Source of the DNA: Romanomermis culicivorax
Taxonomy: Eukaryota > Nematoda > Enoplea > Mermithida > Mermithidae
Direction of reading: 5' to 3'
Assembly (NCBI GenBank): GCA_963922205.1
Contig: CAWUHX010000004.1
Coordinates: 868,001 to 932,000 of the forward strand
Length of the DNA: 64,000 bases
The notes beneath the pieces are model-generated. The model did no database searches and had not been told where the DNA came from. It saw nothing but the letters and a program-made list of their open reading frames with translations. Of the stretch, positions 1-64,000 are shown in pieces (the stretch's first letter is position 1; every line of letters begins with the position of its first letter). Both the position numbers and the translations under genes were made by a program.

Positions 1-725
1 TATTATAATTTGTATGTCAAATTGAGAGAAATTTGAATTTCTGGCCATAATTTTCAATCGTTTCTATAAAAAAAAAAGCTGATAGATTTTTCAGTATGCG
101 AAAATTTTTCCATAATTTCGAACTAAAATTTGGAAAAATCGTAATTTCTTTGTGTATAATTTATGTTTTTGCAGAAAAACCAGGAAAATTTTCTCGAGAT
201 GCGAAAATTTTTTCCTGATTTTGACGTAAAATTGACAGAAACCGCAATCTTTAGTAAAATTTTCCATCATTTCTATTGAAAAAACCTAGCAAACTTAGTC
301 AAAATACAAATGTTTGAAAATAAAATTAGAAAAATTTCGCAAATTTTTGCTATATTTTCCATAAAGCTGGAAAAATTCTCTAAAATGCAAAAAAATTTCT
401 CCCAGTTTTGAAGTGGAAAAAGATCGCCATTTCCTGCTATAATTTTCTGTGTTTTTCAATCATTTTTACCAGAAAAACTAGAAAACATTTCTAAAATATT
501 TGATAACTTTCATCTCAAATTGAGAGAAAGAGCAATTCATTATTATAATTTTCAATCGTTTCTATCAAGTAGAATTAGGCATTTTTCAGTGTGAAAATTC
601 TACTGTATTACCCACTTTTGGAAAATTATCTAAGAATATAGAATCGTCTAGTAGAAGTTTTTTTTGTTTTTTTTTATTTATTTGTCGGAATCCTGTTCTA
701 ACAGCCATGTTTGATGTTGCAGACA
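1..725 (-). repeat. inverted copy of the FBL 3'-flank block
   Basis: This very AT-rich noncoding stretch is the reverse complement, by eye, of the block lying 3' of FBL exon 2 at about 11,890-12,800, 30,400-31,340, 38,520-39,450 and 48,885-49,800. Shared landmarks are the tract with CATCTCGAGAAAATTTT and the tract with AACATGGCTGTTAGAACAGG. Its orientation implies that another FBL exon 2, on the plus strand, lies just left of the window. No coding potential seen. Confidence 0.7.
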
Positions 726-744
726 TATGAGCCCAGAAAAGCGT

Positions 745-2740
745 AACTGTAAGCAGGCTTTTTTGTGCACAACTATTTCTATGGTTTTTTGGGTTGAGGG
801 GTTCTTGATCACTGGGAATTTGATGGAAACGGCCATTTCACACTATGTTTACAATGTGTTTAATGTTCTATGTAGTTTATGTATCTTTTACTTTGACGGA
901 AAGTGAGAATTCATAGTTTTAAGATTTTTTTATTGTTTCTTAGATGTGAAGATGACCAAATTTAAAACTTAAATGTGCTTCTACGAAGGTTTTCACACAT
1001 GGCTGAGCTCACAAAAAAGGGGTGGGCTAGTCTATTAGAAAATGCCCCGATGGGGCAGAATGGAGAAGAATATACTTGCTTGGACAGTCACCAAGCTTGA
1101 AAAAGAAGTGGACTAGATTTTAGAGAACTCGGATTAAATTTAGAAAAAATTCACTTTTCTAATATTGAATTTTCATTCTTTCTCATAAAGAAGGTTTCCA
1201 TGTCTGTGAAAAAGTATATTCTGCAGCTGAGTGCATCAACACACTCCACAACGAAACTTGTGCATCTTCAAAATTTTGAGGAGGGTACAGGGGTGGACCT
1301 TGGTTTTTTTTTGGCGTTTTTTGAGACAAAAAATTCAGAAAAAGTTGACTAAAAAAATTTTTTTTCATAACAAATTATCCAGTTTTAAAACCCTTGGGGT
1401 AGTTTGTACCCCCAACCCCATGTCCTCCCTCACACATGTGAGCTAACTGTGTTAAACTTTTTTGATCTTTTTAGTGTCAATAACAGGAATCAATTCTGGG
1501 AAAGTGGCACATGAAATCCCACTCGTTTTTTTAGAAAAGGCTACAGCACAAAGTCTTCTCGGAACTAAATCGATTGTGCAAGATATTTTTAATTCACTCA
1601 TTTCGTATAGCATATCATATAGAATTCACTCCATAAGTTCTACTGATTACAAACTATAAGCAAATTTATTCTCCTCTATTTAGCTATTAAAAAATAGCAT
1701 CATTCCCAGTATTTGGGCTTAAGCTGAAATTTACAGAAAGAGTGCAAGCTTTTGGCAGGATGGCAGACGGGAAGCAAGTTCACCCACCCCTGTCGCTTCA
1801 GTCCTGCTTTCAGAATGCCACACTGTTGCCATGGGAGTGCGAGTATGGTGGGGGAGAACTGGACACAGGCATTGGCGCACACCCATAATGTTGGCGTGGC
1901 TGAACCAGGATTTTTGTCTGCTTTACCCTGTTCTCCCATTTGCCTATTGGAATCCAATGACTGTAACCAAGGCTCAGTTGCACTAAAGGGGTCTCAGATC
2001 GAGCTCAAGATAATTTTGAGCAAAAAAGCCACTCGGTTTGATCTCAAGTTGCGTGTAATTTGAATGCCATCAGGACTATAACGAGCTCAATTATCCCCAA
2101 AACAAATAAATATAAAATTTGTGCAATTCCCAAACTCGAACTTCATGCCAAGTATTAGTTAATCCTGAAGTGAGTATTGTTTATTCACTGGAAGAAAATA
2201 ATTTGGACGTTGTGATTAGCTCAAACTCAGAATCATCAATTCAAACTCAATGTTGAGATTATCCCCATGTTGGGAAAGTGCAACCAACCTCAGGTTTCTT
2301 TATAGTTCTGAAAATGTCTATAATATGCCTCCCTCACTATTTTCCAGCTAGTGGGAGAGGCAGATGTTTTGAATCAGTCGGGAGTTAGAATGCTATTGGT
2401 TCACCATTTCTTCACATTTGAAGTCATGTGCATATAATTTTCACCAAGAAAAATGTTACTGTAGTTGATGCCAGAGGTAGGACAAAATGCATGATGCAGC
2501 AGAATGTGCTTTTTTACAGCCGTGGAAATTTTTTTGGAAAGAATGAAAATCTAATATAATGAAGGTGATTTTTTTTATAACTTCAACTCAAGTTCTCAAG
2601 AATCTAGTCCCCTTCTTTTTCTAGCCTGGCAACTATCCAAGCGAGTATATTCTTCTTTTTTCTGGCCCGTAGTGGTATTTTCTAACAAACTAGTATATGT
2701 CACAAAAATTCTGGTATCTACGAAAAGAACATTTGGTGCC
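745..2740 (+). repeat. R1 composite repeat, copy 1
   Basis: A noncoding repeat family unit. It begins with one ~97 bp satellite-like monomer (TTGATGGAAACGGCCATTTC region), then an arm around 1,020-1,430 that includes AAAAGTATATTCTGCAGC. A central part at 1,740-2,440 is somewhat GC-richer at first. An inverted version of the arm lies at about 2,480-2,700. Related copies are at 4,843-5,914 and 6,336-7,690, and an inverted copy is at 58,300-60,340. ORFs inside (for example 1,752-2,063) resemble no family and are not called. The element class is unknown. Confidence 0.6.
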
Positions 2741-2802
2741 GGCTGGTGCTAGATACTGTAGCACTGATGCCTGAACATTCCTATCTCTCTATTACAACAG
2801 AT

Positions 2803-3041
2803 ATGCATGGCAAGAATTTTCCACTTTTCATATTGGTGGTGGGGAGATGGGTGTCGGCGAGCAGAAAAAACAGGAAAAAAAGCTCCGCAACCATACGTTT
2901 AATGCAAAATATGCAAAAATCATAAAAAAGGTGTCCTAGAGAAAGTTTGGGGGGAGTGTTGACGATTTTTTGGACCAGGGGGTGTACAGGGTCTCAGGTA
3001 GGAGGGTCTACCCTCAACCCCACCCAACCCCCTATGTGCAT
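2803..3041. mobile_element. MITE-2 copy (ATGCACATAGG ends)
   Basis: Short nonautonomous repeat with imperfect inverted ends (left ATGCATGGCAAGAATTTTCC, right CCTATGTGCAT) and a conserved GGGTCTCAGGTA tract near the right end. Further copies are at 17,966-19,160 (split), 42,552-42,778, 57,340-57,531 (truncated), 60,938-61,156 and 62,431-62,691. It sits just upstream of FBL-1, as another copy does upstream of FBL-7. Confidence 0.65.
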
Positions 3042-3112
3042 GTCATTCTCTTCTGCAAGTAAAATTTTCTTTTGTTCAGATAGTAAGAATCACCATCGAT
3101 CGCTTTATTGAT

Positions 3113-4263
3113 ATGAATGATGTCCTCATTATTAGGGAGATCTTAAAATATTTTGATTTCGGAGAATTGTGCATAGCGGAGTGAATAAATTCAAATTTCA
3201 AAAGTTGCGTCGAATGGGAGTTGTGTTGGTTGAAATACATCAATTTTGATCAAATACATAATTTTTTCTGGAAGAATGTTATGGGCGAAATTCAAAGATA
3301 TTGTTCCCGTCTGCATCACTCAAAAAATTTAAACTTGCTCTGGAAAAAGGGATTTGATTGATTCACCTGAGCCATTGATAGTTGCGAATTTTACGAAAAA
3401 TTTCCTTATCCTTCTTCCAAGTTTACAAAAATTAGCATGTTTGAAAATGTATTTATTTTTTGTGATTCATTTCGCTGGGAAAATTCACTGGACTTTGTGG
3501 AAAATTCTCATAATTTGCGGAAACTTAGTGTGTATATAGACGGGAGTGAATTATTCAACAATGAAATACGAGAGAGAATAAATAAACTTATTATCGGCCA
3601 TTCCACCTTGATGAAATTGGAAATTATCCGAGGTGATGATTTTTGGATTGATTTATCATTGTGTCGAAATTTAACTCATTTTATATTGGAATTGGATGAA
3701 GGAATGGACAGTCGAAAATACGAACAATTGTTGTCATTGCTCGATTTTAATTTGAATTTAGAAATTCTGAATTTTGTTAAGGTATCACATGGTAATCCTC
3801 AGCTGATCGAAAAGTTGATGAGGTTGCCAAAATTGAAAAGTTTGTTCTTGGACATTTGTCAGTCGCACACCAACCTCGATGAAGATTCCGATTTACCTCA
3901 TTACAGAATTATGAGAGATTTATATTTCGTTTCTTTGCAAAATATCAATATTCGCTGTGAGAAATTCGAAAGTCATGCAAAATTTTCGCTTTTCCATTAT
4001 CTCGTTGTCCCCTGTTGAAACAATTTTGTTTGCTAGTACGGTGTCTGAAATTGGAATTTTATGGCACCCTTTTTGACAAATTTTCCCTTTACAATCAAAT
4101 TGAAATTTTCACAATCGGCCTTCAACTGAGACGTGAACATCAGTCATTTATTTGCAACGAAATATCGAAAATGACGAATTTAAAGTACTTCTGGTTACAT
4201 TCCGCTAATTTTCCATTTTTTGATGTTCAAATGGTCAGCGAACTGTGGAAATTGAAAGTGTAA
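3113..4263 (+). pseudogene. FBL-1, F-box/LRR-like pseudogene, exon 1
   Basis: Plus-strand relative of FBL exon 1. ATG at 3,113 follows a splice-acceptor-like TTTGTTCAG (3,071-3,079), as in the other members. The F-box part reads ILKYFDFGELCIAE, then meets a stop. More stops follow near 3,356 and 4,016, with frame changes around 3,360-3,440. The LRR-like part still aligns (PQLIEKLMRLPKLKSL; LPHYRIMRDLYFVSLQNI). It ends at WKLKV followed by GTAAGT, the family's conserved exon 1 donor. No exon 2 is found downstream on this strand. With the sequence on both sides it forms an inverted copy of the FBL-7 locus, so it is a decayed duplicate. Confidence 0.85.
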
Positions 4264-4842
4264 GTTTCCAACTTTGCCGATTATTTTAACAAGAGTGACA
4301 GCCTAAAGCCAAGCTGAACTTCTTTGATGCTCAAAGTTTTGAATAATCTCATAGTTAGAATCATAATTGGCGGAACAGCGTCAACCTATAATATACTTGG
4401 CCCCCAAATTTCGTGGCCCCCAACGTAAAACCAAAACGGTGAAAGATAGAACCTTGGGGTTTTTCATAATTTCGAGCATAAGGGCAAACTATGGGATGCC
4501 TTCTGTCACATCACCTCCATCTGCAAGTGCACGACGCGGCTCCAAAATTATGCAAAAAATGCACTTTTTAAGGCCAGTTCCACTATGCTCCACGATGGGT
4601 GTGGCGCATCCAAGCTCCATTCTTCATCCTGAGCATCTCTGGGGTTCGATCTCAAATGCGATTTTTCATTTTTTTAAATATGGCCTCAGTTCAACTATAG
4701 GGTGGTCCAAAGTGCCAAGAACCGCGAAATTTGGCAGTTTTGTTATAAAATACTCACAGCTTTAAAAAAAGAATTTTTTCCAGTTTCAATGAACCAGTAG
4801 CCTTTTCAGGATTTTTCGGGTGCTAAGGTCTGTGATCATATG
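4264..4842 (+). repeat. intron-derived block shared with the FBL-7 intron
   Basis: No gene. The part at about 4,367-4,760 is an inverted relative of 60,415-60,830: TATAATATACTTGGCCCCCA here matches the complement of TGGGGGCCAAGTATATTATA there. It follows FBL-1 exon 1 just as the 60 kb copy follows FBL-7 exon 1, so it is leftover intron. The ORF at 4,367-4,765 is not called. Confidence 0.6.
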
Positions 4843-5914
4843 TAATTCAATGGACATGGTCACTTTACACAAAAAATTATACTGAGTATAACCAAGCCTA
4901 TTTTGGTGATTGTTTGATGAAAGGGGTTTTTGATGGAAGATAATTTAATGGATGCATCCACTTTACACACAAAATTGTATTGAGTGTAAACAATTTTATT
5001 TCTTTTTTTGGGGGATGAGGTTTCTGACCATTAAGAATTCAATGGACATAGTCACTTGACACAAAATATGGTTCTGTGTGTAAAAAAGGTATTTCCATGG
5101 TTTTTGGGGTTGAGGAAGTCTTGATAATGGGAAATTCAATGGAAATGGTCACTTTAGACTACAACGTGCTTCAAATGTATGCAGTTTCCACATCTTTTAC
5201 TTTTACGAGAAGTGAGATATAGTAGCTTTAAGATTGTTTTTTATAGTTTCTATTATGTGAAGATGACCAAATTCAAAACTTCAATGGCCTTATACAACTT
5301 TTTCATGCATGCCTGAGGCCCACTTAAAACAGGTGGCCTAGTTTATTAGCAATTGCCCCCATGGGGAAAAAGAAAGAAGAATATACTTGCCTCCATAGTT
5401 GCCATTCTAGAAGAAGAAGTGGGCTAGATTGTTGAGAACTTTGGTCAAAGTTGGGAAAAATTCACTTCCATTATATTGGATATTCATTCTTCCTCGAAAC
5501 AAATTTCCCATGTCTATGAAAAAGTATATTCTGCAGCTGAGTGCATCAACGCACTTTCCAACCAAACATGTGCATCTCCGAAATCTTGAGGTGGGTACAT
5601 GTGTGGACCTTGGTTTTTTTGGACAGAAAATTCAGAAAAAGTTGACCAAATTTTTTTTTTCGTAACAAATTCTCCAGTTTCAAAACTCTTGTGTAGTTTG
5701 TACCCTCATGTCCCACCTCACACAGATCGCTCCCAACTGTGTTGGACTTTTTTACTGAATTTTATGTCAACAAAAGGAATCCACTTTGGGAATGTGGCAC
5801 ATAAAATCCCACTCAGCTTTTTTAGAAAAAAAGTACGGCACAGAGTCTCAGAACTAAACTGATTGTGAAGATATGTTTAATTCACTCATTTTATATAACA
5901 TATGATTTAGAATT
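4843..5914 (+). repeat. R1 repeat, first unit of a tandem duplication, with ~97 bp satellite
   Basis: Four monomers of about 92-101 bp start near 4,843, 4,945, 5,037 and 5,130; each contains a form of TTCAATGGACATGGTCACTT. An R1 arm follows to 5,914, including CTGCAGCTGAGTGCATCAAC. The same order recurs at 6,343-7,430, so this is a tandem duplication of about 1.1 kb with MITE-1a at the junction. Confidence 0.7.
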
Positions 5915-6335
5915 ATACATGTAATTGGGGGGGAAGTGCTATGGGAACCCCCCAGAAATCGTCGACCATATGGCTAGCCATTGGGTGACCCCCCCCCAGG
6001 ATTTTCCAATAGCTAGCCGTATGGTAACCCTAGGGACCCCCATAGTTTTAGTCCGAAAAATAGTGAAAAGTGTCATTTTTTCATGAAAAATGTCAATTTT
6101 TGAACAAAAAATGGTCAAAAACGTCAATTTTCTCTGCGCTTCGCGCCGTAAGTACATATTTTATCATTTTTTAGACAAAAATTACCACTTTTTGAACCGT
6201 TTTTTGGACATTTTTCATGAAAAAATCGATCCTTCAGGGATTCCTCCCTCCGAAATTTTGGGAATTACTGACCCCCCGCCCCAAAAAAGTGGCTCAACCC
6301 CGCCCCCCAGATCTCAGAGCTCCGTTACATGTATG
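5915..6335. mobile_element. MITE-1a (CATACATGTAA-type TIR)
   Basis: A 421 bp nonautonomous element with inverted ends ATACATGTAA and TTACATGTATG; the outermost C at the left is missing. Runs of G and C lie inside each end, and a conserved core contains ACCATATGGCTAGCCATTGG. Flanks share GATTTAGAATT and GATATAGAATT, an imperfect target duplication. Intact relatives at 22,163 and 37,306 show exact 8 bp TSDs. Confidence 0.75.
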
Positions 6336-7690
6336 ATATAGAATTCAATGGACGTGGTCACTTTACACAAAAAATTATACTGAGTATAACCGAGCGTATT
6401 TTGGTCATTCTTTGGTGAAAGGGGTTTTTGACCGAAATTAATTCAATGGATGCAACCATTTTACACACAAAATTATATTGAGTGTAAACAATTATACTTC
6501 TTTTATTTTTCGGGGATGAGGTTTCTGATTATCGAGAATTCAATGGACATTCAATTAACACAGTCACTTGACACAAAATATGGTTCTGTGTTTAAAAAAA
6601 GGTATTTCTGAAGTTTTCCGGGTTGAGGAATTCTTGATCATGGGAAATTCAATGGAAATGGTCACTTTAGACTCTGTTTACAACGTGCTTTAAATGTATG
6701 CGGTTTCCAAATCTTACTTTAACAAGAAGTAAGATATTGTAGCTTTAAGATTGCATTTAATTGTTTCTTTGGTGTGAAGATGACCAAATTTAAAACTTCG
6801 ATGGGCGTGTACGAACGTTTTCATGCATGGCTGAGGCCCACTTAAAATAGGTGAACTAGTTAGCAAATGTCCCAATGGGGAAGAAAAAAGGAGAGTGTAC
6901 TTGCTTGCATAGTTGCCAAGTTAGAAAAAGAAGTGGAGAAGATTTTTGAGAACTTTGGTCAAAGTTGGGAAAAATTCACTTTCGTTATATTTATTGGATG
7001 ATATTCATTTTTTCTCGAAACAAATTTTCCATGTCTATGAAAAAGTATATTCTGCAGCTGAGTGTATCAACACACTTCCCAACCAAACATGTGCATCTCC
7101 AAAATTTTTATGAGGGTGTAGGGATGGACATTGGCGTTTTTTGAGACAAAAAATTCAAAAAAAGTTCACCAAAATTTTTTTTTTCGCAACAAATTTATAA
7201 GTTTCAAAGACCTTGGATAGTTTGTACCCTCATGTCCCACCTCACACAGATCGCTCCCAACTGTGTTGAATTTTTTTACTGAATTTGGTGTCAAAAACTA
7301 TGGGAAAGTGTCACATTAAATCCCACTCGGCTTTTTTAGAAAATAAAGTAGAGCACAAAGTCTCAGAACTAAATCGATTGTGAAGATATGTTTAATACAC
7401 TCATTTTATGTAACATACGATTTAGAATTCACATAGTACAGTAAGTTCTGCTGATTACAAGCTATAAACAAGTTAATCCTCGGCTATTTAAATATTGAAC
7501 ACAAAAGCATCATTTACCGTTTTTAGATTTAAACTGAACTTTGCAGAATAAGCACTTGTTGCGGGATTGCAGACGGGAAGCAATTTCACCCATTCCTGTT
7601 GGTCCCGACCCCTAATGTAGGCGTGGCTGAATCAGAAGCATTTTAATGGCCTTTTTGTATGCTTCACCCCAAGCCTGTAGCCGGGAATTT
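6336..7690 (+). repeat. R1 repeat, second unit of the tandem duplication
   Basis: The satellite monomers restart near 6,343, followed by the R1 arm (to about 7,430) and part of the R1 centre (GGGATTGCAGACGGGAAGCA, compare about 1,757-1,776). No coding potential is recognised. Confidence 0.65.
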
Positions 7691-8147
7691 TTTTCGAGCG
7701 CTAGCACACGTTTTTTTCACTCAATTGGCATTTCTGATTTGAGTTGGAAAAAAATCAATACCTTTGCCTTTTTCAACACTTGAAACATTTCGGGGGCCAT
7801 TGATCACGATTTTCTCCCTGTCGGAGTGAAATATCCGAAAATTATTTATTTAGCTGTGGAAGTCATAGGATCATGAAAGTGTGGTAAACAAGTGTGACCA
7901 TCACTAACTGTGGAAAAATTTAAACGAGAAATAATTCATCAAAGAGATTGCAAATGAATATTTCATAGTGTACTGAGTGTGAACATGAATTCAAGACCAA
8001 ATTACTACCAGTTCTTCAGTCTTACTATTTTTCCGTCACAAATTACTATTTTTATTTTTGTTCGATACAATTTCTCTCTCATGGAGAGAATTTTTTATAC
8101 ATGAGGAATGAAAAACAAACGATTACTGTACATTATGCACAACAAAT
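7691..8147. other. no gene seen
   Basis: AT-rich sequence between the R1 repeat and the BEN-domain fragment. I recognise no gene, repeat relative or RNA here. Confidence 0.5.
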
Positions 8148-8700
8148 TTACTGAGCACTTTTATTCCCCGATTTTAGAAAAGCATCAATTGCTTTGTGGC
8201 ATGTTCTCCAAACATCAGCATATTTTTCGTTTGTTTGGGGTGGAAAACCAATCATAACAGTTTCTTTGATGTGTTGAATACGCCACGATGACAATGGTTC
8301 TTTTCCTTGCACACCCCGTACGTTACTGTTCATTAATTCCTGAGGTGTATATAGCTTTTGTAACATTTTTGTACAAAATGAATGCTGTTTGTCTAATAAG
8401 TTCAATTTCGCTTTGAGAAAGAAAATTTTGGGTCGTCATTGTTTGAGGTACTTGTAACAACGGCGAACAAAAGACGGCTGAAGCAGGTGGAGGTTTTTCT
8501 AGCATTTCAGTAATTGGTGTATGAATGGGATTATAGTCATCTTCATTATGGTAAAAGTCGGCCAGAGTGTTGGTTGAAGAGTTGGCCGCTATTGGCAGAC
8601 TGTTGTGATTATTAGGTGTTGTACAGGGCATTGCGAGTGTGTTTCTCATCTCCATCACAATATTCAAAATTTTCGTATTAATTTGAATCGTTTCTCTTTT
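8148..8700 (-). pseudogene. BEN-domain protein, frameshifted
   Basis: Two overlapping minus-strand frames (8,323-8,667 and 8,148-8,405) together look like the C-terminal part of a BEN-domain protein. An N-terminal stretch rich in polar residues leads into IELIRQTAFILYKNVTK. After one frame change near 8,350-8,400 comes YTPQELMNSNVRG, then LSSWRIQHIKETVMIGFPP and YADVWRTCHKAIDAFLKSG. The order TP-x-EL ... NVRG ... L-x2-W-R ... IK ... W-x2-C-x2-AI is BEN-like. BEN domains bind DNA or chromatin proteins and occur in host genes, DNA viruses and some mobile elements. No upstream exon was identified; a stop lies about 20 codons before the first Met. The frame break suggests a pseudogene. The family call rests on motif recognition only. 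Confidence 0.55.
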
Positions 8701-9256
8701 GAATCATATTTTATTTTTAGTGCACAATTGCAGCAAGTCAAAAGCTGTTGTTACATGAAAATTTACGTGGAAATTTATCAGTTTCATTTGGAAATGTTAA
8801 GCATTTTAAAAGAAAGAATTGCACTGGAACCCCCAATAATTTTTATGCTCTGTGTGTGCATTTACTTATTGATTTAAAATGTCAACACAGGGCATAAGGT
8901 ACTAAGTATACTCCTGTTTTCCGCGTAAAATTTATGTCTACTCGAATTTCTTCTTGCAGGTTTTAATTGGTTAAGCTAATGATTTGGTCGATGATGTGCA
9001 TTTTGAAGGATACTGTAACTTATGACATGGAATTTCAGCCATTTAAATTATAATATTATTACTGGAGGTTATCGACATACGAATTTTTAATTCACAAACT
9101 TGACTCATTAATGTGCAGCATGTAAATAAGGCATCATTTTTAACACAAAATGAAAATGTAAAATTATGCAAATGTTGGTACTCCCCATTTTTTCCCATAT
9201 ATTTCTTTTCCATTTTATTTTATCTGTCATTTCCTTTATTATGTTATACTCTTATT
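8701..9256. other. no gene seen
   Basis: AT-rich gap between the minus-strand BEN fragment and the plus-strand exonuclease fragment. A pyrimidine tract ending in TTATTACAG at about 9,252-9,260 could be the acceptor of the next gene's first visible exon. Confidence 0.4.
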
Positions 9257-10687
9257 ACAGAAATAAGTAAAGAAAGTTATAGTATCTTTCAATGTTCAGA
9301 TTACAACGTCAAAAGGGTCGTAGGGATCCATGAACTGGACCAGTGGTTTAAAGCCACTTTTGGATACTGGCCAGCTAATCCCAAGGAACCACCTATGGTA
9401 GACATCGGGAATATTAGTTAAGTACTCTGTTGTATCCAAGAAGTATCAATTTTCAGAGGACAGCCAGTTTGTGGATTTGAGGTAGAAAAAGTCCATCAGG
9501 ATAAGGAGAATCCTTGTTCAAGATGAGAGAGGTCCACAATCCGATGGGAAAAAAGTTTGCCGGGTAGGTAAGCTTGGCACTCACCAACAGCCAAACCTAC
9601 GTTATTGATACGACAACCTTAATGGTCAAGGAGTGGACAAGCAGCCATGATTTCCTCAACAACCGACATGCTATTCGCCGGACACTCGGTATTGGAGGAC
9701 TTGGTAAGTATTTACAACATATGTGGTGTAGGGCGATACAATAAGGATAGGGACAAAACTGTCCCCTTACAGAAACATCTAAGGAAGACCAAGGGTCGAT
9801 ACTTTGATCTAGACCGTTTCGGCTTGACCATGGTAGGGGTTAACCTAGAGAAAAAATGTTTTCAGATGGGTATTCGTGTCGAAACCTTTCGATTAAAGGG
9901 ATTGGTCACGGAATTTTATTTAAAAGATGTGGGCCCCTATCAATATGATTTTTCGCTAAAGGCGAACCGTGATCAGTTTGCCAAAAGAGGAATATTGCCG
10001 GAAGAGCTTAGGTACGCAGCTCTAGACGCATATTATTCCTTATTGGTCATGTTTACCCCGATTCACTATGGCATGGCCGATCAACTGCTTATTCAAATGC
10101 AGATTTTTGATCATGACGAGGTTGATCCCAAACAGATCAATACCGTTGTCTTACATTTTTATCAACAATATTTACTAATACCAGGCAATGTGAACAGAGA
10201 AATGGGGCTAGGCTCCCCAGTAATGGAAACTGATCAGGTACAGCCTAATATGGTATACCATATGATGAAGTGTGAAATGCATAACCGTTGGGCAGTACAA
10301 ATGCAGGGAAATAATGCTGGTTATTATACCACACCTACGAAGTGTAATCCCCTTCGTCCTCAAGGCGTCCAGTTGCCAAGTGGTTTTTATCTGCTACTCC
10401 CGAGAGATAGCAAACCACTAAAAGATGATGGGTACACCGAAGACTGTGATCCTGATGAAATCCAGAATGTACAAATACCAGACTGGGTCAACATTGCCAA
10501 GGATATTGTGGAAAATCTCAAATCAGGTGGATCCTATTGGGATTTAGACGGTAAGATATCTTTGACTCTTTATGAAAATGCTAAGCTTTACTGGCAACAA
10601 GCGGGGAAGCCTGATAACAACCCAGAAGAAGTGTTTTCTTCCAACAATCATTACCCAGTGAGTATAGACGGCCATAAAGAAGTCTAA
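9257..10687 (+). pseudogene. DEDDy-type 3'-5' exonuclease-domain protein (WRN/RNase D-like), broken
   Basis: Pieces in order: SDYNVKRVVGIHELDQWFK (about 9,299-9,355); a possible 40 nt GT-AG intron (9,417-9,456) that joins in frame to an Exo I-like GFEVEK; then [13 protein letters not shown] (about 9,600-9,640) in a shifted frame; then a 346-codon frame (9,647-10,687) with an Exo II-like [10 protein letters not shown] and an Exo III-like [11 protein letters not shown]. The Y-x3-D spacing marks the DEDDy class, which trims DNA or RNA 3' ends. The first acidic residue of Exo I is Glu where Asp is usual. At least one stop (near 9,522) and one frame change (near 9,660) break the gene. The region looks less AT-rich than its flanks. 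About 200 residues follow Exo III and are unrecognised. It may be a host-gene remnant or cargo of an unseen element. Confidence 0.6.
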
Positions 10688-11135
10688 AAGACAAACTTTT
10701 ATATGCCAAACTTGGCCAAAATATTGAGTATGCTAGATGAGCGAAACTTTCCGGAGTTAGAGCTGATCTGCAAATTCATGCCATTGGCCTATCATTTGGC
10801 ATGACCACATTCAAGAGCGGAGTGCCACTATGAAACTAATGCACTGCTAAATTATAACTTTTTAAATATTTATACTAGAGAAGGCCAGGAAATGATTAAA
10901 CGCATGTCCTGGAAGTCAGGCAACCGTCTGGCTTACTATTTAGAATTAGCAGCTACATTAGCCCGCCAACCCTATTGGATACAGAAAAACTGCATTTTGA
11001 TGCATTTTACAAGACTCGAATCCAAAAAACTCGAATCATCATTATTTTACATATTAATTAGCTCAGCTGCAACTTTTAGTATGTGTACTCTTCTTTACCA
11101 CTCAATCCTTAATGGTTCCTTTTTATCTTGAACGT
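10688..11135 (+). pseudogene. possible 3' continuation of the exonuclease gene
   Basis: Composition stays coding-like after the stop at 10,687. Frames read NFPELELICKFMPLAYHLA (about 10,747-10,803) and, at 10,892-11,010, MIKRMSWKSGNRLAYYLELA. These are in different frames with stops between them. No family is recognised. They may be decayed coding sequence of the same gene. Confidence 0.3.
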
Positions 11136-11147
11136 AAGTCTCACCTC

Positions 11148-11355
11148 CATACCTGTATTTGGGAGGGGGAACCCACCCCAGCTTGGCCAACCATATACCC
11201 AACCCTCCCCCCCCAGTTTGGAGGAAATTGAAAAAAAATTTGCAAAACAGTGTTTTTTGACCTTTTTTGGGAAAAATTTCGACTTTTTCGACGCCTGCCC
11301 CCCAAATTTTGGATTTACCCCCCCCTCCCAACTGGTCGGAGGTCTTACAGGTATG
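11148..11355. mobile_element. MITE-3a (CATACCTGTA TIR, 8 bp TSD)
   Basis: A 208 bp element with perfect inverted ends CATACCTGTA and TACAGGTATG. It is flanked by CTCACCTC (11,140-11,147) and CTCAGCTC (11,356-11,363), an 8 bp duplication with one mismatch. The interior has runs of G, then C, and TTTGGGAAAAATTTCGAC. No ORF of its own. Confidence 0.85.
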
Positions 11356-11889
11356 CTCAGCTCGTGTTTTAATCGGTAATCACTAAACATTCACAATCCA
11401 CATTTTTCAAAAAAGATCAACAAACACGTATGTAAATTTTCTGTGATTTTTGGAGTGATTTTCCTTTTTCGACGTAAATTGAATTCAAAAGCTTCATGGA
11501 AGCATTTCTGAAAAATTTCTACTCTTCTTACTCGTAGCTTTTTGATATACGAAAGTTTGCGCATAAATCACTAGTTTTGAAATTTTTCAAATGCCAAATT
11601 TTCAGAAATCAGGATTTTTGACCAGAAAATTCATATATAATTTTTGAAATAAATCTACGGAAAATTGATTCTCCAGAAGTCTATTAAGCTGTCAGATAGT
11701 TTTCTGGAAACCTTGTTCTACAGAAAATTACAATTTTTCATTCAATTTTAAATAAATAACGACCCTAAAAATATCAGAATGTATGAAAGAGCTGAAAACA
11801 CTCGAAAGACCACAAGATTTTTTCCACATTCCAGATTTTTCCCACATTATTATAGTGCAGATGTGGAGAAAAATAGTGGATCCGACGTC

Positions 11890-12800
11890 CAGTCTGACCC
11901 GTGATTACATCATTTCACAGTAATTTTCAGACAAATGCGATAATTTGTCTGCAACATCAAACATGGCTGTTAGAACAGGATTATGACAACAAAATACCAA
12001 CATAACTAAAAATTCTACTTGATGATTCTATATTCTACATAATGATTTTCCAAAAGTGACAAGATTGGTACCTCTCGTCATCAACATTTTTTACACTGGG
12101 TAATACTGTAGAATTTTCACTCTGAAAAATCATCAGATCTACTTGATAGCAACGACTGAAAATTATAGCAATAAATTGCTTTCTCTTAATTTGAGATGAG
12201 AATTATCAAATAATTTTTACATTTCAGAAATGTTTTCGAGTTTTTCTCGTGAAAATTATTGAAAAACAGAAAATTATAGCAGGAATTAGCTATTTTTTCC
12301 AATTTTGCTTCCAAACCAGGAGGAATCTTTTAGCATTTTAGAAAATTTATCCAGCTTAATGGAAAATATAGCAGTAATTTGCGAATTTTTTAAATTTATG
12401 AGAAAATTAGTGTATTTTGACGAAGTTATCTAGGTTTTTTCAATAGAAATGATGGGGAATTTTACCAAAAAATTGCGATTTCTGTCAAGTTTACGTCAAA
12501 TTCAGGATAAAATTTTCGCATCTCGAGAAAATTTTTCCTGGTTTTTCTGCAAAAAACAGAAATTATACTCAAATAAATTACGATTTTTCCGAATTTTAGT
12601 TCAAAATTATAGAAAATTTTTCGCATTCTGAAAAAATCTTTGAGCTTCCTCTATAGAAACGATTGAATATTATGGAAAGAAATTGCTATTTGTCTCAATT
12701 TGACATACAAATTATAAAATTTTTACTTTTCAAAAATGTTTTCCTGTTTTTTGTGAAGATGAAGAAAAGACAGCAAATCATAGCAGGAAATCTAAAACTT
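11890..12800. repeat. FBL 3'-flank block (FBL-2 copy)
   Basis: Noncoding AT-rich block downstream of FBL-2, repeated beside FBL-3, FBL-5 and FBL-6 and inverted at 1-725. Landmarks are AAATTTTCGCATCTCGAGAA and CAGCAAATCATAGCAGGAAA. The stretch 11,364-11,890 shows nothing recognisable. Small ORFs inside are chance. Confidence 0.7.
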
Positions 12801-13032
12801 TTCTATGTTTAACTTCAATATTATGAGAACAATTTTGCATTTCAAGAAAGTTTTTTTTGTGAAAATGATAACAAAACTGAACTGTTCTATAAAAAATTCG
12901 TAGTACATTGATACGATTGCAAACAAAAAAACGGGATTCGGCGATTGGAAGAACAACATGTTTACGAACCAACTAAAAAAAATCTGATTTAAAGAAAAAA
13001 AGACGCCCAAAGTTTCTCCATGTTCCAATATT

Positions 13033-15526
13033 TTAGGTGGATGGGTTTTCTTCGCAGCAACGATGAATCCATTCATTGATCAAGCCATACGGAGAAGGGC
13101 AATGCCAGCCGGTAATGATAGATAATCTTTTTTGCCTAGACAAACGTTTCACCGGCTCGAGTCCTAACAATGAATTGTACAGCACCGGCTTGAGTCGCAA
13201 CAATGAATCGTACAGCTCCTCAGGAATGAATAATTGACGTAAATTTGGCAAATTTTGAACTGCGTATGTTAATGCGTCTTTGATTGGGGATACGTGCCTG
13301 CTTGAACACTTGTCTATTAAGAAATATTGCAGGTTGGGTGCTTTAAGGGGCAATTTCCGGATTTGCTCGGCATCAAGGATGTCGACGGCAAAATAACGTA
13401 AATTTGGACATTGATCCAAAATGAGGTCGAACGATTCTGGGGAAGCAAATTTATTGTATAAATTCATACCCTCCAACAAAGAGCTGGAACTCATCATTTT
13501 CAAAGCTGCAGTAGGCTTTGCTGACCAACGCAGACTGAAAAAAATTTAAGAATTAAAAAACAGTTCAGCAGCATACCTACTCAGAAAAAGGCATCGCAAT
13601 CGATTTTGAAAAGACAGTTTTATAAAAAAACATATTTCTAATGTTTGTTAAGATATCGAGGGCGAAATATTTTTCGGGAATGAGGTCCAAAACTCAACAA
13701 AATAAACGTTTTTCGACAGCTTACACCTTCAACAATCGATTCAGATTAAAAAATAGAAGGATACAGGTTTTTTAGCAGTCAAAAATATGCAAATTGTAGT
13801 AATGATGCACATGACAGGCAATACACTGTAGTTCATGTTACTTTTCGGCAGATGGTCGTTTTTCAGTTTCAAGTATCTTGTTCTTAGGCTTAAGGGTAAC
13901 TTATGCTTGTCTTTTTCGATGGAACGGAACAGATCACCAGCAGTTTGAAAAGTTCAGCTTGAAAATGCACTTCGCAAATGGCAAAGCGTAACTATAATTT
14001 TCTAGAAAATGACCCATAGTAACCTTCAACCGGACGAAAATTTTGCTTCGGTTCAATGATGTTGTGTTCATTGAATTCTGCTTCGTTTTGTTGGAAAAGT
14101 CAAGCATAAATGACCCTTTAGGCTTCTTCCTGTTCATTTATGTTAATTTCATCCCAAAGTCACGAATTTTTTGTTTCTTGCGTTGAAATTGGTCACCCTT
14201 CAGCAGCATTCCATGCGCTCAGGAATCGTTTTCGCTAATACAGCATAGATAAAAAGTAATCAGCATGATTTTCTGAACAAGGGGAAGGACAAAATTATTC
14301 TTTCGGCCCTTCGTCACGAAACAAAAATTAGCCGATATCAATATAATTAGCAGAATTGGAACTTACCATTTTAATTTCCTTAATTTGCTGATCTTTTCAG
14401 TATCACCGGAGCAAAAACTGTTTTTATTTATCCATAAACACTTTAAATTAACCATTTTTGATATTTCGTTGTGAATAAACGACTGTACATCATCTGGCGC
14501 TGGCAAAAAGTCTAATTTGAAAATTTCAATTCGATCATAAAGTGGGAATTTGTTGAAAAGGATGCGATGAAACGCCGAATTTCTGGCGTCAACTTCCAAA
14601 GAAATTTCTTTCAACAGGGGACTACGTGATAATAGAAAAGCAACGAATTTTGCCTGACTTTCGGAGTCTTCACAGTAAACCTCAATATTTTGCAAAGAAA
14701 CGAAATACAAATCTTTCATAATTCTGTGATAAGATAAATCGTCATCAAGCTGGGTGTAATCGAACTGACAAATGCGCAAAGTCAAACTCTTCAATTTGGG
14801 CAACCTCATCAACTTTTCGATCAGCTGAAGATTATCATGTGATACGTTAGAAATGTCCAAACTTTCTAAATTCAAATTAACATCCAGCAATGCATACAAT
14901 TGTTCATAATGTGCACTGCCCATTGTTCTACATAGTCTCAGTGTGAAATCAGTCAAATTTCGACATGATGATAAATAAATCCATAAATCGTAACTTTGAA
15001 CAACTATTAATTTCGTCAAGGCGGAATGGCCAATAATTACTTTTTCTATTCTCTCTCGTAGTTCATTGTTAGATATTTCATCTACGTCGATAGCGGCACC
15101 AAGTTGCTTCAAATTGCGAAAGTTTTCCACCAAATTCAATGCATTTCCCCAGCCAAATATTTCAATAAAACTTGAATCAATTTCCAAACATGTCAGTTTT
15201 TCTAAACTACGAAGAAGGATAAAGAAATTTTCTTTAAAATCCTCTTCTGTAAATGGATCAGGCGAATCCAAGCACTGTTTCTCAACCACAAAAGACGTCA
15301 CCCCACTGAAATTTTTTAAATGACGCAGGCCGGAACAACACGCTTCAATTTTGTTCAAAACTTTTATCCAGGAACCAGTAAATATTCGATCAAAATCGAC
15401 ACATTTTAACCGATGCAATTCCCATTTGACGCAACTTTTGAAATTTGGATTTATTCGCTCCGCTATACATAATTCTTGGAAGTTGAAATATTTCAAGATT
15501 TCCGTAATAATGATGACGTTGTCCAT
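13033..15526 (-). CDS. FBL-2, F-box/LRR-like protein, two exons
   Basis: Exon 1 is 15,526-14,367, the intron is 14,366-13,535 (832 nt, GTAAGT to TTTCAG) and exon 2 is 13,534-13,033. Coding length is 1,662 nt, so about 553 aa. The F-box is at residues ~1-40 (ILKYFNFQELCIAERINPNF), and leucine-rich repeats fill the rest (FDLILDQCPNLRYF and LPNLRQLFIPEELYDS in exon 2). F-box proteins link targets to SCF ubiquitin ligases through Skp1, with repeats usually binding the target; that role is inferred. MDN is preferred as start because FBL-5 and FBL-7 start at the matching codon; a Met two codons upstream is possible. CTTTTTTTCAG at 15,560 suggests a 5'-UTR intron. No break is seen. Leu-Lys-Pro-Val and Leu-Glu-Pro-Val tandem segments near residue 510 suggest a small internal duplication. 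Confidence 0.8.
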
Positions 15527-15639
15527 AGTCATAACGTGATTGACGCAGATTCTAAATATCTGAAAAAAAGAAACAACTATTCCTGCAGATGACCATGATG
15601 CAAACACCAAATAAAAATCAAAAAAACTAAATTTCATGA

Positions 15640-16440
15640 AAAAAAAACAAACAATTGGGTTAAAAATAAGTAGAAAAAAATTAATTTAAATTGAAAGAGA
15701 AGAAAATGTAAAATCAATAAAGGTAATGGAGCAAAAAAAATAGAAAATAAAAACGAATATAAATAATAAGGAAATGAGAAGAAAAAATAGGCTGGAAACG
15801 AAAAGAAAAAATGAAGTATGAAAATAAATAAGAAATGAGAAGGAAAAAATAGATAAGAATGAAAAAAGAATAAAACTGATAGAAAATGAAAACAAAAAAT
15901 TAAAAAATGAATGGAAATAATTAATATATGAAAACAAAAAATTTGAGAAAATGGAAGGAAAAAAGTTCTGGAGAAAACGACCAAAACAAACCATTTTTGA
16001 CATGTTATATGCACAAAGCATAAAAGAAAATAGTGTAGATTTTGATAGGCGTAGAAAACGTATATAGGCCTCATACGCATGAAAAGTTATTGAGCATTCA
16101 GAAAAAATATTAAAACAAAAAATTGAAATATAAATGAAAATAATGAAAAAATTGATAAAAAAAGAGAGAAAAATAAATAAGAAACTATCGAGGTAAAAAA
16201 TGCGTACAAAAAAGTTAATATAAATTGAAAGAAAAAAAGAAAAATGAATAAGAGTACTGAAACATAAAAACAAAGCATAAAAAATAAAAAATGAATAAAA
16301 ATAATTAGGAAATGAGAAGGAAATAGTGAATGAAAATGTTAAAAAAACAAAAGTACGACTAAAAATGAATACCAATAAAAAAGGAAAAATCAATGGAAAC
16401 AAAAAAATGTGAAAATTAGTAAAAGTGACAAAAATAATGA
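15640..16440. repeat. purine/A-rich low-complexity tract upstream of FBL-2
   Basis: Simple sequence dominated by GAAAATAAA, ATGAGAAGGAAAAAAT and similar words. The minus-strand frames here (15,634-16,402) encode almost only Phe, Ser, Ile and Leu and are artefacts. The same tract, shorter, lies upstream of FBL-5 at 42,300-42,545. Confidence 0.8.
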
Positions 16441-16464
16441 ATATTTTTTTTTAATTCCTTCAAT

Positions 16465-16850
16465 TTTTCATCCTCTGTCGTAATTCATTGGCATATAATT
16501 TATCCCCGTTTATATACGCACTAAGTTGTGGATAATTATGAGAATTTGCACAGAACAGTAAATTTTCCCACTTGAACATTTGAAGAAAATCTGGATCAAT
16601 TTCAAAACTTTTCAGTTTTTGTAAGCTAGGAAGAAGGATGATGAAATTATCCCTAAAATCCCCAGGTACAAATTTGAGTCGGAACCAAACACCTGTTTTT
16701 CCAAATCAAAGAAGTCAACTCATGCAGGCCCATACAATATTTTTTGATTATTTTTATCCAAGAATCAGCGAAGATTCGATCAAAATCGATGCAACTCTGA
16801 TTCAATGCAACTTTTGAAATTTGGTTATATTTGCTCCTGCAACCTTTGCT
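16465..16850 (-). pseudogene. FBL exon 1 fragment
   Basis: Resembles the part of FBL-7 exon 1 at about 61,905-62,290, on the same strand. Recognisable pieces are CIDFDRIFADSWIKIIKK and the stretch around CTGTCGTAATTCATTGGCAT. Frames are broken, and neither the F-box start nor exon 2 is present. It is a degraded extra family copy 1 kb upstream of FBL-2. Confidence 0.7.
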
Positions 16851-17784
16851 GTTTTGGTTTGTGAGTTGGTAATGTGAGACGACCAAATCTGGACTGTGCT
16901 AAATGCAAACCTTCATTCTGTCCCAACTTAAAAAACTAGTACAATCATGCAAATCTTATTATGATCGGCGCCAGACATGCACGGCAAGAATTTTCCAGGG
17001 GGCAGGGTCCTCAAACTTTTGATTCCGGATGCAAACGGTGTAAAACAACCACAATGTAGGCCACACTCAAGATGACGGATCAAAATGAGGGAGCTCTGGA
17101 AAGCAGTGCTGACAGAGCAAAAATAGTAACGACAATAATGACCAAAATAAGATGCCTTAAAACTCGACAAGAAGTTTAAAAAAACTGGTCAAAACCGGCA
17201 TTTGCAATTCTTTTTAAAATATTACTTTTTGAAAGAATGAGTTTTGCGTAAAACTGCTTCAAAAACAAATAAAAAAAGAAAGAAAAATTGAAAAATCAGC
17301 CATAGTTATCACAATACAAAAACCATTGTTTTTTGAACAGTCAGTAATTCATCGAAAATCGATAAAACACGAAAATTTTCATTTTGGGCTCCAATTATGA
17401 TAAGAATTTATCAAAATTCTTAGTTTCAGAAACAAAAAATCAAGGCGCCGAAAACCTAAATTGCATACAAATTCGACAGCTGACATATCTGTGCTTAGCA
17501 AAAATGAAATTTTAGGATAAACTGCATCATTGTTGCTTTGGATTTTCTTTTCTTTTTTTTTAAATTTTCGGATTCTAATACTATAGAACATTGGAAGATG
17601 AATTTTTGGAATTTTTTTACAAGTCGGTTCCCTTCCAGTTATGGTCGAAACTGGTATTTTCGGACTCCTTAACATGCCAGCTATCCAGATCAGTTCGAAA
17701 ATGCAGCCGCTCATGATATTCAGGAACACATTTGCATAAAATCTGCACACATGTCACATACTCCTTGTCACTACAGAAAAATCC
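16851..17784. other. no gene; partial MITE-2 end
   Basis: Nothing coding is recognised. Around 16,973-17,004 the sequence AGACATGCACGGCAAGAATT is an isolated inverted right end of MITE-2. The rest is AT-rich and unassigned. Confidence 0.5.
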
Positions 17785-17860
17785 TACCTTCCTCATGAAT
17801 CGAACCTAATCCACCAGCCTATGGACTTAAGGCGTTTACCACTACACAATTTCACCAGAA
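17785..17860 (-). repeat. tRNA-like SINE head (degenerate)
   Basis: On the minus strand there is a pol III B-box-like GGTTCGATTC (complement of 17,797-17,806), with an A-box-like GTAGTGGTAAACG about 30 nt upstream and GCCTTAAGTCCATAGGC as a plausible anticodon arm. The acceptor stem is poor, so this is more likely a SINE head or tRNA relic than a working tRNA. Confidence 0.4.
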
Positions 17861-17965
17861 AGTATAAAAACTATATTCCTTTAAGACCATTGGTAGTATT
17901 TTAACTAAACAACTTCATTTGGAAGAGCCTCAACAGCTCCGCCCTTCATTTGGAAGAATTTGGGT

Positions 17966-19160
17966 TACACAGGGGTAGGGGGTAAACCCCCATACCTGAG
18001 ACCCTGGCATCCCCCTGTCAAAAAATCATCAAAATACCCCCTGAACTTTTTTCATTAATTATTATTGTGCATATTTTGTATGAAAACAGGCTTATAGAAC
18101 TTTTTTGTTTTTTTGCTCACCTAACCCCCCTATCAGAGGTCCCCAAGGTCAAAAATTTAGGTAGGGGTAAAATCGTAAATTTTAAGGGTAGTACTTGAAA
18201 TATGCCATGACTTTTTTTTTCTCTGCTCCCAACTTTTTGCGAAAGAGGGGGAGTTGTAGTACTATAACCGCATAGAACTTACAAAAATGAATAATGCCCC
18301 TACTTTATGCTTTTTACAGTCAAAAAACATTTACTATTTCAACTCTATTTTCCAGCTCCCAATCATGCAACTTCAATGCACTAATTATACGTACAGAATA
18401 GTCACACTTTGAAGACCATTGTGCCAACTGATTCCTGCACATTTTAAGAATCGGCGCAACATACATTTGGAAACATTGTTTCAACCAGCATCTTGAGCAG
18501 TATAGGCTTATCCCATCACTGATTAGGCTTGGAACAGTGCTTTCAATTGAAAGTCCTGATGCAGAATGTGGCTTTAGAATTATTAATCCCATTAGACTAT
18601 GAACTACGAGTCTGAAACCAAGTACTACTCCTGATCCACATCAACAGACCTCACATGTCTCAACTCATAGCAGGAAAGTTTGCAGAAGAGATGAAGAGGC
18701 AGAATTTTAAGAACATAATGTTTTTCTTCTCAAGGGGCGATTTTTTGTTTAATCACATATACACAAGTCATTATTTCATCTCCCAATTATATTTATAATG
18801 ATTTCCTACAAGTAGTACATATTAATGTGCTAATATCCTTTCCTAAAAATTGCTATATGGCACAGAAGTTGCATACTTTCCCATTATCATTTGCTCAGTA
18901 AATGTGTCAAAAAGAGCAGTGAGTAATTCCTCAGAATCACACATTATGCAATTTTTCTCGAATTAGTATAACCTACTGGGGGGAGGATGAAGTCTACCAA
19001 AATTTTTTGCTATAGTGAGCTGTTTTTATGGGGATAGTAAATGAATTTCCAAATCTAAGATGGGGGTAATACCCCCATACCCCCCATGGGGTGTTCTGCC
19101 CCTACCCCCTTGGAAAAAGTCCATGGACCCTCCCCTGGAAAATTCTTGCTATGCACGTCT
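17966..19160. mobile_element. MITE-2 copy split by a hAT insertion
   Basis: The left part (17,966-18,133) and right part (19,099-19,160, ending TTCTTGCTATGCACGTCT) together match the uninterrupted MITE-2 at 42,552-42,778. The hAT element at 18,134-19,098 separates them. This is the left edge of segment A. Confidence 0.7.
18134..19098. mobile_element. nonautonomous hAT, copy 1 (CAGAGGTCCCC TIR)
   Basis: Ends CAGAGGTCCCC and GGGGTGTTCTG are imperfect inverted repeats of hAT type. This 965 bp copy matches the element at 26,899-27,914. Around 18,520-18,600 it keeps a remnant of a hAT transposase C-terminus (ESPDAECGF, on the plus strand). The target is C-rich, so the TSD (CCCCCTAT / CCCCTACC) is uncertain. 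Absent from the matching place in segment B. Confidence 0.75.
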
Positions 19161-19690
19161 GTATTCAACTGGCAGTATCTTTCAATTTCTTAAACTGATG
19201 ATGTTTCAATCACCATTTTTCCTCAAATGGGGTGTTTTAGGAAAAATTTTGGAAAGAGCAAAAAGATTTTGGGTATGGCTCTCATTGTAGAAAAAATTTT
19301 GGGGAATTCAAAACTGAAAAAATGCGTTTTGGTGGACATAAAAAGGACAAAATCTCAAAATTTTTTGGCGCCTCACGCTGCTTGTGGGTATAATTATACA
19401 TGCACATAGGATAGTCAGGGGAGATAAATCCGCCTACCTGAGAGCCTGAGCACCTCTATCTGGCCTGAAAAAATCACTTTCCTCATCAAACTAAGCAAGT
19501 TTATCAACTTTAGCGTGAGAAAATAAAAATGTATCTGTGCAGCCAAAGTTTTTCCTAGGGTTGCATATGGCAACCTGGCTTTTTCAAAAAATGACTCTGA
19601 TGATTGATTTGACTGATCTAATATGTGGGCTTTCTTTTGTACTCTGGACCATTTTGTATGTAAAGTACAAAAAAAAACACTGCCTGCATG

Positions 19691-19849
19691 CAGGGATTTT
19701 TTTCCACACAATGCAGATTTTTTGGGCTCATGCGGAAAACAGAAACTTTTTAATGCTTTTAGTGATTTTTAATGGGGATGCGGAAAATGTTTTGACTGAT
19801 TTCGGCATTTAATCTCAAAATGCGGAACAAGCAGTGCAGAAAAACCCTG
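19691..19849. mobile_element. hAT-type MITE, 159 bp, perfect 8 bp TSD (segment A)
   Basis: Starts CAGGGATTTTTTTCC and ends AGAAAAACCCTG. Flanked by CCTGCATG on both sides (19,683-19,690 and 19,850-19,857). The ends and TSD fit the hAT superfamily. The segment B copy (43,316-43,474) has the same length and place, so insertion predates the duplication. Confidence 0.85.
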
Positions 19850-21067
19850 CCTGCATGAGGTTAGACCAGTTGTGGGGGGTATAAACCCAACATTTTGAGG
19901 TGACATCCCTAAATTCTGAAATACTTAAGATGCCACAAAAGTCTCAAAAAATTATGAAAAAGGCTGAAAATTTCAAAAATATATGGAAAAAAGCCAAAAT
20001 AGCCACTTTTTATCAAATTTTTCGAGTTGCCGGATGTCCCAACATTTGTGTGTAGAGTTTCATGACATTAAGGACTACCTCAATGACATGTATGAGCTTG
20101 GAGAGAGAAAATTTAAGAAAAATTCAATTTTACAAAATAAGACAATGTAACTGATAGAAACTGTTGAGGGTTAATTAGCAAGTGGAAATAGATTCTACTT
20201 CTACTAAAGAGCCATTAAGATGTGCATATGTTAATGGCTTTGTCAGATAGAATATAATTATTCCCAGAATTTTCTGTATAGGCAGGGTTGAAATGTGCAA
20301 CTTGAGGGAAAATTTTGGCTCACAGATAAATTTTTGGTTGCTCACAATTTACTTAATTTTACTGGAAAAATCATCAGAAGCTAGTTTTCTTGTATTACAT
20401 TTGATTTGCTCCAGTTTTCGACTTTTAAAACTCGTTTTCTCCGATTTTTGGAATTTCGATATTCTAGAATGCAATGAAAAGAATTCAATAAATTTTCAGT
20501 TGGGCAGACTACAACTCGGAAACTAAACAATCAAGCAGGAATTTGGAATTTCCAACCAGCAAGAATTTCTCCTTGAACTGAAAATGTTTTCATCAAACAA
20601 AAGTCGAATTTTTTTTAAGATGGCAAAAAGATATATCAAACTATTATTTATCCATAATATCTTGATCATTAAAAGATTCATATGGACATTAGCTATAATG
20701 ACATTTTCTAATTGCGCACTAGCAAATATATAATTTTTTTAATGAATTAAAATCTATTTTATTTCATTATCCTTCATCATCACGAATCTTCATTAAATAT
20801 AAAGATGTAATATGCAAGCATGATCGCCAAATAAACATGAAATAATACATTCAGGATGATAAAAACTATCAAAAATTGAATGGTAAGTGAAGGTAGACAT
20901 GCTGAAAGTTGCACCTGAGCTCTGTAATAAATAATAATGATTTTGATCTTTTAAAATGCACCAAAATGCATCTTTTCAATATGGAATGAAAACCTCAAAT
21001 TTTTCTCCCACATTTGTGGAAAAACCTCAAAAATTTTTTTCCACACTTCAGATTTTTTCACGTTATA

Positions 21068-21640
21068 CATACCTGTACTTGGGGAGGGGTCTCAACAAAG
21101 CTCCGAGGTCTGGGGGGAATTGGAGCACTTTTTTCGGGCCCAGGGTCAGTAATTCCTAAAATTTCGGGGGGAGGGGTCCCTGAAGAAAAAAAAATTCGAT
21201 TTTTTCATGAAAAATGTCCCAAAAACGGTTCAAAAAATAGCAATTTTTGTCTAAAAATGATAAAATGAGCACTTATGGCGCGGAGTGCAGACAAAATTGA
21301 CGTTTTTGACCATTTTTTGTTCAAAAATTGACATTTTTCATGAAAAAAGTGACATTTTTCAGTATTTTTCCAACTAAAACTATGGGGGTCCCTAGGGCTA
21401 AGATATGGCTAGCCATTGGATTGGAAAATCCTGCGGGGGGGAGGGGGGTCGCCCAATAGCAAGCCATATGGTCGACGATTTCTAAGGGGTTCCCATAGCA
21501 CTTCCATCCCCCCAAATTACATGTATGAACATCACCCAACCCCCCCCCCCCACCCGGTTTGGAAAAATTAAAAAATTTGCAAACAAGTGTATGCTTTTTG
21601 GCCTTTTTTGGGAAAAATTTCGACTTTTTTCGCAAACACA
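21068..21640. mobile_element. composite: MITE-1 inside MITE-3 (segment A)
   Basis: MITE-3 left end CATACCTGTACTTGGGG starts at 21,068. A MITE-1 body follows, whose left TIR is lost (AGCTCCGAGGTCTGGGG joins directly), and ends TTACATGTATG at 21,527. MITE-3 interior resumes (GGAAAAATTAAAAAATTTGC). The same composite is at 44,587-45,140. Confidence 0.65.
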
Positions 21641-21694
21641 AAAAGCAAGAATTTCAGTTTTAAATCTTCTGAAATTCTTACTTTTTGTGTTTGT
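21632..21694. repeat. near-perfect hairpin beside the non-LTR endonuclease
   Basis: GCAAACACAAAAAGCAAGAA pairs with TTCTTACTTTTTGTGTTTGT across a loop of about 15 nt. The matching hairpin in segment B is at about 45,140-45,202. It directly precedes the first recognisable endonuclease residues. Confidence 0.6.
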
Positions 21695-21704
21695 AAGAGA
21701 GTTC

Positions 21705-24700
21705 TCTGTACAGAAACATGGTTAAACAGTTGTATAACTGACGGATTTTATGTAATCTCAATGCTTAACATGTTTTTCGTAGCAATTGAGAAGGTAGAAT
21801 TGGAGGTGGTGTAGTGATTTTGGCCAAAAAATATTTAAATTTACATGTACTCCCACTACCTACAGACTTGTTTTTACCAAAAATACTTTTGGTGAATCTT
21901 ATTTCAGACAAGTCCACCTTGAAGTTACTAATCCTGACTATGATTTAAAGCTTTGTAACCTTATCACTTGGATTTCAAATCAATGTCATGAAAATATAAT
22001 TCTTGGTGATTTCAATCTTCCAAAATTTGATTGAAAATGCTTTTCATTTCCAGATTCAGAACTTCACACAGGATATTTTGATGCCTTTTCATCAATGGAC
22101 TTATCACAACTGGTCACAACTCCAACACACGAAAATAATATTATCAACCTTCTTTTTGGTGGCATACATGTAACAGAGCTCTGAGGTCTGGGGGGGAGTT
22201 GGAGCACTTTTTTGGGGCCGGGGTTCAGTAATTCCCAAAATTTTGGGGGGAAGGGGACCCTGAAGGAAAAAAATTTGATTTTTTCCATGAAAAATGTCCG
22301 AAAAACGGTTTAAAAAGTAGTAATTTTTGTCTAAAAAATGATTAAATATGTACTTATGCTGCGAAGCGCCGAGAAAATTGACGTTTTTGACCATTTTTTG
22401 TTCGAAAATTGACATTTTTCATGGAAAAAATGTCATTTTTCAGTATTTTCTGACTAAGACTATGGGAGTCCCTAGGGCTACCATATGGCTAGCCATAGGA
22501 TTGGAAAATCCTGGGGGGTCGCCCAATAGCTAGCCATATGCTCGACAATTTCTGGGGGGGGGGTTCCCATAGCACTTCCCCCCCCAATTACATGTATGTT
22601 TGGTGGTAAGAGTATCTCAAATGTTAAAGTCTGTCCACCATTTTCAAACTGTGATCACAACACCATAAGTTCTAAAGTATGTTTTAATACAAATCATAAA
22701 ATGCTTAAGTTTAGAAATTTTAACAAAAGGAGTTAGGAGGCAATTGGAGCTGAGTTATCACTAGTTTCTTGGCCTGACCTTTTTTCTCCATGTATTAATT
22801 CTGAAGAAATGTATCAAGTTCTTCTTGATGTTTTAACTCATCTGATTGATAGATATATTCCATTAGTCAAGCAAAAGCCTGTCAGATCCAAATACAATAA
22901 AAATATTCAACACTTGCTATCCAAAAAGCTTAGATTATGGAAAAAGTATCGAAGATGCCGAAATCTTGCTACAAAGCAAGCTTATCAATTCGATCAGAAG
23001 TGTTTAAACAACAACTAGCTGAAGAAAATCAAATTATTGCAAAAAATTACTCAAAGGCCTTCTATACCTTTGTAAACTCACGCCTATGCTCTACCTACTA
23101 GAGACCTACCCCCTCTAGTACATCAAGATTCTAATATCATAGATAATAATGTGAAATGTGAACTTCTCAATGATTATTTTGCATCTGTTTTTACACTGGA
23201 TAATGACACTTTGCCTGAATTCAAAAACTGATCAAACGTTGTTCTGTCATCAGTATCTTTCACAATTCCAATCGTTTTAGCAGCCATAAAAATCATCAAG
23301 CCATCCACAGCACTGGGACCCGACAATTTTTGTGCTTTTTTGATTGAAAAACTTGCTACACATTTGGCCCAACCACTTTCATCAATTTTTGAAGTTTCTT
23401 TCCAGATGAGCCACCTTCCCAAGTTATGGAATTTTGCAACTGTTCTTCCTATTTTCAAGAAAGGTGACCCAGCCCTGGTTGAAAATTATCGTCCTGTTTC
23501 CCTATGTTCAGTCCCATACAAAATTATGGAAAAAATTATTGATAATAAAATTTTAAGTTTCCTTCATCAGCATAACCTTTTAGCAGATCAAGAGTTTTCT
23601 TTCCTAAAACACTCATGGCTCAATCAGTTGGACAAAGGACACTCCTTAAGACATGGTGTACATTGACTTTGCTAAGGCCTTTGACTCAGTTTCTCATTCT
23701 AAGCTCCTTCTCAAACTTTCTAAATATGGTCTCTCTAGTCCCTTTTTAGGCTGGATATCAAATTTTCTTGAGAATAGATTTCAAAGGGTCAAAATTGGAA
23801 ACTCCCTATCATCTCAGCTCAAAGTGTCTAGTGGTGTGCCCCAAGGTAGTGTATTAGGTCCAACTTTGCTTCTTTTGTACATAAATTACATTATTGACAA
23901 TATCAAAAGTGAAATTTTTTTTGCAGATGATCTAAAAATTTTCAATGTCTCAACAAATTTTATGATTCTTCAACAAGACCTTGATACTCTTTCAAATTGG
24001 TCTGCCCTCTGGCAATTATCTATATCTACTGCAAAAAGTTATGTCTTGTATTTGGGTGCAAAAAAAACCCATTGTGTCAATATACACTTTGTTACCAACA
24101 TCTCCCATCAAACGCAATTTATGTTAAAGATTTGGGAATTCTTATATATCCTAATATGAAGTTTAAAGAACACTATAGATACATCGTGAAAAATGCCTAT
24201 AATAGGAAGAATACTGTAGTTCAGTATGGAATCCACATTTTTCAGTGGACGTTCGCTACATCGAAAATGTTCAACATAGATTTACCAGAAAGATTTTTGG
24301 TCATAAATCAGGTTTGTCCTATGAAGATAGACTTCAAAGGCTAGGTCCACACAAGCTTGATATTCCTAGATTAGAATCTGCCCTCTGTACCATGTACAAC
24401 ATAATCCACAAAAAAACAACTCTAAACCCTGATGACTTTTTCTGTATAAACAACAACAATATGCATCATAATCATGATCTAAGATTGAAAATAAAGTCAG
24501 TTTATCATACTACTGCTTGCCAGTTTGATTTCTTCAACTGTTATATTAGAGTCTGGAACTCTTTATCTTTTGATATCATTAATTCCCCCAGTTTGCACAC
24601 TTTCAAAGAAAAAATTAAACTTCTAGACTTTGATAATTGAATTGGGGGGGTGCATGTAAGTTGTTACTTTTCAAGTAACCTTTGCACCCTATTGCTGCAT

Positions 24701-24860
24701 AGTTTATCTATTTCTTAAAATATTTCCTTTTCTTGCGGGTCGATTTACTAATCTTATTCTTTATATGACTTCATATTAATTATCTATTTCACTCTGCATT
24801 TTTTTCGTTTTGTTTTTGTAACAGCAATAAATATTTTTCATTTCATTTCAAATTTGAATC
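21705..24860 (+). mobile_element. non-LTR retrotransposon copy A (CR1/Jockey-type), dead
   Basis: Order of conserved pieces: endonuclease TETWLNSCITDG (about 21,715), NIILGDFNLP (about 21,997-22,028), then reverse transcriptase with YRPVSLCSVPYKIMEK (23,488-), VYIDFAKAFDSVSHS (23,653-), SGVPQGSVLGP (23,829-), FADDLKIF (about 23,920), and a C-terminal RVWNSLSFDI before a stop at 24,638-24,640. The 3' region ends near AATAAATATTTTTCATTTCA. Several frame changes and stops make it inactive; relative to copy B it lacks a piece after FLKH and about 115 nt near 24,205. MITE-1b interrupts it at 22,163-22,598. The 5' part upstream of the endonuclease is not recognisable. Confidence 0.85.
22163..22598. 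mobile_element. MITE-1b, exact 8 bp TSD, inside retrotransposon copy A
   Basis: A 436 bp element with ends CATACATGTAAC and TTACATGTATG, flanked by TTTGGTGG on both sides (22,155-22,162 and 22,599-22,606). Retrotransposon copy B is uninterrupted at this point (about 45,575), giving a direct empty-site comparison. Confidence 0.92.
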
Positions 24861-24940
24861 TGACTGAATGAAGAGAGAATACTCAGAATTTTTTTCACTC
24901 ATCAGCCTTGAAAGCCTGTAAAGTTTGCTACAACGATACT

Positions 24941-25351
24941 AATACACTGTTAGAAAAGAAATCCTTTGCGTTTGCCTCAAATATGCGAACAGGAAATATT
25001 CATTGATTTGGCGCGCAGCCCCAAAAATTTTTTTCATTCCTAGTCAGCCCCTAAAACGTCTAAAAATCAAGGAAATTTAACGTTTGACCAAACAAAAAAT
25101 TTGTGCCAATTGGCACCAGTATTTTTTTTTGGTGCCAAAACATGATTTTTGGCACACAAAAAATTTGAGCGTTTGTGCCAATTGGCAAAAAATTTTTGGC
25201 TGGTCAAACATTAAATTTGCTTGATTTTTTAGACATTTTAGGGGTGAAAATGCAAAAAATTTTCGGGGCTTCGTGCTGAATCAATGAATATAATATTTCC
25301 TATTCCTATATTTGACCCGAAAGCAAATGATTTCTCTTCAAAAAGTGTATT
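24941..25351. mobile_element. long-stem palindromic repeat (foldback MITE)
   Basis: The two halves are inverted copies. AATACACTGTTAGAAAAGAA at the left matches the complement of the right end (TCTTCAAAAAGTGTATTT region). Near the centre are the short palindrome GTGCCAATTGGCAC and GGTGCCAAAAC. A related half-copy is at about 48,650-48,880 and pieces lie at 30,270-30,400. Noncoding. Confidence 0.65.
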
Positions 25352-26054
25352 TGTGGCAGAAAATTTTATGGGCTGTCAATGACTGATGAATAAAAAGAAA
25401 TTTTGAATATTCTCTGTTAATTCAGGATTCAAAACTGCAGTTCTTACTTTTTATGTTCGATTGATTCAAATTGGAAAATCGATATCGAAAATCAATATAT
25501 GGTAAGGTAAAGTGGGGTAACTTTGGCCACCGGGTAACTTTGGTCAATTTCATTTGAAACATCGCTGAATTTCCTCTCTGTAAGATATGCAGATACAACT
25601 TGGCACACTAATGTCTAAGTGATCAGTGCATGTTACTGTGAAAGGAAATTGAAATCCAAATAAAATTGAGAAATTTGTGGGTCGACAAAGTTGCCATTTT
25701 TTTAATGAAAATTTTCAAATTGAAAAAAAATTGGGTTTCACTCATCCGTGGCACTCAAAACTTTCACTAACTATTAAATGTCTTTAAAGAGTTTCTCTTT
25801 TCTGTTTTGTATAAAAAAATAACTACCCATTCTGGAGCAGAAAAATCGGTCCAAAAGCGGGAAACTTTGGCCAGTTGGCGGGAAACTTTGGTCAGGGCGG
25901 GTAACTTTGGTCACATTATATTTTGGCCTGTATCTTTGGTCAAATTAAAATTTTTTGTGCCACACATTTTTGCACTAATAATTTGATCTTACTTCTTTTT
26001 TAGATGAATTATTTTATCCTGTATATAATTTTCATCGATTGCGTACGTCACAAT

Positions 26055-26193
26055 ATGGTCAGGCATTACAAAAGAAAGCCTGATGCGCAATCTCGAAGAT
26101 CTTGAAAAGGCTGTCCGAAACAGGTCAAAAATTCGAACAGCAGCTCGTGTTTACAATATTCCACATGGAACATTACAAAACAAAGTAATATGA
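26055..26193 (+). pseudogene. pogo transposase N-terminus (psq-type HTH), frameshifted
   Basis: ATG at 26,055 opens VRHYKRKPDAQSRRS. After a frame change the sequence reads DLEKAVRNRSK then TAARVYNIPHGTLQNKV. This is the psq helix-turn-helix with which pogo/Tigger transposases bind their termini. It stops directly after, so only the DNA-binding start survives. Confidence 0.75.
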
Positions 26194-26502
26194 CAGTAAG
26201 TATATTTTCTAAAACTACACTAAATTACTCAATGATAATTTGTTTTTAGAGAAACTGAACTTGTCCAAAAATACATCGCCTTCTTTGTTATTCAGTCCAC
26301 TATCTAACGGTGCCTTCAGCCTTGTAGACACTTTTGAACATTTATATGCGATTAAATACTAAATTATTGCAGATAATAGTTACAACAATTGTAGTACAAC
26401 AAAATTTATCGGCGTTGTCTTTTCCATCATCAACTTCAATGTTTGAAAGTATGTACTTTTGTTACGAAATTTACAGAGGAATGATATCTAAAGTTTTCAG
26501 AA

Positions 26503-26874
26503 ATGCCCACATCATCGGCGTCAGCCATCAATGAGGTTACACCATCGAGATGTATGATGGCCAGTGTCATCAAGTATCTTCAGATGCTACATGCAAAAAA
26601 AAACCAGTCGAAAAAGTTCAGAAAACGCTTAGCGCTTAGCCAATCTTTGATGGAACCAGAAGTCAGTGCTCAACTGAAAGAATTGAAAGAAACGAAAAAA
26701 GCTAGAAGCACTAATGTGTGTCCCATTTGCCGTATTCAATGGACAATTTACAAGAAAAAGTACAAAAAAGACTGGGCCTGCTGTAATGGGTGGATATGTG
26801 GTAACTGTTTAGCTGATGATTTTGATCCCACTGGTAATTTTATTTGTCAAGTTTGTGTTACTCATAACAATTAA
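26503..26874 (+). pseudogene. pogo transposase C-terminus with PHD-like zinc finger
   Basis: 123-codon frame, probably from an acceptor-like GTTTTCAG just upstream. A basic, helical-looking part (KKFRKRLALSQSL; QLKELKETKKA) is followed by a Cys cluster: CPICRIQW, then ACCNGWICGNCL, then FICQVCV. Some animal pogo-like transposases end in such a finger. With the psq piece upstream and the catalytic core absent, this is best read as the tail exon of a deleted element. A domesticated small zinc-finger gene is the alternative. Confidence 0.6.
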
Positions 26875-26898
26875 TCTTCCTTTAAATTTGGGTAATAT

Positions 26899-27914
26899 CA
26901 GAGGTCCCCAAGGTCGAAAATTTAGGTAGGGGTAAAATCGTAAATTTTAAGGGTAGTACTTGCAATATGCCGTGACCTTTTTTTTTGCTCTCAACTTTTT
27001 GCTAAGGAGGGGGGAGTTGTAGTTTCTCGAACTTACAAAAATGATTAATGCCCATACTTTATGATTTTTACAGTCAAAAAAACATTTACTATTTCAACTC
27101 CATTTTCCAGCTCCCAATCATGCAACTTTAATGCACTAATTATACCTACAGAATAGTCACACTTTGAAGACTGTTGTGTCAACTGATTCCCCCACATTTC
27201 AAGAATCGGGCACAACATACGTTTGGAAACATTGTTTCAACCTGCATCTTCAGCAGTATGGGCTTATCCCATCACTGATTAGGCTTGGAACACAGCTTCC
27301 AATTGAAAGTCCTGATGCTGAATGTGGCTTTAGTATTATTAATCCCATTAGACTATGAACAACGAGTTTGAAACCAAGTACCGCTCTTGATCCACGTCAA
27401 CAGACCTCACATGTCTCAACTCATAGCAGGAAAGTATGCCACAGCTTGGGTAACCATATGCGCACAGAACACCCAACGCAGAAGCGGGAAAAAGGAAAGG
27501 AGAGCATGAAGAAACAGAATTTTAAGAACATAATGTTTTTCTTCCCAAGGGGCGGTTTTTTGATTAATCACATATACATAAGTCATTATTTCATCTCCCA
27601 ATTATATTTATAATGATTTCCTACAAGTAGTATATATTAATGTGCTGATATCCTTTCCTAAAAATCGCTGTATGGCACAGAAGTTGCATACTTTCCCATT
27701 ACCATTTGCTCTGTAAATGTGTCAAAAAGAGCTGTGAGTAATTCCTCAGAATCACACATTCTGCAATTTTTCTCAAATTAGTATAACCTACTGGGGAGAG
27801 GATGAAGTCTACCAAAATTTTTTGCTATAGTGAGCTGTTTCATGGGGGTAGTAAATGAATTTCCAAATCTAAGACGGGAGTAATACCCCCTCATACCCCC
27901 CATGGGGTGCTCTG
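26899..27914 (+). mobile_element. nonautonomous hAT, copy 2 (CAGAGGTCCCC TIR) inside pogo
   Basis: A 1,016 bp element with ends CAGAGGTCCCC and GGGGTGCTCTG, flanked by GGTAATAT (26,891-26,898) and GTTAATAT (27,915-27,922), 7 of 8 matching. The frame at 27,164-27,358 ends IESPDAECGFSIINPIRL, a decayed form of the hAT C-terminal dimerisation motif. Close relative of 18,134-19,098. Confidence 0.85.
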
Positions 27915-28194
27915 GTTAATATCATGTATTTTGATCATGAAATTGCACATCTATCATTGTTTTAGTGTACCTCATATTTTTGTGTGTCGACCAATGTTAC
28001 CCACCCATTGGTGGGTAACATTGGTCGACACGTTAATTTTTTTTCGTTAATAAATTTTGAACGATTGATTTTTTTATGTTCATTCATATTGATATTTTCA
28101 TGTACCTATTAACTTGCTGTATCTGAATAACACAGTATTTTTCACGTCAGGCACTTTTTTAGGTCAATTGACCAAAGTTACCCACCATAGGGAC

Positions 28195-29262
28195 CAGGGT
28201 TGGCAAAAACCCAGTTTTTGAAATCTTCATTTTTGGGTTTTTGGGTTTTTGGGTGGGTTTTTCTGGGTTTTTCTGGGTTTTTGGTGGGTTTTTCTGGGTT
28301 TTTGGTGGGTTTTTCTAGGGTTTTTGTTCCAGTTTTGTACTAATGAATGATCATTTTACTTAAAATATATATGAGAATGTTATTTTTAACGTATAAAGTG
28401 TATTAAATTGCTGAACAGTGTTCAAGACTGACTATACATTTGGTTGTAACATATTTACACGAGTCACGCGACTGCACATTGCACAACGATTTTATCGATT
28501 TGGCTCATTAAAACGATTGGCTGTTTATTGAATTTTTTATTGCATGATCTAAACACTAAAAATTGAAATGTCACTTTAAAAAATTGAAAATTACGGAAAT
28601 CAAATTTCACGCTTCGGCTTCGCTCACTTCATCAGATTCACAGTCACGGGAACTTTCTAGCAGCCCAAAGTTTGTCTTAACGAATACCAGTTTGCGCACT
28701 GTTTCCGTCGACAATTGATTTCGCAGCTTGGAATGTATGAAGCCAAAGGTAGAGAAGTTTCTTTCCGAAGATGCGGTAGAGACAACGAGCGAAAAAACCT
28801 CAATTAATTTTTTATACATGTAATACATTGAAACAAATAACATGTTATCTATGTGTACCTTCAGAGCGATTCGTTGCACCAGCGGCCAGTCAGCTCCATC
28901 TGTGAGCCAATATTCAAGGACAGACTTTTTCTTTTTGACGAGCATCTGGTAGTGAAATGAGTTATTTTGTTTTTGTAATTTTGCCTCAATCATGCATTGC
29001 GTCAATTCTTGATACACAGCACTTTTTTGGTCAGCTAGTTCTGGATTTGCCACAGGGAAATTAACGATGAAATCCTCAATCTCGTTCTGGATTTGCCACA
29101 GGGAAATTAACGATGAAATCCTCAAATTAACGATGAAATCCTCATTTTAAAAGAATTAAGAAAAACCCAAAAACCCAAAAACCCAAATTTTGTCAAAAAA
29201 ATGCACCCAGAAAAACCCAGAAAAACCCAAAAACCCAAAAAACCCAGGTCTTGCCAACCCTG
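28195..29262 (-). mobile_element. hAT element with CAGGGTTGGCAA TIR and perfect TSD, inside pogo
   Basis: A 1,068 bp element; inverted ends CAGGGTTGGCAA and TTGCCAACCCTG, flanked by ATAGGGAC on both sides (28,187-28,194 and 29,263-29,270). Subterminal regions at both ends are arrays of GGGTTTTTGGGTTTTT or its complement. A transposase fragment lies inside on the minus strand. It has nearly the size of its neighbour hAT but different ends. Confidence 0.92.
28607..29125 (-). pseudogene. hAT transposase C-terminal fragment
   Basis: 172 codons. The C-terminal part holds the hAT dimerisation signature (SSERNFSTFGFIHSKLRNQL), preceded by WPLVQRIALKV, and ends in an acidic tail (CESDEVSEAEA). Full hAT transposases exceed 500 residues; the catalytic core and BED finger are absent. 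A short direct repeat at 29,040-29,140 (ATTAACGATGAAATCCTCA, three times) overlaps the first codons, so the apparent start is not original. Confidence 0.85.
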
Positions 29263-29695
29263 ATAGGGACAGCTGGGAGTAGATTTACAAGAACTTTTTT
29301 GCTCTTGATGATATTCATTTTCAGCTGAAATTTGGTGACAATAAAGGTCGATAGCTATGTTACCTCATGTCCTAAATTTGTTTTGTTACATTCTATCTGT
29401 GGTTAGATATAACGATTTTACTTGTCAAAAAAGTAACTTGAACAGAAATTATAATGGCGACCAAAGTTGACCACCATGGTGGGTAACATTGGTCAAAAAG
29501 TGAGCTCTTTTCAACGATCAATGGTAGGTTAAATCAGCATGCTACTTATGAAATGATGTGTTTAATCGATTTGTCTGACATTGTTGACATACGAGTTCCA
29601 TGAAACATTTTTACGAATTCGCCATGTATAACAAGTTATATGTTGTAGAAGTCGAATTGACTCTATTTTGACCAAAGTTACCCCACTTTACCTTA

Positions 29696-29991
29696 CAATA
29701 TTTCGACCGAAAATTTACACAATTTTCGATTTTATTTTCCCTAGTCTTCACGTTGTTGTTAAATATATAAGAGATAATTCATATTCGTAGTCGAATTCGA
29801 AAAGTGAATCTATTTGAACTTCCTAAACAATTCTACTTAGACTTTTTAGAATTTTGTCAGCATTCCATTTCTTTTACAGTCGTCGTAAACCATTTTCTCG
29901 CACAGTTTTTTCTTATCTGACTGACATGGCATGGTTTAGCTGAAAAATAGGTTGAGCACGATTTTTACAAAAAATTAATGCGTCTTAGACG
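29696..29991. other. no gene seen
   Basis: AT-rich sequence that continues the pogo insertion target on its right side. Nothing recognised. Confidence 0.4.
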
Positions 29992-30201
29992 CATACCTGT
30001 AAGACCTCCGACAAGTTAGGGGGGGAAAATCCGAAATTTTAGGGGGGGGTAGGAAAAAGTCGAAATTTTTCCCAAAAAAGGCCAAAAAACATACACTTTT
30101 TAGCAAATTTTTTTAATTTTTTCCCAACTAGGGGGGGAAATGATTTTGGGTACTGGGTTGGCCAAGTTGGGGGGGGTCCCCCCCCCCCAAGTACAGGTAT
30201 G
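29992..30201. mobile_element. MITE-3b, 210 bp, 8 bp TSD
   Basis: Ends CATACCTGTA and TACAGGTATG, flanked by CTTAGACG (29,984-29,991) and CTTAAACG (30,202-30,209), one mismatch. Opposite internal orientation to MITE-3a. Long runs of G and C inside. Confidence 0.88.
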
Positions 30202-30269
30202 CTTAAACGTCTTTTGGCATGAAACTTTTCCGCAGTTTTCAGTAATGTTTCTAGTCGAAAAAATTTTTT

Positions 30270-31340
30270 TGTTCTCTTGTGCCAATTGGCACAAAAGTCC
30301 GTGCACAAGAAAAACGCTGATTGGCACAAACGCTCAAAATTTTTTGTGCCACTCCAAATTTTTTTGTGCCAAAGCCCAAAAACCATGTTTTGACAGATAA
30401 AACCAATGGATTCATCGTTCAACACAGGATTTCATCATCGTACAGTAATTTTCAAAAAAACGCTACAATTTGTCCGCAAGGTTAAACATGGCCGCTGGAA
30501 CATAATTTCGACAAAAAATATCGTCACAACTAAAAATTCTACTAGAGGATTCTTTATTCTCATACAATGATTTTCCAAAGGCGACGAGATTGGTACCTCT
30601 CGTCATCAACATTTTTTTTATGCAGGGTAATACTGTAAAATTTTTACTCTGAAAAATGCCCAATTCTACTTGATAGAAAAGATTGAAAATTATAACAACG
30701 AATTGCTCTTTCTTTCAATTTGAGATGGAAATTATCAAATAATTTTTATATTTTAGAAATGTTTTCCAGTTTTTCTTGTAAAAATGATTGAAAAACAGAA
30801 AATTATAGCAGGAAATGCCGATCTTTTTCCAATTTTACTTCAAAACTGGGAGAAATTTTTTTGCATTTTGGAGAATTTTTCCAGCTCAAAGAAAATATAG
30901 CAAAAATTAACGAATTTGTTCTACTTTTATTTTCAAACTTTTGTTTTTTGACCAAGTTTGCTAAGTTTTTTTCAATAGAAATGATGGAAAATTTTACTAA
31001 AAATTGCGGTTTCTGTCAATTTTACGTCAAAATCAGGAAAAAATTTTCGCATCTCGAGAAAATTTTTCTGGTTTTTCTGCAGAAAAAAGAAATTATATAC
31101 AAATAAATTACGATTTTTCCGAAATTTAGTTCAAAATTATGAAAAATTTTTCGCATTTCGAAGAAATTTTTCAGCTTTTTCTATATGAAGGATATCTCAA
31201 TTTGACATACAAATTATAATAAAATTTTCACTTTTTTCAAAAATGTTTCCCTGTTGTTTGTGAAGATGAAAAAAAGGCAGGACATGTTAGCAGGAAATCT
31301 GGAACTTTTCTAGGTTTAACATCAATTTTATGAGAATAAT
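30270..31340. repeat. foldback-repeat pieces and FBL 3'-flank block (FBL-3 copy)
   Basis: 30,270-30,400 repeats GTGCCAATTGGCAC and TTTTTGTGCC words also found at 25.1 and 48.8 kb. 30,440-31,340 is the FBL 3'-flank block seen at 12, 38.5 and 48.9 kb. The joint order matches 48,780-49,800. Confidence 0.7.
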
Positions 31341-31540
31341 TTTGCATTTCAAGAAAGTTTTTTTTGTTAAAATGATTACAAAACTGAACTGTTCTGTGAA
31401 AAATTCGCAGTACAATGTTGCAATTGCAAAGAAAATAATGGGATATATGCCGATTGGAACAACAACATGTTTACGAACTAAGAGAAAAAAACTGATTTAA
31501 AGAAAAAAGACACCGAACATTTTTCGATGTTCCAATATTT

Positions 31541-31840
31541 TAGGTGGATGGGTTTTCTTGGCAGCAAAGATGAATCCATTCATTGATCAAGTCGTGTGGA
31601 GAAGGGCAATGCCAGCCGGTAATGATGGATAATCTTTTTTGCCCAGACAAACGTTTGATCGGCTCGAGTCCTACCAATAAGAAATATTGCAAGTTGGACA
31701 CTTTGAGGGGCAATTTCCGGATTTGTTCGGCATTTGGGACGTCGACGGAAAAATAACGTAAATTTGGACATTGATTCAAAATAGTCGAACGATCCTGAAG
31801 AAGCGGATTTATTAGCGTATAAATCTATACCTTCCAATCA
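31541..31840 (-). pseudogene. FBL-3, exon 2 fragment
   Basis: FBL exon 2 relative in two frames: MEGIDLYANKSASSGSFDYF shifts near 31,780 to QCPNLRYFSVDVPNAEQIRK, then a deletion removes the central repeats, and WHCPSPHDLINEWIHLCCQE ends it. No exon 1 follows upstream. The family match stops near CCTTCCAATCATA (31,831-31,843), the same place where FBL-6 is interrupted. Confidence 0.8.
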
Positions 31841-31859
31841 TACCTGGACAAATTATGTC

Positions 31860-34239
31860 AGCTTATCTGGTATCGGCCAGCCCAAAAGGTTGGTTGGTTT
31901 CCGAATCGTTTTGATGATTGCCATGCTAAGCGAGGACAGAGATCCAGATGCATGGTGAATTTATCTTTTAGAAAATCGACAGAATGCAATCTCTCAAGCA
32001 TATTCAAGAATCCACACACTTCTTAGCACATACCACTGTACTCAGTGGAAAACCTGGACAGTCAGAGGGAAAAATTATGCCTGGGAAATCTGGAAAAGGT
32101 TGAGAACTGGAATGAGTGCATTTTTGTGAGTTCTAACAGATCCAAATTTCCTGGTGCCTCGTACCGATTTTTATTCATCGGATTTGGCTCGAACGCGACA
32201 CTCCGAAAGTCAAGAACTATTATTCAATTAACATTTAATTCGATTTTTCTTATTTACAATTTTTCTCACTCAATGAGTGTTATATTCTCACGAATTGGTA
32301 AAAAAAGTAAATTTGAAAAAACAAGAAAATTTTGGGGAAATGACCCAAAAAGCCTCAGAATTACACATTGAAAATTTGTGTCCAAGACAAACATTATTGG
32401 CTTCGTCCAAAGATCTTTTTGATATCTTTGTTCAACGTACCAAAAGATGTCAGCATTTTCTGGCCGGAAAATACTTCTCCAGGCCCTAAAATCAGAAAAC
32501 ACTGAAAATTTTTTTGGCGCAGTTTCTACTTAATAATTATTCAGAATGGTCCATTCAATGTTTTCTCGTACTTTCTGGAACAAAACCTTTGGAACAATGT
32601 TAGGGGTTCGACGTGAAAAAATATGAATTGTGGTGCATATTAAAAAACCAAAGTCTCAATTTCCCACTTTTTGTAAATATACTTTTGAATATGGGGCCGA
32701 GTCTGAATTTAAAAGCATCAGGGAAGTAATTTTTAGAAATTTCATATGTGAATGGAAGTTTTTCAAACTCATGAAAGTATGAGTATATTTTTCAATTTTA
32801 AAATGAGACATGTTTCTAAACAGAAAATAATGAACCTTATGTTTCTTGAAGTTATCGAGAAATTGATTTTCCAGCATGAATCTGCATTCTTCAATACTGC
32901 GTACTTATGTGCTGTATAATATGATGAACTGAAGTGCTATCAGGAACGGCGTGTTTTCCGCACAGTGCGGACTTCTTTGAGCTGTGCGGAAATTTTTTTG
33001 GCATATTTCGCACAGACTATACATTTTTTGGGCGTTTCTACTGCTAGCATTGATAAAAAAGTACATTTTGGTACAATTTAGACGAATTTAGAATCTGAAA
33101 TTTTTTCGACGCTTCGCGCTCGCAATGACAATAATGTATAGTATTCACTGCGACCAAGTTGAAGCACAGCCAAAAAGAAGTCAAGTTTCATTTCTCAGTC
33201 ATCCTTGATTGTTTCCATGAATGTGAAATATCTCTGCTAGAATGATTAAAACTCGTCACTTTATTGTGAGAACATAATTTTCATGATTAATATGAATTTG
33301 TTGATTTTTCCCACATTTCTCCATACATTTATTTGATACCATCTTTTTTTCGGGGGAAAATCTGAACTGAGAGTATCACAAATTATCCCTAGAATACATT
33401 TTCCAACATTTCAATAACTCGTGTGTTCAAAAATTCTCCGGTGTTACGTACCAGAAAAGTTGAACATGTATGGTTTTCATGAATTGAAGTTCCTCATCTC
33501 ATTTATCAATCGGTAACCCTTGCTTATTCGGTTCGGATTTTGATGGAAACTGAGATTTATTGTTAATGTTCATGAATTCGTTCTCTTGCTTGAAGTTTTC
33601 TGAACTTTGTGAACACAAATTTTCTCATTGGGAAATGATGAATACATGATTTTCGATTAAAAACATAGAAATTTTATTTTAGGGATAAGGGTTGAAAAGA
33701 CATTTCCCAACGTTCTAGAACATCAAAATCTAGAAATTGAATCAGTTTCAAAATCAATTGAAAACCATAAATCTTCAGCTCTAATCACAGAAATGACAGC
33801 TGTTACTATTAATTTTGCTGAATCAATCTAAAATAATATTTTTGAGCTGGACAATTTTACGCATTTTTAAAATTCGTGTGCAGAAAAATTTGTGAATCAT
33901 TTCCGCAAGGCTCGGATGAAAGCATGCGGAAAAAACCATGATCCAGAAGAAGGTACAAAAAATTTTTGGCCAACCTTTGTACATGTGCAAAACGGCTAGT
34001 AGAAATAAAATGCCGGAGCTGCACCTATTTTTGAATTATAAACAAGATAATAACTAGCTATTGGGATCAAGCCTTGCGCACCCTGAGGAATTCATGGGAA
34101 TCGAAATCAATGGTTCACCAATTGAAAATTTCAATCCAAAAAATATACTGCTCAATGAGCCAGTTTGGCAAGTGATGATCCAACCACGTGAGCAAAAACT
34201 GAATCATGACATAAAAATATAAATAATCGCCTGCTTAAG
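31860..34239. other. no gene; scattered repeat relatives
   Basis: 32,595-32,885 resembles 63,495-63,770 (TATGAATTGTGGTGCATATT and a shared stretch with ACTCATGAAAGTATG). 32,935-33,960 may be a decayed element: GTGTTTTCCGCACAGTGCGG at the left and an inverted-looking GCATGCGGAAAAAACCATGA at the right, both similar to the hAT MITE interior at 19.7 kb. Short ORFs here are not convincing. Confidence 0.45.
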
Positions 34240-34471
34240 CAAATACCTGTAATTAGGGGGCTCCAACTTGGTCGAACTCTATACCCAAAAGTTGCCCCCC
34301 TAACACGGAAAAATTTGCGAAAAAGTAGCTTCTTGGTCTTTTTTGGGAAAATTTTCGACTTTTTCAGGATTCCTAGGAACCCCTAAAATTTTAGGAAATT
34401 TTTGGACCCTCATCCCAAAAATTGTCCGTTAACCCCATCAACTGGTCGGACCTCATCGCCACTAAGTCATG
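34240..34471. mobile_element. MITE-3c, degenerate
   Basis: Left end AATACCTGTAATTAGGGGG, interior TTTTTGGGAAAATTTTCGAC, then AACTGGTCGGACCTC near the right end, as in MITE-3a. The right TIR is decayed and the TSD is unclear. Confidence 0.55.
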
Positions 34472-34499
34472 CCTAAATGCTTCGCTGGATTTCATTGGT

Positions 34500-35080
34500 G
34501 GTCGGTGATCCTTCTTTAATTTATTGGTTTCCTTTCCTGGATGTTTGATTGATTGCTTTTTTTGGCTGATTGCTTGATTCTTAAGTTAATTACCAGCAAA
34601 TTATAATTACTATTATTACCTTTATTCATGTCTGGTCATCCAACTAACAAACAACTTACATTGATTTCCTTGTTGGTTGGTTGATCTCCCAGAGTTGGAT
34701 TTTGGTTTATTCCCATATTAGTGGTTAGTTGATTGATTCCATGATTGGCTAATTAGTTGGTTCATTGATTCCCTGGTCTATTGATTCTCTGGTCGGTTGG
34801 TTCATTGATTTCCTGGTTGATTGATTGGTTGGTGCATTGATTGACAGGTTGGTTGGTTGTTTGATTCTCCAATTAGCTAGTCGATTGGTGCATTGATTGC
34901 TTAGTTGGTTGATTCATCGATTCTCTGGTTAGTTGGCTAATCCCCTGGTTGGTTGGTTGATTTCCTGGTTGACTGGTTCATTGATTCCCCGACTAATTGG
35001 TTCACTGATTCCCTGACTGATTGTTTGGTTAGTTGATTTTATGGTTGATTGACTGATTCCCTGTTTGCTTGGTTGACCTT
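34500..35080. repeat. degenerate GGTTGGTTGATTGATT tandem low-complexity tract
   Basis: About 580 bp made of imperfect 4-bp-based words (TTGG, TTGA, TTCC, CTGG) with no fixed longer period. Not coding. Confidence 0.8.
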
Positions 35081-35564
35081 TGGATTCTCGATCGCATTTT
35101 CTCGGTTAAAATCGGTTCACACACACAAAACATGATCTGGTGCTGCGAATCAAGTCATCTGGTACCGAGGTCGCTTCATATGGCACCAAGTTGCATCCAG
35201 TTCAACCCATTGTCCAGGTATGCTTCCAATGAAGAGATGGACCGCATCGTTTTCAAAGCTGCAGCATCATTTGTTGACCCATTCAGACTGAAAGAAAATT
35301 TAAGAATTGGAAAACAGTTCGGCATCATAGCCCATCTATTACCTACTCAGAAAAGACATCAAAATCAATTTTGAAAAAACAGTTTTATAAAAAATCTATT
35401 TCTAATGTTTGTTAAGATATCAAGGGCGAAATATTTTTCAGCAACGAGGTCCAAAACTCAATAAAATAAAGATTTTTAGACAGCTGACCACCTTCAATGA
35501 ACGATTCAGATGTCATGTGTCGCACAACCGCCCTACATCACCCCTTCGTAGCAATCGCAACACT

Positions 35565-35636
35565 GGCTCGGTAGTTCAATCCGAAGAACACTGCACTATA
35601 GTCACAGAGGCCCCGGGTTCGAATCCCGGTTGAGCA
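35565..35636 (+). tRNA. tRNA-like sequence 1 (probable SINE head or pseudo-tRNA)
   Basis: A 72 nt stretch that folds as a cloverleaf: acceptor GGCTCGG / TTGAGCA (first pair mismatched, two G-T pairs), D arm GTTC...GAAC, anticodon arm CTGCACTATAGTCACAG with two mismatches (loop would present ATA), T arm CCGGGTTCGAATCCCGG perfect. A box TAGTTCAATCCG and B box GGTTCGAATCC fit pol III. The weak anticodon stem and tandem copy argue against a working tRNA. Confidence 0.5.
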
Positions 35637-35835
35637 TTATTTTTCGAACAGTGTTTGGTGATGGTTACGATGGCAAGGCGTTTGCCCATTATGTGTCATG
35701 GCGAGGCTTGGATTGGTCCCACATTGGTCAGCCGCAGAACCTGCATCTTCAACGGATGAGGTCGTCCTTCTTTCAAGGGGGGAATGCCACATGTCCCATG
35801 GCCGTACATCACCCCTTCATAGCTATTGCAACACT

Positions 35836-35906
35836 GGCTCGGTAGTTCAATTGGAAGAATGCTGCACTATAGTCACAGAGACCGGGGTTCAAATCCTGGT
35901 CGAGCA
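35836..35906 (+). tRNA. tRNA-like sequence 2 (second unit of the dimer)
   Basis: Same layout as the copy 271 bp upstream. A box TAGTTCAATTGG is closer to consensus; B box is GGTTCAAATCC. The T stem is weaker and the variable loop is one base shorter. Both copies are followed by the same GAGCATTATTTTTCGAACAG, so the repeat unit extends past the tRNA part. Confidence 0.45.
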
Positions 35907-37214
35907 TTATTTTTCGAACAGTGTTTGGCGATGGTTACGATGGCACCCATTATGTGATGTCCCGATGCCCACATGCTGTCATCGTGCGTTTTCCTCTGAA
36001 CCCGTAGACTTGATGTTTCATGCACAAGTCAGGGCCCCACACTCAGATATTTGTGACGGGCACTGCTGCACTCGCTCAGGCGATGCAGGGCTGTGCAGTT
36101 GGTGGTAGTGCATGCTATCACCTGGTGCGACACACGTTACACAGATTAAAAAATAGCAAGATGCAGGTTTTTTAGCAGTTAAAAACATGCAAATTGTGGT
36201 AATGATCCACATGACAGGTGAATGACGGGCAATACACTGTAGTTTATGTTACTTTTCTTACTGTTCGGCAAATAGTCGTTTTTCAGTTTCAAGTAGCTAT
36301 ACTTATTAATTTAGCCGATATCAATATAATCAGCAGAACTAGAACTTACAATTTCAATTTCCTTAATTCGCTGATCTTTTCAATATCATCGGAGTACAAC
36401 CCGTTGTTATTTATCCAAAAGTACTTTAAATTAACCATTTTTGATATTTTGTTGTAAATAAATGACTATACATCATCTGGCGCTGGCGAATAGTCTAATT
36501 TGAAAATTTCAATTCGATCGTAAAGGGGAAGTTTGTCGAAAAGCGTGCAATAAAATGCCAAATGTGTGGCGTAAACTTTCAAAGAAAATTCTTTCAATAG
36601 GGGACTATGGGATAGTAGAAAAGCAGGGAATTTTGTATGACCTTCGGAGTCTTCACAGTCAACCTTAATATTTTGAAAAGAAGGGAAATATAAATTTTTT
36701 ATAATCCTGTGATAAAATAAATCGGAATCTTCATCGACCTTGGTGTGACGAATGCACAAAGACAAACTTTTCCATTTTGGCAACCTCATCAATTTTTCGA
36801 TTAGCTGAAGATTACTGTGTGATACTGTAGCAATGTATAAACTTTCTAAATTAAAATTAACATCCAACAATGCATACAATTGTTCAAAATCTGCACTGTC
36901 CATTGTTCCATATAATCTCAGTGCAAAATGAGTCAAATGTTGACATGATGACAAATCAATCCAAAAATTTTGATAAGTCTTCAATTTGGTCAAGGCTGAA
37001 TGGCCAATAATAACTTGAATTATCCTGTCTCGAGCTTGATTCTTGACTTTTTTCTTTCCGCCGAGCTGCACTGAGTTGCTTCAAATTGTGAGCATTTTCC
37101 ACAAAACTCAATGCATATTTCCAGCCGAATATTCTGATAAAACTCGAATCAATTTCTAAACATGTCAGTTTTTCTAAACTAGGAAGAAGGATATGGAAAT
37201 TTTTCTCAAAATTC

Positions 37215-38147
37215 CCCAGCAATTAATTTTACATTAGCTCCCAACTGGGCTGCTTTCATAATGAAATCTCTTGCATCTCCGTCTAATCTTCTTTTATGTT
37301 GGAAACATACATGTAATTGGGGGGGGGGAAGTGCTATGGGAACCCCCCCCCCAGAAATCGTCGACCATATGGCTAGCCATTGGGGGACCCCCCCCCCCAG
37401 GATTTTCCAATCCTATGGCTAGCCATATGGTAGGCATAGGGACCCCCATAGTTTTAGTCGGAAAAATACTGAAAAATGTCATTTTTTCCATGAAAAATGT
37501 CAATTTTTGAACAAAAAATGGTCAAAAACGTCAATTTTCTCGGCGCTTCGCGCCATAAGTACATATTTTATCATTTTCTAGACAAAAATTACTACTTTTT
37601 AAACCGTTTTTCGGACATTTTTCATGGAAAAAATCGAATTTTTTTTCCTTCAGGGACCCCTCCCCCCAAAATTCTGGGAATTACTGACCCCCGGCCCCAA
37701 AAAAGTGCTCCGACCCCCCCCCCCCCAGACCTCGGAGCTCCGTTACATGTATGGTTGGAAATGAGACAATAATTCTTCAGAAACTTCGTGATTATGTTTA
37801 AAATTCGAGGGGGTGACTTTCAGTTTATTTTCTGCATTACTGAAGTTAATATTTAAACGACAGCTTCACCCCACAGCTCCGAAATAACTTTGATTGGGTC
37901 GTAGGCCTATGCCAGTTGCCCTACAATGAATACCATTCCTGCAAACTAGAACAAGCTTTGAAAAAACAAATTTCTTTCCATCGTTATGGAAACGTTCACT
38001 GGACTCGATTGAAAATGACTGAAAAGTTTCACTTTCTAGCCGTTCGATGGCTTTGGCGAGATCTTGGAAGCAACCAAAAACTGAACCAGCTACTAAAGCT
38101 TTCGAAGCATCTACAGTGGACAGGTCAATAATCTTCGGATGCAGCAT
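37215..38147 (-). pseudogene. FLYWCH/MULE-type zinc-finger fragment split by MITE-1c
   Basis: Read on the minus strand and past MITE-1c: FHNDGKKFVFSKLVLVCRNG, then IHCRATGIGLRPNQS, a stretch that needs a frame change, KVTPSNFKHNHEVSEELL, and, beyond the MITE, KRRLDGDARDFIMKAAQLGA. The order C-x4-C-x-A ... HNH ... (K)RR fits a FLYWCH-type finger, found in MULE-like transposases and host regulators. It ends where FBL-4 begins (about 37,220). Upstream residues (MLHPKIIDLSTVDASKALVA) are not recognised. Call made from motif spacing only. Confidence 0.5.
37306..37753. mobile_element. MITE-1c, exact 8 bp TSD, in the FLYWCH fragment
   Basis: A 448 bp element with ends CATACATGTAATTGGGG and TTACATGTATG, flanked by GTTGGAAA on both sides (37,298-37,305 and 37,754-37,761). 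Very similar to MITE-1a and MITE-1b. Confidence 0.92.
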
Positions 38148-38269
38148 TTATGGCTTGTACATAACAATCCATCCTGAAAATCATCGAAAGATTATGCTAT
38201 ATTGTGCACAAAAGTTTCCTCATATATTGATATCGACCAGTTTATCATGTAAATCGAATGGATTTTAAC

Positions 38270-39450
38270 AAATTTGTACACAGATTAGGATAATTATGAA
38301 AATATAAACTGTATGCAATGTGCCAGGCTGAATAGGTAACAGCTGACAAATATGCAATCTGATCTGCAAGATAGAAATATCAGTGAAAAATTAGTGAGAT
38401 GGGATATACTGTACTTTTCGTACAGCTAATAGTAGGTCCTATATAGCAGGCACTATTAACAGTATACTGCAAATATAAAATATTATATTCGCGGTATCCG
38501 GCTAATAGACACTGCCATGTCCAACCCGTGATTTTATCATTTCACAGTAACTTCCGAGAAAATGCTACAAGTTGTCCGCGAGGTTAAACATGGCCGCTAG
38601 AACCGAATTCCGACAAAGTAATATCGACCCAACTAAAAATTCTACTAGATGATTCTATATTTTCATACAATGATTTCCCAAAGGCGACAAGATTGGTACC
38701 TCTCGTCATGAACATTTTTTTATACAGGGTAATACTGTAGAATTTTCACTCTGTAAAATGTTCAATTTTACTTCATAGAAACGATTATTGAAAATTATAA
38801 TAATAAATTGCTATTTCTCTCAATTTAAGATGGAAATTATCAAATAATTTTGCATTTTAAAAATGTTTTCCAGTTTTTGTTGTAAAAATGATTGAAAAAC
38901 AGAAAATTATAGCAGGAACTGGCTATCTTTTTCCAATTTTACTTCAAAACTAGGACAAATTTTTTGGCATTTTAGAGAAGTTTTCCAGCTTAATGGAAAA
39001 TATAGCAATAATTGGCGAATTTTTTCTAATTTTATTTTCAAATATATCAGGAAAAAATGTTGCCAGGTTTTCTCAATAAAAATGATGAAAAATTGCACTA
39101 ATAAATTGGGATTTTTATCAATTTTACGTCAAAATCTTTAAAAAAACTTTCGCATCTCGAGAAAGTTTTCCTCGTTTTTCTGCAAAAAACATTAAAAAAA
39201 ACAGAAATTATACACAAATAAACTACGATTTTTCCGAATTTTAGTTCAAAATTATGGAAAATTTTTCGCATTCTGAAAACATCTTTCAGCTTCCTTTATA
39301 GAAACGATTGAAAATTATGGCCAGAAATTCAAATTTCTCTCAATTTGACATACAAATTATAATAACATTTTACTTTTCAAAAATGTTTTCCTGTTTTTTG
39401 TGAAGATGAAGAAAAGACAGCAAATCATAGCAGGAAATATCTACTTTTCT
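38270..39450. repeat. short gap, then FBL 3'-flank block (FBL-5 copy)
   Basis: 38,270-38,515 shows nothing recognisable. From about 38,520 the FBL 3'-flank block runs as at 12 kb (GCATCTCGAGAAAGTTTTCC; CAGCAAATCATAGCAGGAAA). Noncoding. Confidence 0.7.
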
Positions 39451-39684
39451 AGGTTCAACTTTAATTTAATGAGAAGAATTTTGCATTTTAAGAAAGTTTT
39501 CTTGGTGAAAAGGATAACAAAACTGGACCATTCGGTGAAAAATTCGGAGCACATTGATGCAATTGCAAACAAAATAACGGGATATATGCCAATTGGAATA
39601 ACAACGCGTTTACGAACTAACTAAAAGAAAAAGTTCTGATTTAAAGAAAAAAAGACACTGAACGTTTTTCAATGTTCCAATATT

Positions 39685-42202
39685 TTAGGTGGATGGGTTT
39701 TCTTGGCAGGAAAGATAAATCCATTCATTGATCAAGTCCTGATGAGAACGGCAAGGCCAGTGGGCAATGATCGATAATCTTTTTCGCCTGCACAAACGTT
39801 TCACCGGCTCGAGTCCTAACAATAAATCGTACAGCTCCTCAGGAATGAATAATTGACGTAAATATGGCAAATTTTGAACTGCGTATGTTAATGCGTCTTT
39901 GATTGGGGATAAGTCCCTCGTTGAACACTCGCCTATTAAGAAACATTAAAACATTAAATTAGAAACATTAAACCTATTAAGAAACATCGGAATAGGAATA
40001 CGTGCATAGTAGGAAACGTTGCAGGTTAGGCGCTTTGATGGGCAATTTCCGGATTTGTGCGGCATTCAGGAAGTTGACGCAGAAATAACGTAAATTTGGA
40101 CATTGATCCAAAATGAGGTCGAACGATTCTGGGGAAGCAAATTTATTGTTGTATAAATTCATACCCTCCAAAGAAGAGTTGGACCGCATCATTTTTATAG
40201 CTGCAGCATGCTTTGCTGACCAACGCAGACTGAAAAAAAATTAAGAATTAAAAAACAGTTCAGCAGCATACCTACTCAAAAAAAGGCATTGCAATCGATT
40301 GTTTGTTAAGATATCAAGGACGAAATATTTTTTAGCACAAGGTTCAAAAGTCAAGGAAATGAACATTTTTCGACAGCTTACCACCTTCAACGATCGATTT
40401 AGATTAAGAAATAGCATGATGCAGGTTTTTTAGCAGTTAAAAATATGCAAATTGTAGTAATGATGCACATGACAGGTGAATGACAGGCAATACATCGTAG
40501 TTCATGTTACTTTTCGGCAGATGGTCGTTTTTTCAGTTTCAACTAGCTAGTTCTTAGGCTTAAGGGTAATTTATGCTTGTCTTTTTTGACGGAACAGAAC
40601 GGATCGCCAGCAGTTTGAAAAGTTCAGCTCGAAAATACACTTCGAAAATCGCAAAGGATGACTACAATTTTCTAGAAAATGACAAATGGTAACCTCCAAC
40701 CGAAAATGGAACGAAAATTCCGCTTCGGTTCAGTGATGTTGTGTCCATTGCATTTCGCTCCGTTCTGTTGGAAAAGTCAAGCATAGATGACCCTTGAGGC
40801 TTCTTCCTGCTCATTTATGTTAATTTTATCACAAAGTCGCGCATTTATTTGTTTCTTGCGTTCAAATTGGTCACCCTTCGGCAGCATTCCGTACGCTCAG
40901 TTTTCACCAATTCAGCATAGATGAAAAATGATCACCATGATTTTCTGAACAAGACGAAAGACAAATTTATTCTTTTGGCCCTTCGTCACGAAAAAATAAT
41001 CAAGCCAATATCAATATAATTAACAGAATTGGAACTTACAATTTTAATTTCCTTAATTCGCTGATCTGTTCAATATAATCGGAGTAAAAACCGTTATAAT
41101 TTATCCGAAAGTGCTTTAAATTAACCATTTTTGATATTTGATTGTAAATAAACGACTGTACTTCATCTGGCTCCGGCGAATACACTAGTCTGAAGATTTT
41201 CATTTGATTGTAAAGGGGAAACTTGTCGAAAATAATGCGATAAAACGCCAAATTTCGGTGGAATGCTCTCAAAGAAAATTCTTTCAACAGGGGACTACGG
41301 GATAGTAGGAAAGCAATGAATTTTGCGTGACTTTCCGAGTCTTTACAGTAAACCTCAATATTTTGCAAAGAAACGAAATACATATCTTTCATAATTCTGT
41401 GATAAAGTAAATCTTCATCGGGCTGGGTGTAATCGAACTGACAAATTTCCAAAGACAAACTCTTCAATTTTGGCAACCTCATCAACTTTTCGATCAGCTG
41501 AAGATTATCAAGTGATACTGCAGAAATTTCGAAACTTTCTAAATTCAAATTAACATCCAACAATGCATACAATTGTTCATAATGTGCAGTGTCCATTCTT
41601 CTATTTAATCTCAGTGTGAAATCAGTCAAATTTCGACATGATGATAAATCAATCCATAAATCATAGCGTGGAACAACTATTAATTTCGTCAAGGCAGAAT
41701 GGCCAATAATGATTTTATTTATCCTGTCTCGCAGTTTATTCTCGAATTTTTCATTTCTGCCGATAGCTGCACTAAGTTGCTTCAAATTGGGAGCATTTTC
41801 CACAAAACTCAATGCACATTCCCAGCCGAATGTTTCGATAAAATTCCAATCAATTTCTAAACACGTCAGTTTTTCTAAACTAGGAAGAAGGATAACGAAA
41901 TTTTTCTTGAAATTCTCTAGTATAAATGGATGAGGCGAACGCGAATCCCATCTTTTCGTGAGCATGAAAGACAAGACCTTGTGCAAATTTTTTAAACGAA
42001 GCAGGCTGGAACAATATGCACGAATTTTTGCCATAATTTTTGTCCAGGAAACAGTGAACATTCGATCGAAATCAAAGCATTTTAACCGATGCAATTCCCA
42101 TTCGACGCAACTTTTGAAATTTGGACTTATTCGCTCCGCTATGCATAATTCTTCGAAGTCGAAATACTTTAAGACTTCCGTAATAATATCGACGTCGTCC
42201 AT
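39685..42202 (-). pseudogene. FBL-5, F-box/LRR-like gene with a damaged exon 2
   Basis: Exon 1 is 42,202-41,040 (F-box VLKYFDFEELCIAERISPNF, then LRR-like repeats), the intron is 41,039-40,230 (GTAAGT to TTTTTTTCAG) and exon 2 starts at 40,229. The splice is in frame, and the frame runs to a stop at 39,977-39,979, giving 471 aa. The last ~70 residues of the family (LRQLFIPEELYDLLLGLEPV; QDLINEWIYLSCQENPST) are still present at 39,870-39,685 beyond a small rearrangement at about 39,925-40,000 that repeats AAGAAACATTAAA words. A shortened protein could still be made, so this is either a truncated gene or a young pseudogene. A 5'-UTR acceptor (GTTCAG, 42,236) matches FBL-2. Confidence 0.8.
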
Positions 42203-42299
42203 ATGAATAAGGTGATCGATTCAGATTCTAAATATCTGAACAAAAGAAGCAACTTTTTCTCCAGATGATGATGATGCAGAAACCAGATAAAAATCAAAA

Positions 42300-42545
42300 A
42301 GCTAAAATTCGTGAAAAAAGTAAATAAGAAACAATCGGGTTAAAAATGAGCATAAAAAATTTATTTAAATTGAAAGAGAAAAAAATGAAAAATCAATAAA
42401 GGTAATGGAGCAAAAAACAAAAAAAAATAGAAAATAAAAATGAATATAAATAATTAGGAAATGAGAAGAAAAAATAGGCTGGAAACGAAAAGAAAAAATG
42501 AAGTATGAAAATAAATAAGAAATGAGAAGGAAAAAATAGATAATT
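42300..42545. repeat. A-rich low-complexity tract upstream of FBL-5
   Basis: Matches the tract upstream of FBL-2 (TAGGAAATGAGAAGAAAAAA). Cut off at 42,545 by the start of segment B. Confidence 0.75.
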
Positions 42546-42551
42546 TGGGTT

Positions 42552-42778
42552 ACACATAGGGGGGGGGGTAAACCCCCATACCTTAGACCCTGGCCACCCC
42601 TCTGGCCAAAAAAATCGTCAAAACACCCCCCTGAACTTTTTTCATTCATGATTTTTGTGCATATTTTGTATGAAAACAGGCTTATTGAACTTTTTTTGTT
42701 TTTTTTGCCCACCCCCCCCCTACCCCCTAGGAAAATAGTCCATGGACCCTCCCCTGGAAAATTCTTGCCATGCATGTC
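42552..42778. mobile_element. MITE-2, uninterrupted copy at the left edge of segment B
   Basis: Left end ACACATAGGGGGGG, GTAAACCCCCATACCTTAGA near it, right end TTCTTGCCATGCATGTCT. It has no hAT insertion, unlike its segment A counterpart. Confidence 0.7.
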
Positions 42779-43315
42779 TGTATTCAACCGGTAGTATCTA
42801 TCAATTTCTCAAACTGATGATGTTTCAATCACCGTTTTTTTCCTCAAATGGGGTGTTTTAGGAAAAATTTGGGAAAGTGCAAAAAGATTTTGGGTATGGC
42901 TCTCATTGCGGAAAAAAATTTGGGGAATTCAAAACTGAAAAAATGCGTTTTGGTGGACATAAAAAGGACAAAATCTCAAAATTATTTGGCGCCTCACGCT
43001 GCTTGTGGGTATAATTATACATGCACATAGGATAGTCAGGGGAGGTAAATCCGCCTACCTGAGAACCTGAGCACCTCTATCTGGCCTGAAAAAATCACTT
43101 TTCTCATCAAACTAAGCAGGTTTATCAACTTTAGCATGAGAAAATAAAAATGTATCTGTGCAGCCAAAGTTTTTCCTCAGGTTGCATATGGCAACCTGGC
43201 TTTTTCAAAAAATGACTCTGATGATTGATTTGAAAAATGACTGATCTGATATGTGGGCTTTCTTTTGTACTCTCAACCATTTTGTATGTAAAGTACAAAA
43301 AAAACTGCCTGCATG

Positions 43316-43474
43316 CAGGGATTTTTTTCCACACAGTGCGGATTTTTTGGGCTCATGTGGAAAACGGAAACTTTTTAATGCTTTTAGTGATTTTTAATGG
43401 GGGTGTGGAAATCTTTTTGACCGACTTCCCCATTTAGTCTCAAGATGCGGAACAAGCAGTGCAGAAAAATCTTG
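43316..43474. mobile_element. hAT-type MITE, 159 bp (segment B)
   Basis: Same length and context as 19,691-19,849. TSD CCTGCATG at the left (43,308-43,315) and CCTGCACG at the right; the right TIR has changed to ATCTTG. Confidence 0.8.
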
Positions 43475-44586
43475 CCTGCACGAGGTTGGACCAGTTGCCC
43501 TAAATTTTGAAATATTTAGGGTGCCACAAAAGTCTCAAAAAATTACGAAAAAGGCTAAAAATTTCAAAAATACACCGAAAAAGCCAAAATAGCCACTTTT
43601 TATCAAATTCTTCGAGTTGCCGAACATCCCAACATTTGTGTGTAGAGTTTCGTGACATTGGGGACTACCTCAATGACATGTATGAGCTTTGAGAGAGAAA
43701 ATTTAAGAAAAAACTCAATTTTACAAAATAAGACAATGTAACTGATAGAAACTGTTGAGGGTTAATTAGCAAATGGAAGCAGATATATCTACTTCTACTA
43801 AACGGCCATTAAGATGTGCATATGTTACTGTCTTTGTCAGATAGAAAATAATTATTCCCAAAATTTTCTATACAGGCAGGGTTGAAATGTGCAACTTGGG
43901 GAAACTAGTTTTCTTGTATTACATTTGATTTGCTCCAGTTTTCGACTTTTAAAACTCGTTTTCTCCGATTTTTGGAATTTCGATATTCTAGAATGCAATG
44001 AAACGAATTCAATAAATTCTCAGTTGGGCAGACTACAATTCGAAAACTAGACAATCAAGCAGGAATTTGGATATTTCAACCAGCAAGAATTTCTCCTTGA
44101 ACTGAAAATGTTTTTATCAAACAAAAGTCGAATTTTTTTTAAGATGGCAGAAAGATATAAGATCAAACTATTATTTATCCATGATATCTTGATCATTAAA
44201 AGCTACATATGGACATTAGCTAGAATGAAATTTTTTAATTGCACACTAGAAAATATATAATTTTTTGAATGAATTAAAATTTCATTATCCTTCATTATCA
44301 CGAATCTTCATTTAATATAACGATATAATATGCAAGCATGATCGCCAAATAAACATGAAAAAATACGTTCAGGATGATAAAAACTATCAAAAATTGAATG
44401 GTAAGTGAAGGTAGACATGCTGAAAGTTCCACCTGAGCTCCGTCATAAATAATAATAATTTGGATCTTTTAAAATGCACCAAAATGCATCTTTTCAATAT
44501 GGAATGAAAACTTTAAATTTTTCTTCCACATTTGTGGAAAAACCTCAAAAATTTTTTTCCACACTTCAGATTTTTTTCACATTATA

Positions 44587-45140
44587 CATACCTGTACTTG
44601 GGGAGGGGTCTCAACAAAGCTCCGAGGTCTGGGGGGGGGGAATTAGAGCACTTTTTTCGGGCCCGGGGTCAGTAATTCCCAAAATTTTGGGGGGAGGGGT
44701 CCCTGAAGAAAAAAAAATGATTTTTTCATGAAAAATGTCCTAAAAACGGTTCAAAAAATAGTAATCTTTGTCTAAAAAATGATAAAATGAGTACTTATGG
44801 CGCGGAGTGCAGACAAAATTGACGTTTTTGACCATTTTTTGTTCAAAAATTGACATTTTTCATGAAAAAAGTGACATTTTTCAGTATTTTTCCAGCTGAA
44901 ACTATGGGTGTCCCTAGGGCTACCATATGGCTAGCCATTGGATTGGAAAATCCTGGGGGGTCGCCCAATAGCTAGCCATATGGTCGACGATTTCTGGGGG
45001 GTTCCCGTAGCACTTCCATCCCCCAAATTACATGTATGAACATCGCCCAACTCCCAACCCCCCCGGTTTGGAAAAATTAAAAAATTTGCAAACACGTGTA
45101 TGCTTTTTGGCTTTTTTGGGAAAAATTTCGACTTTTTTTG
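44587..45140. mobile_element. composite MITE-1 in MITE-3 (segment B)
   Basis: Same structure as 21,068-21,640: MITE-3 left end, MITE-1 body without its left TIR, MITE-1 right end at 45,038, then MITE-3 interior. A hairpin (about 45,140-45,202) follows, as in A. Confidence 0.65.
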
Positions 45141-47230
45141 CAAACACAAAAAGTAAGAATTTCAGCTATGAATCTTCTGGAATTCTTACTTTTTGTGTTT
45201 GTAAGAATTTTCTGTACAGAAACATGGTTAAACAGTTGTATAACTGACGGACTTTTATGTAATCTCAATGCTTACAATGTTTTCCATAGCAATCGAGAAG
45301 GTAGAATTTGAGGTGGTGTAGCGATTTTCGCTACCAAATTCTAATCCTGACTATGATTTAGAGCTTTGTATTCTTATCACTTGGATTTCAAATCAATGTC
45401 ATGAAAATATAATTCTTGGAGATTTCAATCTTCCAAAATTTGATTGAAAATGCTTTTCATTTCCATATTCAGAACTTCACACAGGATACTTTGATGCCTT
45501 TTCATCAATGGGCTTATCACAACTGGTCACAACTCCAACACATGAAAATAATATTATCAACCTTCTTTTTGGTGGTAAATGTATCTCAAATGTTAGAGTC
45601 TGTCCACCATTTTCAAACTGTGATCACAACACCGTAAGTTCTAAAGTATGTTTTAATACAAATCATAAAATGCTTAAGTTTAGAAATTTTAAGAAAAGGA
45701 GTTAGGAGGCAATTGGAGCTGAGTTATCACTAGTTTCTTGGCCTGACCTTTTTTCTCCATGAATTAGTTCTGAAGAAATGTATCAAGTTCTTCTTGATCT
45801 TTTAACTCCTCTGATTGATAAATATATTCCATTAGTCAAGCAAAAACCTGTCAGATCCAAACACAATAAAAATATTCAACACTTGCTATCCAAAAAGCTT
45901 AGATTATGGAAAAAATATCCAAGATGCAAAAAATTTGCTAAAAAGCAAGCTTAACTTTTCTTATGTAAACAAATTCGATCAGAAGTGTATAAACAACAAC
46001 TAGCTGAAGAAAATCAAATTATTGCAAAAAATGACTCAAAGGCCTTCTATACCTTTGTAAACTCACGCCTAGGCTCTACTAGAGACCTGCCCCCTCTAGT
46101 ACATCAAGATTCTAATATCATAGATAATAATGTGAAATGTGAACTTTTTAATGATTATTTTGCATCTGTTTTTACACTGGATAATGACACTTTGCCTGAA
46201 TTCAAAAACCGATCAAACGTTGTTCTGTCATCAGTATCTATCACCATTCCAATTGTTTTAGCGGCCATAAAAAGCATCTAGCCATCAACAGCAGTGGGAC
46301 CCGACAATTTTTGTGCTTTTTTGATCAAAAAACTTGCTACAAATTTGGCCCAACCACTTTCATCAATTTTTGAAGTTTCTTTCCAGACGAGCCACCTTCC
46401 CAAGTTATGGAATTTTGCAACTGTTGTTCCTATTTTCAAAAAACGTGACCCAGCCCTGGTTGAAAATTATCGTCCTGTTTCCCTATGTTCAGTCCCATAC
46501 AAAATTATGGAAAAAATTATTAATAATAAAATTTTAAGTTTCCTTCATCAGCATAACCTTTTAGCAGATCAACAGTTTGGTTTCCTAAAACATAGATCCT
46601 GCGAACTACAGTTACTCAAGTGTAAAAACTCATGGCTAAATCAGTTGGACAAAGGACACTCCTTAAGACATGGTGTACATAGACTGCCAAGGCCTTTGAC
46701 TCAGTTTCCCATTCTAAGCTCCTTTTCAAACTTTCTAAATATGGTCTCTCTAGTCCCCTTTTAGGCTGGATATCAAATTTTCTTAAGAATAGATTTCAAA
46801 GGGTCAAAATTGGAAACTCCCTATCATCTCAGCTCAAAGTGTCTAGTGGTGTGCCCCAAGGTAGTGTATTAGGTCCAACTTTGTTTCTTTTGTACATAAA
46901 TGACATTATTGACAATATCAAAAGTGAAATTTTTCTTTTTGCAGATGATCTAAAAATTTTCAATGTCTCAACAAATTTTATGATTCTTCAACAAGACCTA
47001 GATACTCTTTCAAATTGGTCTGCCGTCTGGCAATTATCTATATCTACTACAAAAAGTTATGTCTTGTATTTGGGTGCGACAAACCCACCGTGTCAGTATA
47101 CTTTTGTTTCAAACATCTCCCATCAAAGGCAATATATGTTGAAGATTTGGGAGTTCTTATATCTCCTAATATGAAGTTTAAAGAACACTATAGATACATA
47201 GTGAAAAATGCCTATAATAGGTCTACTTTA

Positions 47231-48029
47231 GGCCCGTATTCACAATGGCGTGTTAGCGGCGTGCTGGGCTGACACAGTGTTAAATTTTGGCTAACACGGT
47301 GGTAAAACGGTGCTAAGTTTTATCCCTGTATTCACAATCGCGTGTTAGGGTCGAAAAATGGAAAAGTTAACACGGTATTCTAACCTGCCCCCTACCAGTT
47401 TTAGCAGCGTGTTAGCAGTAGTCTGTTAGTTAATTTTTTCAATTGTCATGGATATTATTGACCATTGGATCATCTTGATGAAACTGAAGAAATAGTACAT
47501 CATATTCGTCACTTTCGAGATAGGGCCAATCCATTTGAGAGCTATGATGACGTTACCGTTAATCAAGATACAAACTGTCGAAAAATGGTTCTCAACACTT
47601 GATTATGCTTCTCCAGGATCAATTAGAAACTTCTGGTCGAAATCATGCGATTCCTCCAGCACTTCAGGTTAATACAAAATCATAAGTTTTATTCATGAAA
47701 ATTAACTGCTCATCAAATGACTGTTCAAACTCAAAGATTACACACTGAAAAAAGCTGGTGTTGTTGGAAAACCTTGTTGACATTGACCACAATGTTATTT
47801 TCTTTCCTGTTAAATCATTTTTCATATTAAAAAACATGCTTGAGCTTATTCTACCACCCTGTTACAAAAGTCTCACGGTAGTAACACAGTGTTATCTAAC
47901 ACGGACTTAACACGCTATTGTGAATACGAGGTGATACTTGACACAATGTTAGCTCAATCGCCATGTTAGCCAACACGGTGTTAGGTCCTAATACCATGTT
48001 GACTTAACACGTGATCGTGGATACAGGCC
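47231..48029 (+). mobile_element. PIF/Harbinger element, internally deleted, TTA TSD
   Basis: A 799 bp element. Left end GGCCCGTATTCACAATGGCG and right end (complement) GGCCTGTATCCACGATCACG are inverted repeats, flanked by TTA on both sides (47,228-47,230 and 48,030-48,032). Subterminal CGTGTTAG / CTAACACG words recur at both ends. The 3 bp TTA duplication and GGCC start are typical of the superfamily. Confidence 0.9.
47449..47672 (+). pseudogene. Harbinger transposase N-terminal remnant
   Basis: Frame pieces HHIRHFRDRANPFESYDD and, after a frame change, TSGRNHAIPPALQV match the start of HARBI1-like transposases (an R-x-NPFE-x-YDD block, then SGRNHAIPPxLQV). The DDE core is gone. Confidence 0.8.
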
Positions 48030-48649
48030 TTAATTTTCAAGTCTTTCATCTCCCATGAGAAAAATACTCTAGCAAAGGCTTTCGTTACTTATGTACGTCC
48101 AATATTAGAATACTGTAGTTCAGTATGGAATCCACATTTTTTAGCATACGCTACATCGAAAATGTTCAACATAGATTTACCAGAAAGATTTTTTGTCATA
48201 AATCTGGTTTGTCCTATGAAGATAGACTTCAAAGCTAGGTCTACGCAAGCTTGATATTCGTAGATTAGAATCTGCCCTCTGTACCATGTACAACATAATC
48301 CACAAAAGAACAACTCCAAATCCTGATGACTTTTTCTGTATAAACAACAACAATACGCGTCGTAATCATGATCTAAGATTGACAATAAAGCCAGTTCATC
48401 ATACTACTGATTGCCAGTTTGATTTTTTTAACCGTTAGATTAAAGTCTGGAACTCGTTATCTTTTGATATCGTTAATTCTCCCAGTTTGCACACTTCCAA
48501 AGAAAAAATTAAACTTCTAGGCTTTGATAATCGAATTGGGGGAGGGGGGTGCATGTAAGTTGTTACTTTTCAAGTAACCTTTGCACCCTATTGCTGCATG
48601 ATTTATCTATTTCTTAAAATATTTCCTTTTCTTGCGGGTCGATTTCGTT

Positions 48650-48884
48650 CGCGTCAAATACGCGAACAGGAAATATTCATTGATTCGGCGCGCTGCGCCG
48701 AAAATTTTTTTTATTTCTAGTAAGCCCCTAAAACGTCTAAAAATCAAAGAAATTTAACGTTTGACCAGCCAAAAAATTTGTGCCAATTGGCACAAACGCT
48801 CAAAATTTTTTGTGCCATTCCAAATTTTTTTGTGCCAAAAATCATGTTTTGGCAGAAAAAAAACGCTGGATTCATCGTCCGACC
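48650..48884. repeat. half-copy of the palindromic repeat
   Basis: CGCGAACAGGAAATATTCAT through GTGCCAATTGGCACAAACGC matches the left half of 24,941-25,351 and continues as 30,290-30,400. Noncoding. Confidence 0.6.
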
Positions 48885-49800
48885 CGTGATTTCATCATCC
48901 TACAGTAATTCTCGAAGAAACGCCACGATTTGTCCGCAAGGTTAAACATAGCTGCCAGAACAGAATTCCGACAAAAAATATCGTCCCAACAAAAAATTCT
49001 ACTAGATGATTCAATATTCTCATACATCGATCTTGCAAAGGCGACAAGATTGGTACCTCTAGTTATCAACATTTTTTTATGCAGGGTAATACTGTAAAAT
49101 TTTCACTCTGAAAAATGCCTAATTCTATTTGATAGAAAAGATTGAAAATTATAGCAATGAATTGCTCTTTCTTTCAATTTGAGATGGAAATTATCAAATA
49201 ACTTTTACATTTTAGAAATGTTTTCCAGTTTTTCTTGTAAAAATAATTGAAAAACAGAAAATTATAGCAAGAAATGGCGATCTTTTTCCAATTTTACTTC
49301 AAAACTGGGAGAAATTTTTTTGCATTTTGGAGAATTTTTCCGGCTCAATAGAAAATATAGCAAAAACTTGCGATTTTTTCCTAATTTTATTTCCAAATTT
49401 TTGTATTTTGACAAAGTTTGCTAGGTTTCTTCAACAGAAATGATGGAAAATTTTACTAAAAATTGCGGTTACTGTCAATTTTACGTCAAAATCAGGAAGA
49501 AATTTTCGCATCTCGAGAAAATTTTTCTGGTTTTTCTGCAAAAAACAGAAATTATACACAAATGAATTACGATTTTTGCGAATTTTGGTTCAAAATTATG
49601 GAAAATTTTTCGCATCCTGAAAACATTTTTCAGCTTTTTCTATATGAACGATATCTCAATTTGACATACGAATTATAATAAAATTTTTACTTTTCAAAAA
49701 TGTTTTCCTGTTTTTTGTGAAGATGAAAAAAAGACAGGACATTATAGCAGGAAATCCGGAACCTTTCTAGGTAACTTCAATTTTATGAGAAGAATTTTGC
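48885..49800. repeat. FBL 3'-flank block (FBL-6 copy)
   Basis: Same landmarks as the other blocks (AATTTTCGCATCTCGAGAAA; a long A/T-rich body). It resembles the FBL-3 copy most, including the deletion around TTTTTCTATATGAACGATATC. Confidence 0.7.
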
Positions 49801-49999
49801 ATTTTAAGAAAGTTTTTTTTGGTGAAAATGATAACAAAACTGAACCGTTCTGTGAAAAATTCGCAGTACATTGATGCAATTGCAAACAAAATAATGGGAT
49901 AAATGCCAATTGGAACAACAACATGTTTACGAACTAACTAAGGGAAAAAATCTGATTTAAAGGAAAAAACACATCGAATGTTTCTTGATGTTCCAATAT

Positions 50000-50401
50000 T
50001 TTAGGTGGATGGGTTTTCTTGGCAGCAAAGATGAATCCATTCATCGATCAAGTCGTGTGGAGAAGGGCAATGCCAGCCGGTAATGATGGATAATCTTTTT
50101 TGCCTAGACAAACGATTCACCGGCTCTTGTCATAACAAGGAATGACTAATTGACGTAAATTTGGCAAATTTTGCAGTGCGTATGTTAATGTGTCCCTGAT
50201 TGAGGATATGTCGGAATAGGAATAATACATGCATAGTAGGAAATATTGCAGGTTGGGTGCTTTAAGGTTCAATTTCCGGATTTGTTTGGCATTCGGGATG
50301 TCGACGGAAAAATAACGTAAATTTGGACATTGATTCAAAATGGTCGAATGATCCTGGGGAAGCAGATTTATTAGCGTATAAATCTATACCTTCCAGTCAT
50401 A
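50000..50401 (-). pseudogene. FBL-6, exon 2 interrupted by the Tc1/mariner-type element
   Basis: FBL exon 2 relative: QCPNLRYFSVDIPNAKQIRK, LKAPNLQYFLLCMYYSYSDI, ALQNLPNLRQLVIP. The frame then breaks near 50,120, with the usual C-terminal end (GLINEWIH-type, about 50,030) in another frame. The family match ends at CCTTCCAGTCATA, where the element's target TA lies (50,400-50,401). No exon 1 is found on the far side. Confidence 0.8.
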
Positions 50402-50605
50402 CAGTCCGGCGCACAATCAATGCTGTGTTTGTGTTTGAAATTCAAACACTTCTCAAACAATCGGACAAACTTTTGCTCAAACGATTCACAAACAGCACAA
50501 ACAGTGTTTGAAGCAATTTTGTTTGTCATTTGTTTGAAAAGTGTTTGAAAAATGTTTGTGACCCTATCTCGAAGTGTTTGTGGATTGTTTGAGGCGGCAA
50601 TAAAT
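50402..50605. repeat. left TIR and subterminal repeat zone
   Basis: After the TIR there are about eight GTTTGA words in about 190 bp, in both orientations (for example CAAACACTTCTCAAACAA and AAGTGTTTGAAAAATGTTTG). Likely transposase-binding sites by analogy with other elements; this is inference. Confidence 0.8.
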
Positions 50606-51146
50606 AAAAGAAAAACAACTGGTGGCGCGTGTCATAAGTTGACAAGAAGATTAATGAACCTGCGAGTGTGTTATGACGAAGGTTGAATTTGTGCGTTGCG
50701 TTCCTTTATTGAAAAACAAAGATCTATTTAATGTAAAATTATTGTTATAAACAAATAGAATGGCCCAATTGTGGGTTACTGTATTTTTATGTGAAGATTC
50801 GATATTTATCATACATGTGTACCTGCCGAAAAACATCCAGATATCCAAGAATTTGAAATGAAAAATTTCCAGCAAAGTTTCATACTGTAATTAATAAAAG
50901 GTTCACTTAACTGATTCTGGAATGTATTGAAGAAGAGTGAAAAAATCAGTGGCTTATTTTTGAAAATTATTAAAATAAAGAAGGAAATTTGAAGTTCGGG
51001 ACAATGCTGGGCCACCCCTATTTTCCAAAACTTGGGGCACTACTTTAACAATGTGTTTGATGTACCTACGACACTTTTCGACTGTAATTTTTTCCGACCA
51101 AAAAAGTTTTTATGCCTTCAATGAGTTCGTTCAATGTTTTCGGCTT

Positions 51147-52049
51147 CTAGGTGCTACAGAGATATTCTTTCATTTCGTGCCAGACGTTTCCGATTGCATT
51201 CAGATCAGGTGACTCTGGTGGCCAGAAAATTGGATCGTACTTTGGTTCATTTTCATTAATAAATAACATCATATCAGAACTTTTGTGACATGGGGCACTA
51301 TCAGCTTGAAAAATATAGTCAGAAGATGAGAAATTTCGTTGAACAAAAGGAATCAAACCAATTTTCAATATTTCCTGGTAAACAGAGCTATCAATACAAA
51401 TTTTTTTGAGTAAAATAATAATATCTGTCGCACCATGCCAACTTATTCCAGCCCAAACATGGACTTTGACTGGATGCTTGGCATGTGACCTTAATGTCAT
51501 TAACTTGTCATTATGCTTTTTCCAAATCTGTCCTTTATGTCTTTCTAGTTGAATGCAGCTTTCATCAGTAAATAATATTTTGTACAGTAAACTGGGATTA
51601 TCGATTATTTTTGCACAAAAATATAATCATTTAATTTTATTTGCATGGCGTACAATTTGACAGTACTTTGGATGTGCAGGTGTCCATCCTAAGGAACGTC
51701 TCAAGTGGTTTACAGTAGCTGCTGATATACTGCAGTCAAATTCAGACCAAATTTTGTTAGCTAACTGCGGCCCAGTCATTTCATTTTTTTCATTCATCTG
51801 TACCTCAATAAAATCCAAAATATAATTGGGTGCCTTGATGGATTTATGTTTTCGTTTGTTCATCAAATGTCTCCTAATTCGATATCGGATAATTAAGCGA
51901 TGCATGCCAGATTTATTCAGCACTATTTTTTCATCAATATAACATCTTTCAACTATTGATCTGTCCTTTAGTCCCTTCTTGTGCAGTCGTATTATTCTTT
52001 CACGAATATAGGGACTATAATGCTTCAACCGAAGGGTATATGGATTCAT
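51147..52049 (-). pseudogene. DD36-type Tc1/mariner transposase, one stop and E-to-G change
   Basis: Cut-and-paste transposase for the surrounding element. About 300 codons in one frame from ATG at 52,049 to a stop at 51,147. N-terminal HTH region: RERIIRLHKKGLKDRSI and later TVNHLRRSLGWTPAHP. One in-frame TGA at 51,627-51,629 follows HANKIK. The catalytic domain has the first Asp in ILFTDESC (51,564-51,566), then VHVWAGISWHGA, and the second Asp in FQADSAPCHK (51,300-51,302). Thirty-six residues later SPDLNAIGNVW has Gly (GGA, 51,189-51,191) where the family has Glu, so spacing is DD36 with a lost third residue. The rest of the frame is open, so decay is light. Known DD36E elements exist, but they are usually small and single-gene. 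Confidence 0.88.
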
Positions 52050-52225
52050 GACAAAATAATCTAAAAAGAGGCAGGCCAGAAAACAAGTGAATGGTCAGCA
52101 AATATAGCATGTATGACACATTATACTGTAGGTTAAATTTCTGTACCATAATAATTAATCAACCACCAATGAAGGTAGCAACATTATGTGACAATACATT
52201 TCATTGCTCCAAGTCTCTGTGAAAC
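52050..52225. promoter_or_regulatory. likely bidirectional promoter of the two-gene element
   Basis: 176 bp AT-rich spacer between two divergent start codons. It is the only space where promoters of both genes could sit close by. No TATA box or initiator is clear enough to name. Confidence 0.35.
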
Positions 52226-52993
52226 ATGGCTTCTCATTCCAAAAGACAAAAAAAGAGAAAGCCTCTAGTGGATTTAGATGATGGAACATGGTCCGTCATC
52301 AATACCAAAAAATTAGAAGGAAGTTTGATTGACAAAGGGCAAAAAGTTTTTGTAACGTGGCCGAATATTGGATGAATTTCTGGAGTTGTGTGGGCAATCA
52401 GCAATTTGATCACACGATTATCTGATGCCCGTACAAAAGGTTCGAGTGAATATGTTTCAGATGACGAATTTGTTCAGGAGGCTGATGGTTGTGATCAGTT
52501 GCAATGAAAATCATCATCAGTGGCAAAAAAACGTCCGCAAAATCCAAATGATGTTGATCCTAGCAGTTGGGTGACTGCAGCCCCAGCATCTTCAGTTCAA
52601 CAAAGCATTGATGATGACATTTCCTCCAGCTTGCTGATAACACTTGCAACTGCGATGACATCTGCCTCCAATCTGGTCACAAATTTTGCAGGGGTAGCTG
52701 GAAGCAATGTCATTCACGACCGGCCAGATAGTCAGAGTGGCTACAGTAAAGGCGATGATCAATTGAACGATTTGAAAAAAATTATCAAATTATTAGAAGT
52801 TATCGCCGAAAATACAACAAAAAGTGTTTGGTTATTGGAAAAACTCACTTCGTGTCAAATTTCAGAACAGGAGCCAACAATAATTGCAATCGAAAACGAA
52901 AATGTGATTCTCAACGAAAATTCAAAAATCAGCGAAACAAATGGCCACATGACAGAGCCAGGTAACAGCGAGTTTAAAAATGACACTGCATAA
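52226..52993 (+). pseudogene. second gene of the Tc1/mariner-type element, function unknown
   Basis: One reading frame of 256 codons from ATG at 52,226 to TAA, broken only by TGA at 52,373-52,375 and 52,505-52,507. Residues 1-13 are basic (SKRQKKRKP), resembling a nuclear localisation signal. Residues ~30-60 (KGQKVFVTWPNIG, then SGVVWAISN) could be a small beta-barrel. An acidic stretch, a Ser/Ala-rich stretch and a helical, possibly coiled-coil stretch (LNDLKKIIKLLEVIAE) follow. I do not recognise the family. BEN-type proteins may have such a coiled coil before the BEN domain, but no BEN domain is seen here. Placement inside the TIRs and divergence from the transposase suggest an accessory factor; host-gene capture is the alternative. 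Confidence 0.7.
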
Positions 52994-54655
52994 TTTTTAT
53001 TCTTCCACTTTTACTGTAGAACAAGAAAGTTATGAGAAAAACACACTATTGCTCACAGTTCAATTTTAGTGCATATGAGGCAGAATTTTATTGTGAAAAG
53101 CTAACAGAAAACATGTGAAGCACAACAAATATTCTATAGTCAGTTTTTTATAAAATGCTTCCAAATAGAAAAGTGACAGAAGTCAGTACTGTCATTAAGA
53201 CTGTTTGCATAGAGCCTGTACTGCAAAAATTTTCACTCAAAAAGTTGTTAAGGATTAGGTCATTAAGCTCACAAATTTTCAGCCCTATATGACACATTGT
53301 TTATTAGCAAATCGGGAAAATCTAAAATACAACTTGCTTTCCTCTTTCATTATTTAGATGCATTTCGAGAAAAACAAACTGCAGGAAATTCGAAACATTT
53401 AGTAAAACATGGTAGTGTTCTAATATTCTGTGAGCTGAATTAATGCAGAGATGAGCAGTATAGCTTATTTTGCATATAATGAGACTGTATATTAAATTAT
53501 CAATAATTTCAGAGGAGATACTGCTCTTTTCTATGATGATGTATAGCACGGAGAAAAATAAGGCAGTAAACAGTTTCTCACTGGATTTCTCATTGGCTTG
53601 TAAGAAAAAAGGCATCTTCTAAAGCAAGTTATCAATTTGGATAGAATTGCTCAGGCATCATTGAGGCTAACTTGAAAAAATGGATTTAGTATAAATGTAA
53701 TCTATGTTCTCCAGTCAATGAAGGAAAAAATAATGAGACAAAATTAAGTGAAGAACAATGCAACAAAAAATGAAGTTATCATAATGTTTGGCAGTTTTTT
53801 ATACTCACAATTTAGTCTTTCCTAAAAAAATAGTTTTTTGACTCACAAAATAGAAATCGTCTCAAAAAATTCGTTGGATAATCGCAACATGAAAATATGG
53901 TTGTGCACATGAAAAATTATCAAGATGGTGTAGTAGAGAATAGCCCATAATGAAGTAGAGAATAGCCACTGATTTAGTAAAGGCAGACTGGACGAAAAAA
54001 TGTGTGGAAAAAATAATAACGATTGTGATGAACCTGGATTGCAATAATGTGCATTAGGTTTTTCCTCTACAAAAAATATGTTTTGTTATCTTCTGGCATA
54101 ATCAAAGGTTTCTATTATTCGACCCAAAAATTTTCAGAGATCAATAGGCCGATGGATTCTTTGTCCAGGTCGAGCGACCATCGGTGGCACCAATCGAGCG
54201 ACCATCAGCGGCGCCAATGGTTTTTGAAAGCTTGACCCGAAAAAAATCGACTGGTTAATAAAAATTGTTTTTTTAAAATATCCAGTTGAACCTGGAAAAA
54301 CGGCCTCATCTGAATGGAGTTCGATTCGGAACACTATCGATACTCACATGAGGCGTTCTTACAAACGTTCACATTAAATGTTTTTTTGATTTTTCACCAA
54401 TAAATTCGCCTGCAAACATCTTTTTTGTGTTCATTCGATAATTACTATATTTTTCTGATTGATAATATAAAAAAATAAAGTATGAAGTACACTTTGCTCA
54501 GTGGGAATTTCCAGCAGAAAATTCTCTACATTGTGTACCTATAGATATAGTAAGATGCACGGAAGTGGTTTCGAACGCTTTCCTGCCTATGGTAAATATA
54601 AACTGTTCCCGTGATTTATGACACACAGGTGACATTTATATGCTTTTCGGCTCGA
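52994..54655. other. interior of the two-gene element without a recognised gene
   Basis: AT-rich; small ORFs (for example 53,322-53,615 minus) show no family features. CGAGCGACCATCGGTGGCAC and a second similar copy about 25 bp on (54,170-54,215) form a short direct repeat. Confidence 0.5.
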
Positions 54656-54864
54656 CTATGAAGGACAAACAGTGTTTGAGAAATGTTTGTGAATTGTTTG
54701 AGCCATGACTGGCGAGTGTTTGAGAAATGTTTGTGCTTTGTTTGTGGAGTGTTTGAGAATATTTTTTCGTCTTCAAACCTTTCTCAAACAAAGCTCAAAC
54801 AATCCACAAACTGTTTGTGTTTGAAGTGTTTGAAGTTTGTAGGCGTTGTTTGTGCGTCGGACTG
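54656..54864. repeat. right subterminal repeat zone and TIR
   Basis: About nine GTTTGA words in both orientations (such as GTGTTTGAGAAATGTTTGTG and CTCAAACAAAGCTCAAACAA), then the right TIR TTGTGCGTCGGACTG. Confidence 0.8.
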
Positions 54865-54866
54865 TA

Positions 54867-55448
54867 TGTCCATGAGCTCCTAGAGCTTATATGGTAGAAA
54901 TTCTGATTAAAGTGGTCACACTGTAGCCTATGTGCTGAATGGAAAAACAACAAAACGCAACAAAATGACACACAAGAATGCATGTGAAACAAAATGAATG
55001 AAACGAAAAAAGTAAGTAACTGTCAAATAAAAAAAGTAGCGAAAAACATAAAGTATCAACATGATGTAAATCACATGAGGTTGGGCAAAATTGATCGGCA
55101 TGTGACACAACCTACACTGTCCAACATTACCTCTAGAGTCATTCATTTACAACGAATCATCAAAAATGGTGAATTTAAAGTATTTCGTCCCCTCTTATTT
55201 TCGCCTCATCGATCTTCCAAAAGTGGGCGAATTAAGGAAATTGAAATTCTAAGTCAGCATTATGCTACATTAATTAATGAGGGTGGTGAACGCTTGAAGC
55301 CAGAAAACAGCTAAAATTTGCAGAGCCTCGGAATTTTTGAATAAACCCATACTTAGTTAGAATTGGTTTTCATCCAATTCTTCCAGCGTAATGTTCTCAA
55401 GTTGGAGCAAAATTTTCTATTTCATAGTTTTCTTGTGGATCTAATTTG
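54867..55448. other. no recognised gene; one unassigned ORF
   Basis: A 106-codon plus-strand frame (54,994-55,314) is Lys/Arg-rich and contains YQHDVNHMRLGKIDRH. It matches no family I know and overlaps Phe/Ser-rich antisense frames. Not supported as a gene. Confidence 0.35.
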
Positions 55449-56601
55449 GTTTCACCTTATTCAGTGAAACACACAACAGCGATTCATAAAACGGCGATGT
55501 CCCAAAACAGCGAAGTATCGGAACAGATTCTCAAAATAACGAATTTTCAAAACAATTATATTTTGAACGGAAAAACTGAGATTGCGCGGGATAGACGTTT
55601 TGGCACATGGCCCATTTGGTCCTCCTTTTCGATCTGGTGGATGATGGCATTTTGGCACAAATCGCCAGATTTTTGGCATGGTATTAGCATGCGTTTTCAC
55701 GACATTACAGCTTTTTATTCTGGTTTGTTTATTATTAACATATCCGTGTGCATGTTTTCTGTTTCTTTTTTCCTTTATCGATTTATTCCTTAGCATATTC
55801 TGATTTTGTGACACTTTTTGTATAATTTTTTCAGGTTGCGTATTTTGTTCTATTTTTTACCCATTTTTTACTGCATGATTTTCTTCTCATGTCTTCTCAA
55901 AAGAGCGAATCTCAATACAGCGAATACTAAAAATTTCTATGCATTAGGGTAAAGGCGCACATCCTTTTGAGAAAAAAATCTATTCGAAACGTTTGAAAAA
56001 AACAAAAGCAAACAATTATCATAAGGATTCTCTATTGAAGTTGTTTCGTATGCAGCTTAACTGGATTGCAAAAAATACTAAATTGATGAAATAAATAAAA
56101 TAAAACAAAATAAACAAATAAGATGAATAAAATAATTAAGCAGTAAAAACAGAACAAAAAACGAATAATAAAGACATGAGTAGTAAAATGAAGTAAGGTA
56201 AAAAAAAAGAACAGAAGTACATGACCTGAAAAAATTATACGAAAAGTAGCACAAAATAAGAATATTCAAAGAAATAAATCGATGGAGGAAAAAAGAAACA
56301 AAAAACATTCATATTGATATGTTAATAGAAAACAAATCAAAATAAAGGCTATAATGTCGTGAAAATACATGCTATAGAGCCATAATGTCAGAAATCTGGC
56401 GATTGATGCCAAAATGTATGACAACCAGCATCCCCCAGATTGAAAAGGAGGACCAAATGGGCCATGTGCCAAAACATCTATCCCGTGCAATCTTAATTTT
56501 TCCATTCTAAGATAATTGTTTTGAAAATTCGTTATTTTGAGAATCTGTTTTGATACTTCGCTGTTTTGAGAATGTTGTGTTTGACTGAATAGGGGTGAAA
56601 C
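55449..56601. mobile_element. foldback element with ~350-400 bp inverted arms
   Basis: Left arm 55,449-55,850 and right arm 56,250-56,601 are inverted copies. Both begin GTTTCACC, then a TATTCAGT word, and share CAAAACAATTATATTTTGAA-like and GACGTTTTGGCACATGGCCC-like stretches. Each arm keeps the same open frame read inwards (NSEVSEQILKITNFQNNY at the left; NSEVSKQILKITNFQNNY at the right), because the arms are copies. The loop (55,850-56,250) includes an A-rich simple tract. TSD not clear. Confidence 0.75.
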
Positions 56602-56814
56602 GGGTCCATTCGTGCAAAACCCACCGCAACTGCAGCACAAAGCATGTGAAAGCTATATGATGTGTACTCAGATGGACAGAGAACTCTTTACTATATGAAC
56701 AGTCAGATGCTCCACTACAACACAATCAATACAAGAGAAATTTTTACGAAATTAACTAAGGAAAAAATTCCGATTAAAAAAAGGACACGGAGCATTCATC
56801 AATGTTGCAGAATT

Positions 56815-59800
56815 TCACGTGGATGGAGTTTCTTTGCAGCAGAGACGAAGCCATTCAAGCATCACATTGTCTTCAGGTAAATTCTCGTCACAAGAGACCA
56901 ATAATCTTTTACGCCTACACAAACGTTTGATCGGCTCATGTCCTAGCAATAAATTGTATAGATTTGTACAAACCCATAATTGACGTAAATTTGGCAAATT
57001 TTCCACAACGTAGGTCAGATCATCAGTTGCAGAATAGCAACTGTAATCACGTAATGGCAAATATTGCAGGTTGGGTGCTTTGAGCGCCAATTCTCGCATT
57101 AGTTTGCTATTCATGAAGTCGATGGAAAAATAACGTAAATTTGGACATTGATTCAAGATAAGGTCGAACAATGCTGGAGAACCGTGTTCATTATCATATA
57201 AATCTAAACCTTCCAACGAAGGCGTGAAACGCAACATTTTCAAAGCTCCGGCGTCCAGTGCTGACCAGCGCAGCCTGAAGAAAATTCAAGAATTGAATTC
57301 ATTTATCAAAGGAAAAACGTGTTCATCAACACATATAGCTGGTGCGGTTGGGTGAGCAAAAAAACAAAAAAAGTTCTGCAAGCCTGTTTTTCATACAAAA
57401 TATGCACAAAAATCATCAAAAAAGTTGTCTTGAAAAAAGCTCAGGGGGGTGTTTGACGATTTTTTTCGGCCAAGAGGAGATCAGGGTCTCAGGTATGGGG
57501 GTTTACCCCTCCAACCCCTCTATGTGCATGTATGTTTAACATGCATGTGCATGGTACCAGTTTCAGGCTGGGGATAAATCTCAAAATCGTTGGGTGGCAA
57601 ATTTTTTTCTTGATTTTTTTTAAAAGTAAACTTTATTTAGGATACCAACATGATGTTCAGTTATTTCTACTGACTAGGATTTTTAATGTTCAGTGTGAAT
57701 ATCAATTTTTCAATAATGAAGCGAAGAAATGCTGCCAAGAATCCACTCATACTCTCACACAGGGTATGGACAGGCTATGAATTTACCTACCCTAAAAAAT
57801 TTGGCAGAAGTTTACTATAGGCCACAAATTTGGCAAAGTAAAATGCAGCAAACATTTTGAAAAGATTAGATTACAAAAAAAGATCAATTCAAAACATAGT
57901 TAATGATTAATGTCAGGAAAGATCTTTGTTGAGGGATTATTAATACAAAAGGCAATAAAATTTCATCTTAAGGTAAAAACTTGATTTCTGGAAAAAATTA
58001 CAAAGCAACCAATTCTGATCACTTTCTATACCCTGGGACCCTTGACTGTAAAGAAGTATGCAACCACTAATTTTACAGCTGAAGACTGGTTGGCCAAAAT
58101 TGACTGACAGTAAATCCCAGACCTAAGGCTCAGCCCGGGGATAGTTCCTGGGCTCTGCGCTCCCTAGGCCCATGTGTTCTCTTTGATATCTCGCCTGAAA
58201 AATCATTCTACAAAGCATGTGAAAAATCAAAATATATCGAATATTTTAATATATATAATATATACACAATAAACTGTCGTGTTCCATGTTTTTTATCTAG
58301 TTTTTATAATCATGACTGGAACATGTAAAATATGCATAACTAGTTTATTAGAAAATGCCTCGATCGGGCAGAAAAAATGAGAATATACTTGCTTCGACAG
58401 TTGCCATGGTAGAAAAAGAAGTGGACTAGATTTTTGAGAACTTGGGTCAAAGTTGGAAAAAAATTCACTTTCTTTATATTGGATTTTCATTCTTTCTCAA
58501 AAAAAATTTTCCATGTCTGTGAAAAAGTATATTCTGCAGCATCGTGCATTTTGTCCTTCAACTGGCATCAACTACAGTAAAATTTTTCTATATTAAAATT
58601 ATATGCACATGATTTCAAATGTAAAGAAATGGTAAACCAATAGCTTTCTAACTCCCGACCGATTCGAAACTCCTGCCTCTCACACTAGCTGAAAAATAGT
58701 GAAGCAGGCATATTATAGTCATTTCCAGAACTAAAAGAAACCTGAGGTTGATCGCACTAACCCAACATGAGGATAATCTCAACATCGGGATTAAATTGAT
58801 GATCCTGAGTTTAAGCTATTCACAATGTTCAAATTATTTTCTTTCAAATCATACTCACTTCAGGATTAACTAAAACTGAGGTTTAAGTTCGAGTTTAGGA
58901 ATCACAGAAATTTTCATATTTATTTGCTTTAGAGACAAGAAAATTATGCCAAAATGTCACTTCATTCTTTTTGTTGACACCAAATTCAGTGAAATGTTTA
59001 ACACCATTGGAAGCAAACATGTGTGAGAGGAGACACGAGGGTACAAATTTCCACAAGGGTTTTGAAACTGGAAAACTTAGTATGCAAAAATTTTTTGGTC
59101 AATTTTTTTTTAAGTTTTGGTCTCACAAAATGCTAAAACATCAAAGTCCACGCCTGTACTCTCCTAAAAATTTCAGAGATGCACATCCTTGGTTGGAAAG
59201 TGTGTTGATGCACTCAGCTGCAGAATATACTTTTTCACAGACATAGACAATTTTTTTAGAAAGAATGAAAATCCAATATAAAGGAAGTAAATTTTTTCCA
59301 ACTTTGACCCAAGTTCTCAAAAATCTAGTCCACTTCTTTTTCTACCATGGCAACTGTCGAAGCAAGTATATTCTCCTTTTTTCTGCCCGATCAGGGCATT
59401 TTCTAATAAACTAGTTCACCTCTTTTTAGTGGGCCTCAACCGTGCACAAAAACTTTCATAGAAGCACATTGAAGTCTTAACTTCGGTCATCTGCACTTCA
59501 GAAACACTAAAAAAAAACTTCAAGCAACAAATTCTCACTTCCGGCAAAAGTAAAGGATGTGTAAACCGCGTAGTACTTAAAAAACAGTGTAAAGATACTG
59601 AAAGGTGACCATATCTATTGAATTGTTCATGGTTTAGAATCCTTCAACCCAAAAAATCGCAGAAATACCTTTGTTTACACAAATGACTTTTTTCGTGTAA
59701 ACTGACTCCGTCCATTGAATTTCCCATGGTCATAAACATCTTCCCTCAAAAATCGCAGAAATACAGTTGTTTACACTCAATATGAATTGATGTGTAAAGT

Positions 59801-62359
59801 GATCACTTTCATTAAATTCCCAGTGGTAGAAAACCCCTCCCTCAAAAAACTCACGAAAACAGGCTTGGTTAAATCCGGAATAATTTTTTTTGTGTTAAGT
59901 GACACATCCATTGAATTCCCCGTAGTCGAAAACCCCTTCCATAAAAATCACGAAAATACGCTTGTTTACACCTGCGGTAGTTTTTTTTATGAGATGATCA
60001 CATTCATCAAATTCCCCGTGGTCGAAAACCCCTTCCATCAATAAATCACGAAAATACGTTTGTTTACACACGGGATAGTTTTTGGTGTAAAGTTATCACA
60101 TTCATTGAATTCCTCGTTGTCGAAAATCCCCTCCACAAGAAAGTTACGGCAGTACGCTTGTTTACACCGTGGATAATTTATTTTTGTGAAGTGAGGACGT
60201 CTATTGAATTCCCCGCAGTCGAAAACTCCCTCCACTAAAAAATCACGGAAATACGCTTGTTTACACCCGGGATAATTTTTCGTGTAAAGTGACCGTGTCC
60301 ATCAAATTCCCAATAGTCGAAAATCCTTGCAGCCCAAAAATCTCAATGAGGCTACAGGTTTTTTCTTTGAAACGGCTAAAAAATTAGTAGTGCATTATGC
60401 TGCTAAAACTAATTTTTTTGAACCCATAAGTGTTATATAACAAAATTGGGGGATTTGGCGTTTTCCGGGACTTTGGACAACCATATAATTGAATTGAGGC
60501 CATATTTCAAAAAAAGAAAAATTCGCATTTGAGATTACACCCCCAAGATGCTTTGACCGAAGTATGGAGGTTGGATATGGTACACCAATTGCTGGGCATG
60601 GTGGAACTGGGGGGCCTTAAAAAGTGCGTTTTTTGCGTGTTTTTGGGGACCCACCGAGCACCACTTGCAGATAGAGGCGAAATGACGAAAGGCACCCCAT
60701 AGTTTGCCCCTATGTCCGATATTATGCAAAAAACCCGAAGGTTCTAGCTCTTACCGTTTTGGCTCTAGAGGGGGGGGGGACATGAAATTTGGGGGCCAAG
60801 TATATTATAGGTTGACCCTGTCACGCCACCTATGATAATGAAATTTGGATCCACTCGAAAACGATCAAATGTAAAATGTTTCTTCAACTTCATAACATTA
60901 TGTTGGTTATTATTGAATGAAAACTAATCCAAACCACAGATGCACATAGGGAGTAGAGCAGGTGAACTATCCTACCTGAGATCCAGGGCATCCTCCCTAG
61001 TCCAAAAAAATCGTCATACACTCTCATCTAAACCTTTTCGATGTTTTTTATGCATATTCTGTACAAAAAACAAGCTTGTATAACTTTTTTATTTTAGTGC
61101 TTGCTCAGCCCGCACCCACTGGATAAAAAACCCTAGAAAATTCTTGCTGTGCATCTCTGAATGTAACTATGAGTTTATTCCAAACTTTTGCCCATCTAGT
61201 AACTTTAAACATTCACTCCTATTGATATCATCAGCAAATTTGGAACTTACAGTTTTAGTTTCCTTAATTCGGCGATCTTTCGAAAATCATAATCATGGGG
61301 GTCTAAGCAGAAGTACTTCACGTTCACCATTTTCGATAATTCATTGTAAACAAACGATCCTAGTTCATCATACAAATCACAGTAAATTGTGAAAATTTCA
61401 ATTTGATCGTAAAGGGGAAATTCGTCGAAAAGGATGCGAAAAAATGCCAAGTCACTATAGAATGCTTCCAAAGAAAGTTCTTTCAACCGAGGACTACGAG
61501 ATAATAAAAAGGCAACGAATTTCGCGTGACTTTCGAATTGTTCACACTCAACCTGAATATTTTCCAAGGAAACGAAATATAAATCGTTTCTAATTCTGTG
61601 ATAAGGTAAATCGGAATCTTCGTCGTGAATGTATAGAGACAAACTTTTCAATTTTGGCAACCTCACCAACTTTTCAATGAATTTCAAATTATTAAGTGAT
61701 ATGTTAGTAATATTCAAACTTTCTAAATTTAAATTAACATCGAGCAATGAGAACAGTTGTTCGTATTTCGAAATGTTCATTCTTCCATAAATCGTCAGTG
61801 TAAAATGAGTCAAATTTCGGCACAATGATAAATTAATCCATAAATCGTTGCTGTAATTAATTTCCAATCTCATTAAGGCGGAATGGCCAATAATAACTTT
61901 ATTTATCCTCTGTCGTAATCCATTGTCCAATAATCGATATTCACTTATATCCGCACTAAGTTGCAGCAAATTACGAGAATTTTCCACAAAACTCAGCACA
62001 TTTTTCCCATTGAATTTTTCAAGAAAACATGATTTGATTTCCAAACACGTCAGTTTTCGTAAACTTGGAAGAAAAATAAGGAAATTGTTCAGAAAATGCT
62101 CAAATGTAAATGCATCAAGCACAAAAGACGTCACGTTGTAAAAATTTTTTAAATGATGCAGACCGGAGCAATATGTTTGAATTTTGTCCATTACGCTCAT
62201 CCAAGAAACAGTAAATATTCTACCAAAATCGACGTATCTCAACCGATGCAATTCCGATTGGACGCAACTTTTGAAATTTCGATTTATTCTCTCCGCCATG
62301 CATAATTCTTCGAAGTTGAAATATTTTAGGATCTCCGTAATTATGAGAACGTCATCCAT
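56815..62359 (-). CDS. FBL-7, F-box/LRR-like protein, two exons, 4 kb intron
   Basis: Exon 1 is 62,359-61,251, the intron is 61,250-57,275 (GTAAGT to TTTTCTTCAG) and exon 2 is 57,274-56,815. Coding length is 1,569 nt, about 522 aa, open through the join. The F-box is at residues ~1-40 (ILKYFNFEELCMAERINRNF). LRR-like repeats follow (LIFLPSLRKLTCLEI; KLVRLPKLKSLSLYI; FDLILNQCPNLRYF; NLPNLRQLWVC). The C-terminus ends CCKETPST, close to FBL-2's CCEENPST. The role is inferred as in FBL-2: an SCF ubiquitin-ligase adaptor. The start is the first Met after an acceptor-like GTTTAG at 62,393, matching other members. The intron is nearly all repeats. The exon pairing rests on phase and family structure; a second gene hidden between the exons is the main alternative. 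Confidence 0.75.
57340..57531. mobile_element. MITE-2, 5'-truncated, in the FBL-7 intron
   Basis: Contains CAGGGTCTCAGGTATGGGGG and the end CTATGTGCATG; the other TIR is missing. The ORF crossing it (57,342-57,539) is not real. Confidence 0.65.
57532..58299. other. intron sequence, nothing recognised
   Basis: Part of the FBL-7 intron. No gene, RNA or repeat relative seen. Confidence 0.5.
58300..60340 (-). repeat. R1 composite repeat, inverted copy, with ~99 bp satellite
   Basis: Inverted relative of 745-2,740. It has an arm at 58,310-58,550 (AGAATATACTTGCTTCGACA), a centre, an inverted arm at 59,000-59,420, then about seven satellite monomers at 59,580-60,340. Monomers share ACGAAAATACGCTTGTTTAC and ATTCCCCGTGGTCGAAAACC at about 99 bp spacing. 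Same satellite as at 4,843 and 6,343, opposite strand. Confidence 0.7.
60400..60850 (-). repeat. intron block paired with 4,367-4,760
   Basis: Inverted relative of the block after FBL-1. Contains CCAAGTATATTATAGGTTGA and AAAAAGTGCGTTTTTTGCGT. Noncoding; the ORFs on it are chance. Confidence 0.6.
60938..61156. mobile_element. MITE-2 in the FBL-7 intron
   Basis: Inverted ends AGATGCACA and TGTGCATCT, perfect over 9 bp. Interior ACCTGAGATCCAGGGCATCC. TSD not seen. Confidence 0.7.
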
Positions 62360-62430
62360 ATTGATGAAGTTTTCGATAAAAAATGTAACTGTCTAAACAA
62401 AAAAAAGAACTTTCTTTGCAGATGAGAATG

Positions 62431-62691
62431 ACATGCACATAGAAAGTTCGGTGGTAGATCCTCATACCTGAGACCCTGGACATCCCTGGCCCGAAAATAT
62501 CATTAGACACCTCATCCTGAACTTTTTCCAATACAACTTTTTTGGCTTTTTTGATGACTTTTATGCATTTTTTTTTTAAAACACGCTTGCGGAATATTTT
62601 TTTTGTGTTTTCGCTCGTTGATCCCCCATCACCCAACCTCTTGGATAAGAAGCCCTAAGATCCTCCCCTCCAGGAAATTTTTGCCATGTAT
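62431..62691. mobile_element. MITE-2 upstream of FBL-7
   Basis: Left end ACATGCACATAG, then CATACCTGAGACCCTGGACA, right end TTTTTGCCATGTAT. It corresponds in place to the MITE-2 upstream of FBL-1. Confidence 0.65.
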
Positions 62692-64000
62692 ATCAGATGA
62701 AACAGACGGATAGCAACGTTCCAGGCACTGGTGCCACAGCATCTAGTACTGGCTGCCGCTAGATGTTCTTTTCACAGATACTAGAATTTCCGTGAAAGAT
62801 GTTTCAATAGCTCAAAAAATATCAAATCTTGTCCAAACAATATTGGCTGTTGATCAAAGGCTATAAATTGCACGATTTTCTGAACTAAAACTTGTCAACT
62901 ATCATGGTCAACTTCCTAAACTTCCTGTCCTTTTGCTTCTTAACTTGGGGCCAAAGGCCAGAAATTTTTTTTGTAATTTCTTAGTCTGAAACGCTAGAAA
63001 ATGAATCTCTGCAAAAATTATTCCTCGATAAAAACTCTAAATTTACAGTCTAGAAAGATATTTTCAACCTAAAGTCGAAAAATTTACAATGGAAAAGTTT
63101 AGAAGGTCTCAAGGCCCGACATAACAGTAAGAGGTCTGATTAGTTGCCGGGGAATACATAAAAATTTTGGGGTAGGGGTTCTGAAACTCTTGAACTTTTC
63201 AGGGAGGGCCAAGAAATCCCAAAAAGTTTAAAAAAACTGAAAATTTTCCCGAAAAGGGCAAAAATAGCCACTTTTTGCCGAATTTTTTCTAGTTGGGGGT
63301 AGGCTTTTTTAGTCATTTTAGAAGCCTGGACTCCTAAAAGTTAGGAAATGGTTCCTAAAACTTTAGTTCTAGGAGCCAAAATGGCGCCTAGAATTTTGAC
63401 TTATTCATTTATATTATAGTTAATTGTAGTTATTTTCATTCAATTTTAGATTCAAAGTAAGTGTTTTGAAAAATTCCTCAAAAAAGTGCAAAAATATGGG
63501 GGTTTGACACGAAAAAGATGAATTGTGGTACATTTAAGAGATCAAAATATTAATTTTTCCATTTTTTGTAACTCTGATTTTAAATATGGAACCGAGTTTG
63601 AATTCATGATCATAATGGAGGCAATTTTCATAAATTTCAAGTTTAGTTTGAATTTTTCACACTTATGAAAGTATGGACATATTTTTTAATTTGTAAAATG
63701 ATACATTTTTTCCAACGTTGTACGTTTATTGAAAAAGCTATCCTTGAATTGATTTTCCAGCGTTTAGAGTGTCAAAATCTAGAAGAAAAAATTCGTTGTG
63801 TAGCATCGTAAAGATATAGGAAACAACAGAACAATAAGAACAGCAGCCGCATTTTCAAACCCTATACTTTTGAGTCAGGAGGAAATGAACTCAAATGCTA
63901 TCTTGGAAGAAAATTTGTGTAAAAATTAACAAAATATCATGTTTTTTGGATAAAATTTTCTTTGCCTGAAAAGAAAAGTCGGCCGAACTTTGCATACATA
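62692..64000. other. no gene seen; two repeat relatives
   Basis: 62,692-62,810 is the inverted partner of about 2,690-2,800. 63,495-63,770 pairs with 32,595-32,885 (ATGAATTGTGGTACATTTAA; CTTATGAAAGTATGG). The rest is AT-rich and unassigned; 63,120-63,310 has MITE-3-like words but no clear ends. Confidence 0.5.

Follow-up and report, generated by a model that had tools for sequence, protein, structure and literature searches.

Tc1/mariner elements have been described as small transposons, mostly with one gene, and Sleeping Beauty and Tc1 are of this kind, with a single gene and DD34E spacing of the catalytic triad. Tc1-type transposases have binding sites in both terminal and inner repeats; in Sleeping Beauty and Bari the inner repeats act as extra transposase sites, and known Tc1 elements have one or two such sites. 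A different working scheme is found in En/Spm (CACTA) elements, where an accessory DNA-binding protein, TnpA, is combined with a repeated subterminal motif. The DD36E/Incomer (IC) elements are described as being approximately 1.2 kb long with one ORF (PMC6875036). Multi-ORF members of the Tc1/mariner superfamily are reported from ciliates, the TBE elements with a zinc-finger protein and the Tec elements with a site-specific recombinase (PMC7325037). A search of open-licence PMC papers found no described Tc1/mariner element with a BEN domain.

Results

The window, that is, the whole 64,000-nucleotide stretch of Romanomermis culicivorax DNA analysed here, contains a decayed Tc1/mariner-type copy carrying a transposase gene and a BEN-domain gene. 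Its features are as follows (coordinates of the window; strand in brackets where one applies).

50402..54864: whole element, a decayed family A copy, 4463 bp
50400..50401: left TA target site duplication
54865..54866: right TA target site duplication
50402..50422 (+) and 54844..54864 (-): terminal inverted repeats, left and right
50424..50593: left subterminal array, approximately delimited, in which TGTTTGAG/TGTTTGTG-like units occur in both orientations at an 11-bp phase
54673..54840: right subterminal array, approximately delimited, likewise with an 11-bp phase
50996..52049 (-): transposase pseudogene (DDE_3), its low end set from the homologous 350-aa frame of copy L039
51627-52049 and 51147-51626 (-): N-terminal and catalytic open pieces, respectively, of the transposase pseudogene
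52050..52225: intergenic region separating the two divergent start codons, presumably a shared promoter
52226..52961 (+): BEN gene exon 1, with two in-frame TGA in this copy
52962..54137 (+): predicted phase-1 intron of the BEN gene (GTAAC...TTTTCAG)
54138..54377 (+): BEN gene exon 2 (BEN domain), with an internal deletion relative to copies L039, L041 and L042

The limits and layout proposed in the initial annotation, namely terminal inverted repeats with a TA on both sides and two divergent genes lying start to start, were confirmed: a 21-base terminus pattern derived from the family matched the window only at the two ends of the element when up to three mismatches were allowed (2 and 0 mismatches found, against a chance expectation of 0.00), and a TA lies outside each end. 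The DD36-type transposase annotated on the minus strand indeed has a spacing of 36 between its second D and third catalytic residue, but that third residue is a G, and the pseudogene contains at least two in-frame stops and one frameshift. The second gene had been annotated as a 256-codon plus-strand frame (52226-52993); this frame is interrupted by TGA at codons 50 and 94 and was rejected as an open frame on that account, nor is it the whole gene, since it represents exon 1 only and misses an exon 2 that ends in a BEN domain. With stops, a frameshift and a G replacing the catalytic E in its transposase, and two TGA in BEN exon 1, the window copy is dead. As to the possibility that the second gene is a separate insertion, neither ends nor a target site duplication of its own were seen. 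A two-sided empty site for the element was looked for and not found; a paralogous repeat (31678-31842) matches its left flank as far as the TA, and the sequence beyond the TA of that repeat did not match the right flank of the element. The left flank is also common to the window copy and another copy (C4:848446-853104), so one of the two may have arisen from the other by segmental duplication.

In the host assembly (359 Mb), further copies revealed the design, in which a DD36E transposase of approximately 350 aa lies start to start with a second gene that is predicted to have two exons and has a BEN domain at its end. Both genes are present in full-length copies on C31 (4680 bp), C203 (4678 bp) and C10 (4710 bp), in addition to the C4 copy mentioned above (4659 bp). 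The divergent transposase-BEN pair is present in the same order and orientation in three families, A, B and C, whose two-gene elements are 4.7-5.9 kb in size and TA-flanked; three other local Tc1/mariner families, sampled by one copy each, are single-gene elements of 1.37-1.38 kb. A, B and C are diverged families that have co-inherited a Tc1-type DDE transposase and a BEN gene. The suggestion of a two-gene lineage with an accessory gene is thus supported by the full-length two-gene copies and by two diverged families with the same pair, and a chance ORF or a capture in one copy was rejected as an account of the second gene. Not all loci have both genes: nine A-type transposase loci on C5 and C491, which are partial matches, most of them with stops, had no second-gene match within 70 kb, and together with loci on C36, C230 and C74 they make up the 12 of 29 transposase loci without a BEN or exon-1 match nearby. 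A TA was found at both ends of all eight elements inspected (the window copy, L039-L042, C342, C35 and C489), at 18/18 ends of short family B copies (MITEs), and at 12 of 16 further, often truncated, family A termini that lay outside the end-search lists; it was absent at the other four.

The transposase of the C31 copy scored 59.8 bits against DDE_3 (Pfam cut-off 28.6), and the transposase core matched Sleeping Beauty in a profile comparison with an E-value of 2.5e-21 and the triad aligned. The catalytic D-to-E spacing is 36 in families A and B and 35 in family C, and the N-terminus yielded HTH_33, HTH_32 and HTH_Tnp_Tc3_2 matches, all under their cut-offs. Transposase identity over the aligned part is 59% between A and B and 48% between A and C. 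In a tree of 156 alignment columns sampling A/B/C, Sleeping Beauty and the three local control families, the three families formed a group with middling support (84/88) and Sleeping Beauty fell outside it. Scanning viral contigs with the transposase alignment returned 16 pattern matches and no relatives.

The identity of the second gene was absent from the initial annotation. The family A gene is probably spliced from two exons, the predicted signals in the window copy being a GT at 52962 and an AG ending at 54137. Pfam BEN scores were 27.2 bits for family A and 37.8 bits for family C (cut-off 23.2); in family B, C35 scored above this cut-off (25.7 bits) and C342 below it (21.5 bits). An AlphaFold2 model of the family A BEN exon reached a pLDDT of at least 90 at 88 of 157 residues, and Foldseek returned 53 PDB matches to this model at E ≤10, of which BEN-domain chains occupy ranks 1-21 and 23, with a chain of a BEND3-PICH complex at rank 22; all five matches at E ≤0.001 are BANP (best, 1.3e-4). 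The product of the second gene carries a BEN domain, with a predicted BEN fold matching those of BANP and BEND3. The fold of exon 1 was poorly predicted (pLDDT 51). BEN protein identity is 34-37% between A and B and 22% between A and C. When the host assembly was scanned and 18 candidates scored, 13 Pfam BEN matches were obtained, all of them, judged by sequence, copies of the A, B or C gene and none outside these families. Between A and B (C31 versus C342), nonsynonymous differences per site are fewer than synonymous ones in both genes (0.28 versus 0.79 and 0.43 versus 0.77); no ratio of the two rates is quoted because synonymous sites are saturated between the families.

A feature that the initial annotation did not contain is the presence, inside both ends of each family, of repeats phased at 11 bp, a spacing of about one DNA turn. 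The repeated motif is TGTTTG in family A, GCTTG in family B and CGCG-cored in family C. Phasing was found at 10/10 family A ends and 4/4 family B ends tested, at all four ends of two family C MITEs, and at 17 of 18 ends of nine family B MITEs picked by their paired termini; copies of an array within one family are relatives and not independent events. TTTG phasing was also present in half (8/16) of the family A termini outside the end-search lists. In C489, phasing was weak on the left (0.023) and not significant on the right (ACGCG, 0.121), with one 10-bp step.

Discussion

We consider it probable that these elements form a two-gene Tc1/mariner lineage whose BEN protein coats the phased arrays. 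As other Tc1/mariner transposases do, the transposase would cut at its terminal repeats (21-25 bp). The BEN protein, using its C-terminal BEN domain and perhaps assisted by the weakly predicted beta-fold and long helices of exon 1, would coat one face of the DNA along the arrays; such a coat may help pair both ends or set how active the element is and how it is expressed, and array motif and BEN domain may have changed in concert within each family. Putative binding of the arrays by the BEN protein, helping or regulating transposition, is the most likely role we can assign to it. Somewhat short of probable is the bolder proposal of an old animal two-component lineage in which the element's own BEN protein, sitting on the phased end arrays, is needed for pairing or selectivity, BEN specificity and motif co-evolving. 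The CGCG core of the family C motif was counted in favor of BEN-array binding, as the BEN domain of human BANP binds CGCG (PMC10206803). In the array assay given in that paper, the best site of BANP is AAATCTCG, with binding that exceeds that to CGCG more than 8-fold, and this preference was counted against it.

The arrays may just as well serve as sites for the transposase. Binding of the transposase itself to the arrays as extra sites, in the manner of the inner repeats of Sleeping Beauty and Bari, with the BEN gene serving otherwise, would accord with the terminal and inner repeat binding of Tc1-type transposases and with a CACAAAC-like stretch common, by eye, to terminus and array in family A; we regard it as unlikely, given that family B has 14-16 CTTG units per 230-bp end versus one or two sites in known Tc1 elements, and that the control families have TIRs of 28-33 bp, with at most one phased pair per word in an end scan of one of them (L081). 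The family C core, as a known BEN target (PMC10206803), also argues against it. Another explanation, with a precedent in cellular BEN proteins, which are transcription factors and recruit chromatin modifiers (PMC10206803), is that the BEN protein is the element's own transcription or chromatin factor, a boundary or repressor on the end arrays that sets expression from the divergent promoter or shields the element from silencing. The single short intergenic region shared by both genes is consistent with such a function. Short family B copies, however, need no promoter to move and yet have kept their arrays, a retention more in line with the arrays being required in cis for movement; we regard a purely regulatory factor as unlikely. 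That the BEN gene was captured from the host and rides as a passenger in a single lineage of copies is suggested by its absence from 12 of the 29 transposase loci and by the frequency with which transposons capture host genes; it nonetheless appears highly improbable in light of the constant order and orientation of the pair in A, B and C at BEN identities down to 22%, the fact that A and B have both kept open frames, and the lack of BEN matches outside the three families among the 13 of the genome scan.

The retention across deep divergence of a second gene of DNA-binding type, with matched phased arrays, opens to test the question of why a mariner-type transposase might require a partner, and the three family-matched pairs of protein and putative site are available for studies of BEN specificity. 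Some BEN genes may have originated in, or entered, transposons. If true, our bolder proposal would add a two-protein machine to the Tc1/mariner elements and a transposon-borne home to BEN domains.

The elements have the DDE_3 catalytic domain with its triad and the TA target site duplication of Tc1/mariner transposons, and depart from the compact single-gene layout that is typical of, though not strictly defining for, this superfamily. They share a related transposase core with Sleeping Beauty and Tc1, whereas Sleeping Beauty has DD34E spacing in our alignment and lies outside the A/B/C group. En/Spm resembles them in its working scheme, but its transposase is unrelated and its target site duplication different, and A/B/C are not members of that group. 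With DD36E/Incomer as described in PMC6875036 they have in common the 36-residue D-E spacing, a transposase of approximately 346-350 aa, the TA duplication and a short terminal repeat; they differ in their 4.7-5.9 kb size, second gene and phased subterminal arrays, and in the spacing of 35 of family C. An assignment to Incomer on spacing alone was rejected, the one-ORF, approximately 1.2-kb elements of that description standing apart. Like TBE and Tec they have several ORFs within the Tc1/mariner superfamily, but the ciliate elements have three, including a zinc-finger or recombinase gene, and a DD34E transposase, where ours have two, the second encoding a BEN protein, a type not mentioned in the section that treats TBE and Tec (PMC7325037, section 8). 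The predicted fold of the BEN exon is that of BANP, BEND3 and Insensitive, which are cellular regulators, whereas here the BEN domain is encoded by a transposon.

Anatomy and decay of the window element

The initial annotation's element with matching terminal repeats and TA outside both ends was confirmed at 50402-54864. Of its minus-strand transposase, in which the DDE_3 domain is clear, the proposed DD36 spacing stood (36 between the second D and the third residue of the catalytic triad) but that third residue itself is G, and the second gene, described as a plus-strand frame of 256 codons, is interrupted, 52226-52993 carrying TGA at codons 50 and 94. In the genome search the stretch covering transposase residues 1-320 contained one TGA and one TAG, and residues 308-350 matched apart, in a different frame. 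This copy of the element is dead. Its second-gene stretch at 52508-52990 is 100% identical in protein to C4:850450-850932, in a copy about 70 kb away, despite end matches of the two copies that differ by 11-16%; this may reflect gene conversion or a duplicate of chimaeric origin.

Features of the window
51627-52049, minus strand, open piece of the transposase reading frame
51147-51626, minus strand, open piece of the transposase reading frame
3371-4018, 13033-13545, 14363-15685, 36466-37080, 41036-42220, 56815-57285 and 61247-62392, LRR/F-box-like genes
28607-29146, C-terminal dimerisation region of a hAT transposase (40.7 bits)
23232-24640 and 46282-47174, two reverse transcriptase fragments, alike by eye (second: RVT_1, 35.2 bits)
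59652-60323, 98-bp tandem repeat array, about five copies

The LRR/F-box-like genes, judged by eye, are a mutually similar, expanded family; 14366-15685 gave one weak Pfam LRR match, below the cut-off, and 61250-62392 gave none. The left flank of the element sits within a repeat of these genes.

A second gene encoding a BEN protein

In the copy on contig C31 the second gene begins with a 257-codon frame, and about 1.1 kb downstream lies another that matches Pfam BEN (27.2 bits; cut-off 23.2). A GT donor (CCAG/GTAAC) and an AG acceptor (TTTTCAG/AG) would connect the two in phase, suggesting that they are exons 1 and 2 of one spliced gene. In an exact-pattern search, which altered sites would escape, the acceptor was present and the donor GT was found in every copy of this family (family A) where the stretch was found, except one (L014, GG). 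In the AlphaFold2 model of the BEN exon, roughly residues 50 to 157 are predicted with confidence. Foldseek places BEN-domain chains (BANP, BEND3, Bsg25A, BEND6, Insensitive, NACC1) at ranks 1-21 and 23 and a chain from a BEND3-PICH complex at rank 22; five matches reach E 0.001. The exon 1 model is poor (pLDDT 51); it shows long helices and, within residues 14-61, four strands.

Both genes are inherited together

Searching the host assembly (359 Mb, 595 contigs) with the family A ends gave, among the best candidates scored, at least 40 left-end and at least 42 right-end matches. Pairing these within 25 kb yielded 29 pairs, a few long ones of which may join separate copies. With the transposase counted by its N-terminal 140 aa, nine pairs held transposase with exon 1 or BEN, six exon 1 or BEN only and 14 neither; none of the 29 held transposase only. 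The check proposed initially was for full-length copies; those near full size are listed below, and all three coding pieces are open in at least one family A copy.

Near-full-size family A copies
C31, 4680 bp
C203, 4678 bp
C10, 4710 bp
C4:848446-853104, 4659 bp
window element, 4463 bp

Merged by hand, 39 matches to the transposase N-terminus gave 29 loci. In 11, all of family A, exon 1 or BEN lies no more than 0.8 kb away; in six diverged loci BEN is 2.2-5.9 kb distant; the other 12 have neither exon (nine on C5/C491, plus C36, C230 and C74). The nine, family A-like (for example C5:1250803-1253089, C5:1968665-1971208 and C491:9572-12100), lie on one contig in eight cases and mostly contain stops; they make up a subfamily, derived and decayed, that is clustered on C5.

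The divergent gene pair recurs in two diverged families, B (C342, 5863 bp; C35, 5321 bp; C189) and C (C489, 5047 bp). Identity to A over the part aligned is 59% (B) and 48% (C) for the transposase; for BEN it is 34-37% and 22%. Between C31 and C342, differences per site are 0.28 nonsynonymous and 0.79 synonymous in the transposase and 0.43 and 0.77 in the BEN exon, both synonymous values being saturated. Scanning the assembly with Pfam BEN (18 candidates scored) gave 13 matches at E <=0.01, every one above the cut-off and all on A, B or C gene copies; none fell outside these families, in a scan that a host BEN gene in short exons could escape. A tree built on the transposase's catalytic half groups A, B and C together (84/88; recovered in 86% of 200 bootstrap trees), to the exclusion of Sleeping Beauty and of the three local controls; support is middling, several end branches are long, and the tree sets no firm branching order among A, B and C.

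Contig C4 has many BEN matches of family C, and window 7799-8755 is about 90% identical to the BEN-gene side of the family C element, so that two families of the lineage have left remains in the window. In two family C loci (L062, L082) a shared KHPVKVHVWAGIS stretch is, by eye, divided between two open pieces; introns seem to interrupt the transposase gene of family C.

As controls, a single copy was taken from each of three further Tc1/mariner families in this genome.

Control families
C58, 1.37 kb, 28-bp TIR
C258, 1.37 kb, 33-bp TIR
C53, 1.38 kb, 28-bp TIR, transposase frame broken

None has a second gene, frames of at least 90 codons inside the TIRs being the transposase and overlapping frames only; C53 additionally shows retroelement-like frames extending beyond its ends.

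Phased arrays at the element ends

Inside both ends, family A carries TGTTTG units in 11-bp steps. The 230-bp ends of five copies (10 ends, mutually related) hold 10-13 GTTTG pairs at 11, 22 or 33 bp, against random-position means of 0.8-1.6, a number reached in none of 1000 random draws. At most one pair per phased word occurred in C58, the sole control scanned, and no more were found in two segments from the interior of the window element. In family B (unit GCTTG), 4/4 ends hold 12-25 CTTG pairs, equalled by no random draw. The family C unit is CGCG-cored: at the C489 right end CGCGT phasing is significant and that of ACGCG is not (0.121), the left end is weakly phased (0.023), and the array includes one 10-bp step. 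In two C MITEs (4 ends) the CGCG cores stand at offsets of, for example, 37, 48, 59, 70 and 92, and every interval is a multiple of 11; CGCG frequency in the window is 0.39 per kb.

Nine short B copies were taken, to avoid circularity, from a listing of termini, as exact pairs separated by 0.8-1.1 kb; 17 of their 18 ends were phased (one or both of two words <0.01) and all 18 had TA. Among 16 A termini outside the end-search lists, TTTG phasing was <0.05 in eight, the other eight appearing by eye truncated or decayed, and TA was absent at four. With up to two mismatches allowed, the terminus pattern is found 102 times for family A, 152 times for B and 855 times for C, and the reversed patterns not once for any family.

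Proposed mechanism and relation to known elements

The comparison establishes the anatomy of the elements and the co-inheritance of their two genes. The BEN domain of BANP binds CGCG, the core of the family C array, although it binds AAATCTCG more than 8-fold better (PMC10206803). In the elements described here, the transposase would act at the outer repeats and the BEN protein may bind the end arrays, whose 11-bp step sets the units on about one helical face; short copies retain the arrays. The likeliest role of the BEN protein would be that of an end-pairing co-factor or auto-regulator, a role that may resemble that of En/Spm TnpA.

We found no report of a BEN-carrying Tc1/mariner element in the open-licence PMC literature. 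DD36E/Incomer elements are about 1.2 kb with a single ORF (PMC6875036). The ciliate TBE and Tec are, like the present lineage, multi-ORF Tc1/mariner elements; the section of PMC7325037 that describes them mentions no BEN protein.
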